Assembly: GCA_000233775.1 (NCBI GenBank)
Contig: CP003096.1
Location: forward strand, 62,001 to 126,000
Reading direction: 5' to 3'
From: Thermovirga lienii DSM 17291
Lineage (GTDB): Bacteria; Synergistota; Synergistia; Synergistales; Thermovirgaceae
DNA length: 64,000 nt
Positions within the stretch are counted from its first letter, which is position 1, and the number at the start of each line of letters is the position of its first letter. Position numbers and translations under genes: made by a program. Under the pieces are notes generated by a model. The model was not told where the DNA came from and did no database searches. It saw nothing but the letters and a program-made list of their open reading frames with translations. Below, piece by piece: positions 1 through 64,000 of the stretch.

Positions 1-124
1 GAGGTACCACTACCTCGCTGGGGAAAGGAAAGAAGGAGGACTCCAAGAACATGAGAGCCACTATGCCCGGGTATCCCATGTGTCCTATGGTGTCAACCAG
101 GAAATTGACCAGGTGTCCCAACAT
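1..124 (-). CDS. DedA family membrane protein, N-terminal part
   Basis: The first 41 residues of a leftward gene that runs off the left edge. The visible part contains [20 protein letters not shown], the very characteristic N-terminal signature of DedA/SNARE-associated proteins, inner-membrane proteins thought to act as lipid transporters and in membrane homeostasis. The ATG at 124 follows a GGTGATA ribosome site. It starts 8 bp after the upstream flavoprotein gene, so it is probably the last visible gene of the leftward serine dehydratase operon. The rest of the protein cannot be judged. Confidence 0.85.
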
Positions 125-132
125 GAACTTTA

Positions 133-609
133 TCACCTTTCGTAGCCGTTTTTGCGGCCTTTAACTGATTCTATTTCCACCTTTACTACACAAACGGCCC
201 CCAAGGCCTTTTCGGGGAAAGGCAAGGCCCTTCCGGCGTATTGTTTCACTATTATATCGAGGCCTTTCTTTTTTTCCTCTGGATCCTCCAGTATGGTTGC
301 CCTGCCGTAGCCTATGACGCTTCTATAATGTACGGTCCATTCACATGGGTCTTCATCCGAGATTATCTTGACGTCGCAGTCTATCTCGAAACACACGTGA
401 GGGTCATCCTTTATGCAGTCTATCTTTTTGCCTCCGCCGAAGCCATGAAAATATATGGCACCATCCTCGTAGCCGTAACACAGGGGCACCACATATGGGA
501 AGGGGCTGCCGTTGAAGGCCACCCTGCATATCTTCTCCCTTTTTAGGATCTTTTCTATTTCCTTGGGGTCCGTTATCTCCTTGTCCTTTCTCCTCATTGC
601 TCTATCCAT
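133..609 (-). CDS. PNPOx-like flavin-binding protein (NimA-like)
   Basis: A 158-residue protein of the pyridoxamine 5'-phosphate oxidase-like split-barrel family, to which the 5-nitroimidazole-resistance protein NimA also belongs. Visible family features are the N-terminal helix ([18 protein letters not shown]), the strand [19 protein letters not shown], the H-x-G-x-G-K-K stretch expected at the FMN phosphate, and FEIDCD. The open frame extends to a TTG at 624, but GGGAGG placed 7 bases before the ATG at 609 decides the start. It lies 20 bp after sdaAA and 8 bp before dedA. The substrate is unknown; members may bind FMN or haem. Confidence 0.82.
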
Positions 610-629
610 CTTGAACCCTCCCAAGGCTG

Positions 630-1508
630 TTATTTTATATCAGGCGCCAGAGCTTTGAGTTTTTCTTCTATCTTTAGAGCCCTTGGAGTTGCTGCAATAC
701 CTCCCAGACTGGTCTCCCTGAGGGTTTCAGGAAGGGCCTTTCCTACCTTGTACATGGCGTCTATTACTTCGTCAGGCGGTATGGAGGACTCTATACCTGC
801 TGATGCCATGTCGGAGCATACGGCTGCCAGAGCGGTCAAGGTGCCATTTCGCTTTATGCATGGGACCTCCACGAGCCCTGCTACTGGGTCGCAGACCAGG
901 CCCAATATGGACTTGATGACCAGGGCTGCGCTTTGGGCCACCGCTTCGGCGGAGGCCTTCCTCATGTGGGTCAAGGCTCCGGCGGCCATGGCCGCTGCAG
1001 CTCCGCACTCAGCTTGACACCCTCCCTCAGCACCAGAGAGGGTTGCCCTTGATGCTATTATGGCTCCTATTCCTCCTGCCGTTATTAGCCCTTCGAGAAG
1101 GGTTTGTTGAGAGAACGAAAAGATCTCCTCTGCTGCAAACAGCACCCCCGGCAGGATGCCGCAACTTCCCGCGGTGGGAGCCGCAACTATCCTTCCCATG
1201 GATGCGTTGTGCGTTGCCACCGCCAAGGCTATCTGACAGGCTCTTGTGACGAATTTCCCCGAAAGCGGCTGATTTGCCCCCTCGTAAAAGTTCATCTTAT
1301 CGGAGATGTCCGAAACTATCTTGCCTGAAGGTTTCTTTTCCAGCGCTTCCTCCACGGACCTCCTCATCTCCTGTAACCTTAGGGCCATGTTCTCTTTGAT
1401 TACAGGAATTTTGTCGCCGTACTCCAGGCTCTGCCTCTCCACGAAGGCATCAGGAAAGGATATGGTCTTTGTCCTGGATATGGAAAGGATCTCCTCGAAA
1501 GAAAGCAT
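630..1508 (-). CDS. sdaAA: L-serine dehydratase, iron-sulfur dependent, alpha subunit
   Basis: Catalytic subunit of the two-subunit L-serine ammonia-lyase, converting L-serine to pyruvate and ammonia with a [4Fe-4S] cluster in the cytoplasm. Family motifs are clear: APTAGSCGILPG, then GAEGGCQAECG, then CDPVAGLVEVPC, whose two cysteines are 11 residues apart as in known cluster ligands. The full domain is present (292 residues). A GTG at 1517 would overlap the beta subunit stop, but the ATG at 1508 has GGAGAG at proper spacing and is preferred. It follows sdaAB by 5 bp, so the subunits are co-transcribed. It fits an amino-acid-fermenting lifestyle, which is inference. Confidence 0.95.
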   Translation of the reverse strand: MLSFEEILSISRTKTISFPDAFVERQSLEYGDKIPVIKENMALRLQEMRRSVEEALEKKPSGKIVSDISDKMNFYEGANQPLSGKFVTRACQIALAVATHNASMGRIVAAPTAGSCGILPGVLFAAEEIFSFSQQTLLEGLITAGGIGAIIASRATLSGAEGGCQAECGAAAAMAAGALTHMRKASAEAVAQSAALVIKSILGLVCDPVAGLVEVPCIKRNGTLTALAAVCSDMASAGIESSIPPDEVIDAMYKVGKALPETLRETSLGGIAATPRALKIEEKLKALAPDIK

Positions 1509-1513
1509 GGCCT

Positions 1514-2176
1514 TCACTCTCCAAGCTTCAAGGGTAACACCCTGAATATTTCGCTGTGGCAGCGAGAGATTGCGTCCATTATCTCCGTTTGGGGGTTTTC
1601 GTCAAGTTCCACTACCATCGCTGCGCCTTTGCCTCTGCCCTGCCTGTGGAGCGTCAAGGTTGCTATGTTCAAGCCCTTTGAGGCCAAAAGGCCAGTTATA
1701 GATGCTACAACTCCCGGAGTGTCCCTGTGGAAGGTAACTAAAGCAGGCAGTTCTCCGGAGAGTTCCAGCTTGAAGCCGTCTATCTCCAAGAGCCTCACGG
1801 CGCCTCCACCTATGGATGCTCCCACCACTTCCATGGAAGTGTCTTCGTCCTTGAAGAGAAACCTAGCGGAGTTAGGATGAGCTCCATCGGGGTGTTCTTC
1901 CTTGAAGGTCCAATGGATGCCCTTTTTCTTTGCTTCTTCCCTTGCGTTGGGAATCCTTGGATCATCGGGCAGAAAGCCCAAGAGTCCCGCCAGGATTGCA
2001 AGGTCAGTCCCGTGTCCCCACCAGGTGGCGGCGAAGCTTCCCCTCAAAAATATGGTGACTTCCCTTACAGGTCTGCCCCATATGAGAGCCGCCAACCTGC
2101 CCAACCTTGCCGCTCCCGCGGTGTGGCTGGATGAAGGGCCTATCATTACTGGACCTATAACATCCTCTAGTCGCAT
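1514..2176 (-). CDS. sdaAB: L-serine dehydratase, iron-sulfur dependent, beta subunit
   Basis: Beta subunit (220 residues) of the split Fe-S L-serine dehydratase. The N-terminal domain carries IGPSSSHTAGAARLG, the family signature. The C-terminal part (about residues 145-215, TFHRDTPGVVASITGLLASK) is an ACT domain, which in this family takes part in ligand sensing and subunit contacts. Its ATG lies inside the last codons of the upstream PAS gene (10 bp overlap), preceded by AAAAGGA, which suggests translational coupling. The alpha subunit follows 5 bp downstream. Confidence 0.95.
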   Translation of the reverse strand: MRLEDVIGPVMIGPSSSHTAGAARLGRLAALIWGRPVREVTIFLRGSFAATWWGHGTDLAILAGLLGFLPDDPRIPNAREEAKKKGIHWTFKEEHPDGAHPNSARFLFKDEDTSMEVVGASIGGGAVRLLEIDGFKLELSGELPALVTFHRDTPGVVASITGLLASKGLNIATLTLHRQGRGKGAAMVVELDENPQTEIMDAISRCHSEIFRVLPLKLGE

Positions 2177-3882
2177 TTTCCTTTTACGCCTCCCTGTGAG
2201 TGTATCCCCAGGTTATAAAGTGCCATTGCTATGTCCTGGGCGGTTTCCTGGAATATTATTTTTTCTTCCTCTGTGACCATGTATTCTTTGGGCAAGGCGA
2301 CGGTGATTAGGCCAAAAACGTGTCCCTGGTATTCCAGCCTGGTGGACATGGAGTATTTGTCCGGATATTCGTTCAATAATGGAATGTAGCTGCAGGGGAC
2401 CACTTCCTTTTCTATTATGACCCCAGGGTTCTCTAAAACTTTTCGGCAAGCTCTGTTGAGCTCCTTGCGGCACATCCTTTCGGATATGGGGGTGTCGCCA
2501 TCTATCATGGCTGCCTCGAAAATGGTGGCCAGGTAATTTTTGAACTCCAATATGGCTATCCAAACGTTAGGATATCCTTGGTTGACCACCAGGCTTACGC
2601 ATATGCTCTGAACAAGTCGTGTGGGGTCCTTTTCGCTGTTTATTAGGCGGTGAATGTCTCTTACGGATTTTAGCACCACGTTCAAGCGCTTTAACTGCTC
2701 TTGTGCCTCTTTTAGGTCCGTTACGTCCCTTCCGACGCTCTGGATCTCTATGAGCTTGCCGTTTTGGTCAAATATACCTCTGTTTCTCCACTGAACGAAC
2801 TGTCTTTTTCCTGAGGGCAGATCGTTATATACTTCGCTGGTTTTGACGGGGGTTTCAGGAGTCAGAAAGGTTAGAATCTCCCTTTTCAGCCGTTCTGCTG
2901 TCTCAGGGTCGTAATCATCGAATATGGAGCTTCCCAAAAGTTCTTCCTTTGACATTCCCTTGTATCGGCAGTAGGCATCGTTGACGAAGGTCAAAACCCC
3001 ATCTGTATTGAGGCGGACTATGAACTCGTCCTGGTCCTGAACCACTGCATGGTACCTTCTTTCGCTCTCCTTCAATGCCTCCTCGGCTTTGATCTGTTGA
3101 GATATGTCTCTATATATGACGTAGCACATCATGGTGTCTTGGTCCAGAATTAGGGGAACCTGAACCAGCTCCAGGTGGAGGATCTTCCCGTCCTTGTTCT
3201 GTCTTTTTACCTGCATGTGAATGTTTTCTCCCGACCAGAAGCGCTTATCTATCTCTCGGGCTTCGGCAATCAACCTTGCATCCTGGGTCACTATGTCGTA
3301 GCAGGCCCTTCCTATGACTTCCCCCTCGGGGTAACCGAAAAGTTTTAAGAAGGCTGGATTTGCTCTGGTTATCCTGCCTTTTGGATCGCATATCATTATG
3401 GCAAGGGGGGTTGCCTCGAACAGCTTTTCGAAAAATACCTTTTCCCTTCTGAAAGCATATTCGGCGTTTTTTCTCTCGGTTATGTCCCGGTAGATGGTGT
3501 AATCGTAGAGCGTTCCGTCTTCCAGCTCGAAGGGCACCTGCAGGAGCTCCACTGGTATGGCTGTTCCGTCCCTTCTTAGGCGTATAGTTTCTAAGCATAC
3601 TTTTTCTTTGGAGCCCCACATGAGTTCATCTACAGCCACTGCCTCTCTCATGAGGTCGGGCGTAGGGGCCACCACGTCGTTTCCGTTTTTACCTATCACT
3701 TCCTCCTCGGAGTATCCGAAAAGTTCACAGAAGGTGCGATTGGCCCTTATGATCCTTTCTTCCCTGTCGCAGATTATTATGGCCTCGGGGGAGTGATCGA
3801 AGAGGTTCTCGAAAAAGGACCCGCCGAGTACAGGGCCCGTGAAATCTTTTTTTTCGTGCTTTTTGCTGAAGAGCCTGGCCAT
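2167..3882 (-). CDS. Triple-PAS plus GAF sensor protein without an output domain
   Basis: A 571-residue cytoplasmic sensor with no signal peptide and no membrane segment. Three PAS/PAC units occupy about residues 25-140, 145-265 and 270-395. They show repeated motifs such as IICDREERIIRANRTF and IMICDPKGRITRANPAF, with PAC ends YTIYRDITERK, YVIYRDISQQ and SVGRDVTD. A GAF-like domain fills about 400-560. No kinase, GGDEF, HD-GYP or DNA-binding domain is visible, so it may signal by protein contact. The ATG at 3882 has GGGGGA 9 bases upstream. The stop overlaps the start of sdaAB by 10 bp, so it is translated with the serine dehydratase genes. A link to serine sensing is only suggested by that position. 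Confidence 0.85.
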   Translation of the reverse strand: MARLFSKKHEKKDFTGPVLGGSFFENLFDHSPEAIIICDREERIIRANRTFCELFGYSEEEVIGKNGNDVVAPTPDLMREAVAVDELMWGSKEKVCLETIRLRRDGTAIPVELLQVPFELEDGTLYDYTIYRDITERKNAEYAFRREKVFFEKLFEATPLAIMICDPKGRITRANPAFLKLFGYPEGEVIGRACYDIVTQDARLIAEAREIDKRFWSGENIHMQVKRQNKDGKILHLELVQVPLILDQDTMMCYVIYRDISQQIKAEEALKESERRYHAVVQDQDEFIVRLNTDGVLTFVNDAYCRYKGMSKEELLGSSIFDDYDPETAERLKREILTFLTPETPVKTSEVYNDLPSGKRQFVQWRNRGIFDQNGKLIEIQSVGRDVTDLKEAQEQLKRLNVVLKSVRDIHRLINSEKDPTRLVQSICVSLVVNQGYPNVWIAILEFKNYLATIFEAAMIDGDTPISERMCRKELNRACRKVLENPGVIIEKEVVPCSYIPLLNEYPDKYSMSTRLEYQGHVFGLITVALPKEYMVTEEEKIIFQETAQDIAMALYNLGIHSQGGVKGKCD

Positions 3883-3955
3883 TGAGGGACTTCCCCCTTT
3901 TACCTGTTTGTCTTGTGATGTTATTTTAGCATGGCTTCAGACAGAAAGGGCACCT

Positions 3956-4432
3956 TCATGGAGATGGTGATTTAACGGCAACAGGCATGTACACCCTTTG
4001 CGGAGGGGGCGAGGTTTCTCCGTATATCCTGGTTAAGCTTTTATCCTCGAAGATTCCTGCCTCGCTAGCCATGGAGGCAAGTTTCTTCCTTAGACCAAAG
4101 CTTTCGGATGGGAGGTTTGCCACCACAAGGCATGGAGTCTGATCTGATGAATCAAAGCCGTACCAAAGGTTTTCGTCCCCTGACTCAGGCGCCTTTCGGT
4201 CCAGGTACTTGGAGCAGAAGGCCTCGCTCACCGGTCCAATAGGCCACTTCTTTCCCTCCTCGTGGTAATACATGAGGGCGGCAGATTTCAATGTGCGCAT
4301 GTCGGAGATTATCCTCGTTGCCATGGCCTTATCCCTTCCCGAAAGGGTGGTCAAGAGGAGCATTCCCGAAAGTACCCCAATGATTATGAAGACCACAAGC
4401 AGTTCTACTAAGGTAAATCCTCTTTTTTTCAT
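3956..4432 (-). CDS. Type IV pilin-like protein with prepilin methylation motif
   Basis: A 158-residue protein starting MKKRGFTLVELLVVFIIIG, the class III signal of type IV pilins and type II secretion pseudopilins. Prepilin peptidase would cut after the glycine and methylate the phenylalanine, with E5 of the mature protein at the assembly position. One membrane helix follows, then a soluble domain with no recognised family. AGGAG sits 7 bases before the ATG. No assembly ATPase, peptidase or other pilin gene is nearby, so its machinery must be encoded elsewhere. It is 73 bp upstream of the PAS gene on the same strand and may be the first gene of that operon. Confidence 0.8.
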   Translation of the reverse strand: MKKRGFTLVELLVVFIIIGVLSGMLLLTTLSGRDKAMATRIISDMRTLKSAALMYYHEEGKKWPIGPVSEAFCSKYLDRKAPESGDENLWYGFDSSDQTPCLVVANLPSESFGLRKKLASMASEAGIFEDKSLTRIYGETSPPPQRVYMPVAVKSPSP

Positions 4433-4513
4433 GTGCGTCTCCTATTTTCAAGCCCTACCAACCAAAAGCAGTGGGCTTTGTTGCTTTGTTTTGTGTATTA
4501 ATATACCATAATA

Positions 4514-4542
4514 TATATAAAAGAAATATATTTCATTTGCAA
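4514..4542 (-). promoter_or_regulatory. Probable vegetative promoter of the leftward pilin operon
   Basis: On the minus strand TTGCAA (4542-4537) and TATATA (4519-4514) are separated by 17 bases in an AT-rich divergent gap, about 80 bp before the pilin ATG. The match is good but AT-rich DNA gives chance hits. Confidence 0.4.
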
Positions 4543-4570
4543 ATAAAAGTTGCTGGGGGAGATTCACGAA

Positions 4571-5770
4571 TTGACCAATTCTGGCATGGTTTACGTTTTG
4601 ATATTTGTGTTCATAGCGGGTTTTTTGCTGGGAGTAATAGTGTCTTCTTTCATGAGGTTCTTTCATGGCAGGGCGGCACGGGAGCTGGCAGAAAACCAGA
4701 TGGAGATGGCCATGTCCCGTCTGAAGGAGGCTTTCGGTGAGCTTTCCGTTCAGGCTCTGAGCCGTTCCACTGATGAGTTTTTGAAGCTCGCTCGCTCGAG
4801 GTTTGAAGCAGAAAGACAGGCGACCTCACAGGAGCTTGAGGGTAAAAAGGCCCTTATAGATCAGAAACTGGAAGAGATGGCATCAAAGCTGGAGAACGTG
4901 TCCAGGCTTATAAAGGAACTTGAAAAGGATAGGGAGAAGAAATTTGGGGAGCTTGCAGGAAAGCTTTCCGAGTTCAGCATCCAGACGGCGGAGTTGGCCC
5001 GAACCGCTGGAAACCTAAAGGAAGTTTTGGCAAGCTCCAAGGCGAGAGGGCAGTGGGGGGAGAGGATGGCCGAGGACATATTGCAGGCTGTAGGGCTAGT
5101 CGAAGGTATAAATTACAAGAAACAGAGCCAGACGGCCAATGGCACGAGGCCAGATTTTACTTTTTTTCTTCCCCGGGGACTGGTCCTCAACATGGACGTC
5201 AAATTTCCTTTCGACAACTATGTAAGATATATGGAGTCCCCTTCGGAGCAGGAGAAGGAGTCCTTCGCCAAGGCCTTCATAAGGGACGTCAGAAACAGGA
5301 TAAAGGAAGTGGCTTCCAGGGAGTACATAGATCCAGAGCAGGGGACTGTGGATTATGCGTTGCTTTTCATCCCTAACGAGCAGGTTTTTTCCTTTATCCA
5401 AGAAAAGGAACCTGGGCTTTTGGATGAGGCTCTTTCGAGGAAAGTAATATTCTGCTCCCCTACGACCCTCTTTGCCGTTTTGGCCGTGGTGAGACAGGCC
5501 GTGGAAAACTTTGCCTTACAGCAGGCATCCAAGGAGATTCTGGCCCTTTTCGGCAGGTTCAAAGCCGAGTGGGAAAAGTTCCTTGATAGGATGGATAAAT
5601 TGGGCAAGAGGATCAAATCCCTTCAGGACGAGTACGACTCCCTGGTCAATTCAAGGCGCAAAGGTTTGGAACGAGTGCTTGATAAAATAGACCAAGAGAG
5701 AGCAATGCAGGCTTTGGTGAAGGAAGGAGCAAACAAAAGTCTAGAGGAAGAGGAAGGAGCCGAGGCATGA
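4571..5770 (+). CDS. rmuC: RmuC family DNA recombination-associated protein
   Basis: A 399-residue RmuC-family protein, a predicted nuclease-fold protein that in E. coli limits rearrangement of inverted repeats. It has an N-terminal membrane anchor (VYVLIFVFIAGFLLGVIVS), a long coiled coil over about residues 35-140, then the conserved domain with SKARGQWGERMAEDIL, NGTRPDFTFFLP, LNMDVKFPFDNYVRY and YALLFIPNEQVFSFI. The TTG at 4571 has GGGGGAG 9 bases upstream. The ATG at 4586 has no such site and an upstream TTG at 4550 is less likely. The stop overlaps the next gene by 4 bp (ATGA), so the two are coupled. Confidence 0.9.
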   Translation: MTNSGMVYVLIFVFIAGFLLGVIVSSFMRFFHGRAARELAENQMEMAMSRLKEAFGELSVQALSRSTDEFLKLARSRFEAERQATSQELEGKKALIDQKLEEMASKLENVSRLIKELEKDREKKFGELAGKLSEFSIQTAELARTAGNLKEVLASSKARGQWGERMAEDILQAVGLVEGINYKKQSQTANGTRPDFTFFLPRGLVLNMDVKFPFDNYVRYMESPSEQEKESFAKAFIRDVRNRIKEVASREYIDPEQGTVDYALLFIPNEQVFSFIQEKEPGLLDEALSRKVIFCSPTTLFAVLAVVRQAVENFALQQASKEILALFGRFKAEWEKFLDRMDKLGKRIKSLQDEYDSLVNSRRKGLERVLDKIDQERAMQALVKEGANKSLEEEEGAEA

Positions 5771-7674
5771 AGAAAAGATGTTTGTGGATATGTCTTTTGT
5801 GTTTGTTTGCGTGTTTTTTCCTTCCTGTCAGGTCCAGTGCCGAAGAATTGATAAGGGTCGGGGTATATGAGTATTACCCCCTTATCTTTACTGAAGATGA
5901 CAAGGTCAAAGGACTGTACGCCGATGTCCTGGAGCATATAGCCAAAAAGGAAGGTTACACTTTGCAATACGTCAAAGGAACCTTCGATGAGGGATTGAAG
6001 CGCCTCGAAAGAGGAGAAATAGATGTTATGACGGCCATTGTTTTCTCTCCTGAGAGGGAAAGACTTTACGATTTCAGCACGGAGGCGGTGTTCACCGATT
6101 GGGGGGTGCTTTACAAGCGAAAGGGCCTGAACGTAGATTCCATATTGGACGTTGAAGATTTGACGGTTGCGGTGGAAAAAAGCGACATATACGGTGAATA
6201 TTTTAAAAAACTCCTAGGGGATTTTGGCATCAGGTGCAGGTTCATGGAGGTACCTTCAGGGGAAGAGGTATTCGAAGCCATATTGAGGGGGCAAGCGGCC
6301 TGTGGGGTCGTCAGTAGAATATTTGGGTATTTCAATGAGCATAAATACCCGGTGGTGGCCACCAACGTCATATTCCACCCCTCAGAGTGGCGTTTTGCCT
6401 TTCCAAAGGGTAGGCAGAACGTTCTCAAGCAGGTCATAGATTTCAATTTGAAGCAGATGAAAAACGACCCCAACTCGGTGCTACAGGCTTCCATTAGAAA
6501 ATGGCTGGAACTTAATGGGGTCATTGGCTCCTACCCTGATTGGTTAGTTGCTGGGATCATCATATTGGCGATGGCTTTGGTGCTGAGCCTTATGGGCGGC
6601 TATGGTGCCTTTAAGAAAAGCATAAGCCAGGGCAAGGAGCTTTTGTCCAGCAAGAAGGAGATCCTGAGGGAGAAGGCCTTCTTTGAGGGGCTTTTCGACT
6701 CCATTCCAGATGCAGTAGCTCTTCAGGATCCCACCACTATGAGGATACAGCGGGTCAATAGTTCCTTCGCCAAGGTCTTTGGTTATTCCAGGGAGGAAGC
6801 AGAGGGTAGGACTTTGAGGGAGCTGGTGGTGCCCGAGGACCGCATGCATGAGGCAGAACATCACATCAAATCGGCTTTAGAGGGTAAAAGCATAGAGCGC
6901 GTCACGGTAAGGAGGAAAAAGAGTGGAGAGATCTTCCACGTTCTGTTCAATCAAGTCCCGCTCTTTTCCGATGGAAAGATGGAGGCGATACTCAATTCTT
7001 ACACAGACGTGGAGGCCTTGGCGGAGATTGCCCGCAAATACAAAACGGCAAGGGATCTTGCCAAGGAGGAGCTGGAACGGGTTGAGAAGCTTTGGGAAGA
7101 CACCATTGGAATTTTAGCTCAGACGGTGGAGATGAGGGACCCCTATACTTATGATCACCAAAGAAGGGTGTCCTTTCTTTCAGAGGCCTTAGCCAGGAAA
7201 TTGGGTCTTTCAGAAGAGCGCATAAGGCTTGTCAAACTTGCAGGGTTGGTGCACGACATAGGGAAGGTGGCAGTGCCGGCGGAGATCTTGAACAAGCCCG
7301 GCAGGTTGAGCGACGTGGAGATGGAGATTGTCCGCACCCATCCCCAGAAAGGGTATGAGCTATTGCGCAAGCTTACCCACAGGCCAGTTCTTGCGGAAAT
7401 AGTCTATGCTCACCACGAGAGATTGGACGGTTCAGGCTACCCCAGAGGGCTTTCGGGCAAGGATATCCCCATTGAGGCCCGAATATTGGCCGTCGCGGAC
7501 GTAGTGGAGGCCATGGTCTCCCATAGACCTTTCAGGTCGGCTTTGACTCTTGAGGAGGCGTTGGAGGAGATCAAAGCAGGAAAGGGAATTTTGTACGACC
7601 ACAAGGTAGTGGAAGCCTGTGTGGAGCTTTTCGAACGGGAAAGTTTTTCCTTTGAGGATGCCCCATTGTCTTGA
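5767..7674 (+). CDS. Membrane receptor: periplasmic binding domain, PAS and HD-GYP
   Basis: A 635-residue signalling protein. A signal peptide (ending near VRSSAEE) precedes a family-3 periplasmic solute-binding domain (about 25-255; IRVGVYEYYPLIFTEDDKVK). One membrane helix follows (WLVAGIIILAMALVLSL, about 257-280), then a short coil, a PAS domain (about 300-420) and a C-terminal HD-GYP domain (about 440-620). The HD-GYP domain is canonical: LVHDIGKVAVP, then HHERLDGSGYP. It should therefore be an active c-di-GMP phosphodiesterase controlled by a small periplasmic ligand such as an amino acid. The ATG overlaps the rmuC stop by 4 bp. The ligand is not evident from sequence. Confidence 0.88.
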   Translation: MKKRCLWICLLCLFACFFLPVRSSAEELIRVGVYEYYPLIFTEDDKVKGLYADVLEHIAKKEGYTLQYVKGTFDEGLKRLERGEIDVMTAIVFSPERERLYDFSTEAVFTDWGVLYKRKGLNVDSILDVEDLTVAVEKSDIYGEYFKKLLGDFGIRCRFMEVPSGEEVFEAILRGQAACGVVSRIFGYFNEHKYPVVATNVIFHPSEWRFAFPKGRQNVLKQVIDFNLKQMKNDPNSVLQASIRKWLELNGVIGSYPDWLVAGIIILAMALVLSLMGGYGAFKKSISQGKELLSSKKEILREKAFFEGLFDSIPDAVALQDPTTMRIQRVNSSFAKVFGYSREEAEGRTLRELVVPEDRMHEAEHHIKSALEGKSIERVTVRRKKSGEIFHVLFNQVPLFSDGKMEAILNSYTDVEALAEIARKYKTARDLAKEELERVEKLWEDTIGILAQTVEMRDPYTYDHQRRVSFLSEALARKLGLSEERIRLVKLAGLVHDIGKVAVPAEILNKPGRLSDVEMEIVRTHPQKGYELLRKLTHRPVLAEIVYAHHERLDGSGYPRGLSGKDIPIEARILAVADVVEAMVSHRPFRSALTLEEALEEIKAGKGILYDHKVVEACVELFERESFSFEDAPLS

Positions 7675-7685
7675 TAGATTAGTGT

Positions 7686-7740
7686 TATAATTAGAGAAAG
7701 TAAAGGAGGCTGATTCCCCGTCCCTTTTCATTGGGGAATT
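7686..7740 (+). promoter_or_regulatory. Candidate promoter and leader hairpin before the baeRF gene
   Basis: A perfect TATAAT at 7686-7691 lies just after the previous stop; no good -35 is seen. The leader then forms a 7-bp perfect hairpin, ATTCCCC (7713-7719) with GGGGAAT (7733-7739), ending about 30 bases before the ribosome site. No T run follows, so it is not a simple terminator and may act on mRNA stability or translation. Confidence 0.4.
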
Positions 7741-7783
7741 GCCTCAAAGAGCAGAACAGCAAAGGAAAGGGAGGCGAAAAGTC

Positions 7784-8917
7784 ATGAGGTTGTTGACCCG
7801 AAGCGAGCTGATAGCGTTATCGGAACACCAGAAGGCCCCCAGCGTTTCCATCTACATGCCCACGCCCCTTCCCGCAGAGCCCCGAAAGAGCCAGATAGCT
7901 TTCAAGAGTGTCCTTGGGGAAGTGCAGGACGAACTTTTGGGTCGGGGACTCAAGGAGCAGGAAGTGGAGGATCTTTTGGAACCTGCTAAGAAACTGCTTT
8001 CGAACTCCATGTTCTGGGAAAACCAAAGCAAGGCCCTTGCAGTGTTTTTGTCCGAGGGGTACGAGAGGATCTACAGGATACCCTTGGAGGTCCCCAAGCT
8101 TGCGGTGGTTTCCCGGGGATTTCACATAAAGCCCCTTTTGCCTCTTGTAGGCGGTGGGGATGACTTTTACGTTCTGTGCCTCAGCAAGAAGAAAATAAGA
8201 TTGATCCAGTGCACCAAAGAGGACTTCAGAAACGTCGACTTGGAGAACGTTCCCCAGAGCATATCCGAGGCCCTTCAGTACGAGCCCCTGGAGAAACAGG
8301 GTCAGATCGGCTCAGCCCCGGGCCGGCAGGGACTCTTTCATGGCCACGGTGCAGGAGACGAGGACTTCAAGGAAAACCTCAAAACCTTCTTGCGAATGGT
8401 GGACAAGGGAATACGGGAGCTTCTAAAGGACGAGACGGCGCCTCTGGTTCCAGCAGGAGTTGCCTACGTGGTCTCCCTGTACAAGGAGGTTGCGTCCTAC
8501 CCCCACGTGACCGAGGAGTTCGTGGAGGGAAGCCCGGACAATTTGACGGCTGAGGAGCTCTTCCAGAGGGCAAAGGCCATAGTGGAACCTATCTTCAAGA
8601 AAGAGGAAATGGAGGCAAAGGAGAAGTTTGAAGCCCTTTTGGGGACAGGCAAGGCCTCTTCCATGCTCGAGGAAGTACTGCCGGCGGCCTTTTCAGGCAG
8701 GGTGGAGGTACTCTTTGTGCCTTTGGGGGTCCAGGTGTGGGGCAAATGGAAAAAAGCCACACACGAAATGGAGCTTACCTCCAGGGAGGATCCTGAGGCA
8801 AGGGATCTTTTGGACCTTGCAGCGGTGGAGACCTTGAGGAGCAGGGGCAAGGTGTACGTGGTAAGTCCCGAGGAGGTGCCAGGAGGCAAGGATGTGGCGG
8901 CCATCTTCAGGTATTGA
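7784..8917 (+). CDS. baeRF family (bacterial eRF1-like) protein
   Basis: A 377-residue soluble protein resembling the bacterial archaeo-eukaryotic release factor (baeRF) families: an N-terminal region starting MRLLTRSELIALSEHQKAPS with SVSIYMPT, a middle domain (GDDFYVLCLSKKKIRLIQC) and an L7Ae-like C-terminal domain (GRVEVLFVPLGVQVWGKW). Such proteins are predicted to act at ribosomes; none is well characterised. A glycine- and histidine-rich loop (GLFHGHGAGDED, about residues 186-197) is typical of the group. The ATG at 7784 has GGGAGG 8-9 bases upstream, so the open frame's TTG at 7739 is not used. It stands alone as a transcription unit and ends at a clear terminator. Confidence 0.75.
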   Translation: MRLLTRSELIALSEHQKAPSVSIYMPTPLPAEPRKSQIAFKSVLGEVQDELLGRGLKEQEVEDLLEPAKKLLSNSMFWENQSKALAVFLSEGYERIYRIPLEVPKLAVVSRGFHIKPLLPLVGGGDDFYVLCLSKKKIRLIQCTKEDFRNVDLENVPQSISEALQYEPLEKQGQIGSAPGRQGLFHGHGAGDEDFKENLKTFLRMVDKGIRELLKDETAPLVPAGVAYVVSLYKEVASYPHVTEEFVEGSPDNLTAEELFQRAKAIVEPIFKKEEMEAKEKFEALLGTGKASSMLEEVLPAAFSGRVEVLFVPLGVQVWGKWKKATHEMELTSREDPEARDLLDLAAVETLRSRGKVYVVSPEEVPGGKDVAAIFRY

Positions 8918-8957
8918 TCCAAGGATTGGCATGGATGAATAGATAGAACCAATGTTG

Positions 8958-8986
8958 AGGGGAGCATCGAAGCTCCCCTTGTTCTT
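8958..8986 (+). terminator. Intrinsic terminator after the baeRF gene
   Basis: Stem AGGGGAGC (8958-8965) with GCTCCCCT (8972-8979), loop of 6, followed by T-rich TGTTCTTT. It lies 41 bp after the stop codon. Confidence 0.8.
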
Positions 8987-8996
8987 TGCTGAGGGC

Positions 8997-9025
8997 TTGA
9001 CTTTGGAGGGTTTTGGCTATATTTT
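8997..9025 (+). promoter_or_regulatory. Promoter of the cobalamin riboswitch and receptor
   Basis: TTGACT (8997-9002), 17-base spacer, TATTTT (9020-9025). It lies directly between the preceding terminator and the riboswitch, so position and match agree. Confidence 0.6.
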
Positions 9026-9037
9026 ATGTGGGCAAAA

Positions 9038-9190
9038 CGAAAGATTAGCGGAAGGGAAATCGGGAAGCCGGTGAGAATCCGGCACAGCCCCGCTACGGTG
9101 AGGGTGACGAAGGGTGCATAGAGCCACTGGCAAGTTTGCTGGGAAGGCGCACCTGGAGGAAGACCCCAAGTCCGGATACCGATCCCTTCA
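9038..9190 (+). promoter_or_regulatory. Cobalamin (B12) riboswitch aptamer
   Basis: The segment has the conserved core of cobalamin riboswitches: GGGAAGCCGGTGAGAATC, then CCGGCACAGCCCCGCTACGG, AGCCACTG, GGGAAGGCG and the 3' B12 box AAGTCCGGATACC. It is followed by a terminator-type expression platform and then, 34 bp beyond the last terminator, a TonB-dependent receptor gene. This is the classical arrangement of B12-repressed btuB. The exact aptamer ends are estimates. Confidence 0.93.
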
Positions 9191-9197
9191 GCTGGAA

Positions 9198-9236
9198 GTC
9201 TCTTCCCGCGAGGGCCAGGGGAGAGACGGATTTTTT
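9198..9236 (+). terminator. Riboswitch expression-platform terminator
   Basis: GTCTCTTCCC (9198-9207) pairs over 10 bp, with one G-U pair, to GGGGAGAGAC (9218-9227). The loop is 10 bases and a run of six T follows at 9231-9236. It comes right after the B12 box, as expected for ligand-controlled premature termination. Confidence 0.75.
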
Positions 9237-9257
9237 GGCCCTTATGGGCCTTTTTTT
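9237..9257 (+). terminator. Second, tandem hairpin with T run before btuB
   Basis: GGCCC-TTAT-GGGCC at 9237-9250 is followed by seven T at 9251-9257. The stem is short. The left arm can instead pair with the loop of the preceding terminator (9211-9217 with 9236-9242, 7 bp perfect), so the two structures could compete. Confidence 0.55.
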
Positions 9258-9290
9258 GTGGCCCAAACTTCGTAGGAGAGGTGGTTTTAT

Positions 9291-11105
9291 ATGAAGTTGG
9301 GAAGGCTTTTTCCAGGTTTTTTGGCCATTGCGGCCATGGTGGTAGGGCTTTGGGCGGGAGCTTCCTTCGCTCAGGAAGCTTTGACCCTTGAGCCCGAGGT
9401 AGTTACCGGCTCCAGAATTTATCAGTCCTTGAAGGAGGTTCCTGCTGCCACGTACGTGGTTACAACGGAGGACATAGAGCGAAGCGGAGCTACCGAGTTG
9501 GGAGAGCTTTTAAGCTCCACGGTCCCGGGAATTTATATATCCTCCCGCAATGGCAGTACTCAAGAGGACAACATAAAGCTCAGGGGCATTGTGACGGAAG
9601 TTCTGGTTTTGATGGACGGAGTGCCTTATTACAAGGCAAGCAATGTTGCTGGTGCAGCGGCTTACGACCTGCGCTCCATCCCCTTGGAGGACATAGAGCG
9701 TATCGAGGTAGTCAAGGGGGCTGGTTCTGCTTTATACGGCTCCATGGCTGCAGCGGGTGTGATAAACATAATAACCAAAAAACCTTTGGGCGAAGGGGTA
9801 AAGATCACGGGAGGTGCAGGAACCAACGACTGGCGAGAGGGCTCCTTCAGCGGTTGGACCAGCGAGGGGGACTTTTCCGCCAGGGTATGGTACGGCCATT
9901 CAGAGGAAGGAGAGTCACGCCTGTCCTGGAATGGTACGGTTATAGACAAGAATCTTGATTACGACCAGGACTCAGGGGGTTTGACGTTGAAAAGTGGCCC
10001 ATTCACCTTCTCAGGAGTATGGGGCAAATATACCTCCCGCTGGACCTATAATGGGGATGAAGATCAACAAAAGAATGATTATTCAAGGTTTTATGTTAAA
10101 TGGGAAGGGGAAACTGCCAGGGCAATACTTTACAGGCATGAGGAGGAAAAAGAGTACAAGGACCCGTGGAGCAGAAGCTTTTACGACGACATTTCATGGG
10201 GGGCTGAGTTTTCCAAAAACCTTTCATGGAGGGACAACCTGGTTTCCTGGGGGATGTCCTTCAGGAACGAAAAGCTTTCCGGGGATACAGAAGGAAAGAG
10301 GAAAAACTACGCTCCCTTCATTGAGATTTCAAGGCCTGTTGGGGACTTTATCCTCAATGCGGGGCTGCGCTACGAGATATGGGACCAAGATAACGCAAAA
10401 GATTACAAAGAGCTGAACCCTAAACTCTCCCTGTCTTACCAGACGTTGAACGGTAATCTTTGGTACCTTTCTGCAGGAAGGTTCTTTGCCATGCCAAGTT
10501 TTTACGAGATAGCAGGCGATGGTGTTTGGGTCCTTCCCAATCCCGACTTGAAGCCGGAGAAGGGTTACAGCTATGAGCTGGGCGTCAAGGGGGAGGATGA
10601 GGACGGTCCCTGGAGCGCCAACATGTTTTATATGGACATGGAAGACAAGATTGTTTGGTCAGATTTAGGGAATTGGACAGGCGAATACGATAACGTCAAT
10701 AAGTACCGAGCTTGGGGATTGGAGCTCTCCAGGCGTTGGAAGATATCCTCCCTTTGGGATCTGGAACTTGGCGCTACGTGGATGAGGGCAGAGGAAAAGA
10801 AAAACAATCAATGGGAGAGGGCCCGTACCCCCGAATGGGACGTGGACGCTTCCTTCATATACACCAACGGCCCCCTGTCCGGCCAGGTGGTACTTCACTA
10901 CCTGGGCAACAGAAACGAAGGACAAGGTGTCGAATCCAATGTTACGACGGTGGATGCCTCCTTGGAGTACAAGGGAAAGCCTTACACCATCAGGCTTTCG
11001 GCCTACAACATCTTCGACGAGGATTACTGGGCCAGCGAGTCATGGGGAACCTATTACTACGGGCCAGAAAGAAGAGCGTATCTTACGCTGGAATACCAGT
11101 TTTAG
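9291..11105 (+). CDS. btuB: TonB-dependent outer-membrane receptor, probably cobalamin
   Basis: A 604-residue outer-membrane receptor. The signal peptide ends near GASFAQE and a TonB-box-like stretch follows (LEPEVVTGSR). The plug domain (about 40-150) shows PAATYVVTTEDIERSG, LMDGVPYYK, DIERIEVVKGAGSALYGS and GVINIITKKP. The remainder is a 22-strand-type barrel ending in the aromatic YLTLEYQF. Control by the cobalamin riboswitch immediately upstream points to uptake of B12 or related corrinoids. AGGAGAGG precedes the ATG at 9291. No TonB/ExbB/ExbD or btuCDF genes are in the window. Confidence 0.92.
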   Translation: MKLGRLFPGFLAIAAMVVGLWAGASFAQEALTLEPEVVTGSRIYQSLKEVPAATYVVTTEDIERSGATELGELLSSTVPGIYISSRNGSTQEDNIKLRGIVTEVLVLMDGVPYYKASNVAGAAAYDLRSIPLEDIERIEVVKGAGSALYGSMAAAGVINIITKKPLGEGVKITGGAGTNDWREGSFSGWTSEGDFSARVWYGHSEEGESRLSWNGTVIDKNLDYDQDSGGLTLKSGPFTFSGVWGKYTSRWTYNGDEDQQKNDYSRFYVKWEGETARAILYRHEEEKEYKDPWSRSFYDDISWGAEFSKNLSWRDNLVSWGMSFRNEKLSGDTEGKRKNYAPFIEISRPVGDFILNAGLRYEIWDQDNAKDYKELNPKLSLSYQTLNGNLWYLSAGRFFAMPSFYEIAGDGVWVLPNPDLKPEKGYSYELGVKGEDEDGPWSANMFYMDMEDKIVWSDLGNWTGEYDNVNKYRAWGLELSRRWKISSLWDLELGATWMRAEEKKNNQWERARTPEWDVDASFIYTNGPLSGQVVLHYLGNRNEGQGVESNVTTVDASLEYKGKPYTIRLSAYNIFDEDYWASESWGTYYYGPERRAYLTLEYQF

Positions 11106-11218
11106 GTGCTTAAGGCTGGTATAGCCGACGAGGAGAGAGGACCAGGACGCCCAAGTGTGCAGAACAAAGGATAATTGTTTGAAAATTGAGACATTGTAGA
11201 GAATTTTACACTTAAGTG

Positions 11219-11246
11219 TTGACAATTTGAAAAAAATAAATATACT
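11219..11246 (+). promoter_or_regulatory. Strong vegetative promoter in the gap after btuB
   Basis: TTGACA (11219-11224), a 16-base AT-rich spacer, TATACT (11241-11246). No rightward gene starts for over 2 kb, so it is not an obvious mRNA promoter; see the candidate small RNA that follows. Confidence 0.65.
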
Positions 11247-11252
11247 AACCAT

Positions 11253-11370
11253 CTGGAAGCGCAAGGCCGCCGCAACCTTTGCTTCCTGCACCTTTACTCC
11301 TTTCTCCTCTATAAATAGATATATTTTTAGAGAGAACAGAAGCCCCGGGTAGCTGGGGCTTCTGTTTTTG
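11253..11370 (+). ncRNA. Candidate small RNA, about 118 nt
   Basis: The predicted transcript starts about 7 bases after the TATACT box and ends at a strong intrinsic terminator. Near its 5' end it folds as GGAAGCGCAAGG (11255-11266) against CCTTTGCTTCC (11276-11286), with one bulged C and a 9-base loop. An A/T- and pyrimidine-rich single-stranded middle follows, then the terminator hairpin. There is no ribosome site or convincing open frame. It does not match an RNA family that I recognise. Expression is inferred only from the promoter and terminator. Confidence 0.5.
11337..11370 (+). terminator. Strong intrinsic terminator
   Basis: CAGAAGCCCC (11337-11346) pairs perfectly over 10 bp with GGGGCTTCTG (11355-11364), followed by TTTTTG. 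It can end both btuB read-through and the candidate small RNA. It lies 14 bp before the end of the leftward ygiQ gene but lacks a T run on that strand. Confidence 0.88.
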
Positions 11371-11383
11371 TATAGGCAGGTCG

Positions 11384-13276
11384 TTATCTTTTCTTTTTTC
11401 TCTTTTTCCCGTCTAGGTTTTTATTCTTAGGGTTGGTTTTATGCTTCGTTGGGCCTTTTTTGTGCTTTTCTTCATCTCTTGTGTCCTCTCGGATAAGGCA
11501 TTTCTTGCCCCTTCCAATTAGGTCCCTTCTTCCTGCCTTCAAGAGGGCTTCCTTGACGATGTTGTAGTTTTTGGGGTTTCTCCACTGAAGCAGAGCTCGC
11601 TGCATGGCCTTTTCCTTGGCAGTTTTGGCCACGAAGATCTTTTCACCTGTGTATGGGTTTATCTCCGAGTAGTACATGCACGTAGAAAGGGTGCCTGGGG
11701 TAGGGATGAAGTCCTGCACCTGCTCAGGGTGGTAACGGATGTCCCTTAGAAACTCCGCAAGCTCGATGGCGTCCTCCAGGGTACTTCCCGGGTGGCTCGA
11801 TATCAGGTAGGGCACCAGAAACTGTTTCTTTCCCAAGGAGCTGTTGACCTCCTCGTAGAGCTTCTTGAACTTCAGAAACACCTCCTTTGGGGGTTTTCGC
11901 ATGAGGTTCAAGACTCGAGCCGAAACGTGTTCCGGGGCCACCTTGAGCTGGCCGCTTACGTGGTGTTCGCAGAGTTCCTCAAGGAAGGAGCGGTTGTTCT
12001 CCGCCATTATGTAGTCGTAACGTATGCCCGACCTTACAAAGACCTTTTTCACTCCGGGAATGGAGCGCACCTTTCGTAGAAGCTTCATGTAATTATCGTT
12101 TGACTTTCGAAGTTTTTGGCAGCAGGAAGGCCACGTACACTGGCGGTTTTTGCAGGAAGATCCCTTGTCCTGAATCTTGCAGGCTCTTTCGTGAAAGTTG
12201 GCGGTGGGGCCCCCTACGTCGTGGATGTAGCCCTTGAAACCCTCCATTCGAGTCAAAAGTTCTGCTTCCTTGAGGATGGATGTATCGCTTCTTTTTTGAA
12301 TTATCCTGCCTTGGTGGGCGGATAGGGCGCAGAAGGAGCAGCTGCCGAAACACCCCCTATGAGCGGTTATGCTGAACTGAACCTCCTCAAGGGCTGGAAC
12401 GCCTCCCAAAGGATCGTAGCTTGGATGGGCTTTTCTCGTGTAGGGCAGTTCGTATATCTCGTCAAGTTCCTCTTCCGATAGAGGAAATTGTGGAGGGTTC
12501 TGAACCAGGTACCGGTCACCAACCCTTTGGACTATGGGTCTTCCGGTCAAGGGGTCAAGCTCCGGTTCCGTCAGTAGGTAAGCCCTGGCAAAGGCCTTTT
12601 TGTCATGCTGGATCTCCTCCCAAGAGGGAATCTCCACGAAGCTTTCGATGTCCTTTAAGTCCTTAAAGATGTAACATGTGCCTCTTACGTCCCTGATCTC
12701 TGTAATTGGGATACCTTTTTGAAGTTTTTGCGCTATCTGGACTATGGTTTTTTCTCCCATCCCCCAGACGAGAAGGTCCGCCTTGCTGTCCATGAGTATG
12801 GGTTTTCTCAGTTTGTCCGACCAGTAGTCGTAGTGGACGAACCTCCTCAAGCTGGCCTCTATGCCTCCTATTATTATGGGGACGTCCTTCCACAGTTTCC
12901 TTGCCATGTTGCAGTAGACTATGGTTGCCCTGTCGGGCCTTTTCCCCCCTTCTCCTCCGGGGGAATACCGGTCCTTTTTTCGTTTTTTCTTCGCAGCAGT
13001 GTAGTTGGAGAGCATGCTGTCCAGGTTCCCTGCGGAGACCAGCACACCCAGGGAGGGCTTCCCCATGAGGGCGATGGAGTCTGGGTTCTTCCAGTCTGGC
13101 TGGGCAACGATCCCTACCCTGAAGCCTCTGGATTCCAAGACCCTGGTTATTATGGCGTGGGCGAAGCTCGGGTGGTCCACGTAGGCGTCCCCGGTTATGA
13201 AAAGAAAGTCCAGCTCATCCCAGCCCCTTTGACGCATTTCCTCCCGGTTCGTTGGTATCATTTGATACTTTGCCAT
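11384..13276 (-). CDS. ygiQ: YgiQ family radical SAM protein
   Basis: A 630-residue radical S-adenosylmethionine protein of the YgiQ (UPF0313) family, of unknown reaction. The N-terminal domain has LDFLFITGDAYVDHPSFAHA and GGIEASLRRFVHYDYW. The cluster motif is HRGCFGSCSFCALSAHQGR (CxxxCxxC), and a lysine-rich tail ends the protein. The start MAKYQ at 13276 is chosen: typical family N-termini begin there and AAAGGA lies upstream, although an ATA-rich extension is open to 13324. It is divergent from flgD and has its own promoter in the 127-bp gap. Confidence 0.92.
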   Translation of the reverse strand: MAKYQMIPTNREEMRQRGWDELDFLFITGDAYVDHPSFAHAIITRVLESRGFRVGIVAQPDWKNPDSIALMGKPSLGVLVSAGNLDSMLSNYTAAKKKRKKDRYSPGGEGGKRPDRATIVYCNMARKLWKDVPIIIGGIEASLRRFVHYDYWSDKLRKPILMDSKADLLVWGMGEKTIVQIAQKLQKGIPITEIRDVRGTCYIFKDLKDIESFVEIPSWEEIQHDKKAFARAYLLTEPELDPLTGRPIVQRVGDRYLVQNPPQFPLSEEELDEIYELPYTRKAHPSYDPLGGVPALEEVQFSITAHRGCFGSCSFCALSAHQGRIIQKRSDTSILKEAELLTRMEGFKGYIHDVGGPTANFHERACKIQDKGSSCKNRQCTWPSCCQKLRKSNDNYMKLLRKVRSIPGVKKVFVRSGIRYDYIMAENNRSFLEELCEHHVSGQLKVAPEHVSARVLNLMRKPPKEVFLKFKKLYEEVNSSLGKKQFLVPYLISSHPGSTLEDAIELAEFLRDIRYHPEQVQDFIPTPGTLSTCMYYSEINPYTGEKIFVAKTAKEKAMQRALLQWRNPKNYNIVKEALLKAGRRDLIGRGKKCLIREDTRDEEKHKKGPTKHKTNPKNKNLDGKKRKKKR

Positions 13277-13310
13277 TATGTCATTCCGTCCTTTTATTAA
13301 TATATGGACG

Positions 13311-13340
13311 ATTATAATGTACAAATCTATTTGTGGTTAA
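13311..13340 (-). promoter_or_regulatory. ygiQ promoter with a palindrome in the spacer
   Basis: On the minus strand TTAACC (13340-13335) and a perfect TATAAT (13316-13311) are 18 bases apart. The spacer contains the perfect palindrome ACAAAT-CT-ATTTGT (13321-13334), which could be an operator. Confidence 0.5.
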
Positions 13341-13347
13341 GAGCTAT

Positions 13348-13374
13348 TCAAGATCGTGCAGTGTAAGCCGATAA
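13348..13374 (+). promoter_or_regulatory. Sigma-28 (FliA) type promoter of flgD
   Basis: TCAA (13348-13351), 15 bases, GCCGATAA (13367-13374). The -10 equals the FliA consensus GCCGATAA and the -35 differs from TAAA by one base. It lies 30 bp before the flgD start. fliA is encoded 6.7 kb downstream. Confidence 0.7.
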
Positions 13375-13403
13375 CAAATATGAATAAGGCTCTAAAGGGA
13401 GTG

Positions 13404-13826
13404 ATGGCCTTGGTGAACAGTGTAAATTCTGCAGGAGACGTTAGTACAGTGCAGGACAGCGCTACGAGAAGGGCTTCGGTAAACAGCACTTTCGATAGAG
13501 AGGCCTTTCTAAAGATACTGGTGACTCAACTGGCGAACCAGGATCCCCTGGAGCCACTGGATCAGTCGGAGTTCATCTCTCAGATGGCCCAGTTTGCCAG
13601 CGTGGAACAAATAGCCAACATAAAGGAAGAGCTTGAGGGACTCAGTCAGTTTTTTAGGTTCTCTGCATCGTCTTTGGTGGGAGAGAAGATTACTTACGCA
13701 GATGTGGAAACCGGTGAAGAAAAGGAAGGGACAGTGGCATCGGTTATCTTCGACTCCGACGAGGTAAGCCTAAAGCTTCAAGAAGGGGTCGAGGTTCCCA
13801 TTGAAAGGCTGTTGTCCATAGGTTAG
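13404..13826 (+). CDS. flgD: Flagellar hook assembly (hook-cap) protein FlgD
   Basis: A 140-residue FlgD, the scaffold that caps the growing hook and is later discarded. The conserved N-terminal region is clear: REAFLKILVTQLANQDPLEP, QSEFISQMAQFASVEQ. It is short for the family, ending after the small beta domain (EKITYADVETGEEKEG), so it lacks the larger C-terminal domains of E. coli FlgD. AAAGGGAG is very close to the ATG at 13404; the TTG at 13410 or GTG at 13413 are possible true starts. It heads the flgD-flgE-flgL-flhB block, and flgE follows after 96 bp. Confidence 0.9.
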   Translation: MALVNSVNSAGDVSTVQDSATRRASVNSTFDREAFLKILVTQLANQDPLEPLDQSEFISQMAQFASVEQIANIKEELEGLSQFFRFSASSLVGEKITYADVETGEEKEGTVASVIFDSDEVSLKLQEGVEVPIERLLSIG

Positions 13827-13922
13827 TTTCGTTGTTCCTTTTGTTTTGAATAAATGGTCGCAAGGGAAGGCGGCCCTTTTGAGCATGGATGCCCGCAGAC
13901 GTTCGTAAGGAGGAGGTTAAAG

Positions 13923-15851
13923 ATGCTAAGGTCTTTGATGTCAGGGGTCAGTGGGGTTAAGGGCCACCAGACCATGCTTGATGTAGTTGGCGATAATATA
14001 TCCAACGCCAACACCACGGGGTTCAAGAAGTCCGATGTGAACTTTCAGGAGCTCATGAGCCAAACGGAGAGGACTGCCACGGCGCCCAGCGCGGAGAAAG
14101 GAGGCACTAATCCCACTCAGGTGGGGTTGGGCGTGACCGTTGGGAGCATAGTGGTGGATCATACCCAGGGGAACATAAACTACACGGGCAGCAAGAGCGA
14201 TATGGCCATAGAAGGTGATGGGTTCTTTGTTGTAAAGGATGGTTCCACCAACCTTTACACCAGGGCTGGCAACTTCGTGTTGGATGGAAGTGGCGACCTG
14301 GTCCAGAGCGGGACAGGTTACAAGCTTCAGGGTTTCACTATGGCCGACGACCCCCTAAATCCTGGGGAGAAGGTAGTGGGGACCGACCTGGTGGATATAA
14401 ACATTCCTGTGGGGCAAAAACTACCTGCAAAGGCCACCACCACTGCGGGGTTCAGATGTAACCTCGATTCCAGGGTTGATACTGTATTGCCCATGGGCTT
14501 AAGTAGCAACGATCTGGTTCTGACCGGTGTGATAGGAAGCGAGGAATACACCAGCATAACCTTTTCAGAGGGGACTACGGTAAACGACTTTCTTAAGGTA
14601 ACCTTCAAAAAGCAAGACGGCACCACTGTGTCCGTTGATATGACCCTTTCGGGGGTAAACCCCTCCACGGCCCTCCCTGCTTTGGCCGATAATACCACGG
14701 TGGACCTTGACGGGGATGGAACCAACGATACTGTGAGCTTCGATTCCACCACCGGGGACCTGTTGGTCAAAAGCGGTGCCACTGGGGGGCTTCTTTGGAC
14801 TGGCAAGCTTGGTGCTGCATTGGATTACCAGGTTTTTGGGTTGGACGATGGCTCTGGCAGCACATTGTACTATTTGGCGGAGTTCACTGACCTGCCTGAT
14901 GGAGGCAGGAGGCTTACCGTGTGGGGCGACGATGGAACGGGGGCCATGGCGGTAAGCTCCGTGGATTTGGAGAGCAAGGACGATGGATCCTTTTACGTGC
15001 CCTCGGGTACCACGATAAGCGTAGGTGGGCAAAATCTGGACGTGGAGGCCACCACTTCCGGCATGGGTGTTTCCCTGGTGCAATCGGGCAGCGTGGTGGA
15101 TACATTCAATCTCCAGACGTCCAGCATCCACTCCACCAAGTTCGATATATACGATAGTCAGGGCAACGCCCACACCGTGGAGACAAGCTGGGAGAAGGTG
15201 GACAACAACCTGTGGCGTTGGAGGGTTTGGCTACCTGATGAACCAGGGATAGGCTTGAGCAGTAATACGGGGCTCGTAGAGTTTTCCCCCGACGGATTAA
15301 TCGAGAGGGTCATAGACGAAACAGGGGCCGAATCCAGCACGGTAACCTTCAACTTCGCCTCCCTTGGAGCGGAGGATTCTAGCGTGGTCTTTGATTTCAC
15401 GGGAAAAGCTCTGGGTAAGGACCCGATAGATGCCGTCACTCAGTTTGGTTCGAGCTTCACAACAAAGGAGTATTATCAAGATGGATACAAGATGGGTGTC
15501 CTCAAGGACTATTCAGTAGGAGCAGATGGGATCATAAGGGGTGTTTACGACAACGGCCAAACGGAGGAGCTTTATACCGTTGCATTAGCATTGTTCTCCA
15601 ACCCAAGTGGATTGGAGAAGGTTGGGGGTGGGTCCTTCAGGAGCACCGCCAACTCTGGAGAGGCCCAGATACTTAAGCCTATGGAAGGCGGTGCCGGAAG
15701 CATTGCTGGGGGCAGCTTGGAGGCTTCCAACGTGGATTTGACTGCGGAGTTCGTGAATCTAATCAAGGCCCAAAGAGGTTTTCAAGCCTCAGCCAGGGTC
15801 ATAACCACCAGCGATCAGATTCTGGAGGAGCTTATGAACATAAAGAGATAG
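13923..15851 (+). CDS. flgE: Flagellar hook protein FlgE
   Basis: A 642-residue hook subunit. The N-terminal coil and motif (MLRSLMSGVSGVKGHQTMLD, DNISNANTTGFKKSDVNFQE) and the C-terminal coil (DLTAEFVNLIKAQRGFQASA) are those of FlgE. It is longer than E. coli FlgE (about 400); the extra length lies in exposed middle domains of threonine- and glycine-rich beta sequence (about residues 140-520). AGGAGG precedes the ATG at 13923; the open frame to 13854 is not needed. It follows flgD and is 11 bp before flgL. Confidence 0.95.
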   Translation: MLRSLMSGVSGVKGHQTMLDVVGDNISNANTTGFKKSDVNFQELMSQTERTATAPSAEKGGTNPTQVGLGVTVGSIVVDHTQGNINYTGSKSDMAIEGDGFFVVKDGSTNLYTRAGNFVLDGSGDLVQSGTGYKLQGFTMADDPLNPGEKVVGTDLVDINIPVGQKLPAKATTTAGFRCNLDSRVDTVLPMGLSSNDLVLTGVIGSEEYTSITFSEGTTVNDFLKVTFKKQDGTTVSVDMTLSGVNPSTALPALADNTTVDLDGDGTNDTVSFDSTTGDLLVKSGATGGLLWTGKLGAALDYQVFGLDDGSGSTLYYLAEFTDLPDGGRRLTVWGDDGTGAMAVSSVDLESKDDGSFYVPSGTTISVGGQNLDVEATTSGMGVSLVQSGSVVDTFNLQTSSIHSTKFDIYDSQGNAHTVETSWEKVDNNLWRWRVWLPDEPGIGLSSNTGLVEFSPDGLIERVIDETGAESSTVTFNFASLGAEDSSVVFDFTGKALGKDPIDAVTQFGSSFTTKEYYQDGYKMGVLKDYSVGADGIIRGVYDNGQTEELYTVALALFSNPSGLEKVGGGSFRSTANSGEAQILKPMEGGAGSIAGGSLEASNVDLTAEFVNLIKAQRGFQASARVITTSDQILEELMNIKR

Positions 15852-15862
15852 GAGTGGTTTGA

Positions 15863-18787
15863 TTGAAACGAGTCTCCCATTCCATGATATCCAGCCTGTT
15901 TCTGAGGGATATGCACAATAGCCTGAAGCGGTTGGTGGAGGCCGAAAAGAGGATGTCCACGCAGAAAATGTACTCCAGGCCTTCGGACAACCCTTCGGAA
16001 GTGGCAAGGGGAATGAAGGTTGGATCTTTGATATCTCAGAGGGAGCAGTTCGTGAGGAACCTGGATGATGCAGTTACATGGCTTGAAAGCACCGAATCTG
16101 CTTTGGGTCAGGCAACGGATCTGGTGTCATCCATGAGGGAGAAAGCCATTTATGCAGGCGACGGTGCTTTGAGCGAGGTGGATCGCCTTGGAATAGCCAA
16201 GGATATTCTTGCCATGAGGGACGAGCTGATTCAGGTGGCCAACGCCAACATCCAGGGCAGATACCTCTTTTCTGGCTATGAAACCGATAGGCCAGCTTTT
16301 GTAAAGGACGACACAGGCAAGGTTGTGTATCAAGGAGACTTGGGCAGGATATCCTTCGAAATAGAGCAGGGAATAGAGGGTACGGTCTCTTTGAACGGAA
16401 GGGATGTGTTCCCCCTCAGCTTCGTGAGGAGAAAGATAACGAGTGTTGAGGTTCCTGTTGATTTTGCTTGGGAGGGTTCCTCCGAGAGGCTTGCTATAAC
16501 GGTGGGGGACAAAACTGCGGAGGTTTTTTTGCCTAAGAGATGGAATGATACCGACAGCGACAGCCTAGCAGACCTAACCGATTACGATGGCTTCGTTGAG
16601 CCTGGCGAAAACGTCAAAGGGTACACGCTGGACGAGATCGCTTCGGCCATAAATGAGAGCGAGGGAGCTAAAAAATTAGTTCACGCCAGTGTTGAGAAGG
16701 ACTATTTGACAGGGACTCAGCGGCTGGTTATTGAGAGTCTCTCTGGAGAGCCCTTGAGGGTTACCTCTGTTCCGTGGAGCGATAACGACCCTAGAGGGCA
16801 AATCCTTACCTCGAACATTGTAGGAGCCCCTTGGACGGCCTCGCAGCCAGGTTCCATTGATGTCATAGCGTCCGATGGATCCCGCTACAATGTGCCTGTG
16901 GCTAGTGGTGCTACATTGCAGGATGTGGCCCATGCCTTGATGAACGTCCCAGGCATTTGGGCGGGGGTCAGAGATGATGGCTCCATCACCCTCGCTGCAG
17001 AGGAAGGGGGATCTTTTTCCGTAGAGGCCTCGGGAAGTGCCGTAGAGCTTTTTGGGACGGCCAGAATGTCCAGGGAGACAATTGACCCAAAGGATATAAA
17101 TCGCATGAACTTGAGTTCCTTCCTTGGTTTGGAGACCTCAGTAAAATCTACCTTTTTCCCTGATGGGGCCGTGTTGGGCGACACTACCACGGACAAAATG
17201 GACATGGTTATCTCCGCAGGGGATAAAAATTTGAGGCTTTTGGTCCAGGACGATTCCGATCTCACCTTGGAGGAGCTTGCAGACAGGATAAAGGCATCGG
17301 CGGGAGATTGGCTTGAGGTCATCATCCAGAGCGACGCGACTCAAAAGAATGTTACTGACAGTTCTGCTCAGGATCTAGAGGGAGGTACGGAACGCTTGGT
17401 CCTTTATGCCAAGGACGGAAGTCCCGTCAACATATATGATAAAGAGGGCAACTGGAGCCAAAGGCTTGGACTGAGCACCGCTAACCACTCGGTGGACCTT
17501 ACAAGTGTGGAATTTCCTCCCCTGGGAGGTAGTGAGGTGCCAGTAAGGGTGGGGGTTCAGATAGGGGACGACCTCTATGAGGTTAAACTTCACAAAGATG
17601 ACGTGGTGGGTTCCGACGGCCTTCATATAGATCCTCGTTTGTTCGCCCAGGAGGTTCAAAGGCAAGTAGGTTCAGGGAAGATGGGTTTTGACCTTATAGA
17701 TGGTGATAAGGGGGTAGCCTTTTACAGCCTTACTGGGGAACCCATGAGAATCTATGATTTGTCTTATGCGGATCCTGCCTTGAACGGCATCACTTCTGGT
17801 ATCGCTGCTTCGGCGGGACTGCAAACGGGTATAGTGGGTGAGTGGGTTTCTGACAGCGCCACAGCTGGGGTCGAGGGTAGCTTTGTGATAAAGACCGAAG
17901 GGAGAAGCCTAGAGGTGTCTGTGGGACCTTCGGAGACCCTGCTGGATGTGGCGTACAAACTCAAAGACATGGCTGGAAGTTGGCTGAGCGTAGGGGTCAC
18001 GTCTGATGGGGCGGGAAACGTAAGGTTATCCCTTTCAGCAATGGATGGTGCCCCCGTTAGCGTTTATGACAATTCAGGCTCTCCTGCCAGGACTTTTTTG
18101 GGCATTAGCACCGACGTGAGGCTTTCTGCTGGTGCTTGGTCCGGGGGAGGAGCCCTCTCTGTAGCCGTAGATGGTTATGGGGATGTCGTAGATCTTCGTG
18201 GAGCAAGCTCTTTGCATGATGTTTCAGCGTTGGTCAATGCGCGGTTCGGCAATGGCGACATCCGAGCGGAGGTCGTGGACAACGGAGGAGTGGAGGAGTT
18301 GGTGTTTTATTCTCCGACGGGCAAGGTCTTTGATGTTACCCCTGCTGCTGGGATGAATGCTATTACTGCTACTACCTCTCCTAGAAGGGGCACTAGTGTT
18401 GGGCCCTATAATCAGGGAATGGTCAAAAGAACCGCTGCAAACCAACAGGAGGGGGATCTTTTTGCCCTGCTGGATGACCTTGCCAAGGCAGTGGAAAGGG
18501 GGGCCATCGACGCTGTGTCCGACTCTTTGCTTCCCAAGTTGGACGAGGCGATGGACGATCTTTTGAGAGCTAGAGCATTGGGAGGTGCCCTTCAAAGGCG
18601 GTATGAGACGGCAAAGGCCAGAATAGAGACCGATAACATATCCTTTACTGAACAGTACAGCAACATAATGGACGTGGACGTAGCGGAGGCGGCCATGGAG
18701 TTTCAGACCTCCCAAATGGTTTATCAAGCTACCTTGGCGACCATCGCTAAAGTGATACAGCCTACATTGGTGGATTACTTGTCATAG
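15863..18787 (+). CDS. flgL: Very long flagellar hook-filament junction protein FlgL
   Basis: A FlgL-type hook-associated protein of 974 residues; usual members have about 300. The N-terminal helices (MISSLFLRDMHNSLKRLVEA, RPSDNPSEVARGM, NIQGRYLFSGYETDRPAF) and the C-terminal coil (QYSNIMDVDVAEAAMEFQTS, MVYQATLATIAKVIQPTLVD) are those of FlgL. Between about residues 190 and 860 is a beta-rich insert with about six related units. Each ends in a motif like RLVLYAKDGSPVNIYD, at about residues 287, 374, 511, 617, 720 and 811. They resemble flagellin-IN type surface domains. Translation starts at TTG 15863, with AGGAG 8 bases upstream, 11 bp after flgE. Confidence 0.9.
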   Translation: MKRVSHSMISSLFLRDMHNSLKRLVEAEKRMSTQKMYSRPSDNPSEVARGMKVGSLISQREQFVRNLDDAVTWLESTESALGQATDLVSSMREKAIYAGDGALSEVDRLGIAKDILAMRDELIQVANANIQGRYLFSGYETDRPAFVKDDTGKVVYQGDLGRISFEIEQGIEGTVSLNGRDVFPLSFVRRKITSVEVPVDFAWEGSSERLAITVGDKTAEVFLPKRWNDTDSDSLADLTDYDGFVEPGENVKGYTLDEIASAINESEGAKKLVHASVEKDYLTGTQRLVIESLSGEPLRVTSVPWSDNDPRGQILTSNIVGAPWTASQPGSIDVIASDGSRYNVPVASGATLQDVAHALMNVPGIWAGVRDDGSITLAAEEGGSFSVEASGSAVELFGTARMSRETIDPKDINRMNLSSFLGLETSVKSTFFPDGAVLGDTTTDKMDMVISAGDKNLRLLVQDDSDLTLEELADRIKASAGDWLEVIIQSDATQKNVTDSSAQDLEGGTERLVLYAKDGSPVNIYDKEGNWSQRLGLSTANHSVDLTSVEFPPLGGSEVPVRVGVQIGDDLYEVKLHKDDVVGSDGLHIDPRLFAQEVQRQVGSGKMGFDLIDGDKGVAFYSLTGEPMRIYDLSYADPALNGITSGIAASAGLQTGIVGEWVSDSATAGVEGSFVIKTEGRSLEVSVGPSETLLDVAYKLKDMAGSWLSVGVTSDGAGNVRLSLSAMDGAPVSVYDNSGSPARTFLGISTDVRLSAGAWSGGGALSVAVDGYGDVVDLRGASSLHDVSALVNARFGNGDIRAEVVDNGGVEELVFYSPTGKVFDVTPAAGMNAITATTSPRRGTSVGPYNQGMVKRTAANQQEGDLFALLDDLAKAVERGAIDAVSDSLLPKLDEAMDDLLRARALGGALQRRYETAKARIETDNISFTEQYSNIMDVDVAEAAMEFQTSQMVYQATLATIAKVIQPTLVDYLS

Positions 18788-18813
18788 ACGTAAAGATGAG
18801 GAAGGAAAGGTTC

Positions 18814-19977
18814 TTGGATTTCGAGGAAAAAGGTGGCACCTCCAGGGGGGATTTTCCCCTTCATGCAGGAGGTGCCCTTTTCTTTGACCTTCAGCTATTC
18901 TCCCAAGAAAAGACGGAGGAAGCGACCCCTAGGAAGAAGAAGAAAGAAAGAGAAGAAGGCCATGTTGCCCAGAGCAAGGACCTTACCTCTGCTTTTGGCA
19001 TTTTAGGCGGTATGGTTACCTTGTTTGCTCTTTCCAAATTGTTTTGGAAGGCCTTCAAGGCGTACCTTGTTTGGGTGTTTCAGTGGGCCTCTGTAGCAGT
19101 TTGGGATGAGGGTGAATGGGCGAAGGTTACATTCAGCAAGAGTGGTGCTTTTTTCTTGAAGGTTTGGTTCCCTGTTGCTCTTGTTTGTAGCATCATATTG
19201 GTCTTTGTGCTATCACGACAGGTGGGCTTTGCGGTGACGTTCAAACCCCTTGTTCCTTCTTTTGAGCGATTCAGCCTGGTAAGGGGCCTTAAGAGGATGT
19301 TCTCTTTGCGATCCCTCATCGAGGCCATAAAAGGAATCATAAAGGCTGCTATACTTTTTGGAGTTTTGTATTTCGGACTACGAAAGGAGATTCCTGTTAT
19401 AAGGCAAATATCCTACGGGGGAGTGTATTTGGCAGCAGGGCAGGTCTTCATGATAATCTTTCGCCTCATAGTGAGGTTGGGGTTGGCCCTTCTGGTTTTG
19501 GGCGTGTTCGACTTGGGTTACCAGAAATGGGAGTTTGCCAGGTCCATAAGGATGACCAAGCAGGAAGTCAAAGAGGAGTTCAAGCAGACAGAGGGAGATC
19601 CTTTCACGAAGCAGAGGATACGGCGAAGGCAATCGGAGATAGCAAGGCAGAGGATGATAAGCCAAGTGCCCCAGGCCGATGTGGTCCTTACGAACCCCAC
19701 CCATTTGGCGGTGGCACTGAAATATGATCGCGCCACCATGAACGCTCCCAAGGTGGTTGCCAAGGGGGCCGGCTACATAGCGCTAAGAATAAGGGAGATA
19801 GCGGAGGATGCCAACGTGCCCATCGTGGAGGACAAGCCCTTGGCGAGGACCCTTTACAGGAATGTGGATGTAGGGGAGGAGATACCAGAAAGTCTTTATG
19901 TGGCCATCGCGGAAGTGTTGGCTTACGTGTATTCCCTCAAAAAAGAAAGGCAAGAAAAAGCGTATCACCCCGCCTGA
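18814..19977 (+). CDS. flhB: Flagellar export switch protein FlhB
   Basis: A 387-residue inner-membrane component of the flagellar type III export gate that switches substrate from hook to filament proteins. Family features are FDLQLFSQEKTEEATPRKKK at the N-terminus, four membrane helices (about 50-230) and the self-cleaving NPTH site (VVLTNPTHLAVALKYD) with the C-terminal cytoplasmic domain. The TTG at 18814 has AGGAAGG at good spacing and is preferred; the ATG at 18796 has no clear site. Either way about 25-32 extra residues precede the conserved start, and their codons contain a terminator-like hairpin (18835-18876). flhA is not adjacent; it is in the next block. Confidence 0.92.
   Translation: MDFEEKGGTSRGDFPLHAGGALFFDLQLFSQEKTEEATPRKKKKEREEGHVAQSKDLTSAFGILGGMVTLFALSKLFWKAFKAYLVWVFQWASVAVWDEGEWAKVTFSKSGAFFLKVWFPVALVCSIILVFVLSRQVGFAVTFKPLVPSFERFSLVRGLKRMFSLRSLIEAIKGIIKAAILFGVLYFGLRKEIPVIRQISYGGVYLAAGQVFMIIFRLIVRLGLALLVLGVFDLGYQKWEFARSIRMTKQEVKEEFKQTEGDPFTKQRIRRRQSEIARQRMISQVPQADVVLTNPTHLAVALKYDRATMNAPKVVAKGAGYIALRIREIAEDANVPIVEDKPLARTLYRNVDVGEEIPESLYVAIAEVLAYVYSLKKERQEKAYHPA
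18835..18883 (+). promoter_or_regulatory. Terminator-like hairpin inside the 5' codons of flhB
   Basis: GGCACCTCC (18835-18843) pairs with GGAGGTGCC (18868-18876). Inside it AGGGG (18844-18848) pairs with CCCCT (18856-18860). An A-rich flank lies before and CTTTTCTTT after, as in an intrinsic terminator. It sits 48 bp after the flgL stop but within the flhB frame, because no later in-frame ATG, GTG or TTG precedes the conserved FlhB sequence. It may attenuate flhB relative to flgL. Confidence 0.6.
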
Positions 19978-20023
19978 TTTTTGTTGTTTATTCGCTCCAA
20001 GGCAATTATACTTACTTTCTAAC

Positions 20024-20051
20024 TTGCAAAATTTATAGTTTTATTTATAAT
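20024..20051 (+). promoter_or_regulatory. Vegetative promoter of fliA
   Basis: TTGCAA (20024-20029), 16 bases, TATAAT (20046-20051). The -10 box lies inside the left arm of a long palindrome. Confidence 0.6.
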
Positions 20052-20083
20052 AACATTTATAATATTATAAATAAAACTATAAA
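20032..20083. repeat. AT-only inverted repeat, 21-bp arms, before fliA
   Basis: Left arm 20032-20052 and right arm 20063-20083 are perfect reverse complements over 21 bp, with a 10-base loop. The arms are almost entirely A and T and contain TTTATAGTTTTATTTATAAT. It covers the fliA -10 box and probable start of transcription and ends 28 bp before the fliA ATG. It could be an operator, a cruciform, or an mRNA 5' hairpin. No target duplication or transposase suggests a mobile element. Confidence 0.85.
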
Positions 20084-20111
20084 CGTGCCGTATGGCCTTG
20101 GGGGCGGGAGC

Positions 20112-20918
20112 ATGCCTAAGAGAGTACAAAAGCTTATGGATGCTGGAGTGTCTACGGGCGAGTTGTGGCTCAGTTATAAGGAAGCGCAAAGTCAAAGCAA
20201 TGCAGAGCAGGATCTATTGCGGGAGAAACTCTTCAAAAAATTTCAGTATTTGGTTTATTTCGTGGTGAAGAAAATGCCCCTTACCCCACCAAGAGGTTTA
20301 GACTACGAGGATTTGATCAGCTTTGGCAACATAGGGCTCTTGGACGCCATAGACAGGTACGACCCCTCTCTTGGATATGCCTTTCAGACCTATGCGGTTT
20401 CCAGAATAAGAGGCACCATTCTTGATGAGATAAGGAAATTTGACTGGTTCTCCAGGACGGGCAGGGAGAAGGTTCAGGCCTTGGAGCGCGCTGCGGAGCA
20501 ACAGTTTCAGGAAGAAGGCAAGGTAACCAATGAAGGGCTAATGAAAAGGCTCAACGTGACCGAAGAACAACTAGATGAGATGCTCAAAATATCTCAGCGA
20601 TCCTACATAGGTTATCTGGACGAGGAGCTTGTACTGGAGGACTCTGAGGTAGACCGGTGTGACATAATAGCCGGCGAAGGAGATTCCCCTCAGGAAGTGG
20701 TCGAGAGAAACGAGGAAATAGCTAAGCTTTACGAAGCTTTGGACCAACTTTCTGATAGGGAGCGAAAGCTTATAAAGATGTACTATTTCGAGTTCAAAAC
20801 CTTTAGGGAGATAGCCCGAGAGCTCGGGGTATCTGAATCTCGGGTATCCCAGCTACATAAACGCATTTTGGAAAAACTGGAACAAAAACTTTATTCTGTA
20901 ATGTACGTTGAGGGCTAA
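20112..20918 (+). CDS. fliA: Flagellar sigma factor FliA (sigma-28)
   Basis: A 268-residue sigma-70 family factor of the FliA/WhiG type that directs late flagellar genes. Region 2 shows LDYEDLISFGNIGLLDAIDR, GYAFQTYAVSRIRGTILDEI and RKFDWFSR. Region 3 follows, and region 4 ends with LIKMYYFEFKTFREIARELG and SESRVSQLHKRIL. The ATG at 20112 follows GGGAG closely; a GTG at 20085 is the other option. It heads the operon that runs through fliE to cheA, 36 bp before fliE. Its likely target is seen in GCCGATAA boxes before flgD and flgK. Confidence 0.95.
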   Translation: MPKRVQKLMDAGVSTGELWLSYKEAQSQSNAEQDLLREKLFKKFQYLVYFVVKKMPLTPPRGLDYEDLISFGNIGLLDAIDRYDPSLGYAFQTYAVSRIRGTILDEIRKFDWFSRTGREKVQALERAAEQQFQEEGKVTNEGLMKRLNVTEEQLDEMLKISQRSYIGYLDEELVLEDSEVDRCDIIAGEGDSPQEVVERNEEIAKLYEALDQLSDRERKLIKMYYFEFKTFREIARELGVSESRVSQLHKRILEKLEQKLYSVMYVEG

Positions 20919-20954
20919 AACGCGAAAAATCTTTACTTATAGGAGGGGTGCTCC

Positions 20955-21272
20955 TTGAGTTCCATTGTGGACTTGAGAGCCTTATCGGCAGCGTACGGCA
21001 TAAATGGAAAGCCTCTTGTCTCAGTGGCAAATAAGCCCGAAGAGAAAAAGGCCCAATCCTTCGATCAAGTATTGAGCAAGGGGTTTCAGAAAGTAAGTGA
21101 GCTTCAAGGTAAGGCGGAAAAAGCGATGATGGCCATGGCCACAGGGGATGTAAACGATATCTCCGAGGTGGCTGCCGCTGTCTCTGAGGCGGATGTGGCC
21201 CTTAGGTTTGCGGTGATGATAAGGGATAAGCTTCTTGATGGTTACGCCCAATTAATAAGAATGTCCGTGTGA
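20955..21272 (+). CDS. fliE: Flagellar hook-basal body protein FliE
   Basis: A 105-residue FliE, the adaptor between the MS ring and the rod. The C-terminal part is typical: VNDISEVAAAVSEADVALRF, AVMIRDKLLDGYAQLIRMSV, with the usual F-x-x-x-L-x-K pattern earlier (FDQVLSKGFQKVSELQ). TTG at 20955 is preceded by AGGAGGGG at 6 bases. It precedes fliF by 32 bp. In many bacteria flgB-flgC precede fliE; here they are 17 kb away. Confidence 0.93.
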   Translation: MSSIVDLRALSAAYGINGKPLVSVANKPEEKKAQSFDQVLSKGFQKVSELQGKAEKAMMAMATGDVNDISEVAAAVSEADVALRFAVMIRDKLLDGYAQLIRMSV

Positions 21273-21304
21273 TTTAAAGTCTTATTTGACTGGCAGGTAG
21301 GGGT

Positions 21305-22846
21305 ATGGAGTCTATAAAAGCTCTTTTTTCCAAGTTTAATGCCCTTTGGAGCTCATGGAGCAAGAGACAGAAGGTGGTCGTGGCTGCTACGGTCGCGGGC
21401 ACCCTGCTTGTTTTGGTGGGGTTAGTGATTTTTTCGGGACGGGCAAGGTACGCACCTCTTTTTTCTGATCTTCAGATGGAGGATACGGCTGCTATAGTCA
21501 GTGTCCTCAAGGAGAAAAACGTTCCCTTCAGGATTGATCCTTCTGCTTCTGCTGTTTTGGTTCCAGAAGACAGGGTTTATGAGCTTCGCTTGGAGATGGC
21601 TTCCTTAGGATTGCCCAATAGGGGCACGGTTGGTTTTGAGCTGTTTGACAACTCAAAGATGGGCATGACCGATTTTCAGCAGCAAGTGGCTTACGTGAGG
21701 GCTCTGGAGGGAGAACTGTCTCGTACCATCAGCGAGATAGAGGTGGTTCGTTTCGCCAAGGTCAACCTGGTCTTGCCAAAGCAGAGGCTGTTCCTGAAGG
21801 AGCAAGAGGAGGCCACGGCCTCCGTTTTGATTGGTTTGCGTCCCGGTAGGGAGATAAGCCAGGACCAGGTCAGGGCCATAATGAAGTTGGTGGCTTCCAG
21901 CGTGGAGGGACTCTCCCCCGAGAATGTGTCGGTGGTGGACACATCGGGCAGGTTGCTTTCGGGCTTTGCAGAGGGAGGAGAGTTCTTTTTGAGCACTGGA
22001 AGCAGCGTCACTTCCCTGCAGCGGGAGCTTGAAAGAAGGCAGGAGCATGATCTGGAGCGCAAGGTCCAAAACATGCTTTCCGCCATATACGGGCCAGGTA
22101 ACGCTGTGGTTCGAGTCAGAGTGGAGCTGGACTTCAGTCGGGTTAGCAGGTCCTCCAAGCAGTTTTTGCCTCAGGGGAACGGTAAAGGCGTGGTAAGAAG
22201 TACTCAAGTGACGGAGGAAAACTACAGCGGTACGGCTGCCCAATCCCAAGGAGTGGGAACCTCCTCCAACATTCCTGGCTATTCCGTCAGGACCTCTGGG
22301 GCGGGTTCAGGTGAGTACAGTAAGACCGACCAGGTGACCAACTACGAGATCTCTACGCTGCAGCAGAACGAGGAACGTCCTCCAGGAACAGTGAAAAGAA
22401 TTACTGCTTCGGTCGTAATAAACGGATCAGAGCAGGAAAGTCCCAAGGAGGAGCTTTACCGCTCCATTGCTTCGGCCCTGGGGGTAGATGAGAATCGGGG
22501 AGATCAACTGACGGTGACCTTTATTCCCTTTGCCTCCCCTGACCAATTTTACGCTCAGGTGGGCGATCTTGAGGGTAAAGAAGGTTTTTCCCTTGCGAAT
22601 CCAGTGGTTCTAATCGGCGGAATTGTCGGATTGGGAGCCGTGGGTTTGGGCCTTTTCATGTTGCTCAAAAGGCGTAGGACTAAGGAAGAAGAAGCCGTTC
22701 AAGAGGCAGCCAAAGCAGAGGAAGTGGAGCTTCTTCATCATCCTAAAACAGAGCTTGAGATCTTGGAGGAGCAGATATCTTTGTACTCCGAGTCCTATCC
22801 TGAGGAGGTTGCTTCCATCATTAAAAAGTGGCTGGAGGAGTCTTGA
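21305..22846 (+). CDS. fliF: Flagellar MS-ring protein FliF
   Basis: A 513-residue inner-membrane ring protein. It has an N-terminal membrane helix (VVVAATVAGTLLVLVGLVIF), the ring-building domain (ARYAPLFSDLQMEDTAAIVS, LPNRGTVGFELFD, GELSRTISEIEVVRFAKVNL), a second membrane helix near residue 430 (VVLIGGIVGLGAVGLGLFML), and a C-terminal FliG-binding tail. The length is normal. The stop overlaps the fliG start by one base (TGATG). Confidence 0.96.
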   Translation: MESIKALFSKFNALWSSWSKRQKVVVAATVAGTLLVLVGLVIFSGRARYAPLFSDLQMEDTAAIVSVLKEKNVPFRIDPSASAVLVPEDRVYELRLEMASLGLPNRGTVGFELFDNSKMGMTDFQQQVAYVRALEGELSRTISEIEVVRFAKVNLVLPKQRLFLKEQEEATASVLIGLRPGREISQDQVRAIMKLVASSVEGLSPENVSVVDTSGRLLSGFAEGGEFFLSTGSSVTSLQRELERRQEHDLERKVQNMLSAIYGPGNAVVRVRVELDFSRVSRSSKQFLPQGNGKGVVRSTQVTEENYSGTAAQSQGVGTSSNIPGYSVRTSGAGSGEYSKTDQVTNYEISTLQQNEERPPGTVKRITASVVINGSEQESPKEELYRSIASALGVDENRGDQLTVTFIPFASPDQFYAQVGDLEGKEGFSLANPVVLIGGIVGLGAVGLGLFMLLKRRRTKEEEAVQEAAKAEEVELLHHPKTELEILEEQISLYSESYPEEVASIIKKWLEES

Positions 22847-23841
22847 TGGAATTAAGAGGTAGGAAAAAGGCGGCAATATTGCTCATCCTTTTGGGGCCTG
22901 AAAGGGCAGCCCAAATATATAGACATCTGGACGAGGCTTCCATAGAGTTTCTGACCCTTGAGATAGCTTCGGTTAGAAAGATAACTTCAGAGGAGCGGCG
23001 AGCGGTTTTGAAGGAAGTCCAGGAGCTGGTCATGGCCAAGGAGTTTTTGGGGAAGGGTGGCGTCTCCTACGCTAGGGAACTTCTGGAGCAGGCTTTGGGA
23101 AAGGAGAAGGCAGAGGACTTGTTGAAGAGGCTTACCTCTAGTTTGCAGAGCAAGCCCTTCGATTTCTTGAGGACCTCAGATCCAGTGCAGCTTTTCTCCT
23201 TCTTGCAGGGAGAACACCCCCAGACTATAGCCCTCATATTGGCCTATTTGCCCCCAGACAAGGCCGCAGCCATAATTTCTGGGCTCCCCGGTGAGCTTCA
23301 GGCGGACGTTGCCTTCCGCATAGCAAAGATGGACAGCGTTTCTCCGGAGGTACTAAAAGAGGCAGAGAAGGTCATGGAGCGTAAGTTCAGCGCCGTTGTG
23401 GGAGCCGATTTCTCCAGGGCAGGGGGTATAGACTCCATAGTGGCCATAATAAATAAGGCTGGAAGGAAGACGGAAAAGCAGATACTTGAGATATTGGATG
23501 AAAAGGACCCTGAAATGGCCGAGGAGATCCGCAAGAAGCTGTTCACCTTCGAGGACATCGTGAAGATAGATGATAAATCACTGCAGAAGGTGGTGCGGGA
23601 CGTGGATACCAAGGATCTGGCCATGGCTTTGAAGGGCGTGAGCGACGATCTGAGAGAGAAGTTCTACAGGAACATGTCCAGCAGAGCAGTGGAGATGCTC
23701 AAAGAGGAAATGGAATACATGGGGCCTGTGCGCTTGCGGGATGTTGAGGAGGCCCAGCAGAAGATTGTCAACATAATCAGAAAGCTTGAAGAGGCTGGAG
23801 AGATCGTGATAGCAGGAAGTGGTGAGGACATTGTCACATAG
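22846..23841 (+). CDS. fliG: Flagellar motor switch protein FliG
   Basis: A 331-residue C-ring protein that transmits torque from MotA. Landmarks are RKKAAILLILLGPERAAQIY, the EHPQTIALILAYL motif, and the C-terminal charged helix region (LAMALKGVSDDLREKFYRNM, EEMEYMGPVRLRDVEEAQQK) that contacts the stator. The ATG at 22846 overlaps the fliF stop and has GGAGGAG upstream; the open frame to 22828 is not needed. It overlaps the fliH start. Confidence 0.96.
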   Translation: MELRGRKKAAILLILLGPERAAQIYRHLDEASIEFLTLEIASVRKITSEERRAVLKEVQELVMAKEFLGKGGVSYARELLEQALGKEKAEDLLKRLTSSLQSKPFDFLRTSDPVQLFSFLQGEHPQTIALILAYLPPDKAAAIISGLPGELQADVAFRIAKMDSVSPEVLKEAEKVMERKFSAVVGADFSRAGGIDSIVAIINKAGRKTEKQILEILDEKDPEMAEEIRKKLFTFEDIVKIDDKSLQKVVRDVDTKDLAMALKGVSDDLREKFYRNMSSRAVEMLKEEMEYMGPVRLRDVEEAQQKIVNIIRKLEEAGEIVIAGSGEDIVT

Positions 23842-24679
23842 TGAACCCAAGGGAAAAGTCATAAAAAACCTTCCCCTGGACGAAAGAGCGGTTACCATTC
23901 CTGCGTCAGAGCCCTTTCGTCTTGAGGGGGGAAGGCAGATAGATCCATATCTTTTAGTTGCTGCAGAAAAGCAGGAGCTTCAAAAAAGAGTAGCGGAGCT
24001 TTTGGATAGGGAGAGGAAGCTCAAGGAGGAGCTGGAAAGCCTGAGAGCCAAATTTATGGAGGAGCAGAAAAAGACGGAGGCGGAGCTTAGAGAGGCAAAG
24101 GAAAAGTTGGAGAAAGAAGCAATGGAGGCAAAGGAAGAAGAAAAGAAGAAAGGCTTTGAGGAAGGATACAAAGATGGATTGAAGAAGGCCTACGAGGAAG
24201 TGGAAAAAAGAGTTAAGGAGGAGTACAAGCAAAGGTTCCAGAACGTGGAAAAACAGCTGGTAAAAGCAGTAGAAACTCTGCAGAAAAACCTTGATGAGGA
24301 AATAGAAAGGTGTTCTCCCATCATGGTGGAGATCTGGAAGGCTCTTTTGCAGAGGCTTCTCAGAAAGGAAATAGACCTAGATGAGCAGCTTGTCCTCAGG
24401 GTATTCAAGGAGATAATGGCTAAAGTAAGCGACAGGCGCCGAGTTAGACTGTTTGTCAATCCCCAGGATAAGGATCTCTTCCTAAAAAAGAGCGAGGAAA
24501 TGGCCGAAATCAAAAGAGTGATAGAGGAATTCGAGCTGATTGGGGATGCAACCATAGAAAAGGGAAGTTGTATGGTGGAGACTAACCTTGGCGTTTATGA
24601 TGCTAGGTGGAAAACCCAGCTTGAAGCTATAGAAAGGGAAATACAAAGCCTGATGGGGGAATCCCTTCATGTGCCCTAG
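23819..24679 (+). CDS. fliH: Flagellar export ATPase regulator FliH
   Basis: A 286-residue FliH: a long charged coiled coil (about 40-165, rich in K and E, with GFEEGYKDGLKKAYEEVEKR), then the C-terminal domain (about 175-280) that binds FliI (LLRKEIDLDEQLVLRVFKEI, VRLFVNPQDKDLF). It belongs to the FliH/YscL group of stator-like subunits. The start is uncertain among GTG 23819, GTG 23822 and TTG 23831, all inside the fliG end. The stop overlaps fliI by 11 bp. Confidence 0.9.
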   Translation: MVRTLSHSEPKGKVIKNLPLDERAVTIPASEPFRLEGGRQIDPYLLVAAEKQELQKRVAELLDRERKLKEELESLRAKFMEEQKKTEAELREAKEKLEKEAMEAKEEEKKKGFEEGYKDGLKKAYEEVEKRVKEEYKQRFQNVEKQLVKAVETLQKNLDEEIERCSPIMVEIWKALLQRLLRKEIDLDEQLVLRVFKEIMAKVSDRRRVRLFVNPQDKDLFLKKSEEMAEIKRVIEEFELIGDATIEKGSCMVETNLGVYDARWKTQLEAIEREIQSLMGESLHVP

Positions 24680-26012
24680 GCCCTTTGTGCTTTTCAGCTC
24701 TCTGAATGAAAGGCTAAAGGACGTTGAGCTTGTTTCTGTAAACGGTAAGGTTACAAACGTTACGGGCATTATTGTGGAGTCCATAGGTCCAGACGTTCAG
24801 CTGGGAGATGTTTGCGAGATTCGCTTCAGAAAACCCAACCAACAGCCTCTTAAATGTGAGGTGGTGGGGTTCAGGGAGGAAAGGATCCTTCTAATGCCTT
24901 TGGGGGATCTGGGCAAGATAGGCCCTGGGTGCAGCGTATCAGCCACGGGAAGGCCGATGGGTGTTCCTGTGGGGGGAGGGTTGTTGGGGAGGGTGTTGAA
25001 TGGATTGGGGGAACCCCTTGACGATAAGGGTCCAATAAACTGCACTGAGTACTATCCATTGCAAAATGATCCCCCCCATCCACTGAAGAGGAAACCCGTA
25101 AAAGATGTCCTCTCCGTTGGGATACGGGCCATAGATGGTCTTTTGACCATGGGCAGAGGTCAGAGGATAGGCATCTTTTCTGGTTCGGGGGTTGGTAAGA
25201 GCACTATATTGGGAATGATGGCCCGCTACACGGAAGCCGATGTAAACGTGATCGTCTTGGTCGGCGAGAGGGGTAGGGAGGTCCAGGAATTCTTGAACCG
25301 GGACCTGAAGGAGGAAGGCATGAGACGTTCGGTTGTGGTAGTTGCCACGTCGGACCAACCTCCTTTGGTCAGACTCAAAGCAGCATTGACAGGTACGGCG
25401 ATAGCCGAGTACTTCAGAGACAGGGGCAAGAGCGTACTGCTCATGATGGATTCGATCACCAGGGTGGCCATGGCTCAGAGGGATGTGGGATTGGCTGTGG
25501 GAGAGCCCCCTGTAACCAGAGGTTATACTCCCTCGGTCTTTACCTTTTTGCCTCGCCTATTGGAGAGGGCAGGGTGCAGCGCTTCGGGTAGCATAACAGG
25601 AATATACACGGTCTTGGTGGAAGGAGACGACTTTAATGAGCCCATTGCGGATGCTGTAAGAGGGATACTAGACGGGCACATCGTTCTTTCAAGGGACCTG
25701 GCAGTGAAAAATCACTATCCTGCCATTGACGTTCTGCACAGCATAAGCCGACTTATGAAGGATATCACTTCCACCGAGCAGCAGGAGGCGGCTAGATCCC
25801 TTAGAGAAAATCTCTCCCTATATCAAGAAGCGGAGGAATTGATCAACTTAGGAGCTTACAAGAAGGGAAGCAATCCCCGATTGGATTTTGCGGTAGAGAA
25901 CAAGGACAAGTTCGACAAGTTTTTGAGGCAGGGGATAGATGAGCGCTCCACCTTTGAAGAAACTCTCAAGTTATTGTACGCACTGCCTGCATGGGGAGAT
26001 GATGAAAGTTGA
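24669..26012 (+). CDS. fliI: Flagellum-specific export ATPase FliI
   Basis: A 447-residue F1-beta-like ATPase energising flagellar export. Walker A is GIFSGSGVGKSTI, Walker B region SVLLMMDSITRVAMAQRD, with GERGREVQEFL and TRGYTPSVFTFLPRLLERAG. The length is normal. GGGGGA precedes the ATG at 24669, inside the fliH end. fliJ starts on its stop codon. Confidence 0.96.
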   Translation: MCPRPFVLFSSLNERLKDVELVSVNGKVTNVTGIIVESIGPDVQLGDVCEIRFRKPNQQPLKCEVVGFREERILLMPLGDLGKIGPGCSVSATGRPMGVPVGGGLLGRVLNGLGEPLDDKGPINCTEYYPLQNDPPHPLKRKPVKDVLSVGIRAIDGLLTMGRGQRIGIFSGSGVGKSTILGMMARYTEADVNVIVLVGERGREVQEFLNRDLKEEGMRRSVVVVATSDQPPLVRLKAALTGTAIAEYFRDRGKSVLLMMDSITRVAMAQRDVGLAVGEPPVTRGYTPSVFTFLPRLLERAGCSASGSITGIYTVLVEGDDFNEPIADAVRGILDGHIVLSRDLAVKNHYPAIDVLHSISRLMKDITSTEQQEAARSLRENLSLYQEAEELINLGAYKKGSNPRLDFAVENKDKFDKFLRQGIDERSTFEETLKLLYALPAWGDDES

Positions 26013-26455
26013 TGAAAAAACTCAAAAAAGCTGAAAAGGTCAAAAACCTTAAGGAGAAGGTTAAGGAACTAGCCTATGTTAAGTTTGTGGAGGTTCAAGA
26101 CCACTACAATTACGTGATCTCTCAAATGGAGGAGCTATCATCACAAAAAGAGCATATGGAAAAAAGTTTCGTTGACAAGTGTCAAAATGGTACCTTTTAC
26201 CCTGACGAGATATGGGGAATAAGGGTGGAAATATCTAGAATGGAGCAGGAGCTTGAAGAGATAGAAAAACGCAGAAAAGCATTGGAAGCAGAACTCGAAA
26301 ACCTAAAGGAAGAGCTGATGAAAAAGAACACAGATTTGAGGATGGCGGAGGTTTTGGTTGAAAAAAGGAAAAAGGCCTTGAAGGAAGCCCGTTTGAAGGC
26401 CGAACAGAAGGAGATAGATGAAAGGGCTACTCTCATGTTCGTGAGAGCTACATAG
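26012..26455 (+). CDS. fliJ: Flagellar export chaperone FliJ
   Basis: A 147-residue, almost wholly coiled-coil protein rich in K and E (KVKELAYVKFVEVQDHYNYV, RMEQELEEIEKRRKALEAEL). FliJ is poorly conserved, so the call rests on size, coiled coil and position directly after fliI, where FliJ acts as central stalk of the export ATPase. The ATG at 26012 overlaps the fliI stop by one base; a TTG at 26009 is possible. Confidence 0.82.
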   Translation: MKKLKKAEKVKNLKEKVKELAYVKFVEVQDHYNYVISQMEELSSQKEHMEKSFVDKCQNGTFYPDEIWGIRVEISRMEQELEEIEKRRKALEAELENLKEELMKKNTDLRMAEVLVEKRKKALKEARLKAEQKEIDERATLMFVRAT

Positions 26456-26473
26456 TTTGGGTGGTGAGCTTTA

Positions 26474-27085
26474 TTGAAGGGCCTGCCGCATCCTGACCTT
26501 TCAGGGGTAAACAGAGTTAAAAACCGTATAACTGAAATCCAAAACCTATTTGGAAGGACCACAAATGAGACTTCCAGAGGCACCTTTGTTGAGGTCTTGG
26601 ACAAAAAGATGAGCAGTGCTGAAAAGACACAGGATAAGGATTTCCCCTTTCCTTCTAATGTTAATTCATCTAGATCCTCGAAAAGTAACCCTTCTCCTTC
26701 ATACATAGATGGAATCATAGAGGAAAAATGTCGTAAATACGGAGTGGATGGGGCTTTGGTGAGAGCGGTTATAAAGATGGAGTCAGGAGGCAACCCAAGG
26801 GCAGTGTCCAAGGCTGGAGCTATGGGACTGATGCAGCTTATGCCCTCAACGGCCGAGATGCTGGGAGTAAAGGATCCCTTCAACCCCGAAGAGAACCTGG
26901 ATGGAGGTATAAGGTACTTGAAAATGCTCCTTGAAAAGTACAGGGGAGATGAGAAACTAGCCTTGGCAGCATATCACTCTGGTCCATCAAGGGTTGATAA
27001 ATGGGGTGGGATTCCGCCCTATCCCATTGTCAGGCATTACGTCAAGACCGTTTTGGCCCTTAAAGAAAGGGCTGAAAGGGAATAA
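26474..27085 (+). CDS. Lytic transglycosylase (SLT domain), probable flagellar
   Basis: A 203-residue protein whose C-terminal half (about 75-195) is a soluble-lytic-transglycosylase domain: ALVRAVIKMESGGNPRAVSK with the catalytic glutamate in KMESGG, then GAMGLMQLMPSTAEMLGV and LALAAYHSGPSRVDKWGG. It cuts the murein glycan. The first 70 residues are polar and serine-rich with no signal peptide, so export through the flagellar apparatus is plausible. It sits between fliJ and the fapA-like gene. Because the FlgJ encoded here has no hydrolase domain, this is the likely enzyme that opens the wall for the rod (inference). Translation starts at TTG 26474. Confidence 0.85.
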   Translation: MKGLPHPDLSGVNRVKNRITEIQNLFGRTTNETSRGTFVEVLDKKMSSAEKTQDKDFPFPSNVNSSRSSKSNPSPSYIDGIIEEKCRKYGVDGALVRAVIKMESGGNPRAVSKAGAMGLMQLMPSTAEMLGVKDPFNPEENLDGGIRYLKMLLEKYRGDEKLALAAYHSGPSRVDKWGGIPPYPIVRHYVKTVLALKERAERE

Positions 27086-27107
27086 TAAAAAGGGAGTGAA
27101 GGAGGCC

Positions 27108-28703
27108 ATGCCCCCAGGTGCTAAACCCTTTGAGCTTAGGGAGGAAAATGGAGAGCTGTTTTTGAAGGTTTCGGACAAAAGCATCTCCCCCGTTGTGATC
27201 TTGGAAGCCATCAAAGATAGGGGAGTGGCGATATCTCTTGATAGCATTAGGGATCTTTTGAACAACTCGAACGAAGAGTGGCAGTCTGTGGGAGTAAAAG
27301 GGAAGAGGGTAAAGGTACGCATATCCGAGGACAAGTTAAAAGCGGAAGTTTATCTGGAACCGGCCATAAGGAATCTAAATGCAGAGGAAGCAAAGAAAGA
27401 AATAATCCGTTCTCTTGAAGAGGCGGGAGTTGTTTTCGGCATAAAAGAAGAAGTCGTGGAGCTTCTGGCATCTGGAAACGATGACAATCTTTTAGAACAG
27501 TGGATTGTGATAGCTGAGGGCATTCCTCCTGAAGAGAGCCAGGATGCGAGGATAGATGTCCTGGTGAAGATAGCGGAAAAAGGACTTCAAGAGCTTGAGA
27601 ACGCTGTGGTCGTAGATTTCAAAGCTTTGGGGTTTATCCCCAACGTAAAGAAAGGTACTCTCATAGCCAGAAAGATTCCTCCCAAAGAAGGTAAGGATGG
27701 GAAAGACGTTTTTGGAGAGCCCATAAAGGTTAAAAAACCCAAGGATATCAATATGAAGGCGGGGCCCAACACGGAGCTTTCCCAGGACGGATTGGAGATA
27801 ACTGCAACGGCTAACGGCTTCATAGTCAAAGAGGGAAACAGGTTTAGAGTGGAGCCCCTTTTGGTCGTTAGAGGAGATGTGGACTATGGAACAGGCAATA
27901 TTGAGTGTTTTGGAAGCATACATGTAACAGGGGGGGTCAAGGAAGATTTTTCGGTTGTGGCCGGAGAGACCTTGGAGATCAATGGCGTGGTCGAAGGGGC
28001 CGAATTGAGGTCGGGAAAGGATATGAGGCTTCACTCCGCCGTTAGAGGAATGGAGAGGGGAAGAATTGACTGTGGAGGCAATCTTTACTTGGAATATGCG
28101 GACCAGTGTAAGATAACCTCCGCAGGGGAACTTTACTTCAAAAGGGCACTGATGCACTGCGATATAGAGGTGGAGGGGTCGGTCCACCTCGTGGAAGGTG
28201 GAAAGGGAGTAATAGCCGGAGGTAAGCTCTACTCTGGTGGAGATGTGGAGTGTCGCGCCTTGGGTAGTAAAGTTGGGACCAAGACGTTAGTGCACTTGGG
28301 GTTGTCACCTCGTCTTATGAATCAGCATAATGTTCTTATGGCCAAAAAGGAGGATTTGGAGTCCAAGATTGCGACGGTTAAAAAAAACATAAAGTACCTC
28401 ACCAGGCTCGCGGAGGAGGGCAAGCTTGATGAGAAGAAAAAGCTTTTGGCGCTTAATTTTGTAAAGCTGCTGGAAAGTTTTGAGCTGAAACACAAAGAAG
28501 TGGAGTCTCTTCTTTTAAAGGTGGAAGAGCTCATCAAGAAAGCGAAGCACAAAGGACGTGTCAAGGTGAGGGAAGTGTGCTATCCAGGAGTTACGATCGT
28601 TATAAGGCGGGAACGGTATCAGGTTAGAGAGGAACTCAAAGAGGTAGAGTTCTTATACGAGGACGGTAAGGTAAAGGTAGTCCCCATAGATGATGACCGT
28701 TAG
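27108..28703 (+). CDS. FapA family (DUF342) protein
   Basis: A 531-residue protein of the DUF342/FapA family. The N-terminal region is mixed alpha/beta. The middle (about 190-420) is a right-handed beta-helix of repeated short strands (VVRGDVDYGTGNIECFGSIH, LEINGVVEGAELRSGKDMRL, GNLYLEYADQCKITSAGELY, VIAGGKLYSGGDVECRALGS). The C-terminal part is a coiled coil (about 430-490) with a small beta end. The family has been linked to polar flagellar and polysaccharide regulation, but its role is unclear. The ATG at 27108 lies 2 bases after GGAGG. The position between slt and flhA ties it to the flagellar export operon. Confidence 0.82.
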   Translation: MPPGAKPFELREENGELFLKVSDKSISPVVILEAIKDRGVAISLDSIRDLLNNSNEEWQSVGVKGKRVKVRISEDKLKAEVYLEPAIRNLNAEEAKKEIIRSLEEAGVVFGIKEEVVELLASGNDDNLLEQWIVIAEGIPPEESQDARIDVLVKIAEKGLQELENAVVVDFKALGFIPNVKKGTLIARKIPPKEGKDGKDVFGEPIKVKKPKDINMKAGPNTELSQDGLEITATANGFIVKEGNRFRVEPLLVVRGDVDYGTGNIECFGSIHVTGGVKEDFSVVAGETLEINGVVEGAELRSGKDMRLHSAVRGMERGRIDCGGNLYLEYADQCKITSAGELYFKRALMHCDIEVEGSVHLVEGGKGVIAGGKLYSGGDVECRALGSKVGTKTLVHLGLSPRLMNQHNVLMAKKEDLESKIATVKKNIKYLTRLAEEGKLDEKKKLLALNFVKLLESFELKHKEVESLLLKVEELIKKAKHKGRVKVREVCYPGVTIVIRRERYQVREELKEVEFLYEDGKVKVVPIDDDR

Positions 28704-28732
28704 AACCTTTTATATTTTTTATTTAGGGGGAA

Positions 28733-30847
28733 ATGGGGTTGCAGAGGGCTAAGGCCAATCCAATAGAGGGAATGTTGAAATACTCAGACATGGGAATCAC
28801 CTTTATGGTGGTTCTCATCGTCGTCATGATGGTTATCCCCCTTCCCACTCCTCTTTTGGATCTTCTTTTGGCGCTTAATATAACCTTTGCAGTGATAGTG
28901 TTGTTGGTGACCTTTTATGTTCAACACGCTCTGGAAATAGCCGCCTTTCCGTCCATCTTGTTGGTCGCAACCCTGTTCAGGTTAGCTTTGAACGTTTCCA
29001 CTACCAGGTTGATTCTGCTTCACGGGTACGCAGGTAAGTTGATAGGTGCCTTTGGTAACTTCGTGGTGGGTGGCAACTACCTAGTGGGTGGTATTGTCTT
29101 CCTCATTTTGGTGTTGATCCAGTTTTTGGTTATAACCAAGGGAGCTGAACGAGTTGCGGAGGTGCAGGCCCGCTTCCAGCTTGATGGTATGCCTGGGAAG
29201 CAGATGGCCATAGATGCCGATTTGGGCAATGGGCTGATAGATGAGGCGACTGCACGAGAGAGGCGTAGGATGGTGCAGAGGGAAGCAGACTTTTTTGGAG
29301 CCATGGACGGTGCCTCCAAGTTCGTTAAAGGAGATGCCATAGCGGGTCTGATCATAACTACCATAAACATAATAGGCGGAATATGCATAGGGATATTCCA
29401 GCAGGGGCTCTCCATTGGGGAAGCTGCCCAGCGCTACAGCCTCCTTACGGTGGGAGACGGTCTCGTAGCCCAGATACCTGCTTTGATCCTCTCCACCGCC
29501 ACAGGAATACTTGTGACCAGGACGGCCGGAGAAAGTCATCTTGGAAAGGACATAACCAAATCTTTAATTAACCACTACAGACCTCTTTGGATAGGTTCGG
29601 TTTTGCTTTTGGCATTGGCGGTGATTCCAGGGTTTCCAAAGATTCCTTTCATACTTTTGGCTGCCTTCTTGGGAGTTCAGGGAATGTGGGTATTCAGGGA
29701 AAGAAAAGTTGAAGCACCCCAAAAGCCTCAATCTTCCGGGGAAACTCCTCAGGCGCAACCCCCTAAGCAGGCAGAATCTCCTGGGGAGGGAGCAGCACCT
29801 GGTGACTTTGGTAGCGTTATGAAGCTTTTGACGGTGGATCCCTTGGAGCTTGAGGTTGGGTATGCTCTCATACCGTTGATCGAGCCCAGCAAGGGAGGCG
29901 ACCTCTTGGAGAGGATACAGACATTACGGAGACAACTGGCCTTGGAGATGGGCGTTGTGACTCCACCGGTGAGGATAAAGGACAATTTACAGCTTAAGCC
30001 TACAGCCTATGTGATAAAGGTAAGAGGAGTGCCCAAAAAGAGTGCAGAACTCATGCCCGATTATTACATGGCCATAGACACGGGACATACCACTGGAACG
30101 TTGGTTGGTATACCCACCAAGGAGCCGGCCTTCGGGCTGGATGCCCTGTGGATAACCCCTGATCTCAGGGCCAAGGCAGAGGAGCTCGGGTACACGGTGG
30201 TGGATGCTCCTTCGGTTTTGGCCACTCATCTTTCAGAGGTGGTTCGATCCCACGCTGCGGAGCTTTTGACGAGACAGACGGTACAGAGCATGATAGACAT
30301 GGTCAAGGAGACTTCTCCAGCCGTTGTGGAGGAGATGATGCGCTACTTGAGCCTTGGAGACGTTCAGAAGGTTCTCCAGAACCTAATAAGGGAGAAGGTT
30401 CCCATTAGAGATTTGGTGGGCATTTTTGAGACTTTGGCTGATTACGGTAAAGTCACCCAAAGTCCTGACTTCCTCTCCGAGCGAGCGAGGGAGTCGTTGG
30501 GTAAGATAATATACTATCAAAATGCCAATGAGGAGACTGGAGAACTTACTGTTGTAACCTTATCTCCAGTATGGGAAAAGAGAATAAAGGAGTCCGTTCA
30601 AGGCAATTTGGTCGAGGGGTGGCATATAAACATGGACTTCAAGGTTGTTCAAGATTTCAATAGGGCTGTTGGAGAAGCGACCAAAAAACTTCTTGAGCAG
30701 GGCTTGCCTCAGGTCGTACTAGTTCATCCTGACGTGCGTTTCTACGTGAGAAAACTTTTGGAGCGGACCTTTCCCAACGTGGTTGTTATAAGTTACAGTG
30801 AGGTTCCCAAAGACTCCAAGATAAACACTGTGGGTGTTGTAGAATGA
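28733..30847 (+). CDS. flhA: Flagellar export gate protein FlhA
   Basis: A 704-residue FHIPEP-family inner-membrane protein forming the export gate nonamer. About eight membrane helices fill the first 320 residues (ITFMVVLIVVMMVIPLPTPL, TLFRLALNVSTTRLILLHG). The conserved loop RVAEVQARFQLDGMPGKQMA with DADLGNGLIDEATARERR follows helix 4. A proline- and glutamine-rich linker (about 330-355) leads to the cytoplasmic domain that binds chaperones and FliI-delivered substrates. The length is normal. motB follows after 18 bp. Confidence 0.96.
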   Translation: MGLQRAKANPIEGMLKYSDMGITFMVVLIVVMMVIPLPTPLLDLLLALNITFAVIVLLVTFYVQHALEIAAFPSILLVATLFRLALNVSTTRLILLHGYAGKLIGAFGNFVVGGNYLVGGIVFLILVLIQFLVITKGAERVAEVQARFQLDGMPGKQMAIDADLGNGLIDEATARERRRMVQREADFFGAMDGASKFVKGDAIAGLIITTINIIGGICIGIFQQGLSIGEAAQRYSLLTVGDGLVAQIPALILSTATGILVTRTAGESHLGKDITKSLINHYRPLWIGSVLLLALAVIPGFPKIPFILLAAFLGVQGMWVFRERKVEAPQKPQSSGETPQAQPPKQAESPGEGAAPGDFGSVMKLLTVDPLELEVGYALIPLIEPSKGGDLLERIQTLRRQLALEMGVVTPPVRIKDNLQLKPTAYVIKVRGVPKKSAELMPDYYMAIDTGHTTGTLVGIPTKEPAFGLDALWITPDLRAKAEELGYTVVDAPSVLATHLSEVVRSHAAELLTRQTVQSMIDMVKETSPAVVEEMMRYLSLGDVQKVLQNLIREKVPIRDLVGIFETLADYGKVTQSPDFLSERARESLGKIIYYQNANEETGELTVVTLSPVWEKRIKESVQGNLVEGWHINMDFKVVQDFNRAVGEATKKLLEQGLPQVVLVHPDVRFYVRKLLERTFPNVVVISYSEVPKDSKINTVGVVE

Positions 30848-30865
30848 ATGTAGAGGGAGAAAGAA

Positions 30866-31585
30866 ATGGCTAGGAAAAGAAAAGAGGAAGAATCTTCTGG
30901 CGGAAGCTGGCTTACTACCTATGGGGACATGGTCACCCTTATTTTGACCTTTTTTATACTTCTTTATTCCTTTTCTACGATAGACGTGATCAAGTTCAAG
31001 AAAATGCTTTTTTCCTTCAAGGATGCCATAGGGGTTGTCAAAGGAGGAAAGACTTTCGAGGAGGATGAGGCTGCCTTCTCGGGTCAAACTATGGATGAGA
31101 TAGGGAAGTCCAAGAAGACCACCCAGGAAATAATGGAGACTGCAAAGAGAATCCAGAGCATATTAGAACAAGAAGGATTGAAAAGCAACGTCTCTGTTAC
31201 CGTGAGCCAGAGAGGAGTTGTGGTATCCATAGCAGAAGGGCTGCTTTTCAGATCAGGAGAGTACGAGATAAGGCCGGAGGGGAAAAGGGTATTGGATATA
31301 TTGACCAGGATAATCAAAGAACTGCCCAATGATGTCTCCGTGGAAGGTCATGCTGATAAAATCCCTGTAAGAGCAGATGGGGTGGTACGAGATAACTGGA
31401 CCCTGTCTGCCTTGAGAGCAGTGCGGATAGTGGCCTACTTTCAAACTGCGGGGGTATCGTCCAGACGCCTTCAGGCCGTGGGTTATGGAGATACCAGGCC
31501 AATAATGCCCAATGACACTCCAGAGCACAGAAACATGAACAGGAGGGCAGATATAGTCTTTTTATCGGAGAGTTCCATATTTTGA
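30866..31585 (+). CDS. motB: Flagellar stator protein MotB
   Basis: A 239-residue MotB. One N-terminal helix, TYGDMVTLILTFFILLYSFS, contains the proton- or sodium-binding aspartate (D21). The C-terminal OmpA-like domain (about 115-235) that grips peptidoglycan shows SVEGHADKIPVRA, DNWTLSALRAVRIVAYF and RLQAVGYGDTRPIMPN. GGGAG lies 7 bases before the ATG. Unusually motA is not its neighbour: it is 4.3 kb downstream on the other strand. Confidence 0.94.
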   Translation: MARKRKEEESSGGSWLTTYGDMVTLILTFFILLYSFSTIDVIKFKKMLFSFKDAIGVVKGGKTFEEDEAAFSGQTMDEIGKSKKTTQEIMETAKRIQSILEQEGLKSNVSVTVSQRGVVVSIAEGLLFRSGEYEIRPEGKRVLDILTRIIKELPNDVSVEGHADKIPVRADGVVRDNWTLSALRAVRIVAYFQTAGVSSRRLQAVGYGDTRPIMPNDTPEHRNMNRRADIVFLSESSIF

Positions 31586-31650
31586 GGGTTTTTGAGTTTT
31601 TTGTCTCTTTTTTCTCTCTTAAACTTGTATTGTGGAAGGTGGTGTCTGGC

Positions 31651-32037
31651 GTGGGTTTCCCCATATTGGAAAATTGCCGTATATGTGGTAGGCCTTTTAC
31701 CTATATAAGAGGTTCTAAGGTATGTGAGGCCTGTAGAGATGACCTGGATCGAATTTATTTTGAGGCCAGGGATATCCTGATGGATTTGCCCTCAGATGAG
31801 AAGCTGGACGCCATAGAATTGGCCAATAGATTGGAAGTTGAGCCTATATACATATATATTTTGGCGGAAGAAGGTCGATTCGACAGAGAAGCACCGTGGC
31901 TTGGAGATAAAGGGGAGAAAGAAAGGCTTATATCGGAATTTTCGATGGAGATCCAAAAGATGGATAAAGAAAGGAAATCCAGCGGTGAAAGCAGGAAGAT
32001 CTATACTGTAGAGAGAAAAGAACGAGAAGAGAGATAG
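31651..32037 (+). CDS. YvyF-like flagellar operon zinc-finger protein
   Basis: About 128 residues. It starts with a four-cysteine zinc-ribbon-like motif (ENCRICGRPFTYIRGSKVCE, then ACRDDL), followed by a winged-helix-like part (DEKLDAIELANRLEVEPIYI) and a charged tail. This layout resembles the YvyF family of flagellar operon proteins, proposed regulators of flagellar gene expression. The GTG at 31651, with GGTGGTG upstream, places the finger near the start as in the family. A TTG at 31582 overlapping the motB stop is the alternative and would add a hydrophobic extension. Confidence 0.65.
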   Translation: MGFPILENCRICGRPFTYIRGSKVCEACRDDLDRIYFEARDILMDLPSDEKLDAIELANRLEVEPIYIYILAEEGRFDREAPWLGDKGEKERLISEFSMEIQKMDKERKSSGESRKIYTVERKEREER

Positions 32038-32070
32038 GCCTCCAAACGTTCTTAAGGAGAGTGAAATGTA

Positions 32071-34056
32071 ATGGATATGAAAGATTATATAGGCCCTTTC
32101 ATCGATGAGACGGAAGAGAACTTGCAAAAACTGAACGAGTGCCTTCTAGCCTTCGAGCAGGGCGATTCATCGGTCATTGACGAGATATTTAGAGTAGCTC
32201 ATACCCTCAAGGGAATGGCGTCAACCATGGGTTTTGCAAGGATGGCCGAGCTAACCCATGATATGGAGGATGTGTTGGACCTGGCGAGGCAAAAAAAGCT
32301 TGCATTGCGCCGCAAAGAGGACATAGAGCTTCTTTTTGAATGTTTGGACACTCTGAACGTAATGCTTGATGAGATAAGGTCTGGCAAGGATGATACATCG
32401 GTGGATATAGAGGATATCAAATCCAGGTTGAAAGCTCTTTGCAGTTTAGCAGGGGAAGGTCAAGATCTTTCCGATGAAGTGACAGATCAAGTTGTAAAAG
32501 ACCAAGAAGGGCCCAAAGCGGTGTCTGATTTCAAAAAAATCAAGGTAGTCCTTGGAAAAGATTGTGTGCTCAAGGGAGCCAGAGCTTTCATGGTGCTGGA
32601 GGAACTGTCCTCCTTTGGCCGAGTGGAGTCCACTGAGCCAGATATGGAGAAACTTGTGGAAGGGGAGTTTGATGGTAGGTCTTTTGTGGTGCATCTGGAA
32701 ACCCATGAGGAGCCTGAAAGAATAGAGGAGGCAGTTTTGAGGGTGAGTGAAGTTGAATCTTGTTCTATAGAAGGAGTCCCTTCAGTGGGAAAAGAGGCGG
32801 AGTCAGGCCCAGGGGTGGAGTTTAAAAGCAAATCTCCTCAAGAGGTGGCCAAAGAGAAAGGGGACAGCAAGGTAGCCGATACAGTCAAGACCATAAAAAA
32901 GAAGACCAATCAGACGGTTAGGGTTGATGTAAACAGGCTTGATAAACTCCTGAACCTAGTTGGTGAGCTTGTCATAGGCCGTTCCAGGATAGAGAGGCTT
33001 GCGAAAGACAGCAACCTGAAGGAGTTTGAGGAACCTATTCTGCAGTTGGGACGTATATCCAAGGAGATCCAGGAATTAGTCACTAAACTCAGAATGCTTC
33101 CCATAAGCTTCATATTCGATCGTTTCCCTCGCCTGGTGAGGGACCTTTCTCAGGAACTTGGCAAAAAGGTGCACCTTGAGATGGAGGGAAGGGACACGGA
33201 ACTGGATCGTTCAGTGATAGATGAGATAGGCGATCCCATGGTGCATCTGATAAGGAACAGCTTGGATCATGGGATAGAACCTCCGGAAGAAAGGCTCGCA
33301 AAGGGCAAGCCTGAAACGGGCCTTTTGAGGATAAGGGCCTATCAGGATGGTAGTAGCGTCGTTGTCTCGGTGGAGGATGATGGAAGAGGTATCGACAAGG
33401 ATAAGATACTTCAAAAAGCTCTGGAGAAGGGATTCGTGTCCAAGGAGCAGTTGGATTCTCTTACAGAAAGGGAAGCCATACAGTTTCTTTTCACCCCCGG
33501 TTTCAGTACTTCCGATAAGGTTACGGACATCTCAGGTCGTGGAGTGGGCTTGGACGCAGTGAAAAACAAAGTAGAATCCATAGGTGGCCGGTTATCCATA
33601 GAATCCGAGGTGGATAAGGGGACCACGATCAAAGTAAAGCTTCCCATAACTTTGGCTATAGTCCTTGCTCTCTTGGTGAACATAGATGGGCAAATATACG
33701 CGATACCTTTGGAGAGCGTGGATGAAACGGTCCTTGTAAATAAGGATGATATAAAAGTGGTAAATGGGAGCCAAGTCACCATGTTGAGGGGATCTATGTT
33801 GTATCTAGTGGATTCCAGGGACCTTTATGGACTTCCCAAAAGAGAGGATTCTTCGGTCCTTTCGGTGGTGGTCATGCGCACAGGCTTCAGAAAAGTTGGG
33901 TTCATAGTCGATGATTTCATCGGGCAGCAGGAAATAGTTATAAAAAGCCTAGGAAACACAGGAATGGTAAAGATAAACTGGTTTTCCGGGGGAACCATAC
34001 TGGGCGATGGTAGCGTAGCTTTGATAATAGATCCTGCAAAGGTTGAGGAGGTATGA
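32071..34056 (+). CDS. cheA: Chemotaxis histidine kinase CheA
   Basis: A 661-residue CheA with all main domains: Hpt (1-105, phospho-acceptor H44 in RVAHTLKGMASTMGF), a CheY/CheB-binding P2-like domain (about 155-245), dimer helices (about 285-350; VDVNRLDKLLNLVGELVIGR), ATPase (about 350-520; HLIRNSLDHGIEPPEERLAK, then DDGRGID and GRGVGLDAV) and a C-terminal CheW-like domain (530-655). It phosphorylates CheY and CheB. The gene lies in the fliA-flhA-motB operon; no separate cheW is in the window. Confidence 0.96.
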   Translation: MDMKDYIGPFIDETEENLQKLNECLLAFEQGDSSVIDEIFRVAHTLKGMASTMGFARMAELTHDMEDVLDLARQKKLALRRKEDIELLFECLDTLNVMLDEIRSGKDDTSVDIEDIKSRLKALCSLAGEGQDLSDEVTDQVVKDQEGPKAVSDFKKIKVVLGKDCVLKGARAFMVLEELSSFGRVESTEPDMEKLVEGEFDGRSFVVHLETHEEPERIEEAVLRVSEVESCSIEGVPSVGKEAESGPGVEFKSKSPQEVAKEKGDSKVADTVKTIKKKTNQTVRVDVNRLDKLLNLVGELVIGRSRIERLAKDSNLKEFEEPILQLGRISKEIQELVTKLRMLPISFIFDRFPRLVRDLSQELGKKVHLEMEGRDTELDRSVIDEIGDPMVHLIRNSLDHGIEPPEERLAKGKPETGLLRIRAYQDGSSVVVSVEDDGRGIDKDKILQKALEKGFVSKEQLDSLTEREAIQFLFTPGFSTSDKVTDISGRGVGLDAVKNKVESIGGRLSIESEVDKGTTIKVKLPITLAIVLALLVNIDGQIYAIPLESVDETVLVNKDDIKVVNGSQVTMLRGSMLYLVDSRDLYGLPKREDSSVLSVVVMRTGFRKVGFIVDDFIGQQEIVIKSLGNTGMVKINWFSGGTILGDGSVALIIDPAKVEEV

Positions 34057-34073
34057 TTTAATTAAGTCCTGAT

Positions 34074-35870
34074 ATGAGCAGCAAGTTCAGAGTAATAGTG
34101 AGTTTGCTTTTTTTAATACTTTGTTTCGACCTTTCCACTGGCTATGCGGAGGAACGGCTGAAGTTGCCGGAAGCGCAGCGAATGTACGGTTTCGCTGCGT
34201 TTGTTTCTGCTTATCAATACGCCCTGGAGGACAAAATCGATGAGGCCTTGGAGAAGCTGGAAGTTGCCATTAAATGGGATCCTTACCTGGTGGAGTACTA
34301 TCTTCTGAAGGCATTTTGTATGTACAACCTGGGCAGGTTTGATGAAGCCGTCACAAATCTCAACTTTTATCTGGAAGTAAGAAACAAGGATTTTTTTGCT
34401 AAGTCCTTTTTGGAGGACGTGAGGGAGAAGAAAGTTTACGTAAAGAACGCCATCACAAAGGGGGTTCCGGTAGATCAAGTTCTTCTCGGCAACTCCTTTG
34501 CCCTGTGGGAAGAGTTGGGGGTTTCGCCCTTGGATCGTTTTATCCCCTACATGCCTGGGCGGCCTGTATGTTCAGGTGAGAACTTGTTCTTCACGGATCA
34601 GATCAGGGGCAAGCTGTACATCTATCAAAAGGATGACGACAGAGAAAAGTGGGAGAAAAAAGAGGTATTTGATGTAGGCAAGGGGATATTGAAGGCTATA
34701 CCTTTGGGGGCTCAAGAGCTTGCGCTGCTCTTTGATACTGGCCTTTTGAAGCTTACTAGATGGAATAAAGATAAAGGAAAGCTGGAGGAAACACACGAGG
34801 TAGATCTTGATCTTTCATCTCCTTCCGATGGGGTTTCCATTGGTGGTGGAATTATAGGGGTTGCAGAGCGGATTGAGGGAAGGGTTTCTTTCATAAGGGC
34901 CGCAACTGGAGAAAATATATATTCTTGGTCGCCTCCGGATGTGAAAAATTTCAAGCCCGTATCTTTGGCCGTGCACGGTCCCATATTGGCCGTAGGGGAC
35001 GCGTCCTCCATGAGAGTGTATCTTTTTGATCTAGTGGACAGGAAGATCATAAGGGAGTTTTCCTTCGAAGCTCCTCCCAGGGCAGTGGAACTTTTTAACT
35101 CCTCTGAAGGGGCAGTTCTGACAGAGGATGGTAGTTTATATATCATCTCGGCGATTAAAGACCAGGCAGAACTTTTAGCGAAAAAAATTTTCCCGGAAGC
35201 TTGGTTTTTGTTTAACATGGAAGGAAAGGTCTACGCAACGGATACCAGGCTTTTCAAAGGTTCAAGTCTTAAGTTGATAGCTAAAAAGGGTTACCTGGTC
35301 ATGAGGGCCCCTTCTAAGGAGGGTAGTTTTTGGAAGGTCGAAGCAAGGGTTGTCATACCCTTTGGTAAAGTGGAACTTGAAAATGTAATTCTTCAGGGGG
35401 TTATAGAGGGACAGCTTGCCGAAGTGGAGGTCCTAGAAAAGACAGCCACCCCAGAGTCTGTGGTCAGAATAGAAGCTCCCTTATCGTTAGAGGATAAGGA
35501 ACTTCAGCTTGTGGCTTCTCGCGCTTCAGTACTGGCGATCAAGGGTTCTGCCTTGCCTAAAGATACGGCAAGTTTGATTCGTTTAGGTAACTTTGCCCTA
35601 GCAAAGGGCATTAAAATTTTCATATTACCTGACAATGCTATACCGGAGGTTGAGAAAGTACGTTTGGCTGAGATCACTGGGGGAGGATTGTTAATGGATG
35701 AGGAAAGCAACATGCTTAAAGGAGGGGTAATGAAGCTAAAGATCAGCTCTGCGAGCACACCCAATGTTCCAGGATCTAGGGACGATTCAGGTCTTTTAGT
35801 TTTGGGAAGGATAGGACCAACCACGGTGGAAGGCCGCATACCCTTCTGGAGTTCCTTCATCCAGTTTTGA
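34074..35870 (+). CDS. Exported protein with TPR-like start and propeller-like repeats
   Basis: A 598-residue protein of no family I recognise. A signal peptide (LLFLILCFDLSTGYAEE) is followed by a TPR-like pair of helices (about 40-110; KIDEALEKLEVAIKWDPYLV, NLGRFDEAVTNLNFYLEVRN). Then come short repeated beta stretches over about 150-400 that look like a beta-propeller (RGKLYIYQKDDD, GRVSFIRAATGENIYSW, SSMRVYLFDLVDRKIIREFS). The C-terminal 190 residues form an alpha/beta domain (IRLGNFALAKGIKIFILPDN). It is the last gene of the fliA-cheA operon, 17 bp after cheA, so a periplasmic role in the flagellum or motor is possible. No ribosome site is obvious before the ATG. Confidence 0.7.
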   Translation: MSSKFRVIVSLLFLILCFDLSTGYAEERLKLPEAQRMYGFAAFVSAYQYALEDKIDEALEKLEVAIKWDPYLVEYYLLKAFCMYNLGRFDEAVTNLNFYLEVRNKDFFAKSFLEDVREKKVYVKNAITKGVPVDQVLLGNSFALWEELGVSPLDRFIPYMPGRPVCSGENLFFTDQIRGKLYIYQKDDDREKWEKKEVFDVGKGILKAIPLGAQELALLFDTGLLKLTRWNKDKGKLEETHEVDLDLSSPSDGVSIGGGIIGVAERIEGRVSFIRAATGENIYSWSPPDVKNFKPVSLAVHGPILAVGDASSMRVYLFDLVDRKIIREFSFEAPPRAVELFNSSEGAVLTEDGSLYIISAIKDQAELLAKKIFPEAWFLFNMEGKVYATDTRLFKGSSLKLIAKKGYLVMRAPSKEGSFWKVEARVVIPFGKVELENVILQGVIEGQLAEVEVLEKTATPESVVRIEAPLSLEDKELQLVASRASVLAIKGSALPKDTASLIRLGNFALAKGIKIFILPDNAIPEVEKVRLAEITGGGLLMDEESNMLKGGVMKLKISSASTPNVPGSRDDSGLLVLGRIGPTTVEGRIPFWSSFIQF

Positions 35871-35874
35871 GTTT

Positions 35875-36705
35875 TTATGCTGAAGCAGGTTCCTCCGCCT
35901 CTTTTGCTACTTCCCTTGAGGCTCTCCCCGAGGCCTTCCTCGCCGCAAGCTTTTCCCGCTCCTCCCTTGGCAGGAATATCTTGAGCTTTTCTTCCACCAA
36001 TCTTGGATTTTCTCCTGATTGGATGGAGAGTATACCTTCCACGATTATTTCCATGGACAAGATGGCATCAGATGCACGAGCAGAGATCTTCTTTGATATG
36101 GGTATGGCGATAACGTTGGCGATGAAGGATCCGTAGAAGGTGGTTATAAGAGCCACCGCCATGCCTGGCCCCAGAGCTTCCGGGGTGTCCAAGTTGCGGA
36201 GCATTTGAATAAGCCCTATGAGGGTTCCCAACATGCCGAAAGCTGGTGCCAACTCTGCCATCAGGTCAAAAGCTCTTTTGGAGACTGCATACCTTCGTTC
36301 AGTTATATCTATTTCTGCGTCCATTATAGCCTTTACTGTCTCAGGGGGAGTGCCGTCTATGACCAGTTGAGCTGACTTTCTTATGAAGTCGTTGTCGATT
36401 TTGCTTATTTCTTCTTCCAGGGCCAACAGGCCCTCCGCTCGGGCTTTCCTGGCCATTTCCACTAGTATGTCCATAAGGGAGATCAAATCCATGAACTCTT
36501 CCTTGGAAAAGGCTTCCTTGACCGTCTGAGGGATTTTGAAGAAATCCTTTTTAGGCGTAGCTATTCCTATGGCTCCTAGGGTGCCTCCAACCGTTATGAG
36601 CATGGAGGGTATATTTATGAAGGCCCCTGGGGCCCCTCCAAGGACTATCCCGCCCACTACCAGAAGTATGGTCACTGCCAAAAAGCCCAAGGCCATCATG
36701 TCCAT
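35875..36705 (-). CDS. motA: Flagellar stator protein MotA
   Basis: A 276-residue MotA/TolQ-like stator subunit with four membrane helices (ALGFLAVTILLVVGGIVLGG; INIPSMLITVGGTLGAIGIA; two near 160-215, e.g. LAPAFGMLGTLIGLIQML and GMAVALITTFYGSFIANVIA) and a cytoplasmic loop carrying the charged residues that meet FliG. AGGAG precedes the ATG at 36705; the frame is open to 36735. Unusually it is a single leftward gene convergent with orf598 (4 bp apart), with its own promoter, away from motB. Confidence 0.95.
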   Translation of the reverse strand: MDMMALGFLAVTILLVVGGIVLGGAPGAFINIPSMLITVGGTLGAIGIATPKKDFFKIPQTVKEAFSKEEFMDLISLMDILVEMARKARAEGLLALEEEISKIDNDFIRKSAQLVIDGTPPETVKAIMDAEIDITERRYAVSKRAFDLMAELAPAFGMLGTLIGLIQMLRNLDTPEALGPGMAVALITTFYGSFIANVIAIPISKKISARASDAILSMEIIVEGILSIQSGENPRLVEEKLKIFLPREEREKLAARKASGRASREVAKEAEEPASA

Positions 36706-36734
36706 TAGGTATCTCCTGCCTTTCGTGAAGGACA

Positions 36735-36763
36735 ATTATAAGCACAAATAAGGCCCCTTTCAA
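36735..36763 (-). promoter_or_regulatory. Vegetative promoter of motA
   Basis: On the minus strand TTGAAA (36763-36758), 17 bases, TATAAT (36740-36735), 29 bp before the motA start. A strong match, so motA is probably expressed apart from the fliA-dependent genes. Confidence 0.7.
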
Positions 36764-36875
36764 CAGTAAGTATATTTATTGGCCTTCAAGGAAAAAACTT
36801 ATGGGGGGCTATTTTTTTATAAGGGAAATGCCGAACCTAAAATGAAACCCCAAGAATCGAAGGGAGAGTATATCA

Positions 36876-37541
36876 TTGCAGGAAGCCATCAATAAAATTC
36901 AAAGGGAGCTTGAGTATCCTATAACAGAAGTGAAGTGGGACCAATCCTATTACGATGTTACCTTTGATCCTCTAGAAAAGATACACTATTTTTATGTTCC
37001 ACGAGAAGGGGCCGTGCCTGAAATAGTGAAGCTGAGAAATTTTTGCCACAGTTATCTAGCGGAGAAAGTAAATCCTTTGTTTTCTGCCATAGTGGTGGAG
37101 TACGATGAAGCATTGCCGGAGAGGGCCTTCGAGTCGATTATATGGCCAACATTTTGTGTTTCCAGGGCATGGTTTGCTGATGGCTTAATGTACGAGCTTT
37201 GTCCCGATGATGCAAAGGAGTGGATGAGGGCTAAGGTGGAAGCGGTGAGAGCGGCGTTCTCCGATGGTGGAGTTCAGGCTAACCTGCGAGATGCTCTTGA
37301 GATCGCTCTTATTGTTGCGGAAGCTAAAGACTTGTGTGGTGAGAGAGTGGAGGTAACGGGTAAAAGTAGAGATTTCGTAGATGCTTTTATTGAAGTTAAC
37401 CCGAGAAATGCCACCGTGGAGGGCCTTGAGGCTTTAAACGCTAAACTTCTTAAATTGGCCGGTGACTTCGATGTGGAGTTGGTTTTCAACAAAAAGATGA
37501 ATATGCATGTTTGGAGGTGTAAGGGCGCTTCCATGGGGTAG
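36876..37541 (+). CDS. Unassigned 221-residue protein heading a flagellar operon
   Basis: I do not recognise a family. It is soluble, acidic and without a signal peptide or membrane segment. Noticeable parts are an N-terminal beta stretch (ITEVKWDQSYYDVTFDPLEK, IHYFYVPREGAVPEIV), several tryptophans, and a helical middle (MRAKVEAVRAAFSDG, ANLRDALEIALIVAEAKDLC). TTG at 36876 has AGGGAGAG 8 bases upstream. It is the first gene of the block leading to motE, flgB, flgC and fliN. The next open frame follows immediately in the -1 frame and has no ordinary start codon near its beginning, so the two could be one protein joined by a frameshift at the GGGG before the stop. Confidence 0.65.
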   Translation: MQEAINKIQRELEYPITEVKWDQSYYDVTFDPLEKIHYFYVPREGAVPEIVKLRNFCHSYLAEKVNPLFSAIVVEYDEALPERAFESIIWPTFCVSRAWFADGLMYELCPDDAKEWMRAKVEAVRAAFSDGGVQANLRDALEIALIVAEAKDLCGERVEVTGKSRDFVDAFIEVNPRNATVEGLEALNAKLLKLAGDFDVELVFNKKMNMHVWRCKGASMG

Positions 37542-37546
37542 ACGAT

Positions 37547-37885
37547 CTGCAATGCTTTGTTATTCAAATAGTATCGCCAAAGGATCCTAACTTTTGGGAG
37601 AAGGTTCAGGAGGTCAAGGAGCGTGGAAGTTGGGAGCCCAACAAAAGCCTTCAAAGTTTTATGGCGTCCTTTGCGTTTTTTTTCGTAGGGACGTATTTGG
37701 CTTGGACCCTTGATGAAGCCAAAAAGGTCATGCTTCGGGTTCTTCCGTCCGAGGAAGATTGGTTTTTGATTCACGAGGAGTGGGACGGTTACGAGCACCT
37801 TTGGGGCCTTTACAGCAGTACAACCGGCGGTTATGTTTGTGGAATTTGGAGGACCAAGATAGTGGGGGATCTTTTGGGAGATTGA
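37547..37885 (+). CDS. Unassigned protein with no normal start codon at its N-terminus
   Basis: The frame is open from 37523 to 37885. It reads like real protein from about 37547 (LQCFVIQIVSPKDPNFWEKV, QEVKERGSWEPNKSLQSF, then SEEDWFLIHEEWDGYEHLW). The only ATG is at 37661, where no ribosome site exists and about 38 protein-like residues would be lost. A CTG at 37547 has GGGGTAG 5-8 bases upstream. Otherwise a -1 slip on GGGG (37535-37538) would fuse it to the previous gene. motE starts one base after its stop. The function is unknown; it contains one weakly hydrophobic stretch (ASFAFFFVGTYLAWTL). Confidence 0.5.
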   Translation: MQCFVIQIVSPKDPNFWEKVQEVKERGSWEPNKSLQSFMASFAFFFVGTYLAWTLDEAKKVMLRVLPSEEDWFLIHEEWDGYEHLWGLYSSTTGGYVCGIWRTKIVGDLLGD

Positions 37886-37886
37886 T

Positions 37887-38498
37887 ATGGTGAAGGGACT
37901 GGCTAAATTCCTCAAGGTCTTCAAAATTTTGGCAATTATGATTGCGGCTGTGATCGGTTTGGGAGTGGGCCTCTACGTGGGTGGAGGTATATATCCTTTT
38001 ATCGACCGCGTTGGGCCTGCTTTGGAGAAATTTCCTTGGGTGGGGCAGAAAGTTTATCCTTTGGTGGAGAAGTTATCTCCTCCCCTTACAGGGTTTGAAA
38101 GGCGCCTTAAGGAGCTTGAGCAGGAAAAAGCTTTCATATTGGAACAGCAAAAGCTTCTGGAGGAGAGAGAGCAAGCTTTGGAGCGGAAAAGGCAGGAGCT
38201 GGAGAAAGAAAGGGCAGCTCTGAAGAAACAAATGGATAGATTGAAGGCAGAAGCGGCAGCCTCACAGAAAGACAAAAAAGAATCTATCTCCGATATGGTT
38301 GGAGAAGCTGTTGCTGAGATGCCGGCGAGCAAGGCTGCAAAGATATTGTCCAAGTTGCCCTTGCCGGAGGTTATGCAGCTTTTGGAGATCATGGATTCGG
38401 AGCAGAGGATGCAGGTTCTTTCAAAGATGGCGCCTGAATTGGCTTCGAAGATAATATATTACGCGAGAATGAAAGGCGAAGAGAAAAGGGCCGATTAG
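37887..38498 (+). CDS. MotE-like / MgtE-N-like flagellar protein
   Basis: A 203-residue protein: one N-terminal membrane helix (LKVFKILAIMIAAVIGLGVG), a coiled coil (about 70-130, rich in E, K and Q), and a C-terminal domain like the intracellular N domain of MgtE (AEMPASKAAKILSKLPLPEV, MQLLEIMDSEQRMQVLSKM). MotE, a chaperone of the stator protein MotC in other bacteria, has this plan, and similar proteins occur in many flagellar operons. It starts one base after the preceding frame and lies 39 bp before flgB. Confidence 0.72.
   Translation: MVKGLAKFLKVFKILAIMIAAVIGLGVGLYVGGGIYPFIDRVGPALEKFPWVGQKVYPLVEKLSPPLTGFERRLKELEQEKAFILEQQKLLEEREQALERKRQELEKERAALKKQMDRLKAEAAASQKDKKESISDMVGEAVAEMPASKAAKILSKLPLPEVMQLLEIMDSEQRMQVLSKMAPELASKIIYYARMKGEEKRAD
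38471..38497 (+). promoter_or_regulatory. Possible sigma-28 promoter before flgB
   Basis: GAAA (38471-38474), 15 bases, GCCGATTA (38490-38497). It differs from TAAA-N15-GCCGATAA by two bases, but it overlaps the end of the motE-like coding region, so chance is possible. Confidence 0.3.
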
Positions 38499-38537
38499 GG
38501 GCTCTTTGTGTTTATACTGCGGAGAGGGGGGAGTGAT

Positions 38538-38945
38538 ATGTTTGACGACAAAGTATGGCTTGTGAGCAAGGTGTCGGCTGGTGCTCTGGCGAAGAGGTTC
38601 AAGGCCGTTGCTCAGAATATAGCCAACGTCAACACCCCAGGTTACAAAAGAAAGGAAGTGGAGTTCGAAAAGACCTTGAAGGAGGCTCTCCAGGGGACGG
38701 ATAAGGTTCAGCTTGAGGTCACTAACGAAAGGCATATTGGTGGCGGACGGAAGCTTCAAGATCTCTCTGCTGAGGCCTTCAAGGAGAAGAGGGTTTCAGG
38801 AGAAAGCTATAGGCTTGACGGCAATAACGTGGACCCCGAGGTGGAGATGGCCAAGATGATGGAGACCAGATTGGCCTATGATGGAGTCCTACGTATGATG
38901 GCTAAGAGAGTGGATATGCTCAAGACTGCCATGGGAGGTAAGTAG
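38538..38945 (+). CDS. flgB: Flagellar rod protein FlgB
   Basis: A 135-residue proximal rod protein. The typical N-terminal coil and motif (RFKAVAQNIANVNTPGYKRK) and C-terminal coil (RLDGNNVDPEVEMAKMMETR, LAYDGVLRMMAKRVDMLKTA) are present. The ATG at 38538, after GGGGGGAG, is chosen over an upstream TTG/ATG-like extension to 38508. flgC begins one base after its stop. Confidence 0.95.
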   Translation: MFDDKVWLVSKVSAGALAKRFKAVAQNIANVNTPGYKRKEVEFEKTLKEALQGTDKVQLEVTNERHIGGGRKLQDLSAEAFKEKRVSGESYRLDGNNVDPEVEMAKMMETRLAYDGVLRMMAKRVDMLKTAMGGK

Positions 38946-38946
38946 C

Positions 38947-39354
38947 ATGAAGATATTTAAGGCCATAGACATAGCAGGTAGCGGTCTTACCGCCCATAGA
39001 GCTATGATGGATGTTATCTCTGAGAACCTGGCTAACGCAAACACCACCAGAACGCCGGATGGAGGCCCATACCAGAGGAAAGTCCCAGTGTTCGAGGAAA
39101 AGTTGGATGAGGCGATGGGAGCCTCAGGAGTCAAGCTTAAGGAGGTTGCCACCGATCAATCTGCACCAAGAATGGTGTACGACCCCGGTCATCCTGATGC
39201 CAACGAAGAAGGCTATGTAGCATATCCCAACGTGTCAGTGGTACGCGAGATGGCCGACATGATGACGGCAAGCCGCGCATACGAGGCCAACTTAGAGGTG
39301 GTAAAATCAGCCAAAGCCATGCTGGAAGCCTCTTTGGATTTACTTAAAGGTTAA
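38947..39354 (+). CDS. flgC: Flagellar rod protein FlgC
   Basis: A 135-residue rod protein. It shows AIDIAGSGLTAHRAMMDVIS, ENLANANTTRTPDGGPYQRK and the C-terminal YPNVSVVREMADMMTASRAY, all FlgC signatures. The length is normal. It lies between flgB and the FlgF/FlgG gene. Confidence 0.96.
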   Translation: MKIFKAIDIAGSGLTAHRAMMDVISENLANANTTRTPDGGPYQRKVPVFEEKLDEAMGASGVKLKEVATDQSAPRMVYDPGHPDANEEGYVAYPNVSVVREMADMMTASRAYEANLEVVKSAKAMLEASLDLLKG

Positions 39355-39383
39355 GAAATAGGCGTGCGCGGGAGGCATAAAAA

Positions 39384-40145
39384 TTGTTTAGGGGTATATA
39401 TAAAGTCATATCGGCTATGTTGGTGCAGCAGTCCAAGGTGGACGTGGCTTCCAATAACTTGGCCAACGTCAACACTACAGGTTTTTTTAAGGAAATACTG
39501 ACCCAGAAGGCGTTGCCCGCAGGGGAGCTTGTCCGCGAGGAGAAAGGCTCAGGAGGGGAAAGCGCCAGAGAGGTGGTAGGGGAGACCAACCTGGGAGTAG
39601 TGGTAGCCGAGACAGCAATGGATGCTACCCCAGGGGTTGTTAAGAGTACAGGCAACCCTTTGGATTGTGCAATAAAGGGCAAGGGTTTTTTTCAACTTTC
39701 CGACGGTCAAAACCTGTTTTACACCAGGGCTGGTAATTTCACCTTGGATAGTGAGGGAAGGATCGTAACGCCATCGGGGTTGTTTCTCATGGGGGAAGGG
39801 GGCCCTATTGAGGTGGGCGATGCTCAGGAAGTGACTATTCGGGAGGATGGATCGGTGATAGCTGACGGGGAGGTTGTTGGCGTCATAGCACTGTACGACT
39901 TTGAAAGGCCCTCCTTTCTACGTCGATTGGGTCATAGTCTTTTTTCGGCTACGCCAGACTCTGGTGAGGCAATTTTACAGGAGTCTGTGTCTTTGGCCGT
40001 GGGGGCATTGGAGGGTTCCAACGTAAACGTCGTTGAGGAGATGGCTAGGCTCATAGAGGCTAGCAGAGCCTATGAGGCCGCCTCCAAATCCTTTGAATCG
40101 GAAAACGAGACAGCCCAGAAGATGGTGGAGACCTTCGGAGTGTAG
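39384..40145 (+). CDS. flgF: Flagellar rod protein of the FlgF/FlgG family
   Basis: A 253-residue hook-basal body protein with the rod/hook N-terminal motif (MLVQQSKVDVASNNLANVNT followed by TGFF), FLGG-type core (GKGFFQLSDGQNLFYTRAGN, FTLDSEGRIVTPSGLFLMG) and C-terminal coil (EGSNVNVVEEMARLIEASRA). Whether it acts as FlgF or FlgG cannot be settled; it is the only such gene in the window. TTG at 39384 has GGGAGG 8 bases upstream. It follows flgC by 29 bp. Confidence 0.88.
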   Translation: MFRGIYKVISAMLVQQSKVDVASNNLANVNTTGFFKEILTQKALPAGELVREEKGSGGESAREVVGETNLGVVVAETAMDATPGVVKSTGNPLDCAIKGKGFFQLSDGQNLFYTRAGNFTLDSEGRIVTPSGLFLMGEGGPIEVGDAQEVTIREDGSVIADGEVVGVIALYDFERPSFLRRLGHSLFSATPDSGEAILQESVSLAVGALEGSNVNVVEEMARLIEASRAYEAASKSFESENETAQKMVETFGV

Positions 40146-40217
40146 ATGTTAGAATATACTGAAATTTTGCCGTGAGGAGGTGGGGCTACCTCTCGTGGTG
40201 AGGTGGCAGTTGGGCCC

Positions 40218-40862
40218 ATGGATGAAGAAAAAAGGCAGAACGAACAACAACCAAACCCAGAGGAGCAAGTGGAAGCTCCAAAGGAAGAAAAGCAAGGTTC
40301 TTCCGAGGGAGGAAGTGAAGCAAAAGAACAAGAGATTTCTCCTGACTTGAGCATGGAGGAATTGGAGGCCATATCCAAAGGACTTGAGGGCTTAGAGGAT
40401 GAAGGCACAGCGACTGATATACCCGATCTAGAAAGCATGGGCCAAGATGCCCAGCTTTCCATAGATGAGCTAATAGCAAGCGTCAAAGCTTCCTCAAACT
40501 TTGATTTCACGCCGGGGGGGCAGGTTCCTACGAAAGAACAGCCCAAAGCTCAGCCCGCGTCCTTCCCCGATATAAGTCAGGGGGCTCAAGGGTTCGTGCC
40601 TTCGGCAGCGGTAGATGAGAAGATAGATCTTTTGATGGACATACCCGTGAAGATAACGGTGGTTCTCGGTAGGACCAAAAAGACCATAGGGGACATCCTT
40701 GCTATAGAGCCAGGTGCAGTCATAGAATTGGATAGACAAGTGGGAGAGCCTGTGGAGATAACGGTGAACGACAGGCCCATCTTTAAAGGCGAAGTGGTCG
40801 TAATAGAGGAGAACTTTGGAGTCCGAATCACCGAGATAGTTGAAAAGCAGGGTAAAAAGTAA
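40218..40862 (+). CDS. fliN: Flagellar motor switch protein FliN, long N-terminus
   Basis: A 214-residue FliN. The last 80 residues are the C-ring SpoA domain (LLMDIPVKITVVLGRTKKTI, LAIEPGAVIELDRQVGEPVE, ITVNDRPIFKGEVVVIEENF). The first 130 are low-complexity, acidic and E/Q/S/P-rich, longer than the E. coli protein (137 in all) and without the CheC domain of FliY. The ATG at 40218 or GTG at 40203 may be used. A small hairpin, GAGGT with ACCTC (40177-40192), lies just upstream. It is away from fliM, which is 9 kb downstream. Confidence 0.9.
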   Translation: MDEEKRQNEQQPNPEEQVEAPKEEKQGSSEGGSEAKEQEISPDLSMEELEAISKGLEGLEDEGTATDIPDLESMGQDAQLSIDELIASVKASSNFDFTPGGQVPTKEQPKAQPASFPDISQGAQGFVPSAAVDEKIDLLMDIPVKITVVLGRTKKTIGDILAIEPGAVIELDRQVGEPVEITVNDRPIFKGEVVVIEENFGVRITEIVEKQGKK

Positions 40863-40904
40863 TCCCTTTATATGCGCGGTATAGTAGTGATAGGAGGGAC
40901 TGTA

Positions 40905-41735
40905 GTGGAGGAGAAAGTATATCCAGCTGGTGAGGGTTACGACCTTTTCAAGAAAAAGGTAGCTCAGCTTACAGGGATAGATCTTAACATCTACAAATAT
41001 CAAATTCATCGGAGAGTTCACACTCTCATGAGAAACTGGAACATCTCGTCATACGAGGATTACTATGACCTCATAAAAAAAGATGAGGAAAAAAGAAGAG
41101 AGTTTTTGGATTATATAACCATAAATGTGACGGAGTTTTTTAGGAACCCCAACAGATGGGATTGTTTAAGGGACAAGATCTTGCCGGAGCTCAAAGATCT
41201 GGCAGGGAATAGGCCCTTGAAGATGATGAGCGCAGGGTGCTCTTCGGGCGAGGAACCTTATTCTTTGGCCATTATGGCCACCGAGTGTAACCTAAAATTT
41301 GAGGTCGTGGCGGTTGACGTAGATGAGGGGATTTTAAAGAAAGCCAAAGAAGGGGTTTATAAAGAAGAGCAGCTTATAAACATCAGCAGTTCAGTCAAAA
41401 ATAAGTATTTTGAGAAACTGGGACCTGACAAATATAGGATAAAGGACGTAATTAAAAGTAACGTAAAGTTCAAGAAACTCAATCTTTTGGAGGACTCTTT
41501 ACCTAAAGGTTTTCATCTCGTTTTGTGCAGGAACGTTGTCATATATTTTTCCGCAGAGACAAAGGAGAAGCTGTACAGGGATTTCAACAAGATACTGTTA
41601 AAGGGCGGCTACCTGATGCTAGGTCCAACGGAGCAGATCTTTGGGTATGAGAACATGGGGTTCAAATATTCGGGGTTTGCATTCTATAAGAAAGTGGCCG
41701 AAGCGGAACAGGTGGTGAAGGTTGAAAATCAATGA
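40905..41735 (+). CDS. cheR: Chemotaxis protein methyltransferase CheR
   Basis: A 276-residue SAM-dependent methyltransferase that methylates receptor glutamates. The N-terminal helical domain includes YKYQIHRRVHTLMRNW and FLDYITINVTEFFRNPNRWD. The SAM site is MSAGCSSGEEPYSLAIMA, with VVAVDVDEGILKKAKEGVY and HLVLCRNVVIYFSAETKEKL. GTG at 40905 is preferred because GGAGGG lies 6 bases before it; the frame is open to an ATG at 40872. The stop overlaps flhF by 4 bp. Confidence 0.94.
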   Translation: MEEKVYPAGEGYDLFKKKVAQLTGIDLNIYKYQIHRRVHTLMRNWNISSYEDYYDLIKKDEEKRREFLDYITINVTEFFRNPNRWDCLRDKILPELKDLAGNRPLKMMSAGCSSGEEPYSLAIMATECNLKFEVVAVDVDEGILKKAKEGVYKEEQLINISSSVKNKYFEKLGPDKYRIKDVIKSNVKFKKLNLLEDSLPKGFHLVLCRNVVIYFSAETKEKLYRDFNKILLKGGYLMLGPTEQIFGYENMGFKYSGFAFYKKVAEAEQVVKVENQ

Positions 41736-42910
41736 GAATAGTTAAGGAAATAGAATTTGAAGCCAAAACGGAAAAGGAAGCATTCGACAAAGTAAGACAG
41801 AGGCTGGGAAGTGACGGTGTAATATTGTCAATCCAGACAGTGAAAGTACCTTTTTTCCTGCCCTTTTTGAAGAAAACCAAATTAGTAGTTAGGGCAGGCA
41901 TAGTGGAGGAGGAAAAGAAACCGTCATACAGCTCTGTGGATAGGGAGTTGGAGAGAAAACAGATAGAGGTTTTTAAGGCTCTCTTGGAGTTCAAGGGTAA
42001 TCTAGGGGGCAAAGAAAAAATAAGGGGCAGGACCCTGGAGGAATTGGCAGAAAATGTGGAGGATGAGGTGGAGATAGCCCTATCTCAACCTTCTTTCGGT
42101 TCGAAGGGTGGTAGGGATCCTTTCCCGCCCAAGAAGCAGGAAAGTTCCCTCAGGTTGAAGGAGGTTTTGGAGGGCGAAATTCCCACATCGGTTTTGTCCC
42201 ATATTTTCGGGGAAGCATTGGAGGAAGATGTGCCTATTTCTCTTTGGATGAATAGAGAGAAGGAAGGCTTCTTCATGAGCAAAGGAGAAGGTTCCCTCAT
42301 GGAGGCTTTGGGTGGCAGAAAGATCATGATAGTTGGACCCACAGGTGTTGGGAAAACTACAACCATAGCCAAGATAGCGGCATTGGCTATCCAGGAAGGG
42401 CTCCCGGTGGTGCTTTTGTCCTCGGACAATTACCGTGTTGCCGCAGTGGAGCAGATAAGGACTTACGCCAGGGTTTTGAACGTGCCTTTGGAAGTGATCA
42501 ACACTGGCTCCGAGTTGGTGCCTATCTTGAGAAACTATCCTGAAGAGTCGCTGTTCATCATGGATACCGCAGGGCATGGATTCAGGGAGTCTGATCGGTT
42601 GTCTCACATAAAGGGTGTTTACGAGCATTTTGTGCCTGATAAGGTGCATATTGCCGTTTCGGCTACCATGAAGTTTCAGGATGTCAAGCTAGCTTTTGAA
42701 AGCGTAAGGACTCACGTGGCTATTGATGGAGTCATATTGACAAAGGTAGATGAGACCCAAATGCCGTCCAGTTTACTTTGGGTGCCTAAGTTTATGGGGG
42801 TGCCTTTGTCGTTTGTCACCACAGGGCAGAACGTGCCGAGGGACATACATGTGGCTTCTTGTGACTTCGTGACCTCATGTTTCCTGGCGGGGGTGAACAG
42901 CGTTGTATGA
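41732..42910 (+). CDS. flhF: Flagellar placement GTPase FlhF
   Basis: A 392-residue SRP-type GTPase that sets flagellar position and number. The N-terminal B domain (VKEIEFEAKTEKEAFDKVRQ, RLGSDGVILS) is followed by a variable region and the NG domain with IVGPTGVGKTTTIAKIAALA, SSDNYRVAAVEQIRTYARVL, MDTAGHGFRESD and ILTKVDETQMPSSLL. In the usual DTAGR motif, H replaces R. It overlaps cheR by 4 bp and flhG by 8 bp. Confidence 0.94.
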   Translation: MRIVKEIEFEAKTEKEAFDKVRQRLGSDGVILSIQTVKVPFFLPFLKKTKLVVRAGIVEEEKKPSYSSVDRELERKQIEVFKALLEFKGNLGGKEKIRGRTLEELAENVEDEVEIALSQPSFGSKGGRDPFPPKKQESSLRLKEVLEGEIPTSVLSHIFGEALEEDVPISLWMNREKEGFFMSKGEGSLMEALGGRKIMIVGPTGVGKTTTIAKIAALAIQEGLPVVLLSSDNYRVAAVEQIRTYARVLNVPLEVINTGSELVPILRNYPEESLFIMDTAGHGFRESDRLSHIKGVYEHFVPDKVHIAVSATMKFQDVKLAFESVRTHVAIDGVILTKVDETQMPSSLLWVPKFMGVPLSFVTTGQNVPRDIHVASCDFVTSCFLAGVNSVV

Positions 42911-43853
42911 TCAAAATTTATTTCCCTTGTTGGACGGTCCTACGTCGATCCAGGCTAAGGAATTGGAAAGGGCCATGAGGTCATCGACAGCAAGAAGGGA
43001 TGTTTCCCCCATGAAAGCCAAGTCCATCGCCGTGGTAAGTGGTAAAGGGGGAGTAGGAAAGAGTAATGTAGCCCTGAATTTGGCTTTGCTTCTGGGGGAA
43101 AGGTTCAAGACCCCCACAGTCCTGCTGGATGCCGATATAAACATGGCCAATCTGGATGTGCTTTTGGGTCTCAATGTGAGGCTCAATTTGGGACATGTGT
43201 TGAGGGAAGAACTTACCTTAAAAGAAATAATACTTCCCATCTCAGAAAGAGTATGGCTTCTTCCTGGGGGCAACGGCATTTCAGGGCTTAAAGAGGTGGA
43301 TTGGGGATCAAAGAGTGGCCTATTAAAAGATTTATATGTCCTTGACGAAAAGGCAGATGCCATAGTGATCGACACGGGAGCGGGGGTAAACAGGGATGTT
43401 TTGTTTTTCGCCATGGCTTCGGATGTGATAGTAATAGTAACAACTCCCGAACCTACGGCCTTGAAGGATGCCTATGGTTTGCTGAAGAGCTTTCTTTTAT
43501 CCTATGGGAGAGATAAGCTATCCAAGAAGGACCTGTTTTTCGTGGTTAATATGGCGCAAAGCTCGTTGGAGGCTAATGCGGCAGCGGAAAGGCTTATAAA
43601 GGTCAGCGATCGTTTTTTAGCGTTGAGTCCGAGGTACTTGGGATATCTTCCCTTTGATCCCAAGGTGGCGAAGGCAGTGAAGGAACGTAGCCCTGTGGTA
43701 AAATCGTATCCTAAAAGTTCTATGGCCAGGGCCATGGAACTTATTGTAAGCAACTTGATCACAAAATGTGGCCTAGAGGCTTCTGGAGACTCGAAGGAGC
43801 TAGCGGCTTTTGGGGCCTTCCAGAGGTTGTTGCGCAAGTTGAGGGGGGAATAG
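42903..43853 (+). CDS. flhG: Flagellar number regulator FlhG (MinD-like ATPase)
   Basis: A 316-residue ParA/MinD-type ATPase. The deviant Walker A is AVVSGKGGVGKSNVALNLAL, with TVLLDADINMANLDVLLGL and AIVIDTGAGVNRDVLFFAMA. An N-terminal segment (LDGPTSIQAKELERAMRSS) resembles the FlhF-activating helix of FlhG/YlxH, and the C-terminus is an amphipathic helix-like end. TTG at 42903, after GGGGGTGA, lies within the flhF end. Confidence 0.93.
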   Translation: MYDQNLFPLLDGPTSIQAKELERAMRSSTARRDVSPMKAKSIAVVSGKGGVGKSNVALNLALLLGERFKTPTVLLDADINMANLDVLLGLNVRLNLGHVLREELTLKEIILPISERVWLLPGGNGISGLKEVDWGSKSGLLKDLYVLDEKADAIVIDTGAGVNRDVLFFAMASDVIVIVTTPEPTALKDAYGLLKSFLLSYGRDKLSKKDLFFVVNMAQSSLEANAAAERLIKVSDRFLALSPRYLGYLPFDPKVAKAVKERSPVVKSYPKSSMARAMELIVSNLITKCGLEASGDSKELAAFGAFQRLLRKLRGE

Positions 43854-43856
43854 AGA

Positions 43857-44174
43857 GTGAATAGTTCGTTGGGTTGTCCCGATAAACTTCCTACAGCCGG
43901 CGAGATGGCCACTTGTTTGAGGGATCCCTCCAAGAAAGGGGTCTTGGAGGAGAGGATATCACGGTACTATAAAGCTCTTAGAACGTCTGTGCCCAAGCCA
44001 CCAAAGGCCGACGCAAGATTGATAAAGGAGTACAGCAAGATAATGGCGGGACTGCGCATGGAGGAAGAGGCGCTTTTTCGCATGCTTGAGGCTTTTGCTT
44101 CAGGGGATCCCCAGGGAGTAAAAAGTGCAGCAAAAAAACTCACTAACGAAATCTGGAAGGTCCAGAAAGGATAA
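43857..44174 (+). CDS. Small unassigned helical protein between flhG and cheY
   Basis: A 105-residue soluble protein, mostly helical (VLEERISRYYKALRTSVPKP, LIKEYSKIMAGLRMEEEALF, AFASGDPQGVKSAAKKL). I do not recognise a family. GTG at 43857, with GGGGGG 8 bases upstream, lies three bases after flhG. Its size and helical content would fit a small flagellar chaperone or regulator, but nothing proves that. Confidence 0.65.
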   Translation: MNSSLGCPDKLPTAGEMATCLRDPSKKGVLEERISRYYKALRTSVPKPPKADARLIKEYSKIMAGLRMEEEALFRMLEAFASGDPQGVKSAAKKLTNEIWKVQKG

Positions 44175-44214
44175 AAGAACTAGCGCAAATGAGGGTGTGA
44201 GGGAGGTATTTGAA

Positions 44215-44577
44215 GTGGCAAATATAATGGTAGTTGATGATGCGGCTTTCATGAGAATAATGATGAAGGACATCCTTGAAAAAGGCAATCATACGGTTGT
44301 TGCCGAGGCGGAGAACGGAAAGCAAGCCCTTTTGGAGTACGCGAAGACAAAACCCGATTTGGTGACGTTGGATATAACTATGCCAGAACTTGACGGGCTC
44401 AATACTCTCCTTGCCCTTAAAAAACTGGATCCCAATGCCAAAGTTGTCATGGTTAGCGCCATGGGGCAGCAAAATATTGTAATTCAGGCCATAAAAGCAG
44501 GAGCCAAGGATTTTGTGGTCAAACCCTTCCAGCCTGAAAGGGTTTTGGAGGCGGTTAACAAGGCACTTTCAAGCTGA
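44215..44577 (+). CDS. cheY: Chemotaxis response regulator CheY
   Basis: A 120-residue stand-alone receiver. The acidic pair is in IMVVDDAAFMR, the phospho-acceptor aspartate in LVTLDITMPELDG, the switch serine in VVMVSAMGQQN, and the lysine in FVVKPFQPER. GTG at 44215 has GGGAGG 8 bases upstream; the frame is open to 44125 but that part is not protein-like. It is the last gene of the orf221-flhG block and binds FliM/FliN to change rotation. Confidence 0.94.
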   Translation: MANIMVVDDAAFMRIMMKDILEKGNHTVVAEAENGKQALLEYAKTKPDLVTLDITMPELDGLNTLLALKKLDPNAKVVMVSAMGQQNIVIQAIKAGAKDFVVKPFQPERVLEAVNKALSS

Positions 44578-44578
44578 T

Positions 44579-44603
44579 GGCTAGGGTTAGTTAACTTTTA
44601 GCC
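44579..44603. terminator. Weak hairpin between convergent cheY and HD-GYP gene
   Basis: GGCTA pairs with TAGCC across GGGTTAGTTAACTTT, with a possible inner GTTA/TAAC. It overlaps the stop of the leftward gene. No long T run, so only a weak candidate. Confidence 0.3.
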
Positions 44604-45913
44604 GGTTGCTCCTCTTTTTCTTTGGATGCAAATAGGAAAGAGAAAGCTTTGTGGAGAATATCGTCAAAAGAGCGCAGGACGTATAGGTTGCTAGGTTCTT
44701 CGGTACCCAAAAGGTCTTTCCTCACCTTGCCGAGGCTAAGAGCGCCTTTGGTTTTATCTGCAAGCCCCATGGGAGAGTAGGAGCCCAGAAGGAGGGTATC
44801 CTCAGTTGGCAGGCCCATAGGGGGATTTTGGAAGGAGAAGGTTTTTCCTAGGAGATGGGTGTATTTTTCCGTGAAGGTTCCAATGATGCGTACAACGGGA
44901 TTGTCCTTCTCTTTTTTAGGGATCTCTTCTACCTGCGCAAGGATACCGTCTTTGTAGAGCAGGAAGCACCCCATGGGGAAGGGTGCCACTGCGTGGCTCA
45001 GTGCATCTATGAACCTTTTATCGAATCGTTTATCTGCACCTTGATAAAGTATCTTCAGCGCATGGTAGGGTAAAGCGGCAACATGGTATGGCCTTTCTGA
45101 GACTATGGCGTCGTATATATCGGCTATGGTTACTATCCGTACATGGTTAGGGATGGACTCCAAATCTTGGACTCCTTGAGCGCTGTATCCGCTTCCGTCC
45201 AGAAAGCGATGATGGTGGGCCACTACAGCTTTGGATAGGGGCATTAAGTTGGGAGTGTCCTTTACCATTTGGTAGCCGAAGGTGACATGCTGCTGCATCA
45301 GTTGCCACTCTTCGGGGGATAGCTTCCCGGGTTTGTTTAGCACTTTCAAGGGAATCTTGGTTTTCCCTATGTCGTGGAGTACCGCTCCCATGGCGAGGCT
45401 GTTTTTGTCCTCTTCCGTTGGTCTATATATTCCCAGGATCTCAGCAGCTCGTAGAGTAGAAAGAGATATGAGCATCACAGTCCACGAATGTTCGTGGGTA
45501 TGGTCGTCATGTCCAGACAATAACTGGAGGTTGTCCAGTATTGATGGCTCCGAGGAGAATATGGTTTCTATCAAAGGATGAATGTCGTCTGCCAGTTCCT
45601 CCACGGCCTTCTCCTCGAGACGGTCAATATGCCTGGCCTTTTTGAAGAATTGTCCCAGCTTCTGGTGAACGATTGGAGGAATGTTCTTTATGGATTCAGC
45701 GGGCTTTATGATGCCCTTGGAGGCCTCTTCGTAAGGGATCTCTATTTTTACGTATTCTATGTAGTCTCTGGCCAAGAGCCTTGTTATGTGGGAAGGGGTG
45801 AGCTTTACCCCTTTGCAAAGAAGGGGCCGTCCATGCTTATCGAAGATAGTCTCGCCTATCACTTGTCCTGGTTTTAGATCGGTTACCTTTACGTTGATGA
45901 TCATATTGGACAT
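44591..45913 (-). CDS. HD-GYP domain protein with a changed GYP motif
   Basis: A 440-residue cytoplasmic protein. The first 110 residues form a small N-terminal domain seen before some HD-GYP domains (VTDLKPGQVIGETIFDKHGR). The HD-GYP domain follows at about 115-320: DDHTHEHSWTVMLIS, VLHDIGKTKIPLKVLNKPGK, AHHHRFLDGSGYS. The GYP triad reads GYS, so c-di-GMP binding or hydrolysis may be altered. A further 110 residues follow with no known domain. AGGAG precedes the ATG at 45913. It is a single gene convergent with cheY, divergent from cheX. Confidence 0.88.
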   Translation of the reverse strand: MSNMIINVKVTDLKPGQVIGETIFDKHGRPLLCKGVKLTPSHITRLLARDYIEYVKIEIPYEEASKGIIKPAESIKNIPPIVHQKLGQFFKKARHIDRLEEKAVEELADDIHPLIETIFSSEPSILDNLQLLSGHDDHTHEHSWTVMLISLSTLRAAEILGIYRPTEEDKNSLAMGAVLHDIGKTKIPLKVLNKPGKLSPEEWQLMQQHVTFGYQMVKDTPNLMPLSKAVVAHHHRFLDGSGYSAQGVQDLESIPNHVRIVTIADIYDAIVSERPYHVAALPYHALKILYQGADKRFDKRFIDALSHAVAPFPMGCFLLYKDGILAQVEEIPKKEKDNPVVRIIGTFTEKYTHLLGKTFSFQNPPMGLPTEDTLLLGSYSPMGLADKTKGALSLGKVRKDLLGTEEPSNLYVLRSFDDILHKAFSFLFASKEKEEQPAKS

Positions 45914-45980
45914 GTCGACGACTCCTTTTAGCACATTTTTGAAGATTTCAAAGCTTGAACAACGTTGGGCACATATATTA

Positions 45981-45991
45981 ATTATATCGGC
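45981..45991 (-). promoter_or_regulatory. Candidate sigma-28 or vegetative -10 before the HD-GYP gene
   Basis: On the minus strand GCCGATAT (45991-45984) overlaps a perfect TATAAT (45986-45981), about 70 bp before the start. The -35 regions for either factor are poor, so the factor cannot be decided. Confidence 0.35.
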
Positions 45992-46077
45992 AAAACGGAC
46001 GAAAAAAAATATGTGGATATTAAACCCAGCAGTAGTATTATATGGGAAGTAGAAATAAGAGAGAACGAGGTGGCGAA

Positions 46078-46578
46078 ATGAAAGACTTGAAATTGCTTTC
46101 GGTCATGGTGCAGGCTTTTGCAGTTTCTACGGTTAAGGTATCTAAAAGTCTAGGCCTTTCCATAAAAGTGGACAAAGGTGCGATAGCTCCAGGTATCAAG
46201 TCCAAAACTGCTTGTGCTGCAGCTCTTATCGGAGTTATAGGTGAAGATTTCAAGGGATCAGTGTCTCTGCTAATAGATAATGAAGCCTTTAATTACATAA
46301 TAAAAGTAATGTCAGGGGGGATGATATCTAATCCCTCCCCTGATGATCCCATTTCCATGAGCGCCTTAGGAGAACTTACCAATATGATATGCGGTTCTGC
46401 ACTGCAGGAATTGAGTAAGAGCTACAGTAAACATGTGGATACAACCCCTCCTCAGATGTTCTCCGGAGAGAACCTAAAGTCCGTTCCCTCAGAGTCTCCG
46501 GACATAAAGTACTACACTATCCCCATGTCGTGTGACCCTGAAGGAGGTAGGTTATACTTAGTCTTGGGTTTTAGATAG
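46078..46578 (+). CDS. cheX: CheX-type chemotaxis phosphatase
   Basis: A 166-residue CheC/CheX/FliY-family protein that likely dephosphorylates CheY-P. The catalytic E-x-x-N pattern is in SALGELTNMICGSALQELSK, and the start has the CheX-like layout (AFAVSTVKVSKSLGL). The ATG at 46078 after GAGGTGG is chosen; the frame is open to 46042. It directly precedes fliP, the place where fliO often stands, but the sequence is not FliO-like because it has no membrane helix. Confidence 0.82.
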   Translation: MKDLKLLSVMVQAFAVSTVKVSKSLGLSIKVDKGAIAPGIKSKTACAAALIGVIGEDFKGSVSLLIDNEAFNYIIKVMSGGMISNPSPDDPISMSALGELTNMICGSALQELSKSYSKHVDTTPPQMFSGENLKSVPSESPDIKYYTIPMSCDPEGGRLYLVLGFR

Positions 46579-46601
46579 AGGGATATGATAGAGTCGATCT
46601 T

Positions 46602-47393
46602 GTGAAGGGAACGTCTGCACTCAACATGACTTGTAATAAAAAGATTTTTTGGTTTCTTGTGGGAATATTGGTGTTGCATCTTTTGTGTGGGGAGGCAGCC
46701 TTTGCTCAAGAAGTGCAAGGCCCTACTGTACCTTCTGTTTCCTTGAACATCAATGGCAACCAGCAAGACCTGCCTTTAACCATGCAAGTTTTTCTTCTGG
46801 TTACTCTTCTCAGTCTTGCGCCAGCGTTGGCCTTGATGGTCACAAGCTTCACCAGAATTTTGGTTGTTCTAGGTTTCCTCAGGAGTGCCATAGGGGTTCA
46901 GCAGTTGCCTCCCAACCAGGTGATTGTAACGTTGGCGATATTTTTGACCCTTTTCATAATGCGGCCCGTGTGGGAGGAAGTGTACAAGGAGGCGTACATC
47001 CCTCTACAGGAGGGACAGATAACTACGCAGGAAGCCATGGATAGAACTTTGAAGCCTGTTAGGGAGTTTATGCTAAGTCAAACCAAGGAAAAGGAACTTT
47101 CCTTGATGATATCCCTTTCCGATTTGGAAAGGCCCAACACGCCCGAAGATGTTCCCACTCTTGTTTTGCTGCCGGCTTTCATGCTCAGCGAACTTAAGAC
47201 CGCCTTTCAAATGGGAGTGGTGCTTTTCGTTCCTTTTTTGGTCATCGACATGATAGTTTCAAGCGTGCTCATGTCCATGGGCATGATAATGCTGCCGCCC
47301 ATGTTGGTTTCCTTGCCTTTCAAGGTGCTGTTGTTCGTTCTTGCTGACGGTTGGGACCTCGTGATAGTCAGCCTTGTAAAAAGTTTTAGGTAG
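46602..47393 (+). CDS. fliP: Flagellar export gate protein FliP
   Basis: A 263-residue inner-membrane export gate subunit. A signal peptide-like start (VGILVLHLLCGEAAFAQE) precedes the conserved core: LTMQVFLLVTLLSLAPALAL, SFTRILVVLGFLRSAIGVQQ, PPNQVIVTLAIFLTLFIMRP and the C-terminal FQMGVVLFVPFLVIDMIVSS. GTG at 46602 is assumed; ATG at 46626 is possible. It leads fliP-fliQ-fliR. Confidence 0.95.
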   Translation: MKGTSALNMTCNKKIFWFLVGILVLHLLCGEAAFAQEVQGPTVPSVSLNINGNQQDLPLTMQVFLLVTLLSLAPALALMVTSFTRILVVLGFLRSAIGVQQLPPNQVIVTLAIFLTLFIMRPVWEEVYKEAYIPLQEGQITTQEAMDRTLKPVREFMLSQTKEKELSLMISLSDLERPNTPEDVPTLVLLPAFMLSELKTAFQMGVVLFVPFLVIDMIVSSVLMSMGMIMLPPMLVSLPFKVLLFVLADGWDLVIVSLVKSFR

Positions 47394-47407
47394 GGAGTGC
47401 TTTAAAG

Positions 47408-47674
47408 ATGGATGGTTCTTTAGGTTCTCTGTTTAGCAGCGCCCTGTGGACGGCCATAGGTGGAGTGTTACCCATACTTTTGGCTGCCACGTTGGTTGGG
47501 TTGGCCATGGGGATTTTGCAGACCGCTACATCCATTCAGGAACAGACTTTGTCCTTTCTCCCCAAGATTTTGGTGGTGCTTTTTGTGTCTCTTTTTTGGG
47601 GAACAACGTTGTTCTCCCCGCTTTTGAAGCTTGCATCAGATATATTTGGTAACTTGGAGAGCTTCATAAAATGA
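47408..47674 (+). CDS. fliQ: Flagellar export gate protein FliQ
   Basis: An 88-residue protein with two membrane helices (ALWTAIGGVLPILLAATLVG and ILVVLFVSLFWGTTLFSPLL) and the conserved ILQTATSIQEQTLSFLPKIL. The size is typical. It lies 14 bp after fliP and 13 bp before fliR. Confidence 0.95.
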   Translation: MDGSLGSLFSSALWTAIGGVLPILLAATLVGLAMGILQTATSIQEQTLSFLPKILVVLFVSLFWGTTLFSPLLKLASDIFGNLESFIK

Positions 47675-47687
47675 GAAGAGGGGTAGG

Positions 47688-48464
47688 ATGCTGGATATAG
47701 TTCCTTTTCTCTTGTTCTTGTTTTTGGCCTCCTTGAGGTTCTTGGGGGTCATAAGTTCCCTCATTTTCTTCTCAGATGCCAGTCTGCCCATGATGGTAAG
47801 GTACTACTTGTCCCTAGCTATGGCCGTGGCATCTTATCCATCTTTATCTTCAAAGGCTTTGGACGTGTCTATTTTGTCTTCCAGCTTTACCTTTGCTTTC
47901 GGGGCCTTGGGAGAGCTTTTGGTGGGCATAATCTTGGGAGTGTTGGCCTCGAGCCCCTTATATGCCTTAAAGATTGCTGGCAGACTGGTAAGCCAGCAAA
48001 TGGGTTTTGCAATGGCTGAGGTCATGGATCCCATGTCGGAACAGAGGACTTCAGTTATCGGTCAGATGAAATATCTCATAGGTACATGGTTTTGGCTCTA
48101 CTTTGGGGGGCACCTTTTGGCAACTCAAGGGATAGTGGAGAGCTTGTCAATAATACCTGTGGGAAGCCCTGTCTTTACTTTGATATCGCTCGATGGGATC
48201 AGGCTTTGGTTTAAGGAGCTCTTCCTTCTTGCCATGAAGGTGGCATTGCCTTACTTCGGCATTTTGCTCCTTACCGAGATAGGATTGGGGTTCATAGCCA
48301 AACTGATTCCCCAGATGAACATCTTCATTTTAGGGTTTCCCGTAAAGATTCTTTTGGGACTTGTGTTTTTGGCGATACTCTCTGTTGCCGTGATAAGGTA
48401 TCTCATGCCCTTGGAGCTTGATCGCTTCATTGAGATGCTGCCCCTCTTTTGGTCCCATAGATAG
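47688..48464 (+). CDS. fliR: Flagellar export gate protein FliR
   Basis: A 258-residue multi-membrane export gate subunit (FLLFLFLASLRFLGVISSLI, LGELLVGIILGVLASSPLYA, AGRLVSQQMGFAMAEVMDP, LPYFGILLLTEIGLGFIAKL, QMNIFILGFPVKILLGLVFL). The length is normal. In many genomes flhB follows fliR; here flhB is 28 kb away and fliR ends 3 bp from a convergent gene. Confidence 0.95.
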   Translation: MLDIVPFLLFLFLASLRFLGVISSLIFFSDASLPMMVRYYLSLAMAVASYPSLSSKALDVSILSSSFTFAFGALGELLVGIILGVLASSPLYALKIAGRLVSQQMGFAMAEVMDPMSEQRTSVIGQMKYLIGTWFWLYFGGHLLATQGIVESLSIIPVGSPVFTLISLDGIRLWFKELFLLAMKVALPYFGILLLTEIGLGFIAKLIPQMNIFILGFPVKILLGLVFLAILSVAVIRYLMPLELDRFIEMLPLFWSHR

Positions 48465-48467
48465 GGC

Positions 48468-49583
48468 TCATTGACGCTTTTCTAATGTTATTTTTTCCTC
48501 TAAGAGCCACTTTCCTCGATTGCGTTTGAGCAAGCTGAAGGTTTGTTCAAGGGGCAGATGTGTCTTTGATGATACCTCCAGCTCATATCCCAGTACGTTT
48601 AGAGCGCCCGTCCTTTCCAGGTTTCTTGCTACATCTAATGGAGTCGAAGTTGGCAGCGATAGAGCTTGGGATAGCCACATAGCAGCCCCATAGGCTTTGA
48701 TCAATTGCTCGAGGGAAATATGTTCTAATATATCTTGATGGAAGTGTTTTTTTGCCCAGGATAGGGTTTTCTCTGTTGGGAGGGGGTATTGGGTGATAAC
48801 ATGTATCCCTTCTACAGGAGGCGTCTGTTCCCATTCCCAGCCGCTTGTTATAAGGAGGTCCTGCATGCCTTGTTTTTGGACGAAGGTGGCTACCCTTATA
48901 ATGTTCATGGGGTTCAAGAAAGCTAATATGTTTCCATGGCCGGTAGCCCTTCCTTCCTTTAGCGAGTTTAAGAGATTCGAGTCGTCATTGGGGTTTATTT
49001 GGAATGTTCTCACATCTTTTATGCCTTCATTTAAAAGTTTTTTGGCTGCTTCATTGCTGAGAGCCCTCGAAGTAGCATCCAATCTCTCGGCGATTAGGCT
49101 CCATTTTCGCAGATTTTGCCTTTCTGCCCAAATCCCTAAAGCCTCAAAACGCGAGGCTTCGTTCCAATTCATGTAGAAAGTATAGGCCCTTTCATGAAGG
49201 TTATCCTCCACTGGGCCTCCCCAGGGGAATATGGATGGGATTTCTTCTTCCTCCATTATTTTTGCAAGGGAAGGGAATTGGTGGGTCTTTAGAAGAAAGA
49301 CGCATGCGGTTGGTTTTTGGGATTTTATCTGCTCCAATATGTTATAGTAAGTTAATGAACCTAGAGGGCTTATGGTTAGTGTGGCTGTGATGAAAGGAAC
49401 TTTTTCCGTGGGGTCATTTAAAAGAAGCATCAAGGCTTTTGTGGCCATTTGGGTCCTTTGATTGCTCTCTGTAATGAAGAGCACTTTATTACTAGGCCCT
49501 TTTTCCGCAAAGGCCGTGGATATGTGATGGATAACTATCAAATGCAAGGACAAAACAAGCATAAAAACAAACTTTTTTAACAT
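48468..49583 (-). CDS. Periplasmic binding protein-like protein
   Basis: A 371-residue exported protein: signal peptide (FVFMLVLSLHLIVIHHISTA), then an alpha/beta layout like the type I periplasmic binding proteins of branched-chain amino acid receptors (VLFITESNQRTQMATKALML, NILEQIKSQKPTACVFLL, ADERL-like WSLIAERLDATSRALSNEAA, ATFVQKQGMQDLLITSGWEW, LIKAYGAAMWLSQALSLP). No transporter genes are next to it. It stands alone between fliR and fliL, so it might serve as a chemotaxis or motility-linked binding protein (inference). The ATG at 49583 has GGAAG upstream. Confidence 0.7.
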   Translation of the reverse strand: MLKKFVFMLVLSLHLIVIHHISTAFAEKGPSNKVLFITESNQRTQMATKALMLLLNDPTEKVPFITATLTISPLGSLTYYNILEQIKSQKPTACVFLLKTHQFPSLAKIMEEEEIPSIFPWGGPVEDNLHERAYTFYMNWNEASRFEALGIWAERQNLRKWSLIAERLDATSRALSNEAAKKLLNEGIKDVRTFQINPNDDSNLLNSLKEGRATGHGNILAFLNPMNIIRVATFVQKQGMQDLLITSGWEWEQTPPVEGIHVITQYPLPTEKTLSWAKKHFHQDILEHISLEQLIKAYGAAMWLSQALSLPTSTPLDVARNLERTGALNVLGYELEVSSKTHLPLEQTFSLLKRNRGKWLLEEKITLEKRQ

Positions 49584-49648
49584 TCAACGATCTTCCTTTC
49601 CTTTACGTTAAGCCACTAATCTAAAGGCTGTATGGCCATCATCCGATT

Positions 49649-49672
49649 CTTATACTAGTAGTAAAGTATAAG
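49649..49672. repeat. Short inverted repeat in the fliL divergent gap
   Basis: CTTATACT (49649-49656) and AGTATAAG (49665-49672), 8-bp arms with an 8-base loop, between the leftward binding protein gene and fliL. It carries TATACT on both strands and could be an operator or paired -10 boxes. Confidence 0.5.
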
Positions 49673-49715
49673 AGATGACGTCTACTTTAAACGCCAAGAG
49701 TTAGGGGGGCCTTCG

Positions 49716-50186
49716 TTGAAAGGCAAAATTAAAAAAATAGCCATTTTTGGGGGCATTATTTTAATTGTAATTGTTGTGGGAGTGGTTGCGGGGCTTTATT
49801 TCAGCGGGATAGTAGGCAAAAAACCTGCAGAAAGTCTTGACGTGGTTAAAAACAAAAGTTACCCCGTTTTCGACCTTGGGGAGTTTAGATTGTCCTTGCC
49901 GGGCGACCTTTCAGGGGACCTTCTGGCGAGTTTTGAGTTGGTTCTTGAGCTGGAGAACGAAAAGGTCCTGGAGGAGCTGAGCAAAGACGATTACTGGAAG
50001 GTGCTCTTCAGGAACGAGGTAATAGCCCAGTGTCTCATGGCTGGTAAGGATAGTTTCAAGAGCGCTGAAGGGCTACTTAGGCTTTTGGAGAGGATAGCTA
50101 TCCGGTTGAACGAGGTTGCTCCAACCTTTGAGGGCGTTGAGATGCCCATAAGAAGGGTTTTAGTGAAATCCTTTATTACCCAATAG
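49716..50186 (+). CDS. fliL: Flagellar basal body-associated protein FliL
   Basis: A 156-residue protein with one N-terminal membrane helix (IAIFGGIILIVIVVGVVAGL) and a periplasmic domain (YPVFDLGEFRLSLPGDLSG, NEVIAQCLMAGKDSFKSAEG, RLLERIAIRLNEVAP). FliL surrounds the stator and affects torque. TTG at 49716 has GGGGGG 6 bases upstream. fliM follows after 14 bp, the usual order. Confidence 0.88.
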   Translation: MKGKIKKIAIFGGIILIVIVVGVVAGLYFSGIVGKKPAESLDVVKNKSYPVFDLGEFRLSLPGDLSGDLLASFELVLELENEKVLEELSKDDYWKVLFRNEVIAQCLMAGKDSFKSAEGLLRLLERIAIRLNEVAPTFEGVEMPIRRVLVKSFITQ

Positions 50187-50200
50187 CGGGGGGAGAAAGC

Positions 50201-51181
50201 TTGGTAGATGTCCTTAATCAGTCCGAGATAGATAAATTGTTGAGTGCTATTGCATCAGGCGAGGCAAATGCCGTAGTTGAGGAGCCTGGGAAAAGTGTTA
50301 AGGTCTATGATTTCAAGCGTCCCAGCAAGTTCAATAGGGACCAGATCAGGGCCTTTCAGATGCTCCATGAGGCGTTCGGCAGGTACCTGACGAGCACCTT
50401 TTCCGCGATGACCCGCTCAGTGGTCTCCGTAGACATAGCCAATGTGGAGCAAATTCCTTATGAGGAGTTCGTGCGATCAGTGGCTTCGCCCACTACCATA
50501 GCCATTCTGGAGGTAAATCCTCTTGGTGGAAAGGCTATCCTAGAGGTAAGTCAGCATTTGGTCTTTGCGTTGATAGAAAGGCTCTTGGGAGGCAAAGGGG
50601 CTCCTCCTTCTCACATTAGGGAGTTCACCGATCTGGAGTTTTCCATAGTGGATAAAATTCTTTACAGGGTATTGAAGGAACTGGACGAAAGCTGGAAAAC
50701 CATTGAAAACAACGTACGCTTTAAGCTTTCGGGAATAGAGAGCAATCCCTTTTTTGTTCAGATAGCTCCCAAGACGGAGATGATGCTTCTTGTGACCATA
50801 AGAGTGCAGGTCGGGGTTACCGAAGGGAAAATGAATTTGGGGCTTCCCTATCATACCCTTGAACCCATATTGGATAAGTTCAATCCTCAGGAGTGGTTTT
50901 TATCCAAGGACAAGGCCTTGTCCGAGGAAGAACGTGACAAATTGAGGGAGAAGATAGAAGGTGTAGAGGTTCCTGTTACAGCCGAACTCTGTAGTGCTGA
51001 GCTTACGTTGAGGGAGATTCACGATGTCTCTTTGGGTGATGTTATAAACCTTGGCGTTCCTATCTCCCAGCCTGGGGTGGTCAAGGTGGGGTCCATACCT
51101 AAGTTCTCGGCAACCTTTGGTAAGACGGAGAAGGGCAACATAGCTGCCAAAATACTGGAGATATTTTATGAGGAAGATTGA
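50201..51181 (+). CDS. fliM: Flagellar motor switch protein FliM
   Basis: A 326-residue C-ring protein. The N-terminal CheY-binding motif (LNQSEIDKLLSAIASGEA), the CheC-like middle domain (FRDQI-type FNRDQIRAFQMLHEAFGRYL, LEVSQHLVFALIERLLGGKG) and the C-terminal SpoA domain (LCSAELTLREIHDVSLGDVI) are all present. TTG at 50201 has GGGGGAG upstream. Confidence 0.95.
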   Translation: MVDVLNQSEIDKLLSAIASGEANAVVEEPGKSVKVYDFKRPSKFNRDQIRAFQMLHEAFGRYLTSTFSAMTRSVVSVDIANVEQIPYEEFVRSVASPTTIAILEVNPLGGKAILEVSQHLVFALIERLLGGKGAPPSHIREFTDLEFSIVDKILYRVLKELDESWKTIENNVRFKLSGIESNPFFVQIAPKTEMMLLVTIRVQVGVTEGKMNLGLPYHTLEPILDKFNPQEWFLSKDKALSEEERDKLREKIEGVEVPVTAELCSAELTLREIHDVSLGDVINLGVPISQPGVVKVGSIPKFSATFGKTEKGNIAAKILEIFYEED

Positions 51182-51215
51182 GAAGTAGACAACAATAAAG
51201 CGGGGAGGGGAAGGG

Positions 51216-53198
51216 ATGAACATCCGAGGCAAGATGTTACTTTTGTTGGTGGGAAGCGCTCTTGTGGTGTTTGGGGTCCTTGCATTTTTGGTGTGGGGCA
51301 GCGTCAAGGGCAATATAGAAAGGGACGCCAGGGATTACTCTATGACCGTAGTGAAAGAAAAATCTGCCCTTTTGGATATGACATTCCGCTCCGTAGAATC
51401 TCAACTTTCTCAGGTAGCGGTGCGAAGCGACGTTCGATCCGGGTTTTGGCAGCTCATGGAAAGGGGACTTCAGGATGCGGCTAAGAATATGGATAATGTA
51501 GAGATGCTTCTTTTTGCAAAGCCCGATGGTGAAGCTTACACAACGTTGGGGAAAAAGGCCAACATAAGCGATAGAGATTATTTCCAGCAGATAATAAAAG
51601 AAGGAAAGGACTCAGCTTGGAGCGACCCAGTGATAAGCAAGGTAACAGGTTTGCCAGTGATAGTCTATGCCCGCAAGGTGGAGGGAGAAAACGGCAATCT
51701 GGTGGGTGTCCTAGGTGCCACCATTTTGCTTGAACATCTTACCAATGAAATAAAAGGTCTCAACTTAGGCGGAAAGGGGTATGGCTTTTTGGTGGGAAGG
51801 GACGGCTTAACCTTGGCTCATCCCAAAAAAGAGTTGGTTATGAGCTTCAATGTGCTGGGAGCAGATGGGGCGGGCTACAAAGGTTTTTCGGATTTGGCCT
51901 CCAAGATGGTCGCTGGTGAAGAAGGCTCTGGCGTAATAGTGGACCCCCAGGGTAATAGAAGGGTTCTCTTTTTTGCTCCAATAAAAAGTGTAGGATGGTC
52001 CTTGGGTGTTGTGATTCCTGAGAAAGAACTCTTTGCTGGCGTTAGGTCTTTGACCATGAAGCTTTCTTTGGTCATGGGGTTGGGCCTTTTGGTTATAGTT
52101 GGAGCGATTTTGTACGTTGCAAGCAACATAAGCGGCCGGATAGGAACTTTCGCGGAGAAGCTTTTGCTGGTGGGGCAGGGAGATTTCACCGTAAGGTTCG
52201 ACTCCGAGGGAAGGGACGAGATAGCTCAGATGGGCGAGACCCTAAACAAGGTGACCGAGGAGCTCAGGGATCTTTTCAAAGGCATAGCGGGAATGGCAGT
52301 TGAGACAAGTCAGTCCGCCAATGGTTTGGCTTCCATGGCGGAGGAAATGGGTGCAGCGAGTGAGGAGATGACATCCAAGGCCCAGACGGTGAACGACGAA
52401 TCCCAGAGCATAGCGGCCACGATAGAGGAGCTTTCCGCTGGTGTGCAGGAAGTGGCTTCCAATGCCCAGACTCTTTCAGAGTTGGCGCAGGAGCTTTCTT
52501 CCTTGTCCAGCGACGTTCAGAAGAGTGCCGAGGAAGGCTATAGTGCCACCGAGGACATAACCAAAGCCGTGGAGGTGGCTCAGGAAAAGACATCTCTGAC
52601 GGTGGGAGTGGTCAAAGACGTAGCTAACAGGGCTTTGAACATAGGAGATATCCTTGAGCAGATCAACGCTATAGCGGAGCAAACCAACTTGTTGGCTTTG
52701 AACGCTGCCATAGAGGCGGCCCGCGCCGGTGAGGCCGGCAGAGGGTTTGCAGTGGTCGCCGAGGAGATCAGGAAACTTGCTGAAAACAGTAAAGAAGCCA
52801 CGCAGCACATTGGGGCCATTTTGGGCAAAATCAAAGAAGGTGTACAAGGGGCGGTGGAGGCGACCCATAGCACGGCCAAAGCCGTTGAGGAGTCTCAGCT
52901 TAATGCTAGAACGGTGAAGGAAAAGCTAAGGGTCATAGTGGAGGGCATAGAGTCCGTCGCCAATAAGATTCAAGACTTGGCGGCTTCCGCGCAGGAGCAG
53001 AGTGCGTCAAGCCAGGAGATGGCCAGCATGGTTGGGAATGTGACCGAGGCGGTCAACTCCATAGCCCTCTCCATTAGGGACATGACTCAATCCCTCAAGG
53101 AGTTCGCTGATACGGCTCAAGAGGTCAGTGCATCCAGCGAAGAGCTAAACGCCACTGCAGAGCAGATGGAGGAAGAAGTAAAGCGCTTCAAGGTTTGA
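51216..53198 (+). CDS. Methyl-accepting chemotaxis protein
   Basis: A 660-residue receptor: N-terminal helix ([20 protein letters not shown]), a periplasmic Cache-type domain (about 30-280; [36 protein letters not shown]), a second helix ([20 protein letters not shown]), HAMP (about 305-360) and the signalling domain with the invariant hairpin ([39 protein letters not shown]). Methylation-type helices flank it. No C-terminal CheR/CheB tether pentapeptide is present. Cache domains usually bind amino acids or organic acids; the ligand is unknown. It is embedded between fliM and fliD. Confidence 0.94.
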
Positions 53199-53230
53199 TG
53201 ATTTTTCTGCCCATTGGGGGGGTGATTTAA

Positions 53231-54676
53231 TTGGCGGATATGCAGGTTACAGGGGTATCTTCTGGAATAGATTGGGGTTCCATAATTGACGAGCTCATAA
53301 ACAGCAAGCGCGCCATAGAGAACCAGTGGAGGTCAGAGCAGCAAAAGTTAGAGGATAAGGAGAGCCTCTACAAGGAGCTTGCCACATACTTCAAAGATTT
53401 AAGGAGCAGTTTGGATCCCCTTAGCAGGGAGGCCACGTTTCTCAATAAGTCCGCCGAGGTAAATGTGGTGAGCGGGCCGGAGGACTTTATATCTGTGGAT
53501 GCTCAAAGTGATGCGTCCATAGATAGATATGAAATAGAGGTCCTTCAGGTAGCCAAGGAACACCGGGTGGCCTCGGATAGGCAGGATGACCCAGGGGCAC
53601 CTTTGGGGGTTAGTGGCTCCTTCAGTGTGTCCATTGGATCTTTCAGCGTTACCATAACGGTAGATGCCAATGACAGCCTGTCCGATGTGGAGGCCAAGAT
53701 AGCAGAGCAGATCTCCAAGGTGTCCGAGGAAAAGGGCGTTGCTTCACCCTTCAAGGCAGAGGTAATAGACAATAGGTTGGTTTTATCCAGTGAAAAGACG
53801 GGGGCGGATTACTCAATTACCGTGAGTGACCCCGATGGTGTCCTGAAAGCGATGGGTCTTTTGGACGATACGGGAGCGTACAAGAACGAGCTCCAGGAGG
53901 CTTCCAATGCCATGCTCAAGGTGGATGGGCTCACCGTGGAACGCGCAAGTAACACCATAGATGACCTTTTTGATGGAGTGAAATTTGAGGTCAAGTATCA
54001 GGGTAAGGCAACCATAGATATAGTGCTCGATGCCGAGGAAGCAGTAAGCAGCGTAAAGAGCATGATCGAGGCTTACAACGCAGCGTTGGACTGGATCAAC
54101 ATAAGAATGACGGAAGAGCCGGTTTCAGATCCCCAATCTGACATAGAGAGACGATGGGGGCTTCTAAGGGGCGATTCCCTCTTATGGGGAGCCAAGCAGA
54201 ACATGCGCTATATAATCAGCAAACCTAGAAGCTATGAAGACGGCAGCTTGGCCACCTTGGCCTCTTTGGGAATCGAGACGGACTCCAGTGACTATGGAAA
54301 AAGTGGAAAGCTTGCCTTTGACGAGAGCAAGTTCATGAAGGCCATGTTGGAGTCTCCGGAGAAGGTCAAGTCGGTCATGAACGCCTTTGCAAAGGAGCTT
54401 CAGGCCTACGCCGATGGGATGGTATCTGAGTCATCCCAGAGCGTGGGAGGCACCACCGCCAAGAAGGGAAAGATTCCCAATAAGATCGACCAACTGGAGA
54501 GGCAGGCCAGGGCTATATCCCAACGTATAGATGAGCTTGAGGCTCGGTTGGCTATGGAGCAGGCCTCTCTTGAAGCCATGTACGCTGACATGGAGACACG
54601 CCTCGCGGAGCTCACTCAGATGACGTCGTACTTGGGTTTTTTGAATTACTACAATAGTTCCGGCAGTTCTGAATAG
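53231..54676 (+). CDS. fliD: Flagellar filament cap protein FliD
   Basis: A 481-residue hook-associated protein 2. The N-terminal part (VTGVSSGIDWGSIIDELINS, LYKELATYFKDLRSSLDPLS), flagellin-IN type stretches (VEAKIAEQISKVSEEKGVAS) and the C-terminal coil (KGKIPNKIDQLERQARAISQ, MTSYLGFLNYYNSSG) are typical. TTG at 53231 has GGGGGTGA 5 bases upstream. Confidence 0.94.
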   Translation: MADMQVTGVSSGIDWGSIIDELINSKRAIENQWRSEQQKLEDKESLYKELATYFKDLRSSLDPLSREATFLNKSAEVNVVSGPEDFISVDAQSDASIDRYEIEVLQVAKEHRVASDRQDDPGAPLGVSGSFSVSIGSFSVTITVDANDSLSDVEAKIAEQISKVSEEKGVASPFKAEVIDNRLVLSSEKTGADYSITVSDPDGVLKAMGLLDDTGAYKNELQEASNAMLKVDGLTVERASNTIDDLFDGVKFEVKYQGKATIDIVLDAEEAVSSVKSMIEAYNAALDWINIRMTEEPVSDPQSDIERRWGLLRGDSLLWGAKQNMRYIISKPRSYEDGSLATLASLGIETDSSDYGKSGKLAFDESKFMKAMLESPEKVKSVMNAFAKELQAYADGMVSESSQSVGGTTAKKGKIPNKIDQLERQARAISQRIDELEARLAMEQASLEAMYADMETRLAELTQMTSYLGFLNYYNSSGSSE

Positions 54677-54683
54677 AAAACTT

Positions 54684-54718
54684 GGCTCTCGGGTATGTAG
54701 CTTTGGAACATAAGAGCC
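54684..54718 (+). other. Hairpin between fliD and fliK
   Basis: GGCTCT (54684-54689) pairs with AGAGCC (54713-54718), and inside it TATGT (54694-54698) pairs with ACATA (54708-54712). No T run follows on the plus strand, so it is more likely an mRNA structure or processing site than a full terminator. Confidence 0.4.
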
Positions 54719-54764
54719 GAAAAATAATCTAGAGGGCTTTCAAATCAAGCTGGGCGGTGGTTAG

Positions 54765-56186
54765 ATGAAGGACATCAGCGCTATTTCAAGCCTGTTGAAT
54801 ACGGTTGCTGGCAAGGATGGTTTTGATTCTTGCGCTCTTCATCTTGATGGATCTCAATGCGAGGAGGAAAGGGGTTTCTCTGACCTTCTAAAATTGGTTG
54901 AAAACCCAGAGATTGAAGGTGCTCAGCAGAAAGAACAGGCACCAATGGAAAGGATCCTCCAGCTTGATAGATCTCAATGGATGGGGAAAGGTGCCTTCTC
55001 TGACCTTTTAAGGTTGGTTGAAAACCTAGACAGCGCAGGTGCCCAGCAGAAAAACCAGGTACCAAGAGTAACCGGTTTGGATGTTTTGCTGAGTTCCATG
55101 GCCCAAGGGTATGACGCTAAAGATCTTTTGGCTTTTTTGAATGAAAGTGGTGAGGTTGAATCTTATTTTGGAGATGGGCCTTGCAAAGACCCTGAGGCAG
55201 CCCAGAAGAGTGAAAGGGGCAATGATCTTGTAACTTTGATCAAGGGCCTCAATTGGCTCTTGAAGGGTGGTAAAAACATCCCTTCAGAGGAGAAGGATCT
55301 TCATGAGGAAGAGGGTCACAAAGCCGTCAAGGATGAGGATGTGCGGGATGATTTAAAACTACAACAAGAAGGAAACCAAATGGTGGGAGGGCCCCTTTTG
55401 GTTCATAACCCGTATTCATCAGGCTCAGGACCTTCTACATCTAGAGAATCCAAAGATAATAGCGAGGGCCGTGTCTTTTTTGTCCAAGAGAACGGACTGG
55501 GACAACAAAATGCCCCGAAAGGCGAAAGAAAGGCCTCTTTGGAGGTCAACCCCGCGCAAAGTCCTTTGATAAAAGGTCCAGAGGAGCATAGGGAGAATGT
55601 GGGAGGGACTGCCGATCTTTCAAGGTTTCATTTAGATGGTGTGAAAGAGGAAAAGCCTGTGTTTGGGGATTCTTCAGGAGCGGGGGCTTTATTTGAGGCA
55701 AGGGATGTCCCTCCACAAAACCAAGGGGATGCGCCATTTCCTATCAGAGTTCAAGTGTCCTCAAGACTTTTGGCCGAGGGGATGGATAGGACAATCACTA
55801 TATTGAGGAGTTCCAGTGGAGAGAAAAGGGGGGTTATACAGATAGAACCTCCTGAGCTTGGAAAAGTGCGGGTGGTTGTGCATTCGGACCACAACACGGT
55901 AAATGTGAGGGTGACCGTCGATGGTCCAGAGGTGGGGCATGTGATCCAGCAGGCTTCGGATGGCCTTAGAAACGCCTTGGAGAAAAGGGGCCTAGTGTTG
56001 GGAGAGTTTTCCGTCGATGTGGGGGATAGCGGCCACCAAGGTACCTCAAGGCATAATGAGTTTTACGGCTTTGATAATAACTTTTTGGGGGCCTTGGCGG
56101 AAGAGGATAACCTTTCTGCGTTAGAGGAAGATATTCTTTTGGGCAGGCTGGACGTAAGCAGGGGCGTCTGGCATTGGGTTGTTTAG
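54765..56186 (+). CDS. fliK: Flagellar hook-length control protein FliK
   Basis: A 473-residue secreted ruler. The last 130 residues hold the switch domain (IQIEPPELGKVRVVVHSDHN, VRVTVDGPEVGHVIQQASDG, LRNALEKRGLVLGEF). The rest is polar and low-complexity, as expected. Near the start is a 40-residue tandem repeat (about residues 25-104), seen as GFSDLLKLVENPEIEGAQQK and AFSDLLRLVENLDSAGAQQK. GGCGGTGG precedes the ATG. It lies between fliD and fliS. Confidence 0.9.
   Translation: MKDISAISSLLNTVAGKDGFDSCALHLDGSQCEEERGFSDLLKLVENPEIEGAQQKEQAPMERILQLDRSQWMGKGAFSDLLRLVENLDSAGAQQKNQVPRVTGLDVLLSSMAQGYDAKDLLAFLNESGEVESYFGDGPCKDPEAAQKSERGNDLVTLIKGLNWLLKGGKNIPSEEKDLHEEEGHKAVKDEDVRDDLKLQQEGNQMVGGPLLVHNPYSSGSGPSTSRESKDNSEGRVFFVQENGLGQQNAPKGERKASLEVNPAQSPLIKGPEEHRENVGGTADLSRFHLDGVKEEKPVFGDSSGAGALFEARDVPPQNQGDAPFPIRVQVSSRLLAEGMDRTITILRSSSGEKRGVIQIEPPELGKVRVVVHSDHNTVNVRVTVDGPEVGHVIQQASDGLRNALEKRGLVLGEFSVDVGDSGHQGTSRHNEFYGFDNNFLGALAEEDNLSALEEDILLGRLDVSRGVWHWVV
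54837..55076 (+). repeat. Tandem 120-bp repeat within fliK
   Basis: Two diverged copies with a 120-bp period; for example CTTGAT(G/A)GATCTCAATG occurs at 54843 and 54963, and GGTTGAAAACC occurs at the same offset in both. The repeat keeps the reading frame. Confidence 0.85.
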
Positions 56187-56213
56187 TAGCGCGCTGGTGA
56201 AAGGGTGATACGC

Positions 56214-56657
56214 GTGGCAGGAAACGACAAAGATATAAGGAACATGTACTTGATGCAGGAGATTTTGACGGCTCCCAAGGAGAAGCTTCTGCTCATAACC
56301 TACAGGATAGCCATAGGGGCATGCCAGAGAGCCGTGGAGGCCATAGAGAAGAAGGATCACGAGGAGGCCAACCATGAGATTAAGACTGCCCAACAGGCAA
56401 TTAGGGAACTAAGGTTCGCCCTGAGGACCGAGGAAGGTGGAGAATGGGCAGAACAGCTCGGAAGACTTTATGATTTCATGTACGCCCACCTGGTGGAAGC
56501 AAACGTAGAGAAGAACTCCCAAAAAGTGCAGGAGATACAAAGACTTTTGCAGGAACTTTTGAGTGCTTGGGAGGAGGTCTTCCATAAGCTCGAACAGGAA
56601 AACAAGGTCTCCGTTGCCAGAGAGCTTGTAGGCGGGGGACTGAACATATCAGGTTAG
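56214..56657 (+). CDS. fliS: Flagellin export chaperone FliS
   Basis: A 147-residue helical protein with FliS features (NMYLMQEILTAPKEKLLLIT, YRIAIGACQRAVEAIE, EWAEQLGRLYDFMYAHLVEA). FliS holds flagellin before export. GTG at 56214 with AAAGGGTG upstream is preferred; GTG at 56205 is possible. It closes the fliL-fliS block and converges on flgK. Confidence 0.9.
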   Translation: MAGNDKDIRNMYLMQEILTAPKEKLLLITYRIAIGACQRAVEAIEKKDHEEANHEIKTAQQAIRELRFALRTEEGGEWAEQLGRLYDFMYAHLVEANVEKNSQKVQEIQRLLQELLSAWEEVFHKLEQENKVSVARELVGGGLNISG

Positions 56658-56684
56658 GTAGGAGGGGTTATCTCCCTCCTACCT
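56656..56684. terminator. Hairpin shared by convergent fliS and flgK
   Basis: AGGTAGGAGGG (56656-56666) pairs perfectly over 11 bp with CCCTCCTACCT (56674-56684), loop 7. It covers the flgK stop and starts at the fliS stop. T runs are missing on both sides, so it may be a weak bidirectional terminator or a 3' end stabiliser. Confidence 0.55.
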
Positions 56685-59144
56685 ACCTGCTATTCCCATT
56701 CCGTTTATCACCTTGTCCAGTAGCTCGTCGAGGACGGTTATGTAGCGAGAAATGGCCTGGTAGGAGTGCTGATAAGTTATTATGTTGGTCATTTCCTCGT
56801 CTATGTTGACACCCATTATGGACTGTTTTTGGTTGGATATCTGTTCGGTGAGTACTGACTGGTTTTCTTCCATTACCGCAGCTTGCCTACTTTGGGATCC
56901 TACTGACGCGATGAAAGATTGATAATAGTCCTCTGCAGTAGCAGAATCTTCGTTGAAAACCCTTTTGGAGAAAAGCTGGATCAATTCCAAAGCTTTTGAG
57001 GCATCCCCGCTTCCTGTGGTGTGCCCAGTTCCATCGTCCGAAGCGGTTGCCAATAAGTAGGTTCTTTCCCATAGTGTGGAGTTTACGGATAGGGCGCTTG
57101 CAGCTTCTTTCTCCCTGTCTATGGGAGAAAGAAGTGGGGTTCCAGTTAAATCGGCCCCGGAACTTATGCCATGTCCTGAATAGTGAATAGCGTTCATCTG
57201 GTCCGATAGGGTTTTGGCGAAGTCGTTTAGGAAGTTCATGGCCTCCCGCACCAGCTCATCTCTGGACATTATGAGTCCGGCAATGTAACCTCCGCTCACA
57301 TGTCGCTCTATTCTTATGTCGGTTCTGCCCACTCCGTGGAGATGAAGTTCCACCCCAGGTATGACCTCCTCCAGTGTGTCTGCTTTGAATGCGTTGTAAC
57401 TGGTTATGGGTCGTGCCTTGGTGAAGACGTTGGTGGCCGATAGGTAATTTTGACTATCCACCTTGAAGAGGGCGTCCTCTGAGTGCTGAATAATATTGGT
57501 CTTTCCATCAGAATCGACCAAGCCCAGTTTTTGGGCGGCAAACAGGCTCCTTCCTTCGGAGGGAGTGATGTTTATCCTGTAGTTTTCTCCTATGACGTTG
57601 CTTTCCAGTTTTATATAGAAAGTGCCGTTGACCGCCTGTTCTATGGAAGCGTGGAGCCACTCTTCAGGAGAGCTTGGTTGGGAGTTTATACTGTATGCAC
57701 TGTTGATCTTGTTGACTATGGTTTGTAGGCTGTCTTCCTCCGTTATGGATATCTGAACCGTGGGAAAGTCTTTTTTGATGCCCATGAGAGATACTAGGTT
57801 GCCTTCGATGTCGGTAAGGGAGACCAGGTGCCCTTCCTGTCCCTTGAAGGTTATCTTCTCTCCTGATGGATCTACCGATGCGTACAGGGGTACACCGTTG
57901 GAAGGATCATTTATGAAGTTGGCTAGGTCGGTTGTTTCCAACTGGTTTCCGGCATCGAAGGAGCCGTTTATGATCCAACTCCCTGATGTTGTGTCCCAGT
58001 CCACGGTAATGACCTGCTCTTTTCCTCCGGCAGCGGCCCTGAATGTATAGTGGGTTAGATCTCCAGTGGACGGGGAAGTCAATATCACACCCCCGGCGAG
58101 GGAGCTCGAAGAGGGGGAGTAACCGTTGGTTCCCACCTGTATGGAAAAGCCTCCCTCTATGCCAAGGCTTTCGTCCTTGGACGCAAAACCGCTAATTCCT
58201 GTACTGTCTCCAATGGCCCAATGCTTTTCATTGGCTAATCGGGATATCTCTACACTGTGGACTCCTTCCGTTGCCTCTGGAGATATGGCAGCCGTTGCGG
58301 TCTGGGGGTTGTTGGAGGTTGCAAACTCGTTGTCCTCTATTTGAACATCGTAAAAACCGTTGTTTCCGTCTTGGGGAACCAGCATAAGATGTCTGGCAAG
58401 GTCGTCCTGAACCAGGATTCGGCCTGCCAAGCTGACGCTTATGGAGCCGAGGCTATCTGCCTGGCTTACCTTTACGTCCACCAGTTTCGATAGTTGATCT
58501 ATCAAGTTGTCCCTTTGATCCATTAGGTCGTTGGGTTCGTCTCCAAGGGCCTTTATGGTCTTTATCTGACCGTTGAGGGCAGCTATCCTATCTAGTAGGC
58601 TGTTTGCCTCATCTACTTTTAGTTGAACTTCCTGGTCTAAGGAAGACCGGTACTCATCGAGATTTTCGTAGATGTGGTTAACTGTGGTGTAGAAGTTATC
58701 CAGTTCTCTCAAGAAACTTTCCCTGGTGGCCGATGAATCGGGATTTTTCTGAAGCTCGTTCAGCGCATCGTTCAGCTTGCTCAGGGAGCCTGATATGGCG
58801 TTTTCCGAAGGTTCTCCCAGGAACATCTCCACGTATTCCAGGGAGGTGCTGACAGCTTCCCAATAGCCCTCCTTGGTTGATTCCTGTCGGAACTGTTCGT
58901 CCAAAAAGGCGTCCCTGATTCTTATTATGGCATCTATACCCACTCCTGTGCCAATCTGTCCTGCTCCCGCAGGGGAATTTATGCCTGGTACGGTGTATGG
59001 ATCAGTGGGAGATGCCTCCACTCTCTGTCTTGAGTAGCCTTCTATGTCGGCGTTACTTATGTTATGTCCTGATGTCTCTATGGCCTGCCTGAAGTAGTTC
59101 AGGGCCCTTCGGCCTATCTCTAAACCGGAAAAAGTATTGGACAT
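56679..59144 (-). CDS. flgK: Flagellar hook-filament junction protein FlgK
   Basis: An 821-residue hook-associated protein 1, long for the family (about 550). The N-terminus (FSGLEIGRRALNYFRQAIET, SGHNISNADIEGYSRQRVEA) and the C-terminal coil (GVNIDEEMTNIITYQHSYQA, ISRYITVLDELLDKVINGM) are typical. The extra length lies in a beta-rich middle (about 280-560) with flagellin-IN like stretches (EEDSLQTIVNKINSAYSINS, GSWIINGSFDAGNQLE). It is a single leftward gene, away from flgL. A GCCGATAA box lies 44 bp before the ATG. Confidence 0.94.
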   Translation of the reverse strand: MSNTFSGLEIGRRALNYFRQAIETSGHNISNADIEGYSRQRVEASPTDPYTVPGINSPAGAGQIGTGVGIDAIIRIRDAFLDEQFRQESTKEGYWEAVSTSLEYVEMFLGEPSENAISGSLSKLNDALNELQKNPDSSATRESFLRELDNFYTTVNHIYENLDEYRSSLDQEVQLKVDEANSLLDRIAALNGQIKTIKALGDEPNDLMDQRDNLIDQLSKLVDVKVSQADSLGSISVSLAGRILVQDDLARHLMLVPQDGNNGFYDVQIEDNEFATSNNPQTATAAISPEATEGVHSVEISRLANEKHWAIGDSTGISGFASKDESLGIEGGFSIQVGTNGYSPSSSSLAGGVILTSPSTGDLTHYTFRAAAGGKEQVITVDWDTTSGSWIINGSFDAGNQLETTDLANFINDPSNGVPLYASVDPSGEKITFKGQEGHLVSLTDIEGNLVSLMGIKKDFPTVQISITEEDSLQTIVNKINSAYSINSQPSSPEEWLHASIEQAVNGTFYIKLESNVIGENYRINITPSEGRSLFAAQKLGLVDSDGKTNIIQHSEDALFKVDSQNYLSATNVFTKARPITSYNAFKADTLEEVIPGVELHLHGVGRTDIRIERHVSGGYIAGLIMSRDELVREAMNFLNDFAKTLSDQMNAIHYSGHGISSGADLTGTPLLSPIDREKEAASALSVNSTLWERTYLLATASDDGTGHTTGSGDASKALELIQLFSKRVFNEDSATAEDYYQSFIASVGSQSRQAAVMEENQSVLTEQISNQKQSIMGVNIDEEMTNIITYQHSYQAISRYITVLDELLDKVINGMGIAGR

Positions 59145-59187
59145 GGAGCAAATCCACCCTTCAAAAGAGATTCCAAGCTCTATTTTC

Positions 59188-59195
59188 TTATCGGC
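59188..59195 (-). promoter_or_regulatory. Sigma-28 type -10 box before flgK
   Basis: GCCGATAA on the minus strand (59195-59188) equals the FliA consensus, 44 bp before the flgK ATG. The expected TAAA 15 bases further up reads ACAT, so the -35 is poor. Confidence 0.5.
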
Positions 59196-59263
59196 TATCG
59201 GGGCAGGTAAATGTACCCTTTATCCTCTCTCTAGATGGTATTATAAAACCAGAGGTGAAGCAT

Positions 59264-59965
59264 ATGTTGAAGACCTTTTCTCGAATATTGCTGCTTTTGA
59301 TTTTGGTTTTGTGCCCCTCACATGCCTTTGGTGAAGTCCCTGAGATAACTTTGGAGGGATTGCAGCTTCAGAGGGGAGATGGACCAGAGGTGTTCCTCCA
59401 TAGGCTTCAGAAACAGCACCCTTACATACACTGGAGTCACCTAGAGATGGAGCCGGAGAAGCTGGAAGTTTACGGTGAAGTGATAAGCCCTAAGAGCATA
59501 TATGCAGGAGCAAGGGCCACCACAATAAGGACTAGATATGGAGAGAGGGTCATGGCGCAAGTTGTGAGACTGCGTTGGTTTGCCTACCTTGTGGTGGCGG
59601 CAAAGGGGATAAAGGGTGGGGAGGTGTTGTCTCCCGAGGCCTTGGAGATACAGCTAGTGGAGTACAAAAGAAGTTATGGAAGGTGTTTTTCTGATATTGG
59701 TGAAGTTGTTGGCATGAAAAGTGCCAAGAGTATAAAAAAGGGACAGCCTATAACCGATAGAGATATAGAGAGGCCCTATTTGGTGGAACGAGGAGATAGG
59801 GTGACCGTGGTCGTTCGTTCCGGTGGAGTTGAAGTAGAAATCGAGGGTATAGCCTTGGAGTCGGGATTTCAAGGAAGCAGGATAAGGGTGAGGGTTCCCA
59901 AGTTCAGAAAGGACATAGAGGCTGTTGTTATCAACGAAAAGATGGTCCTTTTAGATTTAAATTGA
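59264..59965 (+). CDS. flgA: Flagellar P-ring assembly protein FlgA
   Basis: A 233-residue periplasmic chaperone for FlgI. A signal peptide (ILLLLILVLCPSHAFGE) precedes the SAF-type domain (AAKGIKGGEVLSPEALEIQL, GMKSAKSIKKGQPITDRDIE, VERGDRVTVVVRSGGVEVEI). The ATG at 59264, after AGAGGTG, is preferred to a GTG at 59255. It starts the ring operon flgA-flgH-flgI-flgJ-flgN. Confidence 0.92.
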   Translation: MLKTFSRILLLLILVLCPSHAFGEVPEITLEGLQLQRGDGPEVFLHRLQKQHPYIHWSHLEMEPEKLEVYGEVISPKSIYAGARATTIRTRYGERVMAQVVRLRWFAYLVVAAKGIKGGEVLSPEALEIQLVEYKRSYGRCFSDIGEVVGMKSAKSIKKGQPITDRDIERPYLVERGDRVTVVVRSGGVEVEIEGIALESGFQGSRIRVRVPKFRKDIEAVVINEKMVLLDLN

Positions 59966-59981
59966 GAGAAGGGTGAAGGCC

Positions 59982-60557
59982 GTGAAGTCGGTAAGGAAGG
60001 TTCTCTTGAGTTTTTTGGTTTGCATTTTAATTCCAAGCGTGGTCTTTGGGGAGTCCCTATGGGTGGACGGCCCTTCCCTAGTGGCGGATCACAGGCCATC
60101 CAAGGTGGGGGACATAGTGACCGTGATAGTATCCGATAAGACTCAGGCCAAGAACGAAGCTGCCACGGACTTGAACAAGCAAAGTTCCCTTTCCGCAGGG
60201 GACGGCCTTGGAATACTGGATTTTATAAAAAAACTGGGGCTCAGTACTTCCAGCAGCGCCACGGGGGATGGCTCCACTGAACGAAAGTACAACTTCACCA
60301 CCACTATAACATGCATGGTCACAGAGGTGCTTCCGGGGGGTAATCTGCGTTTGGAGGGCAGCAAGGACATTAAAGTGCACAAAGACACGGTTACACTGAA
60401 GGTGGAAGGGGTAATTCGTCCCCAGGATGTAGGCCCTGACAACACCATTGAGAGTGACCGTTTGGCCAACGTAGTAGTGAGGGCGGAGGGTATAGGTAGC
60501 ATAAGTGACCTACAGAATCCCGGCCTTCTCACCAGGCTGTTCAACGCCATATTCTGA
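59982..60557 (+). CDS. flgH: Flagellar L-ring protein FlgH
   Basis: A 191-residue outer-membrane ring protein (SLVADHRPSKVGDIVTVIVS, LPGGNLRLEGSKDIKVHKDT, VTLKVEGVIRPQDVGPDNTI). Its presence shows an outer membrane. The N-terminus (LLSFLVCILIPSVVFGESLW) looks like an ordinary signal peptide cut after VFG; the only cysteine lies too early and lacks a lipobox, so it may not be a lipoprotein, unlike E. coli FlgH. GTG at 59982 with AGGGTG upstream is preferred to GTG 59973. Confidence 0.92.
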   Translation: MKSVRKVLLSFLVCILIPSVVFGESLWVDGPSLVADHRPSKVGDIVTVIVSDKTQAKNEAATDLNKQSSLSAGDGLGILDFIKKLGLSTSSSATGDGSTERKYNFTTTITCMVTEVLPGGNLRLEGSKDIKVHKDTVTLKVEGVIRPQDVGPDNTIESDRLANVVVRAEGIGSISDLQNPGLLTRLFNAIF

Positions 60558-60582
60558 TCTGTTTAGGGAGGATCCTTGTTGA

Positions 60583-61695
60583 ATGCTGAGGAAACTGATT
60601 GGATTTGTTGTTTGTTTCGTCTTGTTTTCTTTTCCATGGGGAGATGCTTATGCTCAGGTCTACCCTGAGACCAGGCTGAAGGACATAGGAAGGATTGAGG
60701 GAGTAAGGTCCAACCAGCTTGTAGGAGTGGGATTGGTTATAGGTCTTCAAGGTACGGGAGACAAAGGGGACTTGGTGCTTGCCATGCTGGGCAACCTGGT
60801 GGAGAACTTTGGTATCTCCATCGATCGCGATGATCTTAAAAGCAAGAACACGGCGGTGGTGACGGTAACTTGTGAACTGCCTCCCTTTGCGAGGAATGGA
60901 CAGAAGATAGACGTAGTGGTTAGTTCTGCCGGCGACGCTAAGAGTTTGGAGGGAGGCGTATTGCTCCAGACCCCCCTTAGGGCTGCCAATGGCTTGGTCT
61001 ATGCTGTTGCCCAGGGGCCCATATCGATAGGAGGGTTCTCCGCCGGCAGTGGTGGATCCAGTGTGTCGAAGAACTTTTCCACCACCGGCAGAATACCAGG
61101 AGGGGCAATAGTGGAGAGGGAGACTAGATGGGACGTTCAGGACGATGGCAAGATTATGTTTTTCCTCAATAGACCCGATTTTACCACCGCCGATAGGGTA
61201 GCTAGAGCGATAAATTCAAGTTACGGAATGGCCATAGCCAGTGCGGTAGATGCCGGAACGGTGGAGATAGCTGTGCCTGCCCAATACAGGGGAAACCTCA
61301 CGCCCTTCGTTGCATCCTTGGAGGGAATAAGGGTGAGGCCCGATGCTGTGGCCAGGGTTGTCATAAACGAGCGAACGGGCACCATAGTGATAGGAGGCGA
61401 TGTCAGAATAGGTGAAGTAGCAGTGGCCCACGGCAACTTGACGGTCACTGTGAAAGGCAAAAAGGACGTCAGCCAGCCGGAGCCCTTTTCTTTAGGTGAA
61501 ACGGTGGTGACTAGTGAGGCCACTGTGGCGGCCGAGGAAGAGCCAGGGAGCCTTGCGGTGCTCAGGACCACTGCAACGGTGGATGATGTGGTAAAAAGCC
61601 TCAACGCCTTAGGGGCTACGCCTCGAGACATAATAACTATCTTGCAGGCTATAGCCCAGTCTGGTGCGCTGCAGGGAGAGCTTGTGATAATGTAG
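60583..61695 (+). CDS. flgI: Flagellar P-ring protein FlgI
   Basis: A 370-residue periplasmic ring protein: signal peptide (FVLFSFPWGDAYAQ), then RLKDIGRIEGVRSNQLVGVG, GLQGTGDKGD, KNTAVVTVTCELPPFARNGQ and the C-terminal GATPRDIITILQAIAQSGAL. The length is normal. It lies 25 bp after flgH. Confidence 0.96.
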   Translation: MLRKLIGFVVCFVLFSFPWGDAYAQVYPETRLKDIGRIEGVRSNQLVGVGLVIGLQGTGDKGDLVLAMLGNLVENFGISIDRDDLKSKNTAVVTVTCELPPFARNGQKIDVVVSSAGDAKSLEGGVLLQTPLRAANGLVYAVAQGPISIGGFSAGSGGSSVSKNFSTTGRIPGGAIVERETRWDVQDDGKIMFFLNRPDFTTADRVARAINSSYGMAIASAVDAGTVEIAVPAQYRGNLTPFVASLEGIRVRPDAVARVVINERTGTIVIGGDVRIGEVAVAHGNLTVTVKGKKDVSQPEPFSLGETVVTSEATVAAEEEPGSLAVLRTTATVDDVVKSLNALGATPRDIITILQAIAQSGALQGELVIM

Positions 61696-61708
61696 GAGGT
61701 GGCCTGGC

Positions 61709-62002
61709 ATGAAGGTAAACGAGGCAATGGGGAGCGCGAGCGCGCCCCAGCGTCATGCTGACCCTTCAAAGGAGCAACGGCGCCTGAAGGACGCATGCAA
61801 GAAGTTTGAGGGAATTTTTCTGGCGCAGATGCTCAAGAATTCGATGAAAGGCCTTTCAAGTGACGAGGACAAGGGCAGGAAGGGCAATGTTCTTTGTGAC
61901 GTAGCGATGGAGATGACAGGGGAGGCGCTAGCAGAGGCATCTTCTGGGGTAGGGATAGCAGATATGCTTTATGAGAGTCTGAAGGACAGCGTGGAGGACT
62001 AA
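61709..62002 (+). CDS. flgJ: Rod-binding protein FlgJ, N-domain only
   Basis: A 97-residue protein equal to the rod-capping N-domain of FlgJ (RLKDACKKFEGIFLAQMLKN, VLCDVAMEMTGEALAEASSG, GIADMLYESLK). The C-terminal muramidase domain of E. coli FlgJ is absent, so another enzyme must cut the wall, probably the SLT protein at 26474. AGGAGG precedes the ATG. Confidence 0.9.
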   Translation: MKVNEAMGSASAPQRHADPSKEQRRLKDACKKFEGIFLAQMLKNSMKGLSSDEDKGRKGNVLCDVAMEMTGEALAEASSGVGIADMLYESLKDSVED

Positions 62003-62004
62003 CT

Positions 62005-62463
62005 ATGATACGCGAACTTTTGAATGACTTAATAGATAAAAATCAAAAACAAGTCGAAGCCCTTGGAGAAGTGCTTGAGGTGCTTAAGGAGGAGAGGGAT
62101 GTCCTAAAGGCCAACAAACCAGAGCTTTTGACAGGTCTTCTGGAAAAGCTTCAGAGGGTTACTGCATCGGCTATGCTGGCTGAGGCACAACGAGCAAATG
62201 CAGCTCAGGCCCTAGCGGATTTCTTGGGATGTAAACCGGCTGTCAAGGATATATGCCTGCACCTGGATGACCAGGATTGTGAGAGGTTAAAATCCTCTTC
62301 TGCTGAGCTTTTGAAGATGGTTATCTCCATCAAGGAGATAAGCTACACCCTTTCACGACAGGCGGAGGAGCATCGCTTTTTGGCGGAGCTAATCCTGGAG
62401 AGGCTCAAGTTCATGAACGCCTCTACCAGGAGTGAGGCTCTTGCCATAGATAAGAGGGCTTGA
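62005..62463 (+). CDS. flgN: Export chaperone FlgN
   Basis: A 152-residue helical protein (LNDLIDKNQKQVEALGEVLE, LKANKPELLTGLLEKLQRVT) with the FlgN pattern. FlgN escorts FlgK and FlgL. It starts 2 bp after flgJ and converges on cheD, 4 bp apart. Confidence 0.85.
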   Translation: MIRELLNDLIDKNQKQVEALGEVLEVLKEERDVLKANKPELLTGLLEKLQRVTASAMLAEAQRANAAQALADFLGCKPAVKDICLHLDDQDCERLKSSSAELLKMVISIKEISYTLSRQAEEHRFLAELILERLKFMNASTRSEALAIDKRA

Positions 62464-62467
62464 CCTT

Positions 62468-62995
62468 TTATATGGCCTTTGGCTTAGAACCTATGGTTTT
62501 CACTTCTAAGGTGCATGTTTCAGTGTAGAACCTTACGCTTCTACCTTTGTTTCCGCCTACGTCCTTGCCCTCTATAGGTATTTTGAATTTATCCAACATC
62601 TCCATTACTTTGGCAATGTTCTTCTCTCCTATGGCCATTGCGGGGGCTTTTGATGTGGCGAACATCTTGGCCCCACCGGCCATCTTGGCCTTGAGGGACT
62701 TGGTCGTTATCCCCAGTTGCTCCAGTTCGTATATCAAGGCAGGTACTGCCGTATCTGCATACTTGCCGGGCTTCTCAGAGGCCTCTTTAGGCTTAGAGGA
62801 ACTTTCGGGCAGCATTATATGAGCCATGGCCGCAATCTTGTCCTTGGGAGAGTACAGGACCAATCCTATGCAGGAGCCCAGCCCCAGGCTGAACAATATG
62901 GTGGGACATTTGCCTACTGCAATATCTCCCATTCCCACGCTTATGCTCATAGAGGAAGACTGTATAACTTCTTTGTCGATGCTTACCCTGTTCAT
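62468..62995 (-). CDS. cheD: Chemoreceptor glutamine deamidase CheD
   Basis: A 175-residue CheD. The catalytic cysteine is in LFSLGLGSCIGLVLY and the histidine in AMAHIMLPES; AGGAKMF and NIAKVMEMLDKFKIPI also match. It deamidates receptors and stimulates CheC. The ATG at 62995 lies one base after the cheC stop. Confidence 0.95.
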   Translation of the reverse strand: MNRVSIDKEVIQSSSMSISVGMGDIAVGKCPTILFSLGLGSCIGLVLYSPKDKIAAMAHIMLPESSSKPKEASEKPGKYADTAVPALIYELEQLGITTKSLKAKMAGGAKMFATSKAPAMAIGEKNIAKVMEMLDKFKIPIEGKDVGGNKGRSVRFYTETCTLEVKTIGSKPKAI

Positions 62996-62996
62996 T

Positions 62997-63611
62997 CTAC
63001 AGAACCCCCATTATGGAGAAGATCTTTTCGAAGGTTCCTGGGGCAGGGACCATCAGGATCTTCCCAGAGAAATGATCCATGCTCTCCAACTCTGGGAAAG
63101 AGAGAGATGTGTTCAAGAGGAAGGCCGTATCGCCAACTTCGCCAAATATGGATACCAAGATGTCCAGTACGGATCCCAACATGTCGAAGGCCAAGGATGG
63201 GACATCTGGATGGAGCTCCAGGTTAAGGAAGTCTCCCATGGCGTTCAAAAAGGCCCCTAGGACTATGTTGCCAGCTTCTGCCAGGGCGGATTCCACCAAG
63301 GCTTCGTACAGGTCTCCATCGGGGGATATGCTTATTTGTCCCATCAGCATCTCGGACAGCTGAAAGGCGTCCTCTTCCGACAGTATCATTACAAGATGGA
63401 TGTCCAGATTGGTGTAGCATGTGGATAGTATGGCACACACTGGAGTTTCGGGATTTCCGAAATGGGTTGGGAGCTCCTCAAAGGGCAGAACCTCTGCCTC
63501 GGGGATGCTGACCTCAACTCTCTTTCCCACCAGCTGAGAGAGTGCTGTAGCTGCGTTTCCCGTACCGATGTTAGCTATTTCTTTCAGTAGGTCCTCTTGA
63601 AGTTTTTTCAA
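62997..63611 (-). CDS. cheC: CheY-P phosphatase CheC
   Basis: A 204-residue CheC with both E-x-x-N phosphatase motifs: KEIANIGTGNAATALSQLVG near the start and SALAEAGNIVLGAFLNAMGD in the middle. It removes phosphate from CheY-P and is controlled by CheD. TTG at 63611 has GGAGGTG upstream. It lies between cheB and cheD on the same strand. Confidence 0.93.
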   Translation of the reverse strand: MKKLQEDLLKEIANIGTGNAATALSQLVGKRVEVSIPEAEVLPFEELPTHFGNPETPVCAILSTCYTNLDIHLVMILSEEDAFQLSEMLMGQISISPDGDLYEALVESALAEAGNIVLGAFLNAMGDFLNLELHPDVPSLAFDMLGSVLDILVSIFGEVGDTAFLLNTSLSFPELESMDHFSGKILMVPAPGTFEKIFSIMGVL

Positions 63612-63629
63612 ACGTCAGCACCTCCAAAA

Positions 63630-64000
63630 CTACTGGAACAGGCTTGTTATTTTTGGGGCTATTTGGTCCAAAAGTAAAAATATATCGACGGCTCCCACCT
63701 CTCCGGCGGCCTTGGGCATGCCGAATATAACCGCCGTCTCGGGGCTTTCGGCTATCACGAAGGAGTTTTTTTCTTCTTTTAGGAGCAACGCACCTTTGGC
63801 TCCGTCCTTTCCCATACCCGTCAATATTACGGTTACAGGTTTTGCGTTTTCCAACAGCGAAACGCTTTGAAACAAAACGTCCGCTGCGGGTTTCACCCCA
63901 TTGACTGGGGGAAGGTTGGCCAAATGGCAATGCATCCTCCCTTGGGTTTCCTTTATTATCATGTGTTGTCCTCCCGGTGCCAGGATTGCTACGCCAGGAG
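63630..64000 (-). CDS. cheB: Receptor methylesterase CheB, C-terminal part
   Basis: The last 122 residues of CheB, running off the right edge. Seen are GVAILAPGGQHM, the GVKPAADVLFQSVSLL stretch, VILTGMGKDGAKGALLLKE with the expected catalytic aspartate, and SFVIAESPETAVIFGMPKAA. The receiver domain lies outside the window. It removes methyl groups added by CheR. Confidence 0.93.
   Translation of the reverse strand, partial: PGVAILAPGGQHMIIKETQGRMHCHLANLPPVNGVKPAADVLFQSVSLLENAKPVTVILTGMGKDGAKGALLLKEEKNSFVIAESPETAVIFGMPKAAGEVGAVDIFLLLDQIAPKITSLFQ

Follow-up and report, generated by a model that had tools for sequence, protein, structure and literature searches.

Thermovirga lienii, a member of the Synergistota whose source habitat is a hot oil well, carries a predicted small RNA gene between a TonB receptor gene and ygiQ, and the assignment of this gene as a conserved feature of the genus rests on firm comparative evidence. 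In the 64 kb window (the whole stretch of DNA that was analysed), the gap between the two genes is filled by a promoter, a predicted RNA of three hairpins, and an intrinsic terminator. A candidate small RNA had been proposed here by a first-pass annotation made from the sequence alone, and this reading is supported by constraint across species, by the promoter and terminator, and by the non-coding character of the predicted transcript.

The promoter consists of a −35 hexamer (TTGACA, 11219–11224, plus strand) and a −10 hexamer (TATACT, 11241–11246, plus strand) separated by a spacer of 16, as the annotation had read it, and both hexamers are identical in the congener G001. Eleven of its 12 positions agree with the consensus, and sites that match at least as well number only two, this one included, on both strands of the window, against about 0.5 expected by chance from first-order shuffles. 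With the start placed 7 nt after the −10 hexamer and the end at the T run, the predicted RNA spans about 117 nt (11253–11369, plus strand), so that a promoter and an intrinsic terminator of its own enclose an RNA within the range of about 50–300 nt expected of a small RNA gene. The unit lies downstream of the TonB receptor stop (11105) and faces the end of the convergent ygiQ (11384). The receptor is preceded by a cobalamin riboswitch (9025–9201, 101.9 bits), and the annotated placement after a B12-controlled receptor and opposite the end of ygiQ is correct. Ahead of the receptor, the riboswitch is followed by a terminator-like hairpin and T run (9237–9250), and a bacterial archaeo-eukaryotic release factor-like (baeRF) protein is encoded directly 5′ of the B12-controlled receptor (7784–8914) and also in the congener.

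The predicted RNA folds into three hairpins (11255–11286, 11307–11332, and the terminator at 11334–11367) with a free energy of −49.1 kcal/mol and a z-score of −6.0, and the counterpart RNA of the congener has a z-score of −6.7. The terminator contributes much of this excess; the 5′ hairpin and linker alone score only moderately better than shuffles (z = −1.8). The 5′ bulged hairpin occupies exactly the positions first described (11255–11286, plus strand) and comprises 11 predicted pairs and the loop CCGCCGCAA. It is followed by a CU-rich linker, TGCACCTTTACTCCTTTCTC (11287–11306, plus strand), which does not vary between the species and is left unpaired by both predicted folds, and by an invariant, AU-rich second hairpin of 10 predicted pairs (11307–11332, plus strand). 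The terminator hairpin with its T run (11334–11369, plus strand) contains the perfect 10-bp stem that had been claimed, CAGAAGCCCC/GGGGCTTCTG at 11337–11346/11355–11364, followed by TTTTT (11365–11369). The stem is conserved in the congener, where the loop differs and the tail reads TTTAT instead of TTTTT. An automated terminator scan did not list the 11337–11364 stem, probably because the stem runs on into the T run, but the stem is clear upon folding.

The strongest evidence for an RNA gene comes from comparison with the congener, G001, the one other Thermovirga genome analysed, in which the locus is syntenic: a PAS/HD protein, a baeRF-type protein, the cobalamin riboswitch, the TonB receptor, the unit, and convergent ygiQ follow in the same order. 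The flanking genes are 73–77% identical between the two species, while the promoter and RNA are about 97% identical and an alignment of the whole unit over 178 nt gives 95% identity. Every 30-nt bin of 11190–11339 shows 90–100% identity, against mostly 30–55% in the adjoining intergenic parts. Five substitutions fall within 11182–11346 (11200, 11209, 11211, 11231, and 11263), and only that at 11263 lies within the RNA, which up to the terminator loop (11253–11346) has changed at one of 94 positions. As a control, all 97-nt windows of the aligned sequence were scored (about 24,300 over about 24.5 kb; 8,294 in the stretch holding the unit and 16,004 in a second syntenic stretch, 17101–33200). 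Only two clusters reach 88 identities, the unit with 96/97 and the cobalamin riboswitch with 89/97, and the best window of the second stretch scores 85/97; the unit is therefore under tighter constraint than a known riboswitch lying 2 kb from it. Such conservation in a sister species, as judged from aligned sequence, makes a chance origin untenable. The annotation had named loss of the promoter and stem in near relatives as one finding that would speak against an RNA gene; both are conserved in the congener, and so are the linker and terminator, far above the level of the flanking genes.

The few changes within helices also indicate which strand is functional. All 36 predicted pairs are kept in both species, and the two within-helix changes are both one-sided: A11263G, the sole change in the 5′ hairpin, converts an A-U pair into a G-U pair and keeps the plus-strand pairing, and on the loop side of the terminator stem, a G-U pair of T. 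lienii corresponds to G-C in the congener. As both changes keep the plus-strand pairs and would break those of the minus strand, the functional RNA is probably encoded on the plus strand. The annotation had looked to compensatory stem changes for support; double-sided covariation is absent from the two sequences compared because these are near-identical and represent two species only.

The constraint falls on the RNA and not on a reading frame, as expected of a small RNA gene, and the interval of about 118 nt that had been described as free of genes shows no coding signature on either strand. A small peptide gene, read from a plus-strand TTG at 11278 (11 codons) or a minus-strand GTG at 11291, is very improbable. 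The minus-strand ORF (11040–11291) is open for 83 codons in antisense overlap with the RNA gene, and its GTG resembles a good initiation site, with a perfect Shine-Dalgarno-like AAAGGAG; however, four of the five nucleotide changes in its conserved part alter the amino acid, its C-terminus is unrelated in the congener (58 vs. 83 codons), and conservation peaks outside it, so that the substitution pattern rules it out as a gene. The plus-strand peptide has no ribosome-binding site, and pyrimidine-rich wobble positions are invariant across the species. That the unit is a repeat or mobile-element remnant, or owes its conservation to recent transfer, is barely credible: the strong inverted repeat at the terminator would suit such an origin, but the unit is single-copy in the genome, occupies the same syntenic place in both species between diverged flanks, and has no match in plasmid and phage collections. 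Antisense control of ygiQ is quite improbable. The convergent gene ends facing the unit, and read-through from it would yield RNA complementary to the unit along its full length; the only possible stop for such read-through is the same hairpin as read on the minus strand, with the weak tail TTCTCTCT. Cis-antisense pairing, however, needs no sequence conservation, and the RNA is near-invariant while the 3′ end of ygiQ varies.

The relationship with the receptor may be closer than the first-pass annotation supposed. Its description of the unit as independent holds in that the unit has its own promoter, but neither species has a terminator-like site between the receptor stop and the unit, and the receptor mRNA therefore probably ends at the terminator of the unit. 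Read-through from the B12-controlled receptor is thus probable, and a second, B12-dependent source of the RNA is possible. Pressed further, this arrangement would make the RNA a 3′-UTR-type small RNA of the receptor with two sources: transcription from its own promoter and, under B12 scarcity with the riboswitch on, the 3′ end of the receptor mRNA. The riboswitch, present in the same gene order in the congener, is consistent with such a role, and 3′-UTR small RNAs with their own promoters are known, such as MicX (PMC9438474). Against it, the strong, conserved promoter predicts a separate transcript, the 76 bases between receptor and unit (11106–11181) are poorly conserved, and the start site of the receptor, considered as a feedback target, ranks only 40th of 60 start sites in the window as a partner of the linker, giving no sign of feedback. 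We regard this reading as rather unlikely.

Sequence and covariance searches place the RNA outside the known families. The annotation had not recognised a family, and Rfam likewise gives no match at its gathering thresholds; relaxing the search to E = 10 yields 17 matches, all of terminator or composition type and well below the cut-offs. Covariance models of the 5′ hairpin and linker, run against 188 Synergistota genomes, found no convincing relative in the 186 other than Thermovirga, and a full-length model run against 61 relatives found nothing convincing beyond the genus, with no match in the other genera of the family. The 62-nt model scores the Thermovirga copies at 98 bits, compared with 24 for the best other match, and the full-length model scores them at 147–152 bits, compared with 38; among the weak matches, those inspected lay in coding sequence or purine-rich stretches or belonged to unrelated terminators. 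In genome contigs, a ygiQ search found only distant bacteria, none of them a congener. As far as the searched Synergistota genomes go, the RNA appears to be restricted to Thermovirga.

The reading that we favour, by a little over even confidence, is that of a genus-conserved regulatory RNA of about 117 nt which is made from its own sigma-70-type promoter and acts in trans, independently of Hfq, through pairing of its CU-rich linker with Shine-Dalgarno sequences. Transcription would start at this promoter and end at the intrinsic terminator, and the two stable flanking hairpins would protect the RNA and expose the linker (11287–11306), which would then pair with purine-rich Shine-Dalgarno regions on several mRNA targets and block ribosome binding without the aid of Hfq. 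The analysis supports the promoter and terminator sequences, the predicted fold, the plus-strand constraint, and the non-coding nature of the RNA, and no Hfq was found: the Hfq profile PF17209 matches neither Thermovirga genome and does match the control genomes, so that the RNA does not qualify as an Hfq-dependent small RNA. From this anatomy, we infer transcription, the seed role of the linker, translational repression, and the existence of targets.

The linker has the features of an accessible CU/C-rich seed, in that it is unpaired in both predicted folds and invariant, and its complement, GAGAAAGGAGTAAAGGTGCA, resembles a translation start, with a Shine-Dalgarno sequence ahead of a spacer and start codon. 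Pairing with the start sites in the window gives best predicted duplexes of about −27 kcal/mol, strong for many genes and singling out none. Complementarity of this kind is weak evidence, because some pairing with Shine-Dalgarno sequences is to be expected of any CU-rich stretch. Genome pattern searches and the genes of the window itself were covered in the target search, and neither the pattern searches nor the two candidates examined yielded a target conserved between the species. One candidate, G000:C1:1110819 in the T. lienii genome (G000), offers a 15-nt perfect complement with an apparent Shine-Dalgarno sequence and GTG, but it corresponds to internal codons (IKGVKV) of a longer frame common to relatives, and its pairing falls from −28 to −17 kcal/mol in the congener. 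The other, the start region of a plasmid-borne aldehyde:ferredoxin oxidoreductase-like gene (G000:C2:31714–31732, minus strand), contains the 15-nt perfect complement GAGGAGAAAGGAGTA; its homolog in the congener forms a strong but different purine-rich pairing (−28.5 vs. −30.7 kcal/mol), and the site is a generic Shine-Dalgarno region rich in purines. An RNA acting mainly through protein binding or through its 5′ hairpin loop, CCGCCGCAA, would account for the loop and both stems being as invariant as the linker. This seems fairly improbable, since the linker is fully conserved though unpaired, and, up to E = 10, Rfam matches neither 6S nor any other known protein-binding RNA.

The proposed action through the linker has its closest known parallels in Gram-positive bacteria. 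The LhrC small RNAs of Listeria monocytogenes consist of a 5′ stem-loop, a single-stranded CU-rich stretch, and a terminator hairpin, and the single-stranded stretch binds Shine-Dalgarno sequences (PMC4132741). The Thermovirga RNA has the same layout, but it belongs to another phylum, exists as a single copy rather than the five of LhrC, and lacks in its linker the exact UCCC motif typical of small RNAs of low-GC Gram-positive bacteria. The C-rich regions of RsaE/RoxS likewise bind Shine-Dalgarno sequences, and RoxS needs no Hfq (PMC4409812). With RsaE/RoxS and FsrA of the Firmicutes, the Thermovirga RNA shares C-rich unpaired sequence suited to Shine-Dalgarno pairing, the linker being the candidate; in contrast to them, it has one CU-rich region only, and no sequence or structure match to them was obtained. 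Neither LhrC nor RsaE/RoxS appears among the 17 Rfam matches at E up to 10. By analogy, an LhrC/RsaE-like small RNA would be the most economical model. Literature searches found neither a description of this RNA nor any regulatory small RNA reported from Synergistota. The 2019 GC-IGR survey of Stav et al. examined 78 intergenic regions of T. lienii, of which 31 had no homologs and were termed ‘unnamed’ (PMC6429828); in contrast to such regions as described there, a homolog under strong constraint is present here. A lineage-restricted RNA that is ‘unnamed’ to a homology survey may thus become recognisable once one sister genome exists, and a constrained small RNA gene with a clear candidate seed and a candidate CodY-like control site, without a detectable Hfq, would open the study of riboregulation in Synergistota.

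Upstream of the promoter, the inverted repeat AAAATT-N14-AATTTT (11182–11207) has arms that are identical in both species and a spacer that differs at one position. Conservation sets in at 11182, exactly at AAAATT, and the preceding 20 bases differ at 8 positions; the repeat ends 11 bases before the −35 hexamer and lies near −58 relative to the predicted start. A Synergistetes CodY-like protein binds the palindrome AAAATT-N15-AATTTT in vitro, AT-rich arms with variable spacers occur in other Synergistetes genera, and no CodY-like consensus could be defined for Thermovirga in that 2022 study (PMC9318921). Both Thermovirga genomes encode a CodY-like protein in a gene order that matches the published operon (PMC9318921); in T. 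lienii, it has 276 aa with CodY GAF and HTH domains, and its gene lies downstream of xerC, proteasome-family (hslV-like), and AAA ATPase (hslU-like) genes. The repeat thus shares with the described site its arms, its position just upstream of a promoter, and the presence of the regulator, but its spacer is N14 rather than N15, and the motif is permissive. The T. lienii genome contains three exact AAAATT-N12–16-AATTTT sites, a total that the control with the reversed pattern equals or exceeds, and the other two lie inside ORFs. The repeat could serve a CodY-like activator, or it could be just an AT-rich UP element, and is a lead rather than a demonstration. That a CodY-like regulator controls the RNA through 11182–11207, and that the RNA passes amino-acid status to many mRNAs by Shine-Dalgarno pairing in an Hfq-less cell, is a tentative and rather unlikely extension of the model.

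Two further elements of this region were rejected, a 16-mer from the upstream element, whose occurrences elsewhere in the genomes do not exceed the reversed-pattern control, and the palindrome ACACTTAAGTGT beside the −35 hexamer, which carries two changes in the congener. Between a gidA-family gene and the xerC–codY-like operon, the sequence AAAATTCTCCATATAAAATATT (AAAATT-N10-AATATT), identical in both species, lies upstream of xerC (L295 1551–1572 in G000; L296 1571–1592 in G001); its spacer of N10 differs again from that of the repeat at 11182–11207, and it is a candidate site of CodY-like autoregulation.
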